Positions 1-36,601 of a DNA stretch of 36,601 bases are shown here, one piece after another (positions within the stretch are counted from its first letter, which is position 1; each line of letters begins with the position of its first letter). The notes beneath the pieces are model-generated. The model was not told the origin of the DNA and did no database searches. It worked only from the letters and a program-made list of their open reading frames with translations. Source of the stretch: an unicellular cyanobacterium SU2 (GTDB taxonomy: Bacteria; Cyanobacteriota; Cyanobacteriia; Cyanobacteriales; Microcystaceae); contig NEED01000076.1 in assembly GCA_002110465.1 (NCBI GenBank), positions 1 to 36,601 of the forward strand, read 5' to 3'. The translations under genes and the position numbers were made by a program.

Positions 1-2
1 CT

Positions 3-110
3 TTAGAGGCATTTCGTACAGCCATCTCTTACCGTTTTCATAATTGGTTAAAAAATAATGCTGACGTATTTGCTAGGTATAAAGCTAGTCTCGGCTATAT
101 TTGGGCTTGA
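3..110 (+). CDS. C-terminal tail of an unidentified protein, cut by the window edge
   Basis: An open frame enters from the left edge and stops at TGA 108-110, giving 35 residues ending in ASLGYIWA. I do not recognise the family. It lies only about 10-25 bases before the point where the next gene loses its homologous 5' part, so it may be the end of a transposase or other cargo gene of the element that truncated that gene. Without the upstream sequence no terminal repeat can be checked. Confidence 0.35.
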   Translation, partial: LEAFRTAISYRFHNWLKNNADVFARYKASLGYIWA

Positions 111-120
111 AATAAGCTAA

Positions 121-555
121 AGTCCCATTAAGAAAAAAGGAGGTTGTGGGGCAAAGTTCCGAGATAATGATGAACAAATCACTAACCAAAGTGTAGGCTT
201 AATCGAAAACCCTGACATTTTTGACCAAGTTAACACCATTCAGAAAATGGCAGAAAAACGAGCTTTAATTGCTGCTGTTTTATGTACCGTTGGGGCTTCT
301 GAATTCTTCACCCAAGACTTAGAAGACATGGATTTTGATGAACCCAAACAAACAAGAAAGGTTAAAAATATTACCCCTCAATCATCTTCTAGTAATGGTA
401 ATAGTCAAAGTGCTGAACATTGGTATGAAAAGGGCAAAAAAGATGCAGAACTTGGGAAAGAAATGACACATCCTAAAGTTAAGCCTTATACAGAAGGTTA
501 CTTTCAAGGAAAAAAAGGAAATAATCTCGCTGAAACGGAAGACATCCCGTTTTAA
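121..555 (+). pseudogene. 5'-truncated phage/plasmid ssDNA-annealing-type recombination protein
   Basis: The frame containing the ATG at 247 is open back to 121 and encodes a GGCGAKF stretch, then VNTIQKMAEKRALIAAVL and ASEFFTQDLEDMDF. As I recall, the zinc-ribbon-like GGCG piece and the NTxxKMAxKRAL...ASxFFTQDxED block are typical of the C-terminal half of a phage/plasmid single-strand annealing or ERF/Rad52-like family, normally well over 200 residues. Here an in-frame stop (118-120) and foreign sequence replace the N-terminal half, so the ATG at 247 is probably internal to the old gene. The C-terminus ends ETEDIPF, an acidic, aromatic tail like those that bind partners in SSB-type proteins. 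The next genes are Gp157-like and unknowns, fitting a phage recombination cluster. Confidence 0.55.
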
Positions 556-571
556 GTAACCAAATCTATCA

Positions 572-595
572 AGGGGAAATTTAATAACTTCCCCT
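572..595. other. Intergenic hairpin AGGGGAA/TTCCCCT
   Basis: A 7-bp perfect stem (572-578 with 589-595) with a 10-base loop sits between the truncated annealing gene and the Gp157-like gene. It has no T run, so it is not a classical terminator. A closely similar hairpin lies in the next gap (1182-1197), suggesting a shared RNA processing or stability element. Confidence 0.5.
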
Positions 596-636
596 CATCA
601 CCTCACTTTTCAATCATCGCCAAGGATTAAAATACA

Positions 637-1173
637 ATGGAAAATAATGGTAAACTGTGGCAATTATCGGATGAAATCGTAGAGCTTGAAAGCTTGATTG
701 ATGAGATTAATGATTGTGAAGATTTGACAGAATCTGAAAAAGAAACAAGGCTTAATCATGTCTTTTCTGAATGGCTTAACGAGGATTATAAGTTTGATGA
801 AAAAGCCGAAAAGGTAGCTCAGTTCATTAAACATTTAGAAGCCCTCACAGAAGCCAGAAAAGCCGAAGCTAAACGTCTTAAAACTTTAGCAGAAAGTAGT
901 GAAAAGCAAGGGGCAAAGTTAAGGGAATACTTACTAAGAGAAATGCAACGAGTCAATAAGCGAAAAATAGAAGGGATAAGCTGTAAACTTTCAATGAGAA
1001 AGAAACAACCCCGTGTATGTTTAAACGTTGAACCTGAACAATTACCCAGTGAATTTCAACGGGTAAAAGTTGAAGCAAACCTAACAGAAATTAAGAAAGC
1101 TTTGAAAAGTAAAAAAGAAATTGATTGGGCTTTCTTTTCTGACAATCAAGAATATAGTTTGATGATTAAATAG
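637..1173 (+). CDS. Siphovirus Gp157-family protein
   Basis: A 178-residue protein with an acidic, helical N-terminal half, a coiled-coil stretch around residues 60-105 (KHLEALTEARKAEAKRLKTL) and a short beta-rich C-terminal domain beginning near KIEGISCKLSMRK and ending in NQEYSLMIK. This layout and length match the Gp157 family of phage proteins, found beside recombinases and annealing proteins and linked to phage resistance in some hosts; the biochemical role is not established. Start ATG 637 is preceded by AAGG. Its neighbours (annealing-type remnant upstream, small coiled-coil protein downstream) fit a phage-type recombination operon. Confidence 0.7.
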   Translation: MENNGKLWQLSDEIVELESLIDEINDCEDLTESEKETRLNHVFSEWLNEDYKFDEKAEKVAQFIKHLEALTEARKAEAKRLKTLAESSEKQGAKLREYLLREMQRVNKRKIEGISCKLSMRKKQPRVCLNVEPEQLPSEFQRVKVEANLTEIKKALKSKKEIDWAFFSDNQEYSLMIK

Positions 1174-1181
1174 TAGTAATA

Positions 1182-1197
1182 GGGGGAACTTTCCCCC
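1182..1197. other. Hairpin GGGGGAA/TTCCCCC just before the next start codon
   Basis: A 7-bp stem with a 2-base loop ends 10 bases before the ATG at 1208 and abuts its GAGG ribosome-binding site (about 1200-1203). Position suggests it could influence translation of the coiled-coil gene or stabilise the processed mRNA. It resembles the hairpin at 572-595. Confidence 0.45.
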
Positions 1198-1207
1198 AAG
1201 AGGAACA

Positions 1208-1552
1208 ATGAAGGTCAAACAATTAGAATTAAACCTCAATAATTTAAACCCTGATGAACGTTTGAAAAGCATTGAAAACTTTCTTGATAAGGAGAAGAAA
1301 ACAGACACAAGAATAGACCGATTAACCAAAGATAGGGACTCTTTATTAATCAGAATAGCTGAATTACAAAATCAACTCCATGCCCAATATGACCCAATGC
1401 ACAAAGACTCTATATCCTTACAGAATAAACTTGAAGAAAGGATAAATGACCTTGAGAAAGAATGTGATTGTCAACAACGAGAAATACAGCGATTAACTCA
1501 AAAGAATAATCAATTAATTAATGAGTTAGAAGACCTAAAAAAAAACGATTGA
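1208..1552 (+). CDS. Small coiled-coil hypothetical protein
   Basis: A 114-residue, highly charged protein that is almost entirely predicted coiled coil from about residue 25 to the end, with leucine heptads in the stretch after LTKDRDSLLIRIAEL. No catalytic motif or family was recognised. A GAGG site precedes ATG 1208. Its stop overlaps the TTG start of the next frame, indicating translational coupling. Likely a structural or partner-binding accessory of the upstream phage-type recombination genes, by position only. Confidence 0.6.
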   Translation: MKVKQLELNLNNLNPDERLKSIENFLDKEKKTDTRIDRLTKDRDSLLIRIAELQNQLHAQYDPMHKDSISLQNKLEERINDLEKECDCQQREIQRLTQKNNQLINELEDLKKND

Positions 1553-1827
1553 CGATTGAATTAGGGGATGTTGTCGTCGCCGGACATCATCCAGGGTTAG
1601 TTATAGATATTTGGGGTAAAACTGTTTTTATAAGAAAATTTAGATTCACCCCAGGGGGACAATGGCGCGGTTCTTATGTTACTAAATATCCCATAGAATC
1701 AGTTAACCAAGCGTCCAAAACTCAAGTTAATTCTGTTTATAGTCAAGCTATAAAAGCTGTTAGTTTTAATCGATTTTCTGTTCCTAGAAAAATCTTTTTA
1801 ATGATTACAGGAGGAAAACATGAATAG
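1549..1827 (+). CDS. Hypothetical protein, beta-rich
   Basis: A 92-residue frame starting at TTG 1549, overlapping the previous stop by 4 bases. The N-terminal half (GDVVVAGHHPGLVIDIWGKTVFIRKF, shown here only for its alternating hydrophobic pattern) looks like a small beta-barrel such as an SH3-like or KOW-like fold; the rest is basic. No family was recognised. Its 3' end overlaps the ATG at 1820 by 8 bases, so 1208-1827 and the following gene read as one coupled operon. Confidence 0.5.
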   Translation: MTIELGDVVVAGHHPGLVIDIWGKTVFIRKFRFTPGGQWRGSYVTKYPIESVNQASKTQVNSVYSQAIKAVSFNRFSVPRKIFLMITGGKHE

Positions 1828-2002
1828 ATATCCTTGGTTATTATTTCATCCTAATATTCCTAAACCATTGCATGGGTTAGCCCCTAGAGTAATTAAAGGA
1901 CAACAATGGTGGAATCAGACAAAACGAGAAGCTAAAGCTAAACTTAATCAACATTGTTGGGCGTGTGGGGTTCATAAATATGATGCTAAATATCATCACT
2001 GG

Positions 2003-2524
2003 CACGCCCTTCGGGAATGCAAAAGTCAAAAGTTAAAAGTCAAAAATATGGTTTTTAATACTCACAAAAGCTATAATATTGGTATTAACTTTGTTGGTAA
2101 TTCTTAGTGATTTTATGAGTAATTTTATTTCAATATCTGAACGAACTTTTGATTTTGCTGTTAGGATAACTAAGTTGTGTAACTATTTAGATAAACAGTC
2201 TGGAACACCGCGTTTATTAGCTTCTCAATTATTTCGGTCTGGTACTTCAATAGGAGCCAATATAGAAGAATCTCAATCAGCAGAAAGTGGGAAGGACTTT
2301 GTTAGTAAACAATCAATAGCTCTCAAAGAAGCAAGAGAAACAAGATACTGGCTTAAACTCTTAATTAAATCTGAATTAATCCCATCTGAAAAAGTCTCTA
2401 GTATTCTCAATGAATGCGAACAGTTAATTAAAATAATTGCTACCTCAATTGTCACTAAAAAGAAAAACTTAAAGAATTAATTTTTGACTTTTGCCTTCTA
2501 ACTTTTGCCTTACCGAAGGGCGTG
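2003..2524 (+). mobile_element. Four-helix-bundle (IVP-like) element with 44-bp inverted-repeat ends
   Basis: The left end 2003-2046 and the reverse complement of the right end 2481-2524 are identical at 38 of 44 positions. Both begin CACGCCCTTCGG and both run into AAAAGTC-type heptamers ending AAAAGTCAAAAA. The only gene between them is the four-helix-bundle protein. Elements of this kind, a bundle protein flanked by long inverted repeats that pair as a stem, are known as intervening sequences in bacterial 23S rRNA genes; here the target is a protein gene. Transposition activity is not shown by the sequence, and no clear target duplication was seen. Confidence 0.6.
2115..2480 (+). CDS. Four helix bundle protein (23S rRNA IVP / Avd-like family)
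   Basis: A 121-residue protein from ATG 2115; the frame extends upstream to 2079 but the family usually starts close to the phrase SERTFDFAVRI. It shows the family hallmarks: LASQLFRSGTSIGANIEES, a KQSIALKEARETRYWLKLL helix and a C-terminal LIKIIATSI helix. Members form pentameric helical barrels and occur in 23S rRNA intervening sequences and, as Avd, in diversity-generating retroelements. No reverse transcriptase or variable repeat is visible here, so the Avd role is unsupported. It is the sole cargo of the inverted-repeat element 2003-2524. Confidence 0.85.
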   Translation: MSNFISISERTFDFAVRITKLCNYLDKQSGTPRLLASQLFRSGTSIGANIEESQSAESGKDFVSKQSIALKEARETRYWLKLLIKSELIPSEKVSSILNECEQLIKIIATSIVTKKKNLKN

Positions 2525-2622
2525 ACTATCATTTAATTATTGATGGAAAACGCTATGAAGCCAAACATAAAAGTTATCAAGATTGGTTAAAGTTTTATCA
2601 AAACCAATAAAATGAAGTAAGG

Positions 2623-3282
2623 TTAAACTATGTTAATTGACAGATGTTCTAAGGTAGAAATAATTGATTCTGGGTCAAGTCGCTTAGTATAGTCAGGGTC
2701 AATAAATGCCTCAACTATCTTTGCATCTTGCGTTACAACATAAGTAGCTGGAATAGGTAATTCAAAACTATCATCACCATTGTAGGCAGAAAGATTAATG
2801 CCAAAATTCTCATAAATTGGTCGTAACGTTGAGTGAAGAGTAAATACTAAGCCCAACTTTTTAGCGAATTGATTGCCAACATCGGACAAAACTTCAAAAG
2901 TTAATTCATTTTTCTCGGCAGTAGAAAGGGAATTATCGGGAGTTTCTGGAGAGATAGCCACTAAGTTAGCCCCCAATGCCTTAAATTGTGGAAGATATTG
3001 TTGTAAAGCGCGTAATTCCAAATTACAGTAAGGACACCATCCACCTCGGTAAAAGGAAATAATGACTGTTCCGAGTCGAAGCAAGTCTTGCAATTCTACA
3101 ACCGTACCTACTGCGTTAGGCAGACGAAAATTAGGCATAATATCCCCCGATTGAAGACTCTTTTTAGCAATTCCCATACGAATTAAGTCTAAGGTTGCCT
3201 CTTCCATCACTCTTTTTACTTCTTCAGGCTGTTTGGCTTTAAACTGCTCTTGCAACTGTTTTAATTCATGGGTTAAGTTCAT
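2623..3282 (-). CDS. Peroxiredoxin-like (AhpC/TSA) protein
   Basis: A 219-residue thioredoxin-fold protein. A helical N-terminal extension (about residues 1-45) precedes the AhpC/TSA domain, whose active site GGWCPYC holds C83 and C86; YRGGWCPYCN is characteristic of the cyanobacterial peroxiredoxin-like group with a CxxC rather than the usual PxxxTxxC site. Later motifs VAISPETPD and PATYVVTQD are typical of the fold. Expected role: thiol-dependent peroxide reduction in the cytoplasm; there is no signal peptide. It lies 38 bases downstream of the 2OG-Fe dioxygenase on the same strand, so the two are probably co-transcribed. Confidence 0.85.
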   Translation of the reverse strand: MNLTHELKQLQEQFKAKQPEEVKRVMEEATLDLIRMGIAKKSLQSGDIMPNFRLPNAVGTVVELQDLLRLGTVIISFYRGGWCPYCNLELRALQQYLPQFKALGANLVAISPETPDNSLSTAEKNELTFEVLSDVGNQFAKKLGLVFTLHSTLRPIYENFGINLSAYNGDDSFELPIPATYVVTQDAKIVEAFIDPDYTKRLDPESIISTLEHLSINIV

Positions 3283-3320
3283 GGTTATTCTCCAAAGATT
3301 TAGATGTTACATTTAATTAA

Positions 3321-4103
3321 CTATATTTTGTCACGCAGACGTTGATGTTCGTCTACAGTCGAAGTTCCGAGAGCATTGTTAGGATTGATGGTTCCTGTTA
3401 AGTAGTGAATAGCCGGATAGTGTGCGATGAGAACTGTTCTAGTCCCCTCCTTCTCAACAGATTGGGCTGGCTGAACATGATGAAATACTTGGTTATCGTG
3501 CCACAACATGGCATGACCTTCTTCTAACACAAAGGGATTAACTATAGCTTGTTTTCCCTCTAAATCGGCATAGATGGCATTTTTAGCCCCCTCAATATTG
3601 TTGCGTTTTAAACAGACTAAGATAGCTCGGTCAGCCCCATCGGTGTGGATACCTTGTCCTGTCAAGCATTGACCTTCATTGTCGGGGGTCACATGACTTT
3701 GCTGCACTTGAACTAAAATTGGTTCATTATCTGGAATCTTGTAGGTTCGCTTGAAAGCATTAAGCACCTTTTTGGTGGCCTGACAATCCAAAAATTCAGA
3801 AGGCATTTCTCGATAGCAACGTTTGTATCCCCCAGAAAAATCATTGTATTGCTGAGGTTGAATGAAAAAGTGAGCGCGAATTTGAAACCATTCTCCATTA
3901 AGGCAAAGAACGTAAGCTATATTTTTGGTGCGGGTAGTGAAGTAATCTGAACTAGGGTCTGGACCTAATTCACCGCACGATGAGATTAATTGATGGGCTT
4001 CTACCTTATCTAAAAGTGGCATAGTAAAAGCCAGGTCATTTTTTGAGATCTCATTAGATGGGATAGTTTTCGGGGCAGTAATCAATGCTGGTGAACAAGG
4101 CAT
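3321..4103 (-). CDS. 2OG-Fe(II) dioxygenase family protein (BsmA/IDO-like)
   Basis: A 260-residue protein with the iron-binding facial triad visible as H153-x-D155 in GIHTDGA and a distal His in WHDNQVFHH (H208 or H209), plus a candidate 2-oxoglutarate-binding Arg in GTRTVL (R222). The layout fits the 2OG-Fe_Oxy_2 family, which includes amino-acid hydroxylases such as isoleucine dioxygenase. The substrate cannot be read from sequence. Its promoter region carries an elaborate inverted repeat (4106-4150), and the peroxiredoxin-like gene follows at 38 bases, suggesting a linked oxidative or amino-acid modification function. Confidence 0.8.
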   Translation of the reverse strand: MPCSPALITAPKTIPSNEISKNDLAFTMPLLDKVEAHQLISSCGELGPDPSSDYFTTRTKNIAYVLCLNGEWFQIRAHFFIQPQQYNDFSGGYKRCYREMPSEFLDCQATKKVLNAFKRTYKIPDNEPILVQVQQSHVTPDNEGQCLTGQGIHTDGADRAILVCLKRNNIEGAKNAIYADLEGKQAIVNPFVLEEGHAMLWHDNQVFHHVQPAQSVEKEGTRTVLIAHYPAIHYLTGTINPNNALGTSTVDEHQRLRDKI

Positions 4104-4105
4104 TG

Positions 4106-4150
4106 AAGTCTTCTCCTGATCTGATTAATTTATATAATCAGGGAAGACTT
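4106..4150 (-). promoter_or_regulatory. Nested inverted repeat upstream of the dioxygenase gene
   Basis: Outer arms AAGTCTTC (4106-4113) and GAAGACTT (4143-4150) enclose inner arms CTGATTA (4121-4127) and TAATCAG (4135-4141). The structure starts 3 bases before the ATG on the minus strand and contains an AT-rich core that could hold a -10 element. It could be a repressor operator or a 5' leader hairpin. Confidence 0.5.
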
Positions 4151-4258
4151 TGAGAAACAGATTGGTGGAATCTGAGGTAGAAATAAGTTTTTGCCGATTA
4201 TTTTCTGAGAGAATGTACTCACGGGGAAAAACGACTTACTCAAACCCTTTCTTTATTT

Positions 4259-5328
4259 TTAACCAAATTCCCGTTTTTCCAAACGTAGTGCCGGATTATG
4301 CTGCCATCGGTCAGCAATATGAGCGTAGATGATGGTTGTTCTAGGGTCAGCATGGCCTAGTAAATCCTGAACTTGTCGCAAAGAGGCTCCCGCCCTTAAG
4401 GACAAGGTTCCGGCGGTATGTCTTAACGAATGTGCGCTGAGCTTTCGCCGTTGGGACTTATGCCGATTTTTTGGCCTTTTTTTCGCCTTTTTTTCCCGCT
4501 CTCTACTCTCCTTCCCCCCGATTTTCGGTTTTTTGGTCAGCTTTGGGGGCAACTCTTTTAACCCAATCTTCTGTAAATATTTGTCCACAATGCGCCGAAT
4601 AGATCGCCGACTCAACCGTTGCCCCAAGGTCCTATGAGCCACAGAAATAAAGATCGGGGTATCGGGTCCCCTTGTTTTCGCCGAGCCGTTAGGTATCGCC
4701 CAAGCAATTGGGCTAAATCGGGAGTTAACGGAACCACTCGAATGCTCCGTTTTGCCCAAACCCGCAGACCCACATTTTCCCCATCCTTGACAATATCCCC
4801 CACATTAACACGGTGCATTTCCACGGTGCGGCATCCCTCTAACACCATCACCGAAATTAACAGGCGATCGCGTAACGAATGAACCGTATCATCCACCGGC
4901 ATGGCATCAAGCAATTGGTACATTTCTGCGCTTTGCAGATAATTTATGCTGGCGGCGGGGTCTTTAACTTCCCGTGGCGGTTTTAATCGAATGGCGGGAT
5001 TGCTTAAAATATAACCGTTTTCGAGCAGGGCATCGTAAAAACGGCGCAAAACGCTCAGTTTCAGGGAGATGGTAGCTTGTTGGTATTGCTCTACCAACCA
5101 GTGACGATATTGCTTTAATTGGGCAAAGCTGGCTTCAATCGGGTGTATTTGTTGGGATTGACACCATCGGAGAAATTGCTTTATATGGGAGCGATAAGTT
5201 CGGATCGTGTCGTTGGCGGCTGCACCGTCCCCCACATCCGTCAATAAAAACTGATTAAAGAAGGCCAAAAACTGTTGTTCTTCAACCAGGATGAGTTTGG
5301 TTGGGGGGGTAGGACTCAGGTTGGACAT
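4259..5328 (-). pseudogene. Tyrosine recombinase (XerC/D-like), frameshifted
   Basis: The 5' frame (5328 down to about 4665) has the SAM-like N-terminal core-binding domain (residues 1-110) and the first catalytic Arg in EGCRTVEM (R167). The 3' frame (to 4259) holds HSLRHTAGTL (His-x-x-Arg), LGHADPRTTIIYAH (second His and the nucleophile Tyr). The two join if one base is restored in the CCC run near 4664-4666 (coding strand GGGACCCGAT), giving about 355 residues, a normal length. A basic Lys/Arg-rich insert lies between the catalytic Arg and the HxxR box. All catalytic residues survive in the two frames. Loss of a single base may be a true recent mutation or a sequencing error. A dif-like site lies 64 bases upstream. 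Confidence 0.8.
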
Positions 5329-5391
5329 GGTGAGGGTCGGGAAAGTTATCCCGCTTTAAACCGCTTTAATAGGGACATCTTAGCATAGGGT

Positions 5392-5419
5392 GAGTCCGAT
5401 AAAACCGCTTATCGGACTC
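5392..5419. other. Candidate tyrosine-recombinase core site (11-6-11)
   Basis: Perfect 11-bp inverted arms GAGTCCGATAA (5392-5402) and TTATCGGACTC (5409-5419) flank a 6-base centre AACCGC. An 11-6-11, 28-bp arrangement is that of dif and related XerC/D sites, and it lies directly upstream of the tyrosine recombinase gene. The CCGCTTTAA motif is also repeated in tandem just before it (about 5351-5370). A simple operator or cruciform hairpin is the alternative. Confidence 0.55.
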
Positions 5420-5608
5420 TATAAATTTTCCCCCAAAACTGATAACGGCTAGACCCTCCTACCGCAGTAGTCAATTCGATTGATATTTGAAATGACAACG
5501 AATCGTTGGTTCTTTACCGACATACACGAATCTATAGAGCATTGTTGCTAAGATTAAAATGTTTTTTGTGAAACATAAAGTCACAATCGACAAGGAAATC
5601 TACTCATA

Positions 5609-6034
5609 TTATTCCCCCCAAAACTGATCAATGCGTTCTACATAATCTAATTGGGCAATAGATAATAGAATTTGTTTCCATTGTTTATTATCAGTCTCAC
5701 CAATGCAAAGATATTGACTATCTTGACAGCCAATTCTACCCGAACTTTGACGATAAATATTAATTGTGGGATCTATTGTTTGTATGGCTTCAACGGCTTG
5801 CTTATTGGCAGGAATACAAAACTCGTAACTTAGGTATCTTTTAGCTCCTGATGAACCAATTAAACCATCAGTAGAAATCTGGGAAATATCAAAAGTTATC
5901 TTATTTAGTATAGGGTCAGTTGTTAAATTTTGACTCAAGATTTTTAGGGGTGAAACCTGAATTAACAACATAAATATCAACAGTCCCAAAAACTGATAAA
6001 CTTGTCTTGAATTCAACAGAAATCCTAATTTCAT
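5609..6034 (-). CDS. Secreted hypothetical protein
   Basis: A 141-residue protein with a clear N-terminal signal or anchor segment (FLGLLIFMLLIQVSPLKIL, residues about 16-34) and a mature domain with three or four cysteines (YEFCIPAN, IGCQDSQYLCIGET). No enzyme motif was seen. It looks like a cyanobacterial lineage-specific periplasmic protein, perhaps stabilised by disulfides. It is divergent from the gene at 6098, with 63 bases between starts. Confidence 0.6.
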   Translation of the reverse strand: MKLGFLLNSRQVYQFLGLLIFMLLIQVSPLKILSQNLTTDPILNKITFDISQISTDGLIGSSGAKRYLSYEFCIPANKQAVEAIQTIDPTINIYRQSSGRIGCQDSQYLCIGETDNKQWKQILLSIAQLDYVERIDQFWGE

Positions 6035-6097
6035 AATTGTTTGCTCCTTTTTAACTAATGTTTAATACTCATCCTCATCCCAATCTTCATACTGACG

Positions 6098-6673
6098 ATG
6101 ATAAGCTTACAACAAATGCTTGATGCACTAGCCAGCAATAAAAACCTCTGTGATATTGGATATCAATATGCAGAATACGACTATCGTGGGTATTGTCTTT
6201 GGGTCATTGATTGTGTCCGTCATATTTTGCCCATAACCGAACGGTATCTTTCACCATCACACATCACTCAACTATCCACCTCACTTGACATGGCGGTAGA
6301 ATTTATTAACGGTGACACCGACATTGAGGCAGTTATCAGTGCAGCACAACGGACTCGACAAATAACCCAAGCCTATTATTCAGCGTCGGAGAAAATTAGG
6401 TGGGATGTCTCAGAAACCCTTGATGCCATCAACAATGCCATTGAACTGACATTACCCAATACATCGGTCTATCATGAAGATGTTTTGTCGGCGGCAGCCC
6501 GTGTAGCCTACTATGGCCACCTAGATGATGATGTCGATTCTCTTCGTCTGTCTCCATCGGACTGTAATAACACCTCGGAACTTCTTGGTTACTGCGAATC
6601 TAAACGGGAAACTGTATGGCAAAGAATGGCACTATCTACTCGGCTGCTTAAAGATGAATCAAAAAAATTATGA
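6098..6673 (+). CDS. Hypothetical all-helical protein
   Basis: A 191-residue, mostly helical acidic protein from ATG 6098. No family was recognised with confidence; the helical pattern and solitary setting next to a truncated minus-strand coding fragment (6674-6850) resemble immunity or antitoxin-like proteins beside decayed toxin genes, but that is only a positional guess. The central part has AAQRTRQITQAYY and the end has AARVAYYGHLDDD. Confidence 0.5.
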   Translation: MISLQQMLDALASNKNLCDIGYQYAEYDYRGYCLWVIDCVRHILPITERYLSPSHITQLSTSLDMAVEFINGDTDIEAVISAAQRTRQITQAYYSASEKIRWDVSETLDAINNAIELTLPNTSVYHEDVLSAAARVAYYGHLDDDVDSLRLSPSDCNNTSELLGYCESKRETVWQRMALSTRLLKDESKKL

Positions 6674-6850
6674 CTACTTAAAAACTTTTAAATAAATCGT
6701 TTCATACCATTGTTTTTGAGACGTTTCATCAATAGTTCCATAAGGAGGAAAAGCAGGATATTTTAACGTTTGATCCAATCGTATGTGCATCCAAGGAACC
6801 CCATGACCATGTGTATTACACCACACAATCTGCTCATCAATAATAGCTTA
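6674..6850 (-). pseudogene. C-terminal fragment of an unidentified protein
   Basis: On the minus strand a frame of 58 codons runs to TAG at 6674-6676 and encodes DEQIVWCNTHGHGVPWMHI, RLDQTLKYPAFPPYG and ETIYLKVFK. It has no start codon of its own, and stops lie immediately upstream. Composition (Trp, His, Gly, Pro clustering) is that of a folded domain rather than random translation, so it looks like the 3' end of a lost gene. The family was not recognised. Confidence 0.4.
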
Positions 6851-6911
6851 TTATTGGACTCTCATAAAGTTTCGACAGTCAAGAAGATAAAATTAAATTA
6901 CCAATTAGTAA

Positions 6912-7733
6912 TTATTTATTATCTATTCTCGGAGAAAAGTTATTTTCTAACCATACTTTTAACTCATCTTCATTCTGAAAATCTAATAAAGCTTCGGCTA
7001 AATTTTCAAGGCTTTCTACTGATAAATCCTGTATTTTAACCTGTAATTCCTGGGATACTTCCCCTATTTTACGTTTGACAAGACGTAACACTAAATTAGC
7101 AGCTTCTTCGGCTCTAATATCTTGATAAATGACTGATTCACGCATAATTTCTTTCCTAAGAACTCTTTGAATGAACTGTTTATTTAAGACTAAACCAGCT
7201 AAAATAGCTGTGGTGGCTGCTATATGGCTTTGCTGTTTTTTATTGGGAATTTCCTCAATTAAGGTTGAGATTTGTTGCAAGACTGAGGCTGAATTTTCAG
7301 TCCGACTCAGCACAGCAAAGGGAAACAACCCTGGCGATCCTAAAAACTTTTCCGTGGGTTCTTCCCATAATCTTACTACATTAAACTCATGGGTCATTGT
7401 CCTGAGTCTAAAAGCAGTTTGTTTAACCAACTCTGACTGACTTTTCCTGAGATAAATAACCACTTGGTACACTTCTTTATCAGGAAAGCGACGATACAAC
7501 CTCAGTCGATAATCAGCCATCCGAAAAGGAATATCAGCATCAATGTTCGTTTGAAATTCCAGATGTAACACTAATTCTTCTGATTGGAGAAAAATTAAAG
7601 AGTCTGCTCTAATTGGTTCAATAGAAAGTTCTGAGGGTTTTAATTCCGTTAGATTAACCGATTTGCCTAACAACCAATCTGAAAAATCATTACTGAACAT
7701 TTCTGCCATAAACTTACAAACATTATCATACAT
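6912..7733 (-). CDS. Rpn-type PD-(D/E)XK nuclease / putative transposase (DUF4351-like tail)
   Basis: The frame opens at 7745, but MYDN at 7733 follows a GGGAG site and matches the usual start of this cyanobacterial family, so 273 residues are taken. The PD-(D/E)XK core is seen as RADSLIFL then LVLHLEFQT (Asp and ExQ), and the C-terminus carries a helical domain (KRKIGEVSQEL, LSVESLENLAEALL) like DUF4351. Relatives such as RpnA promote RecA-independent recombination and cut DNA in vitro. These genes are abundant in cyanobacteria and often solitary, as here. Confidence 0.8.
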   Translation of the reverse strand: MYDNVCKFMAEMFSNDFSDWLLGKSVNLTELKPSELSIEPIRADSLIFLQSEELVLHLEFQTNIDADIPFRMADYRLRLYRRFPDKEVYQVVIYLRKSQSELVKQTAFRLRTMTHEFNVVRLWEEPTEKFLGSPGLFPFAVLSRTENSASVLQQISTLIEEIPNKKQQSHIAATTAILAGLVLNKQFIQRVLRKEIMRESVIYQDIRAEEAANLVLRLVKRKIGEVSQELQVKIQDLSVESLENLAEALLDFQNEDELKVWLENNFSPRIDNK

Positions 7734-7959
7734 TATTTCTCCCAAACTAGGGGGGTGAAGATTATAATTTTATGATAACACTAACTAATAAATAAAAGCA
7801 AAAAATCAGAAACAAATTGACCTTGATTAATCGACCCACTCAATGATAATCAAGAGGATATAATATAATAAAAAAAGGGGATAGTTTTTGTTTGCCAATC
7901 GTCAATAAATTAATGAGAATACTGTCATCAATTTTTACGGGATAAACTAAATTTTTGTC

Positions 7960-10200
7960 ATGTCTTCATCAAAGATAATTACTAACACTTCGACTTCTCC
8001 CAACATTAAACCTGAATATTTAACAGGAGTCATTGAACGCATTACCTTTCATGCAGAAGATACGGGTTACACAGTGGCTCGAATGCAGGTCAAAGGGTTC
8101 AAAGATTTAGTCACCATTGTCGGCAGTTTTCCGAATATTCAAGCCGGTCAAACGCTTCAATTACAAGGCAGTTGGTATAATCATCCTAAACATGGTCAAC
8201 AGTTTCAAGTTAGTCAATACAGTGAATCAAAACCAGCGACATTAACAGGCATTGAAAAATATTTAGGCAGTGGTTTAATTAAAGGCGTTGGACCAGTAAC
8301 AGCTAAACGCATTGTCAATCATTTTGGATTAGATACCCTTGATATTATTGAACAGGAAATAGAACGACTGGTTGAAGTTCCAGGGATTGGGAAAAAACGG
8401 GTCAAGATGATTCAAAAGACCTGGGAAGAACAAAAAGCAATTAAAGATGTGATGGTCTTTCTTCAAGGTCATGGGGTATCAACAACCTACGCCGTCAAAA
8501 TCTTTAAACAATATGGAGAAAATGCGATCTCAACTGTAACCGAGAACCCCTATCAATTAGCTCAAGATATTTATGGGATTGGGTTTCATACTGCCGATAA
8601 GATAGCAGTAAATGTAGGAGTATCTCCTAGGTCAAAATATCGCTACCAATCAGGACTGCTGCACGTTTTAAGTAAAGGGGCTGAAGATGGTCATTGTTTC
8701 CTTCCCTTATCCGAATTGGTGAATGAGGCCATTGAATTACTAAGTGTCGATGACCATGAAGCGGATGCTCAAACCATTGTTCAAATCACAGTGGAAATGA
8801 GGAACGCAGAGGAATTAATCGTTGAAGAAGTTGGTAAAATTCAACTCTGTTATCAACCTACGTTTTACTACACTGAACAAAATTTAGCTAAATTACTCCT
8901 AAAACAATTAGAAAACCCTGTTAAGGTTGACTTGCCCCGTGTAGAGAATTGGATACATCGTTATACCCAAAGTAAACGGATTAAGCTTTCACAACAACAA
9001 CTAGAAGCAGTAATGACCACAGCAGCTTCACGGGTGATGGTGTTGACCGGTGGACCAGGAACAGGAAAAACCTTTACTCAGAAAACTATTGTGGCACTGT
9101 GGCAGGCCATGGGTAAGAAAATTGGGTTAGCTGCCCCCACTGGACGCGCCGCGCAAAGACTGGGGGAATTGGCAGGACTCGAAGCTAAAACCGTACATCG
9201 GTTACTCGAATTTGACCCAGCTTTCCGTGGGTTTAAACGGGATGCTGATAACCCCTTGCCTTTTGATGCGGTCATTGTTGATGAAGTTTCGATGTTGGAT
9301 CTATTCTTGGCTCATTCTTTGATGAAGGCGATCTCAAATGATACGCAATTATTAGTGGTGGGGGACGTGGATCAGTTACCTTCGGTTGGCCCAGGTAAAG
9401 TGTTAGCTGATTTAATTGAATCAGGGAAAATTCCCGTGGTGCGATTAACCCAGGTATTCAGACAGGCGGCCAGTAGTGCCATTATCCGCAATGCCCACCA
9501 AATTAACCAGGGTCATTATCCTCACCTTGAAACTATCTCAGATAATCCTAAAAGTGATTGTCTTTGGCACAACGGAGGAACCAAACCCGAACATACCGTA
9601 CAAGTTATTGGTGAACTACTCACAGATTTTATTCCTAGACAGGGCTTTGATCCAACCTCCGATGTACAGGTACTATGTCCCATGACACGGGGACTGGTAG
9701 GAACTCGTAATTTGAACCAAGTCTTGCAGCAGCTTCTTAATCCTTCCTCTCCTGAAAAACCAGAAATTACTAGGGCAGGAATGATCTTGAGAGTGGGCGA
9801 TAGAGTAATTCAACTCAAGAATGATTATAACCGAGAAGTTTTCAATGGCGATTTAGGTATAGTTACAGCCATCGACCCCGTTGAAAAATCGGTGATGGTT
9901 CAAGTTGATGATCGGGAAGTGGAATATGACTATGCAGATTTAAACGAGATTTCTTTAGCTTGGTCGATTTCAATCCATAAATCCCAAGGGTCTGAGTATC
10001 CCGTTGTCATCCTCCCTGTGTCAACGTCTCATTATATTATGTTGTCACGGAATCTGATTTACACAGGGTTAACCCGTGCTAAACAATTGGCCATCATTGT
10101 GGGGTCAACCAAGGCCATCGGCATTTCTGTCAAACAAGGTCATCAAAAACAACGATATACACGGTTAGTAGAAAGATTAGGTGAGAAAACAACAGTTTGA
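7960..10200 (+). CDS. recD2: RecD2-like ATP-dependent DNA helicase
   Basis: A 746-residue SF1B helicase of normal RecD2 length. An OB-like N-terminal region (TGVIERITFHAEDTGYTVARM) and helix-hairpin-helix repeats (IKGVGPVTAKRIV, LVEVPGIGKKRVKMI, GIGFHTADKIA) lead to the motor: Walker A GGPGTGKT near residue 364-371, motif Ia APTGRAAQRL, Walker B VIVDEVSMLD, motif III VGDVDQLPSVGPGKVL, and the C-terminal SIHKSQGSEYPVVIL and TRAK boxes. It unwinds DNA 5' to 3'; without RecBC it acts in repair or plasmid and conjugative replication. It faces the same way as the replication genes that follow. Confidence 0.92.
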   Translation: MSSSKIITNTSTSPNIKPEYLTGVIERITFHAEDTGYTVARMQVKGFKDLVTIVGSFPNIQAGQTLQLQGSWYNHPKHGQQFQVSQYSESKPATLTGIEKYLGSGLIKGVGPVTAKRIVNHFGLDTLDIIEQEIERLVEVPGIGKKRVKMIQKTWEEQKAIKDVMVFLQGHGVSTTYAVKIFKQYGENAISTVTENPYQLAQDIYGIGFHTADKIAVNVGVSPRSKYRYQSGLLHVLSKGAEDGHCFLPLSELVNEAIELLSVDDHEADAQTIVQITVEMRNAEELIVEEVGKIQLCYQPTFYYTEQNLAKLLLKQLENPVKVDLPRVENWIHRYTQSKRIKLSQQQLEAVMTTAASRVMVLTGGPGTGKTFTQKTIVALWQAMGKKIGLAAPTGRAAQRLGELAGLEAKTVHRLLEFDPAFRGFKRDADNPLPFDAVIVDEVSMLDLFLAHSLMKAISNDTQLLVVGDVDQLPSVGPGKVLADLIESGKIPVVRLTQVFRQAASSAIIRNAHQINQGHYPHLETISDNPKSDCLWHNGGTKPEHTVQVIGELLTDFIPRQGFDPTSDVQVLCPMTRGLVGTRNLNQVLQQLLNPSSPEKPEITRAGMILRVGDRVIQLKNDYNREVFNGDLGIVTAIDPVEKSVMVQVDDREVEYDYADLNEISLAWSISIHKSQGSEYPVVILPVSTSHYIMLSRNLIYTGLTRAKQLAIIVGSTKAIGISVKQGHQKQRYTRLVERLGEKTTV

Positions 10201-10211
10201 ATACATAATAC

Positions 10212-10502
10212 TCAATTCGGGCTACGTTTAGAAATGTATTGCCCCAAGACTTTGAGAAATTTTCCTAATACTTTGAGAGGAATCTTGTCCAAAGCTTTTG
10301 AAAGATCCTTATAATCCGAGTTAATCTGGAACACTACATCGTGAGAAACAAGATTTGTCCCATCAAAAATGATCGTCATATTCGGCGTTATCTGATTGAG
10401 TAGCTTATTCTTCTCATGTTGGTCTAAAGATTCAATCATTTCAAGAATGTGTTCGCTAGTCATTTTGATGGGGACGATTTCGCCATTATGTTCCATGCTC
10501 AC
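10212..10502 (-). CDS. Hypothetical protein
   Basis: A 96-residue frame convergent with the helicase gene and only 11 bases from its stop. An N-terminal acidic helix (HILEMIESLDQHEKNKLLNQI) is followed by a short beta segment and a basic C-terminal helix (KALDKIPLKVLGKFLKVLGQYI). No known family. It sits on the same strand as the XRE repressor, 88 bases downstream, and may be its operon partner. Confidence 0.5.
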   Translation of the reverse strand: MSMEHNGEIVPIKMTSEHILEMIESLDQHEKNKLLNQITPNMTIIFDGTNLVSHDVVFQINSDYKDLSKALDKIPLKVLGKFLKVLGQYISKRSPN

Positions 10503-10590
10503 TCCGTTAAATGATGCTATTCTCTTATTCCTAACCTATTGTTAATTTAGTTAGCATCACATAAACGGATATCTTTTGTCGTGATTTAGA

Positions 10591-10938
10591 TCACGAAGCT
10601 ATCAAACGAGAATCTGAATCAGAGCCGATTAAATTATTATCTTGCGTTAAGCGCATCCCTGCTAAGTAGACAACTCTACCTAACTCCGACGAATCCATCT
10701 CTTTTAACAAAGCTTCCAAATCCACCTTTAAAGAAGAACCCAACAAAAGAGAACAAAAGTATTGTTTAGCCTCAGAGGGCAAAGGTTCCATTAACTTCTC
10801 CAAAGTGTCTGTTTGCACTTCTTTCCCATTGCGAAACCTAGAAATCATTTGGGCATTCACCCCCGACACTTTACTTAACCATGATGCGTTTATCCCAAAT
10901 TTTTTAAGAGTTTTATCAAAGCTGCCACCAATATCCAT
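10591..10938 (-). CDS. XRE-family repressor-like protein
   Basis: A 115-residue protein with an N-terminal helix-turn-helix at about residues 15-42 (NASWLSKVSGVNAQMISRFR then NGK), typical of XRE/Cro-CI proteins, and a short helical C-terminal part that could dimerise. It is divergent from the replication gene at 11059, and the 120 bases between them hold nested palindromes (10943-10997). By layout it resembles the immunity or copy-control repressor of a phage-like replicon. An AAGG site precedes ATG 10938. Confidence 0.8.
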   Translation of the reverse strand: MDIGGSFDKTLKKFGINASWLSKVSGVNAQMISRFRNGKEVQTDTLEKLMEPLPSEAKQYFCSLLLGSSLKVDLEALLKEMDSSELGRVVYLAGMRLTQDNNLIGSDSDSRLIAS

Positions 10939-10942
10939 AACC

Positions 10943-10997
10943 TTGCTTAATTGGTTTATAATAGTTGCTTAAGTTGCTCAATAAAGCAACGAAGCAA
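10943..10997. promoter_or_regulatory. Palindromic operator region of the XRE repressor
   Basis: GTTGCT (10973-10978) and AGCAAC (10985-10990) form a palindrome with a 6-base centre. It is nested inside TTGCTT (10965-10970) and AAGCAA (10992-10997), and another TTGCTT lies at 10943. A minus-strand -10-like TATTAT/TATAAA overlaps this block. Several copies of one half-site in a divergent promoter region point to cooperative repressor binding and autoregulation. Confidence 0.6.
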
Positions 10998-11058
10998 AGT
11001 ACATTTGCTAACTCATATTATGCCACAGCCTTGAAAACCCTTTGGGAACATAACAACA

Positions 11059-11778
11059 ATGACACAAACAAAGATTGATGGTAAGTTCTACCCATTGCAA
11101 AATGAAGAATGGCTCAAAGCCACCCAAGAACTGAGATATGCAGAAATTCGGGTATTGTACCATCTACGAACCATTGATCCCTTTGGACAGTCCGATACCC
11201 GAATCAAAGTAACGGACATCGCTAACATCACAGGCTTAAAGAAAGGAACTGTCTCTAAAGCTCTTCATACTCTCTCCGAAAAAGGCTATATCAATTTAGA
11301 AATTGTTGAGGCTATTGTTAGCATCAATTCGTTTCCCATAAGAAACAAGGTTTCTCACAAGAAACAGAGTTTCCTACAGGAAACACTCACGCACCACAGG
11401 AAACCTCCGCGCACTGTAGGAAACGATCGCCGGCTAGAACCCGCATCAGCAATAGATTCTAAACCGCCTAAGAATAATAAGATCTCTCTCTCAGACTCTC
11501 TCTCAGAAGAAGAGAGAGAAAAATTTTCTGCCTTTTGTTTAAAGAAAGCCAGTGAATTACCTAAACCCCCTGTATTAGTTGAGAAATGGATCTCAAAACA
11601 CCTTGCTGAACTGTTAGAAGCGTTTAAAAAAGAATCGGCACAAAAACCTAACCCATCAAAAACCACCTATACCCCTGAAGAGATTGACAAAATGTGGAAT
11701 CAGCAAAATAAATCCAAAAATTCTTTCTCTCGACCAAAAATTGATTCTGATGACTTGAAAACCCCTCCTCCTAATTAG
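11059..11778 (+). CDS. Winged-helix replication initiator-like protein (lambda O-like)
   Basis: A 239-residue protein. The N-terminal 80 residues form a helix-turn-helix of MarR or Rep type (KVTDIANITGLKKGTVSKAL then LSEKGYINLE). The middle is low-complexity and basic and is encoded by the iteron cluster 11331-11424. The C-terminal part is helical and charged with a Pro-rich tail. N-terminal DNA-binding domain, in-gene iterons and a helicase gene directly downstream are the organisation of lambda gene O-type initiators, whose C-terminal part recruits the helicase. The role is inferred from this organisation; sequence similarity to lambda O itself was not seen. It could instead be a plasmid copy-control regulator. 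Confidence 0.6.
   Translation: MTQTKIDGKFYPLQNEEWLKATQELRYAEIRVLYHLRTIDPFGQSDTRIKVTDIANITGLKKGTVSKALHTLSEKGYINLEIVEAIVSINSFPIRNKVSHKKQSFLQETLTHHRKPPRTVGNDRRLEPASAIDSKPPKNNKISLSDSLSEEEREKFSAFCLKKASELPKPPVLVEKWISKHLAELLEAFKKESAQKPNPSKTTYTPEEIDKMWNQQNKSKNSFSRPKIDSDDLKTPPPN
11331..11424. repeat. Five iteron-like repeats inside the initiator gene (candidate origin)
   Basis: Three units are palindromes: GTTTCC-CATA-AGAAAC (11331-11346, one mismatch), GTTTCT-CACA-AGAAAC (11350-11365) and GTTTCC-TACA-GGAAAC (11369-11384). Two more right halves GGAAAC lie at 11399-11404 and 11419-11424. The right halves are spaced 19, 19, 20 and 20 bases. A strand-asymmetric pyrimidine then purine-rich stretch with a TCTC/GAGA hairpin follows (about 11484-11525). 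This regular helical-phase array is what an initiator binding region looks like. Confidence 0.65.
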
Positions 11779-11853
11779 TAGAAAAGTATTGATTGGTAAT
11801 TGAATCAAGGAGAATAGCAATTTTTCAAGGATTGGGGAGGATAATTAAGAGTT

Positions 11854-13176
11854 ATGTTTGAAAAAATCCCGCCACAAAATATTGAAGCGGAGGAATCGAT
11901 CTTAGGTGGCTGTCTTCTTGACCCACAGAGTTATTCGAGGATTGAGGGGTTAATTACGGCTGACAGCTTTTATGTTCAAACCCACAGCCAAATCTTTGCG
12001 GCGATCTCAGCAGTCGCATCTTCTCAACAACCAACGGACTTGATAACGGTTAAAAGTTGGTTAGAAGACCATCATCAACTCGAAGCGATTGGAGGCATTG
12101 ATAAACTGGCTCAGTTGCTCGATAGAACGGTTTCTGCTATCAATATTGACCGCTATGCGCTTTTAATTGAAGATAAGGCTCAGCGTCGCCGATTAATCGC
12201 AGCAGCTTATTCCATTCTTGAATTAGCCAACGATAACACCATTGAATTAGAGGTTGTTTTTGACCAAGCCGAAGAGACGATTTTAGAACTGCGTCGTCAC
12301 AATAAGTCTGAGGAGTCAGGATTATGGGCTGATGTCACCACTCGACAACTTAACGACATTGAGCGCACCAATTTTGACGAACAATCATCAGACATTATTC
12401 AAACAACGACCCTTTATGACTTTGACAAAATAACTGCTTTTGAGCGAGGGGATTTAGTGGCCTTGATGGGTGCATCAGGAACAGGGAAAACCGCCTTGGC
12501 TTGCTGTTTAGCTTATCAATATGCTGTGAGTGGCATTCCTACTTTCTTTTGGTCATTAGAGCAACCCGAAAAGCAAATTTGGGCTAGGATTCAAGCTAGT
12601 CATTCGGGGATTGATAGCCAATTATTAGGACGTAAGCGTAGTCAACTTACCGAAGAAGACCGTAAGCGTTTAATGAGTGATTTGGATGTTTCGATCTCTC
12701 TTCCCATTTATTTACATTCACAAAAGGATTCTTTATCAACTCATCTCAATGAAGCTGAGCAAAAGTTTCGTCAGTTAGGGCATCCCCCAACCGCTATTTT
12801 AATAGTTGATTACTTACAACTGTTAGCGGGTGCTGACCCCATTCTCATTGATAACTGGACAATTCGCCTTAAAGAACTTTCCCTCTCTAAAAATCTACTA
12901 ACCATTGTTTTAGTACAACCAGAGGAGTTGAGTAAGCGTAGTAATAAACGTCCCACCATAGGAGATATTTCTTACTGCAAAACGGCCAAACAACATTTTG
13001 ACATCATTCTTGGCCTCCATCGAGAAGCTTATTGGAATCAGGATTATCCCAACCCCAATGAGGTAGAGATAACAACCCTTAAACACCGTCATCTTCCTTT
13101 CCCTGAAAAATGCCATATTCTCGGATTTTTTGAATATTGTCGTTTTGTTTCCCTAGAAACAAGAGAGGATAAATGA
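11854..13176 (+). CDS. dnaB: DnaB-like replicative helicase
   Basis: A 440-residue protein with the DnaB N-terminal domain (residues about 1-105, opening PPQNIEAEESILGG, a DnaB signature), a linker, and a RecA-like ATPase with Walker A GASGTGKT (206-213), Walker B AILIVDYLQLL (about 313-323) and motifs near EQPEKQIWAR and the C-terminal hydrophobic strand. A hexameric 5'-3' helicase at a plasmid or phage fork is expected. The usual Arg/Gln-rich sensor region after Walker B (normally SRxLK...LSQLSR) reads LVQPEELSKRSNKRPTIGDI, somewhat divergent. It follows the initiator-like gene by 75 bases with a GGAGG site and overlaps the next start by 4 bases. Confidence 0.88.
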   Translation: MFEKIPPQNIEAEESILGGCLLDPQSYSRIEGLITADSFYVQTHSQIFAAISAVASSQQPTDLITVKSWLEDHHQLEAIGGIDKLAQLLDRTVSAINIDRYALLIEDKAQRRRLIAAAYSILELANDNTIELEVVFDQAEETILELRRHNKSEESGLWADVTTRQLNDIERTNFDEQSSDIIQTTTLYDFDKITAFERGDLVALMGASGTGKTALACCLAYQYAVSGIPTFFWSLEQPEKQIWARIQASHSGIDSQLLGRKRSQLTEEDRKRLMSDLDVSISLPIYLHSQKDSLSTHLNEAEQKFRQLGHPPTAILIVDYLQLLAGADPILIDNWTIRLKELSLSKNLLTIVLVQPEELSKRSNKRPTIGDISYCKTAKQHFDIILGLHREAYWNQDYPNPNEVEITTLKHRHLPFPEKCHILGFFEYCRFVSLETREDK

Positions 13177-14372
13177 AGTCAGAAGTCAAAAATCAAATAA
13201 CCGACCCTTGGCATCATTCCCAATCTTGGCAAGCTTACGGGCATCAGTGGAAGTTTACTTATTGCTCTTTGACCGCCAACTACACCATCAAGAATGATGA
13301 TAGCTCCCTAATCTTGAAAATCCCTATCGTAGAAACTAACCATTTCCTATGTCCCCAAGCGTGGTTAGACCATTGGGCTAAGTCAAAAGAAGGCCGATCA
13401 AAGTTAAAACCTAGCCAACAACCAGAACAACCTTCCTTATTCTCTGAACAAGGGAAAAATAACCAAGCCCAGAAAGAACCTATCACGGTTGAAGTAGTAG
13501 ACAACCAACCTACTCAAAGCCAAGAACTAACAGACGATGAGGCAAGAGATCGCCTATTTTTAGAACGCAAAGTTGAACGAGCATTTTATGAAGCAGGTAA
13601 AGCTTTACAGGAATTACGGGATAGACGGCTGTATCGTAGCAGTCATGCCAATTTCGAGAGTTACTGTTTAGAAAGATTCGGTTTTAAACGGAGACACCCT
13701 TATCGATTAATTGACGCTGCTCAAGTTTTTGATAATCTGATAGAAATGTGTCCGAACTGGACACAAAATGAAAATGTGTCCGAAGTTGAAAGTCACGAAG
13801 CGAGTGAGGAATTACAAATGTGTCCGAACTGGACACAAATACTTCCTACAACAGAGTATCAGATTCGACCTTTGACTTGCCTTGATCCAGAACAACAAGC
13901 CGAAGCCTGGACACAAGCAGTTGAAAACGCAGGGGGTAAAGTGCCTAGTCATCGCATCGTCAAAAGCATTGTAGACCAAATCAGAGAACGCACCAAAATC
14001 CCTAACCCCTGGAGAGTTGGGGAAGTCGCCACCATCATCGTCAAAGATAACCCTGATTTACGGGGTAAAGGTGGTTGTTGGGCAATCATCAGTGAAGTTC
14101 ATGATTTTAGCTGTACTGTCAAGCTTTGGGACGGGGAATATCAAGTCAGAATTGAGAACCTGAAAAAGTTGTCTTATGAGACGACTGATAAAGAACAAAA
14201 GTTTTTTAGGGAATTGAGCGATCGCCTTCGGGGCATCTTCGATGATCGCCTATCAAAAATCCAATTGAATGAAGTTGAAAAACCGACAAAGGACTTTCTG
14301 GCAGGACTAGGGAAAATAGATCGCCCTTATTTGACTGAGTTGGAGGAAAGGTTGTTGAGGGTTCTTGACTAA
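13173..14372 (+). CDS. ParB-like plasmid DNA-binding protein
   Basis: A 399-residue protein coupled to the helicase by an ATGA overlap. A low-complexity N-terminal half leads to a conserved helical segment (EAGKALQELRDRRLYR, FESYCLERFGFKRRHPYRLI) seen in many cyanobacterial plasmid proteins, then RPLTCLDPEQQAEAWTQAVE and VPSHRIVKSIVDQI, which resemble ParB/KorB-type helices. The C-terminal part (WRVGEVATIIVKDNPDLRG) looks like a small beta-barrel. Two copies of the peptide MCPNWTQ are encoded by in-gene palindromes. Probable role in partition or copy control; this is inference from context, and a ParA is encoded 9 kb away with its own RHH partner. Confidence 0.55.
   Translation: MKSEVKNQITDPWHHSQSWQAYGHQWKFTYCSLTANYTIKNDDSSLILKIPIVETNHFLCPQAWLDHWAKSKEGRSKLKPSQQPEQPSLFSEQGKNNQAQKEPITVEVVDNQPTQSQELTDDEARDRLFLERKVERAFYEAGKALQELRDRRLYRSSHANFESYCLERFGFKRRHPYRLIDAAQVFDNLIEMCPNWTQNENVSEVESHEASEELQMCPNWTQILPTTEYQIRPLTCLDPEQQAEAWTQAVENAGGKVPSHRIVKSIVDQIRERTKIPNPWRVGEVATIIVKDNPDLRGKGGCWAIISEVHDFSCTVKLWDGEYQVRIENLKKLSYETTDKEQKFFRELSDRLRGIFDDRLSKIQLNEVEKPTKDFLAGLGKIDRPYLTELEERLLRVLD
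13747..13837. repeat. TGTGTCC-N5-GGACACA palindromes within the ParB-like gene
   Basis: Perfect 7-5-7 palindromes with centre GAACT lie at 13747-13765 and 13819-13837, 72 bases apart, and a half-site TGTGTCCGAA is at 13775-13784. Each full copy encodes CPNWT within MCPNWTQ. Identity extends beyond what the codons require, which suggests selection on the DNA, for example as a centromere or operator bound by the encoded protein. Confidence 0.55.
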
Positions 14373-14560
14373 TGTTAATGTCTCTTTAATAATTAATTTT
14401 ATGCGGGTGAAAAAATGAAGAAAATAATGATTAATAATTTATTATATTTAGTTTATAGTATTAATAACAATATAGTCAATATTTGGCAATTATTTTATAT
14501 TCTTTGAGTAAGGTAGATTTAATTTTAAATTAAGATTATCGAAGCTTAGAAGGAGTTTTA

Positions 14561-14572
14561 ATGAAAGAATAG
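14561..14572 (+). other. Three-codon upstream ORF (or nonsense mutation) before the CARF gene
   Basis: A strong AAGGAG site (about 14550-14555) precedes ATG AAA GAA TAG at 14561-14572. This is in the same frame as the CARF-HEPN gene, whose first usable ATG at 14594 has no ribosome-binding site. Either a mini-ORF controls reinitiation, or a TAG has interrupted a slightly longer original N-terminus. Confidence 0.45.
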
Positions 14573-14593
14573 AAGTTTACTTTTGTCTTGTTT

Positions 14594-16063
14594 ATGAGTA
14601 CCTGTTTAATTCTTCAAGTTTTAGGGAATAGTGACGTTATTTGTGATAATAAACAAGGGGCTGAAGTATTACAAGGGCATACAGTAGAAGATGTCCAAGA
14701 ACAAGCAGAGTGGAATGATGAGGACTTTGCTAATGGAAAAAGTAATGTTGATTTTCCCTTAATTACCAAAATTATCAAGCACTATCAACAAGATTATCAG
14801 ACCTACTTAGGGGTTATTTTAACCAATCAAAGCGAATGGATCAAGCATCAAGATATTGCAGACGCACAGTGGAAAGAAATTATTAGTTCTGATGGCCATT
14901 GGTGGGAGAATATCTTAACGGAATGGTGTCGAAGGAACAAAATTAATTTCTATGCTTTACCTCTTTCTATTGATGAAACAATTCCTAAAGGGGTAGCAGA
15001 TTGGGAAGGGATCGCTTCTCTTCTCGAAAATTATCTTAATCAGACAATTGTTCGAGATAAAAATAGTTTTAAATTAAAGAATCAAGAAATAACGATTGAT
15101 AAAATTATTATTCAGTATAGTAGTGGAACCCCTGCCTTAAGTAGTGCCTTATACTTATGGGGAATCGAAAAAAAATTAGCTAATATGCCCATTGAATTTG
15201 CTTATTTATCTCGTTCCAATTCAAGGGTAGATTCTCATGAAGGGAAACATTGGCAATGGCGACTAAAAGTGCCACAAATTGAACAATTATTGGATATTCA
15301 GGACTTGGCTGGTGTTTTAACTTTATTAGAAGATCATCCTAATAAATCGTTAAAAAAGATTGTTCGTAAGTTAGACTGGGCAGTTTCTTTTAATTTAAAA
15401 CAATTACAGTTAGGACTGAATCCTAAACAAAGCATCATTGAACGGATTGCGATCGCCCTGTGGAGTGAGGAAGCTTTCCGCAAAAGGGGACAATGGATGC
15501 ACTGGTATTTGAGAGTAGCAGGAGCCTTTGAATTAGCCATTTTATCTTTAGTCGAATATCAGGGACAAGGTAACTATGAATGGCAAAGAGAGGGAGATAA
15601 AGTTCTTTTAAAGGAGCTAACTAGCAACGAAGAACTACAATACAAAGCTGGCGTATTAACTAAATTATTATCCGGGGGACAATATCAAACGTCGTTTTTG
15701 CGACAAGGACAAAACATTTCAGTCTCCTATGCTTGCCCTCCCGTTAATGATAGTCAGTGGAATCAATTTAAGCAGTTTTATATAGGGAATGGATGGAAGT
15801 TAAAAGAAGGAGTTTATCAATCTTTTGCTGATTTACGCAATAACTTATATCATGCCCTTCAAGGAGATATGATTGATGAAATTTTAGACCTAAAAACCCA
15901 AAATTTAAACTCTGTAACCCACCCATCTCATCCTTCTCAAGTTGCCATTGAAAAACTAAATTATCTTCTCGAACTTGCTAATTTATCCCAAGACGTAAAA
16001 AATGCCATCAGCAAATATGAAATATGGATACAACAGGTTAAGGAGGGTTTAATCAATGAGTAA
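14594..16063 (+). CDS. CARF-HEPN ribonuclease of the type III CRISPR locus (Csx1/Csm6-like)
   Basis: About 489 residues; the frame opens at TTG 14588 but MSTCLILQVLGNSDV from ATG 14594 fits the first CARF strand. The CARF ligand-loop motif SSGTPALSSALYLW lies near residues 178-190 of the longer frame, and a HEPN catalytic motif R-x4-H is seen in LRNNLYHAL (about R417 and H422). Such proteins are RNases switched on by cyclic oligoadenylate made by Cas10. The protein is long for Csx1 and its middle region is unassigned. Its stop overlaps the cas10 start by 8 bases, so it is part of the operon. Confidence 0.8.
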   Translation: MSTCLILQVLGNSDVICDNKQGAEVLQGHTVEDVQEQAEWNDEDFANGKSNVDFPLITKIIKHYQQDYQTYLGVILTNQSEWIKHQDIADAQWKEIISSDGHWWENILTEWCRRNKINFYALPLSIDETIPKGVADWEGIASLLENYLNQTIVRDKNSFKLKNQEITIDKIIIQYSSGTPALSSALYLWGIEKKLANMPIEFAYLSRSNSRVDSHEGKHWQWRLKVPQIEQLLDIQDLAGVLTLLEDHPNKSLKKIVRKLDWAVSFNLKQLQLGLNPKQSIIERIAIALWSEEAFRKRGQWMHWYLRVAGAFELAILSLVEYQGQGNYEWQREGDKVLLKELTSNEELQYKAGVLTKLLSGGQYQTSFLRQGQNISVSYACPPVNDSQWNQFKQFYIGNGWKLKEGVYQSFADLRNNLYHALQGDMIDEILDLKTQNLNSVTHPSHPSQVAIEKLNYLLELANLSQDVKNAISKYEIWIQQVKEGLINE

Positions 16064-17111
16064 TTTTAATTGGCTACCCTCTCAAGCGAATTTATATAAT
16101 GTTTTACCTGATAATCCGAGTCAATTATCCACTCATCCTGTTAGTGGTCAATGGCAAACATCAGATTATTTAAAGAATCAATACTGGTGGGGAGGAGGTG
16201 CAACCCAAGAAAGTTATCAACAATTAATGGATTGTGACGATCCGACCTTAACGCAAATTGGTATTATTACGTTTGGCCCCGTACAGTCCTTTTTAGGAAG
16301 TGGTCAACGCTTACGAGATTGGGCGGTTGCGTCATGGTTATGTCATTATTTATCAGGGGTTTTAATCTACCGATGGGAACAACTAGGAGGACGAGTTTTA
16401 TTACCACTTCATCGTACTGTCCCGTTTGTTCAATGGTTAAAAGGTGAAGCCGTTGATGAACGATTTTGGCAAGCAGAATTGCCTAATATTGTTACTGGTT
16501 TATTCCCTAATAATCAGGGATGGTTAGAAAATATTCAGCAACTGGTTATTAGCGAATGGGGAGGACTATTAAGAGAATTAGAACAAGCTTCCATTCATTT
16601 TGAACAAGGCTATTTAAACGGGATTGGTTGGCGAGTTATTCACGAAAATCATCGTTATTTATGGTCAGTTTATACGGCTTCTACTGCGTTAAACCTACAA
16701 ACCCTTGACGATGACTTAAAAACCCTTTATCAAAGCATAGAATCTCAGAAAATTAGTCGTCATTGGCAGGGACAATGGTGGGGAGGTCGAACCAGTCCCA
16801 GTGCCGGATATTTATCACAGTGGCATCCCGGCTTAAAACCCATTGCGTCAGGCGGATTATGGGGTTTACCCGAAGATAATATCAAGCAATGGTGGGAAAA
16901 TGCTGCTCAAGATAGTTCTTTATCGGGGTTATTTTCTAAAAGCGATCGCCTTAACAGTTTAGAAGTAGTTAAACGACTCGCTTCTGTTCCTGATATTATT
17001 CAACCCACCTTAAAACAATTATGGCAACTGTCGCCCCCTCCCTGTCCTTGGGGTAGATTTCCAGATCGGAGTGCGATCGCCGCCGCTTGGATTCCCTCTC
17101 AGGAACATTAA
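16056..17111 (+). CDS. cas10: Cas10/Cmr2, N-terminal part (split by frameshift)
   Basis: 351 residues containing the first palm entry of Cmr2: IGIITFGPVQSFLGSGQRLRD and WAVASWLCHYLSG. No HD nuclease domain precedes it; only about 70 residues stand before the palm, so the DNase domain of typical Cas10 is absent. The frame ends with CPWGRFPDRSAIAAAWIPSQEH and then stops. The homologous sequence continues in the frame starting 17087. Restoring one C in the CCC at 17094-17096 would join IP to LSGTLNDL. Translationally coupled to the CARF gene. Confidence 0.82.
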   Translation: MSNFNWLPSQANLYNVLPDNPSQLSTHPVSGQWQTSDYLKNQYWWGGGATQESYQQLMDCDDPTLTQIGIITFGPVQSFLGSGQRLRDWAVASWLCHYLSGVLIYRWEQLGGRVLLPLHRTVPFVQWLKGEAVDERFWQAELPNIVTGLFPNNQGWLENIQQLVISEWGGLLRELEQASIHFEQGYLNGIGWRVIHENHRYLWSVYTASTALNLQTLDDDLKTLYQSIESQKISRHWQGQWWGGRTSPSAGYLSQWHPGLKPIASGGLWGLPEDNIKQWWENAAQDSSLSGLFSKSDRLNSLEVVKRLASVPDIIQPTLKQLWQLSPPPCPWGRFPDRSAIAAAWIPSQEH

Positions 17112-18238
17112 ATGACTTAAACGAGCTATTTTATAGTGATAACTTGCAAACAGCCTGGGGAATGCCGAGAGTTGACCGAAATCCTCAACAATTTGCCCAT
17201 CCTCGTGCTTTAGAACGAAGAAATATCGTCGATGAATATGTGGCAGACTGGGAAGAGTTTCGTCCCCAAGGTTGGGAAAGTCCCATTGAATGGACAGTGG
17301 GATGGCGAGGCGATGGGGATAAAATGGGGGAATGGTTATCAGGGAAACAATACACCGAAAAACGGTTAAATTGGGCGCAATGGCATCTTGATTCTGATTT
17401 AATTCAACAACATCAACTAAATATCCAACCTCCTCAAGTCCCTAACCGTTTTAAAAAGATGGATCTTCCCCATATTCTTGATTTATCGGTTTTATTTAGC
17501 TATTGGAATCAATTACTTTATCCTTTGACTGAAGAACACCACGATGGGAAAGTTATTTTTGCTGGAGGGGATGACTTTTTACTGCTTGGCCCCTTAACAG
17601 AAGTAATACCCTTAACCTCGGATCTTCATCATCTCTGGATGGGTGAGCCAACACCCTTAACTAGCCCTCTAGAAGAGGAAAGTGACGGATGGGTTAATTA
17701 TCAGGATCAAATTTATCCGATACCAGGAAAACAGATGAGTTTTAGCTTAGGAGTGGTAATTGCTCAACGAAGAATCCCTCAGTCCCTTTGGCATCGCGGT
17801 TTAAATGATGCTTATAAACAGACCAAAAATCAAGGGCGAAATCGTGTGTGTGTTCGGGTTCTGTTTAATAGTGGACAAGCTTTAGAATGGGTCTGTCCTT
17901 GGCCATTGTGGCATTGTTTAATGGCAGTAGAACCAGTAGAGACTGCCCCTACTCCCCTAAATGTTTGGGAGAAATTATTAGCTTATCTCGAAGGCACTCA
18001 TTTTTCTTGGGACTCTTCCCCCTCCCAACCGAGTAAACTTCTAGATACCCTCTGGCAAAGTGTAGGATTGCCCTTATCTTGGCAAAAAATTCAAACCCTT
18101 CTCAACCAACAGAGCGATCGCCGTAACCTCAATGAAGTTGTCGGGTCTTGGATCTGGTGGCAAAATTGGATTTCCTTGAGAGCTTTTTTAGCCCGCCAAC
18201 AAAGAGAACGAGAGAAATGGCTAGAAAAGCTAAAGTGA
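17087..18238 (+). CDS. cas10: Cas10/Cmr2, C-terminal part with GGDD cyclase motif (split by frameshift)
   Basis: 383 codons from a TTG at 17087 that is probably not a real start. It carries VGWRGDGDKMGEWLSG (about 72-86) and the second-palm motif FAGGDDFLLLG (GGDD at 160-163), the active site that makes cyclic oligoadenylate, followed by the helical C-terminal domain. Together with the upstream piece it gives about 730 residues, short for Cmr2 because the HD domain is missing. If the frameshift is real the effector would lack an intact Cas10 unless ribosomes slip back one base or the two parts reassemble. Confidence 0.82.
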   Translation: MDSLSGTLNDLNELFYSDNLQTAWGMPRVDRNPQQFAHPRALERRNIVDEYVADWEEFRPQGWESPIEWTVGWRGDGDKMGEWLSGKQYTEKRLNWAQWHLDSDLIQQHQLNIQPPQVPNRFKKMDLPHILDLSVLFSYWNQLLYPLTEEHHDGKVIFAGGDDFLLLGPLTEVIPLTSDLHHLWMGEPTPLTSPLEEESDGWVNYQDQIYPIPGKQMSFSLGVVIAQRRIPQSLWHRGLNDAYKQTKNQGRNRVCVRVLFNSGQALEWVCPWPLWHCLMAVEPVETAPTPLNVWEKLLAYLEGTHFSWDSSPSQPSKLLDTLWQSVGLPLSWQKIQTLLNQQSDRRNLNEVVGSWIWWQNWISLRAFLARQQREREKWLEKLK

Positions 18239-18320
18239 TGATAATTACTCTTATATTTCAATAAATGCTCTTGTTTAAGCCAAAATAGTCTATTTGACAA
18301 TTTCTGCCCCCCAATCAATT

Positions 18321-19295
18321 ATGACATGGTTTAGTATTACTCCCTCAGCCCCCATTACCATTGGAAATTTAACCCCAGTTGGCCAAAATAGCGGACAAGT
18401 CGGGTGTCGTTTTCCCCCCAATGGACATCATCTTGCCGGATGTCTTAACCTACCCACTCATTGTCAACTGTGGGGTCCGTTTTGGTGGAAGTTTCCTTCC
18501 CTTTATGTGGTTTTACCCCAAATCGTTTATACTCTTGATGTTGATCGAGGACCGTTGGCCTTACCAGATAATTTTTATCGAATGCAGTGGGTTTCAGGTC
18601 AATGGCAAGTCCAACCTCAGCATCAAGAGCAACCCATTGAACTGATTGGAGGACGCTATCTGATTGAAGCAAACACGTTAAAAAGCTTTTGGTATCAAGA
18701 ACATTGGAATAGTAATAATGATTTAGCTCATTTTCCTTGGACACATCTTACCCTCAGTCACAATAGCAGGGAAGATTATCAGGTGAAGGATGAAGGAGGA
18801 TTTTTTGCGGAGATGACTACTTTGTTAGATCCGGAATGGGCGATCGTTGTCAAAATAAAAGGTAATTACATCCCCCCTGTCTGGAGTAGTTTAGGCGCAG
18901 GGGGAACACCGGTGGTCATTCAATCAGAAAGAAGAGGACAACGCTACGACTGGTTAGGGGGTTCGTTTGATAATTCTACAGGAAATTCTACAGGGGGCAT
19001 TTTACTAACAGGGGCATTATGGCAACAAGGAAAGCAAAAAAGCTCAGTTCCCTATCCCAATCTTCCGATTAAAGCCTATGCAGCAGATTTACCTATTCCT
19101 TGGCAATCTTGGACAAAAGTAAGAGATCGTCATCATCCTGGGCAAAAGGTACAGGTATTGACCCCTGGGGAATGGTTAACCCCAGCAGGGGCAGTTTATT
19201 TATGGGAAGATGATTCTTCTCTCTTACAATGTGGCCCGTTATCTGATGCTTATCATCGAGATGCTTTGGGTTACGGACATTTATGGTTATTTTGA
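18321..19295 (+). CDS. cmr3: Cmr3-like RAMP (Cas5 group), type III-B
   Basis: The frame opens at TTG 18294, but ATG 18321 gives MTWFSITPSAPITIGN, a typical Cmr3 opening, and 324 residues. Further marks are LAGCLNLPTHCQLWGPF after the first strand and the C-terminal YHRDALGYGHLWLF, a glycine-rich end like that of Cas5-type RAMPs. In the complex it would cap the crRNA 5' tag next to Cas10. It follows cas10 by 82 bases and precedes cmr4 by 10 bases. The family is assigned from position and these motifs; similarity is moderate. Confidence 0.7.
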   Translation: MTWFSITPSAPITIGNLTPVGQNSGQVGCRFPPNGHHLAGCLNLPTHCQLWGPFWWKFPSLYVVLPQIVYTLDVDRGPLALPDNFYRMQWVSGQWQVQPQHQEQPIELIGGRYLIEANTLKSFWYQEHWNSNNDLAHFPWTHLTLSHNSREDYQVKDEGGFFAEMTTLLDPEWAIVVKIKGNYIPPVWSSLGAGGTPVVIQSERRGQRYDWLGGSFDNSTGNSTGGILLTGALWQQGKQKSSVPYPNLPIKAYAADLPIPWQSWTKVRDRHHPGQKVQVLTPGEWLTPAGAVYLWEDDSSLLQCGPLSDAYHRDALGYGHLWLF

Positions 19296-19305
19296 GGACA
19301 AAACA

Positions 19306-20079
19306 ATGACAATTCAATGGTTAATTTGTCAAGAACCCGTTCATATTGGTGGCGCAGATAGTGATAGTAGAGGCAATAATAACCCTATTTATCGCTTACC
19401 TGATCGAACACCTGCCATTCCGGGGAGTTCTTTAAGAGGTGCTTTACGCGAAGCTGCTGAAAATAGTGATTCCGTCAGTCAATTTGTTAAAGATTGGTTT
19501 GGCGGAGAGAATCAAGATATTAGTCCGGGGGGCATTTCTTTAGGATGGGGTTGGGCGTTATGGTTTCCCGTTCATGTTTTGGGATATGGTAGTTGGTGGG
19601 TTACTTGTCCAAAATGGTTGAATTATTATCAACGATTAAACCAAGGAACTCCTTTTAATTTTCAGACTGGTCAAGTGTATAGCACTGATTCAACTTTAAC
19701 CGGTCAAAATGTTTATCTCAGATGGCTTAAGCTTAATAATATTCAACACCATGATCAGGCTCAGAATTCTTTGCCCATGCCAGAGATAGTACAAAGCGAT
19801 CGCTGTTTAATTGTTCCTGATACCAGTATTAACTTATTCGTTGATATGGGATTAGTTCGTCAACCCAGGGTTAGTTTATTAGATGAACCACAAGAGAATG
19901 GTAACTTGGTCGATAACTTATTTTCTGTAGAAGGATTGCCCCCAGGGTCGGTCTTTTTCTTTGCCTGGACAACTCGAAAACAGGTTAATAATTTACCTAA
20001 ATGGAACACTTTTTTGAAAGGAGAACATTACTTAGGAGGACTCTGGAGTGTCGGTTATGGAAGAATTGAGATTAGTTAA
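19306..20079 (+). CDS. cmr4: Cmr4-like RAMP (Cas7 group), type III-B
   Basis: 257 residues from ATG 19306; the frame is open to 19210 but that part overlaps cmr3. RAMP marks are EPVHIGGADSDSRG, IPGSSLRGALREAAE and a C-terminal LGGLWSVGYGRIEI. Cmr4 forms the crRNA-binding backbone and its loop Asp cuts target RNA; the DSDS in the first loop contains candidate Asp residues. Some relatives of this length are Cmr6, but the two-RAMP protein at 21365 better fills that place. Confidence 0.7.
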   Translation: MTIQWLICQEPVHIGGADSDSRGNNNPIYRLPDRTPAIPGSSLRGALREAAENSDSVSQFVKDWFGGENQDISPGGISLGWGWALWFPVHVLGYGSWWVTCPKWLNYYQRLNQGTPFNFQTGQVYSTDSTLTGQNVYLRWLKLNNIQHHDQAQNSLPMPEIVQSDRCLIVPDTSINLFVDMGLVRQPRVSLLDEPQENGNLVDNLFSVEGLPPGSVFFFAWTTRKQVNNLPKWNTFLKGEHYLGGLWSVGYGRIEIS

Positions 20080-20117
20080 TTTAACTAAGTAGGTGGAGCA
20101 AAATTCAACGTAAAATA

Positions 20118-20191
20118 AAAAAGTTCGTAGTAGGGGCTTTAGCACTGAATGGCTTACGACAAACCTTAATTTATTTATGCCTATCTACTTA
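20118..20191. repeat. Dispersed 74-base repeat, copy 1
   Basis: It matches 30916-30988 at about 69 of 74 positions. It contains an imperfect hairpin built on GTAGTA...TTACTAC with a GGGCTTTAGC core, a type of small dispersed element common in cyanobacteria, plus about 30 bases of shared AT-rich flank. Here it sits in the gap between cmr4 and the cmr5-like gene and may affect their co-transcription. Confidence 0.65.
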
Positions 20192-20269
20192 AGAGCCTAT
20201 TGATAAACAAAATAAATAGACTCTAATCCTAAGTTTCTTTGAGCAAAATTATCTCTAGGAGTGTTAATT

Positions 20270-20704
20270 ATGTCAGTGATTCATTATGACTTAGATGCGA
20301 AAGTATTTGAACAACTTAATGTAGGAAATGACACAATTAGTCAATGGAAAGGGAGGGCTAGTGGCATGGCTGATTATGTTGCTACTTGGGGCATAGAAAG
20401 ATTTTGGGCGATGTCTCGTTCTCCTGTTTTATTAGGGGGAGGACTTCCTGATGCTAATCAAGGAAATGATGAACAAAGACGTTATTTTGCTTGGGGAGTT
20501 GCTAGAGTGGTCTTATGTCAAATAGTAGGTAATGATTTACAAATTAAGGCTGATATGGACACAGCAACTTTTCAAAATCGTTTCAGACAACTTTGTTTTA
20601 ATCAGCAGGTTTTGTTGACGGATTTGTTAATAGAAATTTCGGACACCATTCAGTTTTGGGCGATGCGAATGAGTGATGCTATAGACAACGCTATTAATGT
20701 ATAA
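20270..20704 (+). CDS. cmr5: Cmr5-like small subunit (Cas11 group)
   Basis: 144 residues from ATG 20270, chosen for the AGGAG site at 20257-20261. The protein is all helical and Trp-rich (GRASGMADYVATWGIERFW, FAWGVARVVL, ISDTIQFWAMRM). Size, helicity and place after cmr4 in a Cmr operon fit Cmr5, which lines the belly of the complex. Sequence similarity to characterised Cmr5 was not obvious, so a lineage-specific accessory remains possible. Confidence 0.55.
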   Translation: MSVIHYDLDAKVFEQLNVGNDTISQWKGRASGMADYVATWGIERFWAMSRSPVLLGGGLPDANQGNDEQRRYFAWGVARVVLCQIVGNDLQIKADMDTATFQNRFRQLCFNQQVLLTDLLIEISDTIQFWAMRMSDAIDNAINV

Positions 20705-20768
20705 TTTCCAAAAAAAAAGGATGGGTGAGGATTTTTTTGTTCTTACCTTTTTTAGTTTAATATAAAGA

Positions 20769-21108
20769 GTTTCAGCACCTTTACCTTCTAATGAAGGTCG
20801 CTACGATTTAGACGGCAAGAAAACAGAGCAACATTATCAACCAGTTTCAGCACCTTTACCTTCTAATGAAGGTCGCTACCGATTGATTGACGAATTCGAG
20901 GAAACCCACCCACGTTTCAGCACCTTTACCTTCTAATGAAGGTCGCTACAAACCATGCGGACGGTTTAAAAAACCTTGGCCACTCCAGTCATCAGACTTG
21001 TTTCAGCACCTTTACCTTCTAATGAAGGTCGCTACTCTTGTTGTTGAACGATTATTGACTATTTTTTGTCAAGTTTCAGCACCTTTACCTTCTAATGAAG
21101 GTCGCTAC
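20769..21108 (-). CRISPR. CRISPR array 1, five 36-base repeats, four spacers
   Basis: Identical repeats lie at 20769-20804, 20844-20879, 20914-20949, 21000-21035 and 21073-21108. Spacers are 39, 34, 50 and 37 bases. On the minus strand the repeat ends GCTGAAAC, the usual crRNA tag shape, and contains the perfect hairpin ACCTTC-ATTA-GAAGGT. This implies minus-strand transcription, against the direction of the cmr genes, with the leader on the right. All four spacers are open in at least one frame on the plus strand. Confidence 0.95.
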
Positions 21109-21364
21109 CCTCCTTATTAAAACCCAGATAATATCAAATGTCCAGACCCCATTTGCGAGGGTCAGCAAAAATAGCTCCCCAATTTCTATTTTTGGGCTTC
21201 TCTCAAAACCCAAAAGCCTTTTCCTGTCTATGATCGAGGGTCACAACGAAAAAATAAGGTTTGACGGTTATTTGAGAGATCGTCGATCTTTATAGATTGG
21301 GATTTCTGATCAAACCTACAATTAAAATAGGTAGATTTTACCAAATATTACTAATAACTCAATT
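21109..21364 (-). promoter_or_regulatory. Probable leader of CRISPR array 1 and upstream region of the next gene
   Basis: 256 bases without a gene. CGAGGGTCA occurs twice (21155-21163 and 21235-21243, 80 bases apart), and TTTTGGG...CCCAAAA forms a 7-bp inverted repeat between them. Given the inferred array orientation this side is the leader. It must also hold the promoter of the two-RAMP gene on the other strand, which starts at 21365 without a clear ribosome-binding site. Confidence 0.5.
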
Positions 21365-22900
21365 ATGACTTCTCTTCCCGTCGAACTTCCACAATGGTAT
21401 CAAGTTGACCCAGAAAATGAGCGCAAAGGATGGACTCCTAAAACAACTGATATTGTTGAAAATAACGAAAATAAACCCATTAATTACGCATGGAATGGTG
21501 CAATCAGTCCTCAAGGCGCAAAAAATCCCACTGTCAGTCTTAAACGTCTGAAAATTCTTAGCCCGATTCAAGTAGGAGGGGGAAGCTTACCAGAAGGCAT
21601 GATTTTACCTGCTACCATCGGAGGCGTTCCTTGTATCCCCGGCTCAAGTATCAAAGGCGCATTTCTCAGTTATTTACGACAACAGTGGTCAACAATGGAT
21701 TCAGAAGAACAGAAATTCTGGCGGAATTTGACAGAAAATAATTGCCAACAATGGCAACCTCGTAAAATTCGTTTTGAGACGATTTTGTTAAAAAATGTTA
21801 AGCCTTATCCCCTAAACCCTCAACAATCTTGGCAAGTTTTTAACGATGGAGACAAGAAATTAGGCATACAGTGGCAAGTTTCTCCTAAACATCCCCCTGG
21901 ACCTGGCGCAGATAAATTTTCCTTACAAGTGTCTCTGAAACCTTCCATAAATCAACAACAGAGACAATGGTTAGAAAATCGTCTAACTCAATTATTAAAA
22001 GACAAAGGAATAGGCAGGGGAACAGCGTCTGGTTTTGGTCGTTTAGCATCCACGACTCCCAATGGACGATGGGAAATACAATTAACAGGAATGAAACCCT
22101 GTTATCAACCCCATAAACCCGATAAAGATAGAAGTAAACACCAAAATGGTTTATATCGTTGGACTCCTCAAGTTTTACGAGCTAATTTAAGAAGTCACTT
22201 CACTCGTCTTGCTTTAAGTATGTTACCAAAAGAGCAAGCTATTCGATTAAGCGATCTCATATTTGGTGGGTTAGGAAAGCCCGCTCAATTAACTTTAACA
22301 AGTTTTCTAAAATGTGTTGATCCTGCCAGAAACACACCTAACAATAATAGTTATGCGAATATTCCCGCAAAAGAAGCTCATTCAACATGGTTAATTAATG
22401 TCGATTGTAATTCTCGATTTCAAGGGCTAATTCAAGATTTATTAGTGTTTTCTAGTCGTATAGGCGGTTTGGGGGCAGGATGGCGCAGACCTCCTCATCA
22501 ATTAACTCGTTTCAATGGTTATCGAGGAAGTGAGTTTACAGTAACATCTGTCAATTCTCAAGGAACAATTACAGAAGAACCGATTTCTGTGTTAATACAG
22601 CGACTTTTGGCAACAATTAAACAATTAGCTACTGATAACGGATTTAATTGTTTGGCTCAATTTCAACGAGTGGGTAGCACATTTTTAAGTATTTGGCAAG
22701 GACAACAGGAACAATGGAAATGTATTGTGCATGATGTCTGTAGTACAAAAGCAAAGAATCGACCTTCTTGGTGTGGAGATTCTCAGGATCGGCCTTCAGG
22801 CTATGCAGTTCGTCAATATGATGATGATTGTTTGATCACTGTCTTTGATGTAAAGGTAGAAGTCACTCTTCAGGAACAAAAATTTAATAAAATTTGGTAG
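21365..22900 (+). CDS. Two-module RAMP protein: Cmr6-like plus probable Cmr1-like
   Basis: A 511-residue protein with two RAMP units. The first (about 55-240) has LSPIQVGGG, the Cmr6-type CIPGSSIKGAFLSYL (91-95 IPGSS) and a glycine-rich loop GIGRGTASGFGRL (215-227). The second (about 262-440) has YRWTPQVLRANLRSHFTRL, LIFGGLGKPAQLTL (298-311) and SRIGGLGAGWRRPPH (364-378), the pattern of Cmr1-type R-LR-F and GGxGAxxRR motifs. No separate cmr1 or cmr6 is present in the window, so the fusion supplies both. These subunits cap the 3' end of the crRNA filament and help bind target RNA. It is separated from the other cmr genes by the array. Confidence 0.72.
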   Translation: MTSLPVELPQWYQVDPENERKGWTPKTTDIVENNENKPINYAWNGAISPQGAKNPTVSLKRLKILSPIQVGGGSLPEGMILPATIGGVPCIPGSSIKGAFLSYLRQQWSTMDSEEQKFWRNLTENNCQQWQPRKIRFETILLKNVKPYPLNPQQSWQVFNDGDKKLGIQWQVSPKHPPGPGADKFSLQVSLKPSINQQQRQWLENRLTQLLKDKGIGRGTASGFGRLASTTPNGRWEIQLTGMKPCYQPHKPDKDRSKHQNGLYRWTPQVLRANLRSHFTRLALSMLPKEQAIRLSDLIFGGLGKPAQLTLTSFLKCVDPARNTPNNNSYANIPAKEAHSTWLINVDCNSRFQGLIQDLLVFSSRIGGLGAGWRRPPHQLTRFNGYRGSEFTVTSVNSQGTITEEPISVLIQRLLATIKQLATDNGFNCLAQFQRVGSTFLSIWQGQQEQWKCIVHDVCSTKAKNRPSWCGDSQDRPSGYAVRQYDDDCLITVFDVKVEVTLQEQKFNKIW

Positions 22901-22958
22901 TTTGAAGATAACTGGAGTTTAGATCCCTAAAATTCCCTGTTTTAGACTCCCAAATCCT

Positions 22959-23237
22959 TTAGCCATTGTTGACCTCCTCTTGTTCCCTATCAACTTTCTC
23001 ATACAACGCTTCAAGTATCCATTGATGTCTTGATGGCGATGGCCTTCTACTGGCCACCAAGTGATCAATCTCTTCTAACAAATCTGTCGGCACTCTCAAC
23101 TTGACCGACTGTAACTTATCTTCCTTTTTGTTCTCTACTGGTACTTGAACGTCAGGTTCAGACCCTCCTTTATTAATAAACTTCTCTAAATTGTTATCCT
23201 TTACCTCAAGGTCTTTGGGCTTGCGACTAACTGGCAT
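22959..23237 (-). CDS. parB: Ribbon-helix-helix plasmid partition protein (ParA partner)
   Basis: 92 residues: a disordered charged N-terminal half and a C-terminal RHH domain (KLRVPTDLLEEIDHLVASRR then SRHQWILEALYEKV). Small ParA proteins without their own DNA-binding domain (type Ib) pair with RHH centromere-binding proteins of just this size. It lies 70 bases downstream of parA on the same strand, and GTGATATCAC sites occur on both sides of parA. Expected to bind the centromere and repress the operon. Confidence 0.7.
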   Translation of the reverse strand: MPVSRKPKDLEVKDNNLEKFINKGGSEPDVQVPVENKKEDKLQSVKLRVPTDLLEEIDHLVASRRPSPSRHQWILEALYEKVDREQEEVNNG

Positions 23238-23285
23238 CGGTTTGATATTCCCTTAATTTCTACTTGAACTTTAAATAATATTAAC

Positions 23286-23305
23286 GTGATATCACCTAGA
23301 TATCA
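23286..23305. promoter_or_regulatory. GTGATATCAC palindrome between parA and the RHH gene
   Basis: The perfect 10-base palindrome GTGATATCAC (23286-23295) is followed by AGATATC. The same decamer recurs upstream of parA, so both are candidate binding sites of the RHH protein. Confidence 0.55.
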
Positions 23306-23307
23306 GA

Positions 23308-23955
23308 CTAACTACCAAACAGATATTGATATAACATCATAGTTTCAGCGATCGCCTTACCATCTTTAGGCTTGACTTCTGTTACAGCTAGACCCTGCGC
23401 CGAAGCATTTCTAAAGGCTTTACGATTTCCCCAAGAAGCATTAAGATAAGTGAGTTGATTAATCTCAGACGCGATCGCCGCCGCTTCATCATTATCCGTT
23501 CCCCTGGGGTCAGCACGGTTCAAAAAGCAGTAAGCTTTTAAGTCAGGGTTAAATGCGGATGCCTCTTCAATGAGTTCCCCCACCTTCTCCAAAGTCCAAA
23601 CATCAAAGCTGGCAGGTAAGAATGGAACTAAATAAATGGTGGCAATAGATAAAGCAGCCCGTTGACCCGCCGTATCCCTTCCCCCTACATCAATAATCAC
23701 ATCTTCATACTTATCCGCTAATCGGAGAGTATCAGTCCTAACCGCCGGTCCTTTGAGTTGTACCGAAGTGTAACCCGCCCCTCCTGATGAAGAAGAAGTC
23801 TCATTACGAATTAAAGTAAAATCCGTAGCCGTTTGTTGGTCATCTGCATCAACCAGCAACACATCATAACCAAGACTTGCTCTAATTACTGTCAGGGTGG
23901 TGGCGACGGTGGACTTGCCTACTCCCCCCTTAATCCCACCACAAACTAATATCAT
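23308..23955 (-). CDS. parA: ParA-family partition ATPase (type Ib-like)
   Basis: 215 residues with the deviant Walker A KGGVGKST (9-16), switch I-like LLVDADDQQTATDF and Walker B EDVIIDVGGRD. The protein has no N-terminal DNA-binding domain, matching type Ib ParA. It would form ATP-dependent gradients on the nucleoid and move the plasmid via the RHH-bound centromere. The gene precedes the RHH gene in one operon. Confidence 0.9.
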   Translation of the reverse strand: MILVCGGIKGGVGKSTVATTLTVIRASLGYDVLLVDADDQQTATDFTLIRNETSSSSGGAGYTSVQLKGPAVRTDTLRLADKYEDVIIDVGGRDTAGQRAALSIATIYLVPFLPASFDVWTLEKVGELIEEASAFNPDLKAYCFLNRADPRGTDNDEAAAIASEINQLTYLNASWGNRKAFRNASAQGLAVTEVKPKDGKAIAETMMLYQYLFGS

Positions 23956-23966
23956 TTAGGTATCAA

Positions 23967-24040
23967 TGTGATATCACATAAGAATAAGCTTGACATATTA
24001 ATCATATCAGAGTGATGATAATTTAAAGTGATGATTATAT
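23967..24040. promoter_or_regulatory. Candidate par operator/centromere upstream of parA
   Basis: TGTGATATCACA (23967-23978) is a perfect 12-base palindrome. Further right are CATATCAGAGTGATGATAATTT and AAAGTGATGATTATATC, which repeat AGTGATGAT 16 bases apart and carry degenerate versions of the same half-site. Such clustered half-sites upstream of parA are usual for RHH partition proteins. Confidence 0.55.
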
Positions 24041-24044
24041 CTAT

Positions 24045-24222
24045 ATGACATCTAGATATCCCTCCGACTGGAAAACCATAGCCCACACCATCAAGGAAGC
24101 GGCACGGTGGCGGCGATGCTCAATGTGGAACTCAATGTATAAAACCAGGGGAGGATGTCTCAAAGCTTACGGTCAAAGAAAGGAAAGCAAGAACGTTACA
24201 AGTCCATCATAGTGACTTTCAA
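24045..24222 (+). pseudogene. HNH endonuclease gene, frameshifted and truncated
   Basis: From ATG 24045 one frame encodes YPSDWKTIAHTIKEAARWR. After about 24110 the homologous reading moves to another frame: CGTQCIKPGEDVSKLT, KERKARTLQVHHSDF. This is the N-terminal two thirds of a cyanobacterial HNH nuclease family with a CxxC pair and a VHH core. The reading is cut at 24222, where AGAAGTC heptamer repeats begin, right after the HH core. The C-terminal CxxC and third His were not found downstream. Confidence 0.6.
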
Positions 24223-24572
24223 GAAGTCAGAAGTCAGAAGTGTGAAGTCAGAAGTTAAAATTAGTGGGAGATTGCGACTCACCACTAATTTTTTACCGCT
24301 AAAATAAATTTGTAGCGGGGGTGATAGGAAGTTAGAAGTTAGAAGTCAGAAGTCAGAAGTTAGAAGTTAGAAGTTAAAAAGGGCAAATTTGTCTCAAAGG
24401 TTCCAGTTTATGTCCGTCACTAATTCTTCATTACTTCTGATTTCACACTTCACACTTCTGACTTCATTAAGGGGGTCTTAAACCCAATTTCTACGTCTAG
24501 AAGTAGAAAGTTTTAACTGAAAATTATCAAAGAAAAAAACTTCTGACTTCTGACTTCCTACTTCTGACTTCG
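24223..24572. repeat. Heptamer-repeat (STRR) island with inverted halves
   Basis: Tandem GAAGTCA/GAAGTTA heptamers at 24223-24256 and 24329-24377 face the opposite orientation at 24433-24465 and 24539-24572. One 19-base segment, 24230-24248, is repeated perfectly inverted at 24447-24465. No gene is seen between 24223 and 24727. The tracts resemble the ends of the element at 2003-2524, so this may be a related element that has lost its gene. Confidence 0.6.
24257..24292. terminator. Strong hairpin with T run
   Basis: AAAATTAGTGG (24257-24267) pairs perfectly with CCACTAATTTT (24282-24292), and GAG/CTC extends it inside. It is followed by more T residues (24293-24294), a bidirectional terminator shape. 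Confidence 0.5.
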
Positions 24573-24727
24573 AGCGAAGCGATAATCCCTCAAATTCAGA
24601 CCCTAATAACTTAATTCCTCTGTGTTCTGCGTGTCATCTGAGTTACCATCATGGGAAGCGAGGTAATATTAGTCCAGGTCAGTTATCGTTGTTTTAGAAA
24701 GGAAAAATTTTACTGAAAAAATGTTTT

Positions 24728-25594
24728 ATGAATCCCGCACAATTAATTCTCTTCTCAATGAAGACAAGTGTTATTCTTTCTGTTTTTGCTATCGGGTTAG
24801 AGGCTACGATAAGAGATATTACCCATCTGTTACGTAATCCACGACAGTTAATCTTAGCATTTATTTCTATATATGTTGTGGTTCCTCTAACAGCAGGAAT
24901 TATTATATTTATCTTTAGCAATATCCACCCAGCGGCCAAAATTGCCATTTTCGCTTTATCAGTATCTCCAATTCCACCTCTTCTCCCAAAAAAGCAATTG
25001 AAAACAGGAGGAACTATATCTTACATAATTGGGTTACTTGTTACTATGTCTGTGTTAGCAATTATTGTTGTTCCCTTTCTTATTGAACTATTTGAAATAG
25101 CGTTTAATAGACCTGGAGGAATTTCTCCTGGGGCTGTTGCTCAAGTTGTTCTAACAGTAATTTTAATTCCATTAGCCATTGGTTTAATATTTAGATACAT
25201 CTTCCCTGGCTTAGCCGAAAAAGCTGCCAAACCCATCTTTTCAATTGGCTCTATTTTTTTGCTATTAGGTAGTTTGTTTATCTTGTTTAATGCTATTCCG
25301 ACAATTATTGCCTTGGTTGGAAATGGAACAATTTTTGCCATTCTTCTTTTTGTTTGTGTTGCCCTGGGAATTGGTCATAGTTTCGGAGGTCCAGATTCAG
25401 ATGACAGAACAGCTTTAGCTTTGTCCACTGTGTCGCGTCATCCAGGTATAGCCCTGGCAATTGCTGGGATTAATTTTCCCGAGCAAAAACTTTCCTTAGC
25501 TGCCGTTATTCTTTATTTGTTAATTAGTGCTGTTGTTACAACTACATATCTAAAAATTCGTCAACGAAGCAATCAAAAGGATACTGCTCAATAG
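24728..25594 (+). CDS. Bile acid:sodium symporter (BASS/SBF)-like membrane protein
   Basis: 288 residues with about eight to nine hydrophobic segments, an opening SMKTSVILSVFAIGLEA and the C-terminal STVSRHPGIALAIAG motif, where the HPGIALA stretch is typical of the BASS and related superfamily. Substrates in cyanobacteria include bicarbonate (SbtA is different) and organic anions; none can be assigned here. The gene stands alone between the repeat island and a 289-base gap in which I see only AT-rich sequence and a short stopless stretch (about 25760-25855). Confidence 0.75.
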   Translation: MNPAQLILFSMKTSVILSVFAIGLEATIRDITHLLRNPRQLILAFISIYVVVPLTAGIIIFIFSNIHPAAKIAIFALSVSPIPPLLPKKQLKTGGTISYIIGLLVTMSVLAIIVVPFLIELFEIAFNRPGGISPGAVAQVVLTVILIPLAIGLIFRYIFPGLAEKAAKPIFSIGSIFLLLGSLFILFNAIPTIIALVGNGTIFAILLFVCVALGIGHSFGGPDSDDRTALALSTVSRHPGIALAIAGINFPEQKLSLAAVILYLLISAVVTTTYLKIRQRSNQKDTAQ

Positions 25595-25883
25595 CCGAAT
25601 AAGGAATAGTGATGGGAGCTATTAAAATATCCAACTAAGTCATCTTTAATCACTCTACTCCAAACTGTTTTAACTGGTGACTGACGACTGATAACTGTTT
25701 TAACCGCATAACTAAATAATTATTAAACTAACTATTTTTATATGACCAGCCTTAAGAAGTAAATAGATATTAATACTCAAGAAGTCTGGAATTTAACAAG
25801 TCTTAATAATCTCTCAGTGGAATTACGCTGGACAATGACTGGAAAGGACTTATAAAAAATTCCTTAAGATTGAGGTAAAGAAC

Positions 25884-26120
25884 ATGGAATTTTCCACAAG
25901 TAAGTGGGCATCACATCGGAAAGGGGAACAAACAAGGCAGAAAATTGTAGAGGCTATTAATGGAAAAAAATTAGAATCAATTCCAGAAATAGCTACTTAT
26001 ATTGGACGCTGTGAACGGCAAACCAGACGACAGATTAAAGTATTAATTAGAGAAGGACAACTTCTCAGGGTGGAAGGAAAATTAATTTTTAATCCAAAAA
26101 ACACCTATATGGCCAGCTAA
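25884..26120 (+). CDS. Small helix-turn-helix protein
   Basis: 78 residues, basic, with a helix-turn-helix-like segment around LESIPEIATYIGRCERQTRR and a following wing-like VLIREGQLLRVEGKL. This is a winged-helix pattern. A GAGG site precedes ATG 25884. It begins a run of plus-strand genes leading to the AAA ATPase and may regulate them. No named family was recognised. Confidence 0.6.
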   Translation: MEFSTSKWASHRKGEQTRQKIVEAINGKKLESIPEIATYIGRCERQTRRQIKVLIREGQLLRVEGKLIFNPKNTYMAS

Positions 26121-26154
26121 TTAAAAAATTTTTTTAAACTGAGTGAGTGGAAAA

Positions 26155-26691
26155 ATGGAAAACATTACAGGAAAAACAAATAAAGAAGTAGTGGAACTTC
26201 TCGTCCAACGATATCAAAAAGGCAAGAGTACCATCTATAAGCGATTGGAATTTCTCAATATAGTAGTTGGAAAAAAAGATGGAATGTGCCTCATTGAGGT
26301 GGACAGTTTAACTCTGTTAGACCAACTAGACCACCACCTAGTTAATGGTGGAACGATGAATGATTTCGAGCTACCAGGGGAACTCACAACTACTACTAAG
26401 AATGATTTAAGTCACCAAGGGGAACAGATTGATTTAGATGAGGCAATACCCCAAGCAGAATCAGGGCATCAAATGAGGCAGTTAGTCCGTAGTTCTCAAG
26501 AGAAAGCGGCGGGTTTGTTGATGGCACAAAATATCCTAACCGCCCAATTTAAGGACAACCCTGAGTTACTTGATGGGGATTTATGGGAGCAAGTGAAAGC
26601 AACTGAGGAGGCGATCGCCCCAAAGTCCCTAGACCCCAAACAGTACGCCCTAAGCCTTGTACAAGGGATTCAACGACAACAAGCAGCTTAA
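26155..26691 (+). CDS. Hypothetical protein with N-terminal HTH-like region
   Basis: 178 residues from ATG 26155 (a GTG at 26143 is possible). The first 60 residues (TNKEVVELLVQRY, GKSTIYKRLEFLNI) look like a helix-turn-helix of the kind that binds DNA through a KSTIYKRL recognition helix. The rest is acidic with a Gln-rich tail (YALSLVQGIQRQQAA). Directly before the AAA ATPase gene, 35 bases apart, as in transposon and plasmid regulator plus ATPase pairs. Function unknown. Confidence 0.55.
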   Translation: MENITGKTNKEVVELLVQRYQKGKSTIYKRLEFLNIVVGKKDGMCLIEVDSLTLLDQLDHHLVNGGTMNDFELPGELTTTTKNDLSHQGEQIDLDEAIPQAESGHQMRQLVRSSQEKAAGLLMAQNILTAQFKDNPELLDGDLWEQVKATEEAIAPKSLDPKQYALSLVQGIQRQQAA

Positions 26692-26726
26692 CTGCCATTC
26701 ATCAGAAGGAACTGGAGGAAATCAAG

Positions 26727-27494
26727 ATGGCAGTTGCAGCAGGGTCGAGTGTACTTTTGTTAGGAGAAAGTGGAAGCGGTAAGACTACTCTGGCCGAAAC
26801 CTTTTTAAGGGAGGTGACGGGGTTCAAAACGGCGATCGCCTCCTATAACGGCAGTATCAAGAAAACTTTAACCACCATTGCCGAACAGTTACAAATTCCA
26901 ACTGAGGATGAGAACGGTAAGGGAATGACGGCTGATTCCCTAAAAGAAGAAATCGCTATCAATTGCAACCATACAACATTAATTGTGGTGGATAATGCTC
27001 ATCGGTGGTCAGCTTCTCTAAGGTATTGGTTAGAAGGGTTACAGGCTAAGGGTGTGGTCTTAATGCTGCTTTCTTTGGAGGACTTGAGGAAGGATATTTT
27101 TATCAGAATGATGAAGATTGAATTATCAGCCCCAACGGACTCACAGATAAGGGAAATCATGGTGCGTGAAGCTGTACACCATAACCTAGACTTATCACCA
27201 GGACGAATGGCTTACTTACAATCTTTGGCTGGTAATAACCTAATGTTGGCCAAGAAGGTAGTAAGAGAAGCTGCATTAGGTTTGCACAAGCGAGAAGGGG
27301 AACACACCCAATATGTGAACATTGCCCCCTTCGTTAATGCGGGTTTGACCGGCTTGGGGATAGTTAGGTTTGTCGGGTTAGGAATGGGCGATCGCTCTCT
27401 CTATATTTTTGGAGGAATTGCCATGCTAGTAGCAATCAGTTTTAGGTATCTAGGACAAGGATTCAATCAAAAACAAAGGAGGCTAGGACGATGA
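26727..27494 (+). CDS. Membrane-anchored AAA ATPase (ExeA/TniB-like)
   Basis: 255 residues with Walker A GESGSGKTT near 14-22, Walker B TLIVVDNAHRW, a LSLEDLRKDIFIRM sensor-like helix, and a lid region. The ATPase part resembles the ExeA/TniB group. The C-terminus adds a hydrophobic hairpin (GLTGLGIVRFVGLGM then SLYIFGGIAMLVAISF), giving one or two membrane spans, unlike TniB. GGAGG precedes ATG 26727, and its stop overlaps the next small gene (ATGA). Membrane placement suggests a secretion or conjugation role rather than transposition. Confidence 0.7.
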   Translation: MAVAAGSSVLLLGESGSGKTTLAETFLREVTGFKTAIASYNGSIKKTLTTIAEQLQIPTEDENGKGMTADSLKEEIAINCNHTTLIVVDNAHRWSASLRYWLEGLQAKGVVLMLLSLEDLRKDIFIRMMKIELSAPTDSQIREIMVREAVHHNLDLSPGRMAYLQSLAGNNLMLAKKVVREAALGLHKREGEHTQYVNIAPFVNAGLTGLGIVRFVGLGMGDRSLYIFGGIAMLVAISFRYLGQGFNQKQRRLGR

Positions 27495-27622
27495 GTCTTG
27501 ATAATGATAAAAGATGGACGCTTAAGGCTGTTGGCTGGTGTTTAGGATTAATAATTCTAGTGGGATTTAGTCCTACGGGAGCGATCGCTTATGTTCTTTC
27601 TCTATGGGTATTTTTTCTTTAG
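27491..27622 (+). CDS. Small membrane protein (43 residues)
   Basis: The ATG overlaps the stop of the AAA ATPase gene by 4 bases, so it is translationally coupled. One or two hydrophobic stretches (AVGWCLGLIILVGFSPTGA, IAYVLSLWVFFL) make it a membrane miniprotein. No family was recognised; it may assist the membrane ATPase. Confidence 0.55.
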   Translation: MSLDNDKRWTLKAVGWCLGLIILVGFSPTGAIAYVLSLWVFFL

Positions 27623-27655
27623 TGAATAGTTATTAGTTATTGGTTAAAAGCAACT

Positions 27656-27781
27656 ATGAATATTGATATAAATCTTAAATTAGCGGTGTGGTGTGGCGTA
27701 ACGCTTCTTATAACCCCATTCTCTGGCTTATGGGCTGCTACATTCTTTTTTTATAGTCCTTTCATTATCTTTGTTCTATGA
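27656..27781 (+). CDS. Small membrane protein (41 residues)
   Basis: ATG 27656 to TGA 27781 encodes a peptide with LAVWCGVTLLITPFSGLWAA and a hydrophobic TFFFYSPFIIFVL end. It follows the previous miniprotein by 33 bases and has a similar size and hydrophobic profile. Weak ribosome-binding site. Function unknown. Confidence 0.45.
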   Translation: MNIDINLKLAVWCGVTLLITPFSGLWAATFFFYSPFIIFVL

Positions 27782-27836
27782 ACTATTAACCATTCACTAT
27801 GAACTATTAACTATTAACTATTCACTATCAACTATC
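27782..27836. repeat. AACTATT/CACTATC heptamer repeats
   Basis: Tandem heptamers of the type AACTATT, repeated about seven times, fill the gap before the YdjM-like gene. They read through in frame and artificially extend that gene upstream. Confidence 0.65.
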
Positions 27837-28883
27837 ATGATGGCCGTTACTCACGCTGCAATTAGTATTAGTTGTTGTTCTCTCGCTTTGGGGACGACTA
27901 ATCCTACTATTTTGGCTTTAGCTTTGATTGGGTCACAGTTACCTGATGCTGATAATACTAAAAGCTTGATAGGAAAGTCTATCTATCCCATTGCAGCTTG
28001 GATTGAAGAAAGATATCCCCATCGCACTATTACACATAGTTTACTAGCCACAATAGCGATCTCTATCTTCTGTCTTCCTCTGTTATTTTTCTTATGGGAG
28101 ATGCAGGTTAAGTTTTGGTTGGTTATTCCTTTATCTCATTTGTTCGCTTGTCTTGCTGATACCTGCACTAAAGAAGGTGTGGGTTTACTTTGGCCAAACA
28201 CTGTTAGATGTATTTATGGTTTTAACCCTAACCTGAGATTAGCCACGGGAAGCAAAGCAGAATTCTGGGTTTTAGGTTTCTTTGTCGCATTATTTATTCT
28301 ATCAATCAATATTCAATCGTCAGGAGGCATTATGATTGAGTTTAATAAGGTTCTCGGTATTCAAGATGGGGTAGAACAACTCTACGATAAATATGGTAAT
28401 ACCAATCATATTTGGGTTAATGTTAACGGCGTAAAGGCAAGCGATCGCTCTCCTATTAATGGACAATTTTTTCTAGTGGGACAGAATGGACAACAATTAA
28501 TTTTACAAAATCAAATAGGAATTTACGAGACAGAAAAGACTTTGATCGCTAAAAGATTAGTCGGAGAAATAGGAAATCAAGCCAATATTAGTGAGCAACC
28601 TTTAATGTTTAATGATGATGGAATTATTGATATTTTAGGTAGGCTTTATTACGCCCATCCTAATTCGGCAATATATCTTACAGGAGAATTACAAATTGAT
28701 GCCCCCGAAGAAGTTGTAAACTTCTCTGAACCAGGAGAATTTGAGGCAATCAGTAAACAAGGCAAGGCTATCATCTTACGTCACGCTATTTTAGAAGATG
28801 TTTTAATGAGTCTTCATGACCAATTCGGTTACGGCATTTTGACAGCTAAGATTATTACTCCCAACCCGTTTATTAGTGAATAG
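27837..28883 (+). CDS. YdjM-like membrane-bound metal-dependent hydrolase family protein
   Basis: 348 residues from ATG 27837; the upstream frame is heptamer repeat. The N-terminal half has several membrane segments and the family pattern of conserved His and Asp: VTHAAISISCC, GSQLPDADN, ERYPHRTITHSLLA and SHLFACLADTCTKEGVGLLWP. This matches the LexA-regulated YdjM/DUF457 group. The C-terminal 150 residues are a soluble extension beginning at MIEFNKVLGIQDG, lacking the membrane pattern and perhaps a separate domain; an ATG at 28332 could start it as its own gene. Role unknown. Confidence 0.7.
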   Translation: MMAVTHAAISISCCSLALGTTNPTILALALIGSQLPDADNTKSLIGKSIYPIAAWIEERYPHRTITHSLLATIAISIFCLPLLFFLWEMQVKFWLVIPLSHLFACLADTCTKEGVGLLWPNTVRCIYGFNPNLRLATGSKAEFWVLGFFVALFILSINIQSSGGIMIEFNKVLGIQDGVEQLYDKYGNTNHIWVNVNGVKASDRSPINGQFFLVGQNGQQLILQNQIGIYETEKTLIAKRLVGEIGNQANISEQPLMFNDDGIIDILGRLYYAHPNSAIYLTGELQIDAPEEVVNFSEPGEFEAISKQGKAIILRHAILEDVLMSLHDQFGYGILTAKIITPNPFISE

Positions 28884-28928
28884 TTGATAGTGAATAATTA
28901 ATAGTTAATAATTAATAGTTAATAATAA
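28884..28928. repeat. TTAATAG/TTGATAG heptamer repeats
   Basis: Short tandem repeats of the TTAATAG type fill the gap between the YdjM-like and HlyD-like genes. They are roughly the reverse complement of the tract at 27782-27836. Confidence 0.6.
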
Positions 28929-30071
28929 ATGATTGACAATTGGGGAACTTGGTTAATGGCAATATTTAGCACAGGGGCGATCGCTGTTGCTCAAGTTCCT
29001 AATGATAAAGTTTCTAGTGGGAAATCTTCAAGATCCGCACCCATTGAGCAGCAAGAATTAAGAAGACGACTTAAATTAACTCTAACCTTAACTTCTCTTG
29101 ATGATTTACGGGTTAAAGAAGGGGATAGGGTAGGAAAAGATGGAATATTAGCCGATAAGGATAGGGATAGGAAAAGATTAGAAGCCAATAAGAAAGCGAC
29201 ATTAATGGCGATCGCTAAAATAGAACAAACTCCCTTACCTGTACTTCAACCCGCACCACCCGTAACAAATTTACCCGTTATTAGCTACGCAGAAGAAGAA
29301 GCGGCGGTACAAGCGGCTGAATTAAAGTTCACTCAAGCACAACGCACCTTACAACAAGCTTTGAGCAATGACCCCTTTATTACAGCCAAAGCACAAGTAG
29401 ACAAAGCTAAGAGTGAGGTTGAATTGGCTTACCGTAAGGTTGAGTTAGCCCAGAGAAAGCTTGACACTATCAGGGGTTTAAAAAGTTTACCGCCAGAGAT
29501 GATAACCCATGAAACCGAACGATTAAAAGCTATTACCAGTGAATGGGAAGGGAAACAGGCTGAGTATGAATTTAAACTAGCTGAATATCAACAGGTTGAG
29601 AGTAGCCGAAAGGCTGAAATAGCACGGTTAACGGATGGTATTGAGTTAGCCCGTTCTCAATTAGAAGTATCTCAGGCGAGGTTAAGAGCAGCTAAGGAGG
29701 CCAGGAACACTGAAGAATATCAACACAGAATCACAGTAGCGCGACGTGCTGAGGAGGAAAACCAAGCACAAATCAGCTTATCTAATCAGAAACTCAATAG
29801 AGAATTTAAACTAGCACAATTAAGGGAAAATTTGAATAATGTTGAAGAAAAACTTAACGCGATCGCTGTGGTTCGTAGTCCCGTGGCGGGGTCAATTAAG
29901 CGAGTACGGGTTAATGCTCAAACTGACAATACTATCAGTGTCACTGTCTCTATCATCCCTGATAATCCTCTTAATAGCTACGGTAGCAGCCGGTCAGCCA
30001 TTACCCCAAAAATTGAGCGAGAGTCGAAATTTTGGATTGAGCAACAAGATATTGATATCTCAAGCGAATGA
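28929..30071 (+). CDS. HlyD-like periplasmic adaptor / secretion accessory protein
   Basis: 380 residues. An N-terminal hydrophobic segment (WLMAIFSTGAIAVA) is a signal peptide or anchor. A half lipoyl-like motif LRVKEGDRVGKDGILADKD (about 59-77) is followed by long coiled coils (about 110-310) and then the second half AIAVVRSPVAGSIKRVRV. This split lipoyl domain around a hairpin is the layout of HlyD/AcrA membrane fusion proteins. A partner transporter is not in the window. Its last 158 bases overlap the next gene in another frame. Confidence 0.7.
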   Translation: MIDNWGTWLMAIFSTGAIAVAQVPNDKVSSGKSSRSAPIEQQELRRRLKLTLTLTSLDDLRVKEGDRVGKDGILADKDRDRKRLEANKKATLMAIAKIEQTPLPVLQPAPPVTNLPVISYAEEEAAVQAAELKFTQAQRTLQQALSNDPFITAKAQVDKAKSEVELAYRKVELAQRKLDTIRGLKSLPPEMITHETERLKAITSEWEGKQAEYEFKLAEYQQVESSRKAEIARLTDGIELARSQLEVSQARLRAAKEARNTEEYQHRITVARRAEEENQAQISLSNQKLNREFKLAQLRENLNNVEEKLNAIAVVRSPVAGSIKRVRVNAQTDNTISVTVSIIPDNPLNSYGSSRSAITPKIERESKFWIEQQDIDISSE

Positions 30072-30906
30072 TGATTATGAGGAATTGGGGGAAGAGGAAC
30101 AAGAAGAAGAACTGTTAGAACCCCCAACCGCAGAGAGTAACCCTTTCCTTCAACCTGAACTTGATCAGATGATTGAGAAAAGAATCTCTGAGGATGTCTG
30201 GGAAACACTGAAGGGTGAATTGCCTTGTGTACAAGCAACAGAAGATTGTTTAAGAAATTTGCAAAGTAATGCGATCGCCAACTCAAGACCTTTACAAGAA
30301 ATGGATGAGAAAATAGAAGAGGCAATGGATAGAATAGCAGAAGCTAAGAGCAGAAATGAGCAAAGTATATCAATAACAACGTTTTCCCCATTCCTTCAAG
30401 CTTATCTGGTTGATTGGAACTTATTTAGAGATAATGTCAATCGTGATTTAGCGACCAATCCCTTTGAGATTATGCTTGGTAATGCAGCTTCATCAATACT
30501 TGGTTTTAGTTTAAATACAATCTTTCCTATTGATAGATTATTCCCCCAAGATGGAGCGATGGGGCGGTCTATTGCTATTGCTGATTTACAAATTAAGGTA
30601 GCAGAATTACAAAGATTAAAGGTAGAAATGAGGGAAAAAATACGAGAGTCAGTATTACTTGAAGCGTTGAAGTTAGAAGAGATTGCTAGAGAGTTTCAAG
30701 TACAGCAGGAGATAGCTAAACGGGATAGGGCAAGAATTGAAATTAATAAAGTAAGCTATATGTTTGGTGAGGGGAATTCAGAATCTTATCTTAATCAATT
30801 ATCCGCTTATGATAGACAAAAAGCAGGGACTTGGAGGGAATGGTCGAGATTGCGATCTCAGTTAGTAAAGGTTAAGGTTTTAGTGTTAGGAACGGACGAT
30901 GATTAA
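29914..30906 (+). CDS. Secreted coiled-coil hypothetical protein
   Basis: 330 residues from ATG 29914, chosen because MLKLTILSVSLSLSS and LIILLIATVAAGQPLP make a good signal peptide; the frame is open further up to 29839. The mature part has an acidic low-complexity stretch (EELGEEEQEEELLEPP), two cysteines (LPCVQATEDCL) and long helices (about 230-290). It overlaps the HlyD-like gene by 158 bases, unusually long for bacteria, so the two are probably co-expressed secretion partners. No family recognised. Confidence 0.6.
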   Translation: MLKLTILSVSLSLSSLIILLIATVAAGQPLPQKLSESRNFGLSNKILISQANDDYEELGEEEQEEELLEPPTAESNPFLQPELDQMIEKRISEDVWETLKGELPCVQATEDCLRNLQSNAIANSRPLQEMDEKIEEAMDRIAEAKSRNEQSISITTFSPFLQAYLVDWNLFRDNVNRDLATNPFEIMLGNAASSILGFSLNTIFPIDRLFPQDGAMGRSIAIADLQIKVAELQRLKVEMREKIRESVLLEALKLEEIAREFQVQQEIAKRDRARIEINKVSYMFGEGNSESYLNQLSAYDRQKAGTWREWSRLRSQLVKVKVLVLGTDDD

Positions 30907-30915
30907 TTTTAAGTG

Positions 30916-30988
30916 AAAAAGTTCGTAGTAGGGGCTTTAGCCCTGAAGGGCTTACTACAAACTTAATTTATTTATGCCTATCGACTTA
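30916..30988. repeat. Dispersed 73-base repeat, copy 2
   Basis: Near-identical to 20118-20191. This copy keeps a better hairpin (GTAGTA and TACTAC arms, AGCCCTGAAGGGCT core), so it is probably the less decayed one. It lies at the convergent end between plus-strand and minus-strand genes. Confidence 0.65.
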
Positions 30989-31016
30989 TCATTTATTACT
31001 TATCACTTATTACTTA

Positions 31017-31241
31017 TTAACCATTCCACTCGCATACTTTACCATCATTATCACCGTCTAAATATTGCGTCCCTGGCATCTTAGAGTCAAAAGCTGCTTG
31101 TGCTTCTTGTTGTGTTTTGAAATCTGAGCAATACTTCCTTTGGTCACCACAAAGATAACTTAAATCTCTAACACTATTATTATCATTAACCATAAAGCAA
31201 ACATATTCAATAGGAAACGGAGGGGGAGGAATCTGTAACAT
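31017..31241 (-). CDS. Excalibur-like calcium-binding domain protein
   Basis: 74 residues from ATG 31241 (the frame opens at a TTG at 31256). The C-terminal half has YCSDFKTQQEAQAAFD then YLDGDNDGKVCEW, which is the excalibur pattern: a DxDxDGxxCE calcium loop linked to an upstream Cys. This domain occurs in extracellular nucleases and surface proteins. There is no clear signal peptide, so either export is by another route or the start is further upstream. Confidence 0.75.
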   Translation of the reverse strand: MLQIPPPPFPIEYVCFMVNDNNSVRDLSYLCGDQRKYCSDFKTQQEAQAAFDSKMPGTQYLDGDNDGKVCEWNG

Positions 31242-31245
31242 AATT

Positions 31246-31288
31246 TTAAGTATCAACTATCGACTATCAACTATCAACTATCAACTAT
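31246..31288. repeat. TCAACTA heptamer repeats
   Basis: About six tandem TCAACTA/TCGACTA units fill the gap between the excalibur gene and the next secreted-protein gene. Confidence 0.65.
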
Positions 31289-31291
31289 TGA

Positions 31292-32047
31292 CTACCAATT
31301 GTCAGGAAAATACTCAACGCCCCGACGACAAATTGGTTTGGGTTTATTTTGTAAGTTTCCTGAAAAAGTATGAATGACTAAATTATTTTGTTTAATTTTA
31401 TAAGTGAATTGATCAGTTATCCAATAATCGGGATAATTAAAAGAAAAGTTATCAATAAATCTACCCCTTTTCTTGACACTTAAATGTCCGCAAGCGTTTG
31501 TTTTAAACTTCTTATCATCAACCACACCACTCCATGAATCCTCATGCCAATCACCGCCCCAATTCCCTAAGTATTGTACTCCATACTGTCGAAAGGGTCT
31601 ATTTTCTGGGTAAACACTTGAATCAACCCAAACAAAGATAGTATTTTTAATCTGCCAAACAAACCAAGATCCATCCCACCCATTTAAAATTTGTTCATCG
31701 ATTAATCTTCGACTATTTGCATCTAGTTCACCTCTAATACATCTAGGATAATCGGCGTTAATAGATAGCGAATAATACTGATATCCGTCTGATAAATAAA
31801 CCCCCGAATCTGAAGGAAGATCCAAGTTATATTTAATCTTAATAATGCCGCATTCATTAGCTGTAACTGTTTTAAATGGGCGTGCATTTTGAAATTCAAT
31901 AGAATAAGTTTCAGAGGGATTCAAACCAGTGATAACAACTTCTTCAGGTTGATTCGGAGAAGGATTAATTCTATTAACTTTTATTTGTGCTTCAGCCCTC
32001 TGAAAAAATCCAAAAAAGATTAGTAATAAAAGTATTATCGATTGCAT
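31292..32047 (-). CDS. Secreted two-module cysteine protein, paralogue A
   Basis: 251 residues from MQSIILLLLIFFGFFQRAEAQ, a clear signal peptide; the frame extends 8 residues upstream but that part overlaps the small gene before it. Two modules each begin near an A/N-x-CG strand (TVTANECGIIKI, KFKTNACGHLSV) and end in a Cys (YPRCIRGEL, PICRRGVEYFPDNW). The protein at 32305 has the same pattern and C-terminus. No enzyme motif. Its start overlaps the 38-residue peptide gene, so they are coupled. Confidence 0.6.
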   Translation of the reverse strand: MQSIILLLLIFFGFFQRAEAQIKVNRINPSPNQPEEVVITGLNPSETYSIEFQNARPFKTVTANECGIIKIKYNLDLPSDSGVYLSDGYQYYSLSINADYPRCIRGELDANSRRLIDEQILNGWDGSWFVWQIKNTIFVWVDSSVYPENRPFRQYGVQYLGNWGGDWHEDSWSGVVDDKKFKTNACGHLSVKKRGRFIDNFSFNYPDYWITDQFTYKIKQNNLVIHTFSGNLQNKPKPICRRGVEYFPDNW

Positions 32048-32151
32048 CTTGCTCCTGGTCGTGGTTGACACTCAGAAGGAGAATTAGCGTTAATTTGAGG
32101 AGTTATAGCTAAAAATAAAATAATTACTAAAATGATTGATTTAATATTCAT
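32035..32151 (-). CDS. Small secreted cysteine peptide (38 residues)
   Basis: ATG at 32151 follows a GAGG site, and TAA is at 32035-32037. The product has a classical signal peptide (MNIKSIILVIILFLA through ITPQINA) and a 15-residue mature part with two cysteines, ECQPRPGARCNR at the end. It overlaps the next gene's start by 13 bases. I do not recognise it; a disulfide-closed peptide or pheromone-like product is possible. Confidence 0.5.
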   Translation of the reverse strand: MNIKSIILVIILFLAITPQINANSPSECQPRPGARCNR

Positions 32152-32239
32152 TTATTTACCTCTATTATTAAAGGGAAAACAATTAATAGTTATCAGTAAA
32201 AGTCAACAGAGAAGGTAAGGAAACAAAATTTTATCTATT

Positions 32240-32280
32240 AACAGTTAACTAATAACTATTAACTATTAACCATTAAAAAC
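32240..32280. repeat. Heptamer repeats (AACTATT type)
   Basis: Tandem AACTAATAACTATTAACTATT units lie downstream of paralogue B (32305) on its strand, before the small peptide gene; same family as the tracts at 27782, 28884 and 31246. Confidence 0.6.
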
Positions 32281-32304
32281 TAATCGCTGATTATTGTTTT
32301 ATCG

Positions 32305-32943
32305 TTATGGCCAGTCAGTAGAATAATAGCCAACCCCTTGACGGCAAATTGGGCCACCCGAAACAGTTGTTAAGGCAGCAAAGTCAGGAATACTAAGAAC
32401 TGCGCTACCATCTTCACGATTTACTATGTTTAAAGCACCAGCAGTAATAGAATAGCGGTCTGTTTGAGAAATACGAGCCGTTCCGCAAGTATTAGCCCTT
32501 ACGTTTCGTAAAGTTGGTAAATCATTATAAGTTACTTCATGTTGAGAAAAAGAAGCTAAACCAGTGAAGTAGACATCCCCTTCAGAGGTTACTAATTGGG
32601 CTGATGGTGTTAAGTTTGTCCCAGATAATTGACCTTGAGAACATCTTGGCGCAGCTTCTACAGGAAGAGAAGAAATAACAAAAGAAGCTCCACCATTAAA
32701 GGATAGGTTAGAAGCCGTAGTAATGGGACGAGTCGTAGATGTTCTTACTCTAAGATAACCGCATTCATTAGCCCGAACATTACGAGTAAGAGGAATTGTC
32801 GGGTATTGTATTTGTAAGGATTGATAAGAACCTAAGCCGCTTAAAAAAGTATCTCCATCCGCTTCTTTGGCAGCAGTTTGTGCAACAGAAGGAAGAGCAG
32901 ATGCTAACGTTAACCCAACTGCTAATATTAATGGTATCTTCAT
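32305..32943 (-). CDS. Secreted two-module cysteine protein, paralogue B
   Basis: 212 residues with a signal peptide MKIPLILAVGLTLASALPSVAQ. The repeated module is clear: TRNVRANECGYLRVRTS ... PRCSQGQLSG, then LRNVRANTCGTARISQT ... PICRQGVGYYSTDW. The C-terminus ICRxGVxYxxxxW is shared with paralogue A. Four cysteines pair most simply one pair per module. Function not recognised; cyanobacterial extracellular or pilus-associated role is a guess. Confidence 0.65.
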   Translation of the reverse strand: MKIPLILAVGLTLASALPSVAQTAAKEADGDTFLSGLGSYQSLQIQYPTIPLTRNVRANECGYLRVRTSTTRPITTASNLSFNGGASFVISSLPVEAAPRCSQGQLSGTNLTPSAQLVTSEGDVYFTGLASFSQHEVTYNDLPTLRNVRANTCGTARISQTDRYSITAGALNIVNREDGSAVLSIPDFAALTTVSGGPICRQGVGYYSTDWP

Positions 32944-33056
32944 AAGAAATTTTGTTAATTAGATACAGGATGGTTAGTTTTCTATACGTCCTTATTTAAA
33001 AACACAATCAGTAAATATACGGAATTAATGAAAATAAATTATTAGTTAATCTAGTA

Positions 33057-33357
33057 AGCGGGGATTGTGGAGAGTTGACGCTCCCTTCACTAAAAGTGAG
33101 GGATTCTTGGACTCACCATAGCCCGTTCAGGACGTTCGGCGACGCTCAGTCGAGCCGTTGCCCTTACTACTGGTCTTAGGCGGTGATAGTTAGTCTTGCA
33201 ACTAGCTTCTCAAGCGTGAATTCCCGTCCGCCCGACGGTATTTTTGTAGAGTTCTCAAAATCGAGATTTAATGCTACTCACTTAGTTTCCTACAAGATTT
33301 TACCTTCCTACGGAAATACTAAGACTTTTAGGATAGAGTGTATTTTCACACTTATTA
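33057..33357 (-). mobile_element. Probable 3' end remnant of an IS200/IS605-type (TnpB) element
   Basis: A hairpin CCCTTCAC-TAAA-AGTGAGGG (33083-33102) followed by structured GC-rich sequence on the minus strand resembles the right ends of cyanobacterial TnpB elements as I remember them. No tnpB coding region is present. The stretch from 32944 to 33357 has no credible gene. It abuts the leader-distal end of CRISPR array 2. Confidence 0.35.
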
Positions 33358-33682
33358 GTGATCAACGCCTTACGGCATCAAAGGTTAGTCCACAAGATTC
33401 GATACCCTAAATCGATTTCTTGTTGAGGTGATCAACGCCTTACGGCATCAAAGGTTAGGCCACAGTGGCGTAAAGCTCGCCGTTGGCAGCACCGAGGTGA
33501 TCAACGCCTTACGGCATCAAAGGTTAGGCCACCTTCTTTGTAACCCGCCATCATTCTTGAGCCTCTCCTGAATGTGATCAACGCCTTACGGCATCAAAGG
33601 TTAGGCCACGATCAAAGCCGGCAATAACATCAAGGGCAATATTCAAGTGATCAACGCCTTACGGCATCAAAGGTTAGGCCAC
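33358..33682 (-). CRISPR. CRISPR array 2, five 36-base repeats, four spacers
   Basis: Repeats at 33358-33393, 33428-33463, 33497-33532, 33574-33609 and 33647-33682; the first has one mismatch (TC for GC near its end), marking the left side as leader-distal. Spacers are 34, 33, 41 and 37 bases. The minus-strand repeat starts GTGGCCTAACC and ends GTTGATCAC, with pairing ends GTG/CAC and a GCC-GTAA-GGC stem. It is unrelated to the repeat of array 1. cas2 and cas4-cas1 lie on the leader side on the same strand. Confidence 0.95.
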
Positions 33683-33934
33683 AGCGAAGGCTGAGAGGCT
33701 TAATTAATCAATGCTCTTAATCAATTTTACAAGCACCTTCTCAAAATGGCTAGGGGATGACGTGAAGTGACCAGTTGAGACTTAAACCCGTTAGCGGAAA
33801 ACATTATCAGATAAGGGTTACAGGATTTTGCAAGCACCTCTCGCTCCTAAAAAATTTGTCAAACCCTTATAGATTCTGAATTAGAAGCAGGTGGCATGAC
33901 AGAAAAAAAGAAACAATCAGAGGTGCTTGCATTT
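33683..33934 (-). promoter_or_regulatory. Leader region of CRISPR array 2
   Basis: 252 bases between array and cas2. TGCAAGCACCTCT (33829-33841) is perfectly inverted at 33919-33931, and a degenerate CAAGCACCTT lies at 33730-33739. Repeated motifs in a leader are candidate sites for IHF-like factors or the adaptation complex, or for the array promoter. Confidence 0.5.
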
Positions 33935-34228
33935 TTAGATCACCCTCCATCCCTTTTCATCCAATAACCAAGTATTAGGACGGTTGTACTTTGGCAAATT
34001 TCTAACACATTGTTGGGAAAGACGAATGAGGATAAGATCATCATCAGTAGTGAGAATTTTCTCCAATTCCCAACGGAGTTTTTCTCGCATTCGTTGACTA
34101 AGCCAACACCGAAAAATGGAGTATTGTAGACGTTCACCATAACCTTCAAGAAGTTTATAAGCTTTACGCCACCGTTTGGGACAGCGAATATCGTAACAAA
34201 TGAGGTACCAGTTTTTAAGTTCTGCCAT
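33935..34228 (-). CDS. cas2: Cas2 CRISPR adaptation nuclease
   Basis: 97 residues, a standard Cas2: WYLICYDIRCPKRWRKAYKL with the conserved first-strand Asp (D13), GYGERLQYSIFRCWL, and DDLILIRLSQQC. Cas2 dimers bridge two Cas1 dimers in spacer integration. It is 8 bases downstream of cas4-cas1, so the two are one operon reading toward the array. Confidence 0.93.
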   Translation of the reverse strand: MAELKNWYLICYDIRCPKRWRKAYKLLEGYGERLQYSIFRCWLSQRMREKLRWELEKILTTDDDLILIRLSQQCVRNLPKYNRPNTWLLDEKGWRVI

Positions 34229-34236
34229 ATTTCACC

Positions 34237-35937
34237 TCACCGCACAATCAACTGACCAAATAAACCACCTTCCCCACACCATTCTTTTTCGAGTAAACGA
34301 ACTTCTAACTCTAATAAACGACGATAAGTCAAGGAATAACCTGTTACGGGATGTTTCCAAGATTCTGCTTTACGTTGTTCATAAAGATTAATGAATTTTC
34401 GTCGTCCACTGTCACTTAACCAAACTTGTTGACCTCGTATATCAAAATCTGCTTCTGTATCCCATTGTTGACGATTAATGGAAGTTACCACAATCATGTC
34501 AACTAAAGGAACTCGAAAAATCTCCATCAAATCAAGTGCTAAGGGAGGAGCTTGAGTACGAGGTTGATGATAAAATCCCAATGCTGGTTCTAGTCCAACT
34601 GTGAGGATCGCATTCATAACATCCTTGATTAGCAAGGAATAACCAAAACTCAACATGGCATTAAAACGGTCTTTGGGAGGACGACGATTACGACCAGCAA
34701 ACCGCAATGATTCGGGAACATCTTTTCCTAAAATATTAGGTAATGCGCCAAAATATAAGGCCGCTAAATTGCCCTCAAATCCTAATAATGAGTCGAGGGA
34801 CTCTACTTGTGGTACTTGTTTAAGAACCGCTTTCATTTGTGCGATGCTCTTGCACAGGCTTTGCCTGACCGCTTTTTCTAAGTTAGGAGATTTGCGTTTA
34901 ATATTACGTTTTCCTCGCATAAGAAACTTACGTTGTCCTTCACCTCGACATTTCACCAATTTACGAGCTAATTCTAAACAAAAGTCTGATTTAGTTAAAG
35001 CCTCATATTGACGAATACGCCGTTGAATACTGCCAGAACGAGTATCAAGACTGCCCACATAACGGCCACCCCCAGAGACAAAATGAATGCCTACATCTTT
35101 ATAGGAGAGGAAATGGAGAGCTTGGGTAGAAATCTGAGAAAAACTATGGAGAACCACTTGACTAACCTGTTGTATCGAAACCTTTTCGTCAGCTTGATTA
35201 CGTCGGCTAATCTTGAGTTGTTCTCCCGTGCGTCCTACTCTGGTTCCTGGTTCAAGCACATGGATCACTTCCCTCTCATCATCTTGAGGAAATAAACGAA
35301 CGGGATGCCATTCTTTATTGTGTGCGAGTCTGGCCTCCTCTGGTAAACAGACAGGAGATAAAGAACAACGAGAACATAAATACTCATTGTTAACAACAGG
35401 AGGACGATAAGCAGATTTTCGTAACTCCCTTACTTGTTTGATGTTATCTGACACCCATTGTCGTCCTTGAGCATCAACAGGTATATGAATCAAGACATTA
35501 TCAGTATGATAGCGGATTCTGCCTTCAATCACAGTAATACCAAGAGAAGCTTCTAGTAAACAACAATAAGCTAGGATTTGCAGTTTATCACTGTCCCATG
35601 CTTGCGGTTGTTTATTCTCGTCCCTGTAACAGCGACCTCGTTTATGTTCATAGGGAATGGTTTGACCGTCACGAGTGCGTAAAGCATCAACTCGTCCCCG
35701 TAATCCTAAGATTTCGTCTTCGAGGTAAAGATCAAGCCATTCTTCATCCTCTTGTTTATCGATTTCTTCGTGTAACCGTCGTCCAGCAAATATGGCTGAA
35801 TCTTGAGTGTAAAGTTCTTCGACTTCCTCAAGGTAGAATAAACGAGGACAATAAGCAAAGGCATGGAGAGCAGAAACTCTGATAGTATCTTCAGTTAAGT
35901 TAATACTGGTTCTTTGGTCTAAATTAGTTGTTGGCAT
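34237..35937 (-). CDS. cas4-cas1: Cas4-Cas1 fusion protein
   Basis: 566 residues. The Cas4 part (about 1-205) has the four cluster cysteines C30 (AFAYCPRLFYL), C188, C191 and C197 (LCSRCSLSPVC) and the RecB-nuclease residues in RVDAL (D84) and YEHKR (E97, K99). The Cas1 part (about 220-560) shows LLGFEGNLAALYFGAL (metal-binding Glu), LGFYHQPR (His) and LALDLMEIFR (Asp). The fusion couples PAM-end trimming to integration. Such fusions are typical of some type I and V loci; here no matching interference genes follow. Confidence 0.93.
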   Translation of the reverse strand: MPTTNLDQRTSINLTEDTIRVSALHAFAYCPRLFYLEEVEELYTQDSAIFAGRRLHEEIDKQEDEEWLDLYLEDEILGLRGRVDALRTRDGQTIPYEHKRGRCYRDENKQPQAWDSDKLQILAYCCLLEASLGITVIEGRIRYHTDNVLIHIPVDAQGRQWVSDNIKQVRELRKSAYRPPVVNNEYLCSRCSLSPVCLPEEARLAHNKEWHPVRLFPQDDEREVIHVLEPGTRVGRTGEQLKISRRNQADEKVSIQQVSQVVLHSFSQISTQALHFLSYKDVGIHFVSGGGRYVGSLDTRSGSIQRRIRQYEALTKSDFCLELARKLVKCRGEGQRKFLMRGKRNIKRKSPNLEKAVRQSLCKSIAQMKAVLKQVPQVESLDSLLGFEGNLAALYFGALPNILGKDVPESLRFAGRNRRPPKDRFNAMLSFGYSLLIKDVMNAILTVGLEPALGFYHQPRTQAPPLALDLMEIFRVPLVDMIVVTSINRQQWDTEADFDIRGQQVWLSDSGRRKFINLYEQRKAESWKHPVTGYSLTYRRLLELEVRLLEKEWCGEGGLFGQLIVR

Positions 35938-36106
35938 TGTTTCTTTTGGCTGTATTAATGTTGTCTTGCTACCAACTTAATCCAAGAACCAGGCAAAAAC
36001 TCTTCCGACTTCAAGAGAAATTTATTTAATTTTCAAGGTGCAAACTTTAGAATAGGAGAAGTCTTTGATTTGCTTAATGTAAGTTTAGACAATTTACGAC
36101 TATTGG

Positions 36107-36448
36107 CTATTCAATTTCAGATAGCTGTTTTAACTGTTCGATTAATACGGGTAAATCTTCTTGAGTCGTCTGCCACAAAATTTTTAAGTTAATATCAAAG
36201 TAAGCATGAACTAAACGATTCCTCATAGCAATTATAGCAGACCAAGGAATTTGAGGATGATTGGTCTGAAAGTCTTTTGAGACTCTTGATGCAGCTTCCC
36301 CAACAATTTCAATGAGTTTAACTAAAGCTAGGGTTAACACGTCATCTTTTTCTAACTCTTGAAAGTTTTTATTACTGACTAAATCGACGGCTTTTTGAGC
36401 AGCCTTTAATATGTGAAGTAATCGAGTTTTATCATCAAGGGTGGACAT
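36107..36448 (-). CDS. hepT: HepT-like HEPN toxin
   Basis: 113 residues of the HepT/DUF86 family with the Rx4HxY motif visible as RNRLVHAY (R76, H81, Y83). HepT is an RNase or tRNA-targeting HEPN toxin silenced when MntA AMPylates the motif tyrosine. All motif residues are present. Its start overlaps the MntA stop by 14 bases, the usual MntA-HepT order. Confidence 0.88.
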   Translation of the reverse strand: MSTLDDKTRLLHILKAAQKAVDLVSNKNFQELEKDDVLTLALVKLIEIVGEAASRVSKDFQTNHPQIPWSAIIAMRNRLVHAYFDINLKILWQTTQEDLPVLIEQLKQLSEIE

Positions 36449-36601
36449 AGCTCACAACCGCCGAATCTAAAACGTCTTGACGAAAATAAGGACTCAAATC
36501 TTCGGCCGTCCTTAAATCAACTTTTCGCTGAAAAAGCTCCGATAATTCTTGTTCCATTCCCCCCAAACGAATTAACCCTGGTATATGTTTAGGATCAAAC
36601 T
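36435..36601 (-). CDS. mntA: MntA-type nucleotidyltransferase antitoxin, C-terminal part, cut by window edge
   Basis: The minus-strand frame entering from the right edge encodes PGLIRLGGMEQELSELF then RKVDLRTAEDLSPYF and ends at TGA 36435-36437. This is the C-terminal region of the small nucleotidyltransferases (GSxARGxxxxxSDxDLxV core lies beyond the window). It precedes and overlaps hepT, as in MntA-HepT modules. Confidence 0.82.
   Translation of the reverse strand, partial: FDPKHIPGLIRLGGMEQELSELFQRKVDLRTAEDLSPYFRQDVLDSAVVSYVHP

Follow-up and report, generated by a model that had tools for sequence, protein, structure and literature searches.

A cyanobacterial plasmid-type initiator gene that very probably encloses its own replication origin

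The window examined here, a stretch of 36,601 bases, is the entirety of contig C76 in a 5.24 Mb assembly of 82 contigs, and comparison of the contig's ends found no overlap. It contains a probable initiator gene (11059-11778, forward strand) encoding a 239 aa winged-helix protein, followed on the same strand by a gene for a 440 aa DnaB-like replicative helicase (11854-13176); the latter, proposed in the initial annotation, was borne out by N-terminal (DnaB N, 5e-29) and C-terminal (DnaB_C, 7e-28) Pfam domains. Four genes of the assembly pass the DnaB_C cut-off, this being one of them and distinct from the top-scoring DnaB, which lies on contig C69. The end of the helicase gene is overlapped by a 399 aa ORF (13173-14372, forward strand) with no Pfam match at E 0.1, an overlap suggesting that it belongs to the operon. 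Diverging from the initiator is a small gene for a 115 aa helix-turn-helix (HTH) protein (10591-10938, reverse strand), a putative repressor of the initiator operon. This corresponds to the divergent XRE repressor originally suggested, the assignment to XRE being weak (Pfam HTH_26, 21.0 bits relative to a cut-off of 22), and the palindromic operators suggested alongside it are represented by an inverted repeat (10940-10959 and 10981-11000, arms 80% complementary) within the divergent promoter/operator gap (10939-11058), which may act as an operator.

A RecD2-type helicase (7960-10200) is encoded upstream of the replication operon. Elsewhere in the window are type III CRISPR genes (16056-18238, 19210-20079, 21365-22900 and 34237-35937), a set comprising Cmr2/Cas10 domains spread across two overlapping ORFs and two RAMP proteins, with a Cas4-Cas1 fusion on the strand opposite to the others; a ParA-type ATPase locus (23311-23955); an integrase-like gene (4612-5328); and a Siphovirus Gp157 gene. 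The relatives of C76, together with its type III CRISPR and ParA genes, would fit a cyanobacterial plasmid.

The initiator was modelled from its single sequence as a winged helix (approximately residues 8-90), a disordered linker (83-143) and a helical C-terminal part from about residue 150, the model being poor (mean pLDDT 61, pTM 0.30). A Foldseek search with this model gave no PDB match at E ≤ 0.001 among 663, and a profile search of solved structures returned 93 sequences at E ≤ 1, none of the 60 listed being named a replication initiator. Pfam matched the protein only to HTH families and weakly to unrelated ones, with no DEXD/helicase-like domain and no RepA_N domain, for which the only signal in the assembly is a sub-threshold one on contig C23. 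The best place in the assembly for the lambda O profile, Phage_rep_O, is this initiator, yet it scores 13.4 bits (E 0.42) relative to a cut-off of 28.7, and similar signals below the cut-off were found in 12 of 14 control genomes; nor did Phage_rep_O figure among the Pfam matches of the protein at E 0.1.

The phased repeats reported inside the winged-helix coding region are indeed present in this gene, and the modelled disordered linker coincides with the stretch they encode. The motif GAAAC starts at 11342, 11361, 11380, 11400 and 11420, giving the spacing of 19, 19, 20 and 20 bp originally described, and GTTTC starts at 11331, 11350 and 11369. The claim of five palindromes holds only in part: exact 16 bp palindromes, GTTTC-N6-GAAAC, make up three of the five units (11331-11346, 11350-11365 and 11369-11384, all forward strand), and the last two, on the side of the array facing the second element described below, consist of the right half AGGAAAC alone (GGAAAC at 11399-11404 and 11419-11424, forward strand). 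Of 20,000 synonymous-codon shuffles of the gene, one produced three or more palindromes and 13 produced a chain of five or more GAAAC motifs at 18-21 bp, the motif having been chosen post hoc, once the array had been seen. All chains of at least three GAAAC or GTTTC motifs within the 36.6 kb are part of this one array. Measures less dependent on this choice gave weak signals: a motif-free lag statistic applied to the single gene (38 of 70) was matched in 11 of 300 shuffles, and a scan of the whole window for the palindrome with one mismatch found four matches versus 2.0 expected. Both the array and the second element of the window are among the weaker ones of the family.

Relatives found by tblastn are located on plasmids of Microcystis, Fischerella, Calothrix, Nostoc, Trichormus, Planktothrix, Picosynechococcus and others, the closest being 47% identical over 78%. 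Sinorhizobium accounted for 50 of 78 plasmid records, its listed entries matching over a short stretch in the HTH only, and 22 regions were taken for analysis. A profile built from 19 members found relatives in 48 of the 388 genomes of the class (E 1e-12). Genome contigs, when scanned, yielded one short match (47 residues, 40%, from a Clostridia MAG), which was set aside. Profiles of the family match phage replication-initiator PHROGs best: phrog_270 (replication initiation protein) was matched by 11 of the 19 members (best E 7e-10) and the O-like phrog_678 by six, with PF13730 matched by 12 (best 1.4e-08). Complete circular plasmids, among them pAQ5 (gene 5674-6717) and Trichormus plasmid B, carry family genes; these two have no further annotated replication initiator and many hypothetical genes, and PLSDB replicon clusters have been assigned to several of the plasmids with a family gene. 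Eight members (L033, L035, L048, L054, L065, L069, L070 and L074) are instead located on contigs of 3.5-7 Mb, possibly as integrated elements or chromosomal initiators. In counts from one-sequence queries, which are probably too low, a DnaB-like gene is directly downstream in 20 of 67 cases, such that an adjoining helicase is not general, and a gene resembling the window's HTH gene diverges upstream in 26 of 69. Eight proteins encoded downstream of members lacking DnaB, seven from L011, L015, L016, L022 and L021 and the eighth from L003, had no match among the PHROGs at E 0.01.

Several initiators are immediately preceded by a paralogue-like gene (L016, 3442-3993; L045, 953-1498; L059; L031, 4001-4783), which encodes the same winged helix and then a module with the sequence GRIDLLTxxEIIEVK; the module, which we take to resemble a PD-(D/E)XK nuclease, gave no such match in Pfam. 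A 171-base ORF in pAQ5 (L013, 2571-2741), also present in L026 and L027, is labelled a predicted ACT-82 beta-lactamase at 100% identity, probably an annotation artefact given that the ORF is too short.

In-gene arrays are a property of the family. In 58 of 80 family genes, the array exceeded all 300 protein-preserving shuffles, always with a lag of 17-22 bp (mostly 20) and located mid-gene, downstream of the start codon; in the other 22 it did not exceed them all. The 80 genes, some of which are paralogues or fragments, omit the duplicates L032, L034, L064 and L067 and any match starting after profile position 30 or ending before position 80. Since 20 is not divisible by three, the repeated DNA is read in all frames, from which it follows that what is conserved is the DNA rather than the peptide. 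The observation named beforehand as counting against an origin was that of homologues retaining the peptide without the phased repeats; the reverse was found, with the array retained in 58 of 80 genes as both the peptide and the iteron sequence vary. Iterons of the GTTTCC/GGAAAC type are shared by the window, Microcystis and Calothrix 336/3, and other types are TGTTGC/GCAACA, GGTGTG/CACACC, TGTCGC/GCGACA, TCTCA/TGAGA and TTCTGG/CCAGAA. Some arrays have a spacing of 18 or 21 bp, multiples of three (L012, 4310-4417; L021; L025; L038), and hence encode tandem peptide repeats.

The iterons vary together with the recognition helix of the protein encoded around them. From 69 genes (array reached in no more than 30 of 300 shuffles; lag 17-22; at least 130 aa), 52 non-redundant ones were retained, among which iteron similarity correlated with recognition-helix similarity (Mantel r = 0.503, p = 0.0002, kinship ignored). 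With the rest of the winged helix held constant the partial r was 0.385 (p = 0.0002), compared to 0.127 for the rest of the winged helix with the recognition helix held constant; these statistics all ignore the tree. Control coding DNA flanking the array had no positive link with the helix (0.019 on the 5' side, -0.081 on the 3' side). The idea arose from the first loci, before the remainder were fetched, and the 33 held-out later loci gave r = 0.607 (partial 0.382), the first 19 having given 0.447. The segment KKGTVSK, the recognition helix, was the best of all seven-residue windows of the aligned domain (median partial r 0.059); the exact limits of the helix window used for the correlation had been fixed post hoc. 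Among helices of the class that has Gly/Ser as residue 63 and Ser/Gly as residue 66, Lys67 is accompanied by more GTTTC in 6/6 genes and Arg67 by more GTTGC/T in 15/16 (the exception, L054, having neither), a rule derived from the same data and counting both near-duplicates L022 and L029. The reading of G by Arg is usual chemistry. By contrast with the helix, the C-terminal 50 residues had no link to the iterons (r = 0.014, p = 0.39; 27 genes, again including both near-duplicates), and in L014, L017 (pNe_3), L018 (pn3) and L019 (pNOS7524.01) C-terminal parts that are 82-92% identical accompany winged helices of 36-72% identity and unlike iterons. Four loci (L023, L025, L030 and L031) look as though one cassette had taken over from another: after a first, initiator-like piece comes a complete second initiator frame, which has an array of its own and a recognition helix unlike that of the first.

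Immediately 3' of the array is a second element, in which AGACT-type words at steps of approximately 10 bp are followed by ACTCTCTCAGA and then by a CTCTCTC/GAGAGAG dyad. It was assessed against 200 synonymous shuffles in 30 non-redundant genes, drawn from 36 that could be protein-anchored out of 77. These contained 63 AGACT words (shuffle mean 11.6, maximum 20); CTCTCAG occurred in 26 of them (1.6, maximum 6), dyad arms of at least six in 19 (1.9, maximum 6), and third-codon-position identity was 0.549 (0.319, maximum 0.337). Judged from these alignments, the element is conserved beyond codon need in the 30 genes. CTCTCAG is found in 37 genes overall, in some of them outside the element. A 35-base pattern of the element occurred in five of 291 genomes, every place being within a family gene found by the profile, and the reversed control pattern had no match in the same 291. 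The copy on contig C30 of the window's own assembly fits the family pattern with no mismatches; that of the window (11467-11518, forward strand) is degenerate and was missed even at three mismatches, though it retains the dyad (CTCTCTC at 11498-11504, GAGAGAG at 11512-11518). The element could be a candidate site of unwinding or helicase loading. AT content supports an unwinding role only weakly: AT3 across the family is 0.620 versus 0.554 (p 0.0006; 31 genes, some mis-anchored), and the window copy is 53% AT versus 61% in the remainder of the gene, and so not AT-rich.

The host assembly harbours three family genes (C76, C30 and C47) with different iterons, their pairwise similarities being 0.000, 0.101 and 0.000. 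Across six organisms there are eight same-cell pairs, seven of low similarity and one (L058/L078) at 0.381, above the 90th percentile. As random pairs average just 0.108, these values demonstrate no avoidance between the iterons of one cell.

The reading favoured here, held with considerable confidence, is that 11059-11778 is the initiator gene of a cyanobacterial plasmid-type replicon, enclosing its origin and built as a modular system with an exchangeable specificity cassette. Comparison of the family members establishes the repeats, the DNA-level constraint, the covariation of helix and iterons and the modularity; binding, unwinding, helicase recruitment, origin activity and repression may be pictured as follows. 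Dimers of the N-terminal winged helix would bind the iterons, phased at 20 bp, that lie midway along the protein's own gene, and the strands would open, or the helicase load, at the second element with its AGACT-type words and dyad. The C-terminal domain would recruit the helicase, in this case the DnaB of the adjoining gene, and members without a DnaB gene of their own would use that of the host, with the divergent HTH protein limiting initiator expression. The exchangeable cassette would then consist of the iterons and the recognition helix, and the constant part of the second element and the C-terminal domain.

That the winged-helix protein is solely a transcription regulator, with the in-gene repeats as its operators and replication starting elsewhere, appears quite unlikely. 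Its top sequence matches are indeed regulators of the MarR/IclR type, as for any winged helix, but the arrays are mid-gene, past the start codon, a second constrained DNA element lies behind them, a replicative helicase is the neighbour in the 20 of 67 cases already noted, and phage replication-initiator PHROGs are the best match of the family profiles. Centromere arrays are also phased repeats, and the ParA-type ATPase encoded in the window could favour a parS-like partition or incompatibility site bound by a partition protein, for instance that of the ParA locus; however, the iterons vary in step with the recognition helix that their own gene encodes and the ParA gene is 12 kb distant, making this the least credible of the alternatives, with a very small probability.

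The phage replicon originally suggested fared less well than the features on which it was based. A lambda-type origin recently acquired from a phage or phage-plasmid would account for a layout identical to that of the lambda type, for the family's matches to phrog_270 and phrog_678, and for the integrase-like and Gp157 genes. Nevertheless, the close relatives are on plasmids: the window initiator had no match among 50,697 phage records, two single-protein scans of viral contigs, sensitive to close relatives only, found none, and none of the 28 ORFs scanned, out of 71 in the window, showed a phage structural family. Recent phage acquisition is therefore regarded as highly improbable, and any phage link would be a distant one, persisting in the PHROG initiator profiles. 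Of the proposed lambda-type origin, what stands is the presence of iterons in the initiator gene, the adjoining replicative-helicase gene and a putative O-like mode of working; the phage setting does not. GC skew was rejected as an origin marker. The minimum in the window is at 13535, 2.2 kb from the iterons, with an amplitude that is not significant, and minima in six relatives fall anywhere, the significant one of pAQ5 being opposite the iterons.

Returning to the plasmid initiator with its enclosed origin, it is conceivable, if somewhat short of probable, that a single chassis serves cyanobacterial plasmids at large: a helix-iteron base code would set specificity, cassettes would be exchanged on an invariant C-terminal domain, and in place of a classical AT-rich unwinding tract there would be a novel kind of constant second element, with AGACT words phased at about 10 bp and a dyad, allowing related plasmids to coexist in one cell. 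The coexistence of many plasmids without incompatibility in cyanobacterial cells is described as poorly understood in one study (PMC10899382). An initiator gene bearing its own address could make plasmid compatibility predictable from sequence, and for well-known plasmids, pAQ5 among them, the family provides candidate origins. With DNA and reader in one gene, it may also form a natural data set for protein-DNA specificity, and the second element raises directly the question of how such origins open. A literature search, mostly at abstract level and covering papers outside subscription, found no report on this initiator family.

Among known systems, the gene order is like that of phage P22, in which the O-like initiator gene 18 is followed by gene 12, encoding a DnaB-type helicase; P22 is a phage, unlike the cyanobacterial family. 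PMC10899382 describes CyRepA1, CyRepA2 and CyRepX1/2 as cyanobacterial plasmid initiators coexisting in one cell; in that account they possess helicase-like DEXD domains, unlike the window initiator in Pfam, and the words iteron, winged and DnaB are absent from its main text. At ori-lambda, as set out in PMC7466680, the product of the initiator gene, O, binds iterons located centrally within that gene, and an unwinding region follows them. The present family likewise has phased iterons within the initiator gene, but differs in scoring below the Phage_rep_O cut-off, in its plasmid setting, in iterons that vary between members and in the helicase gene itself adjoining, where lambda has the loader P. 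For RepA_N of pSK41, PMC5703833 reports that an N-terminal winged helix binds boxes central in rep, the origin-encoded centre being a linker, and for the hybrid pPR9 that an N-terminal domain and origin were swapped onto a conserved C-terminal domain, the HTH being of the pfam13730 type. Origin-type boxes in the centre of the gene, encoding what is modelled as a linker, are a likeness to RepA_N, and the apparent cassette swap onto a constant C-terminal part, along with the PF13730 matches in 12 of 19 members, to pPR9 so described; the differences are the lack of a RepA_N match in the window initiator, the cyanobacterial hosts, the helicase in the operon of some members and the shared second element. 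The family would work like both lambda O and RepA_N, with domain matches placing it in neither group.
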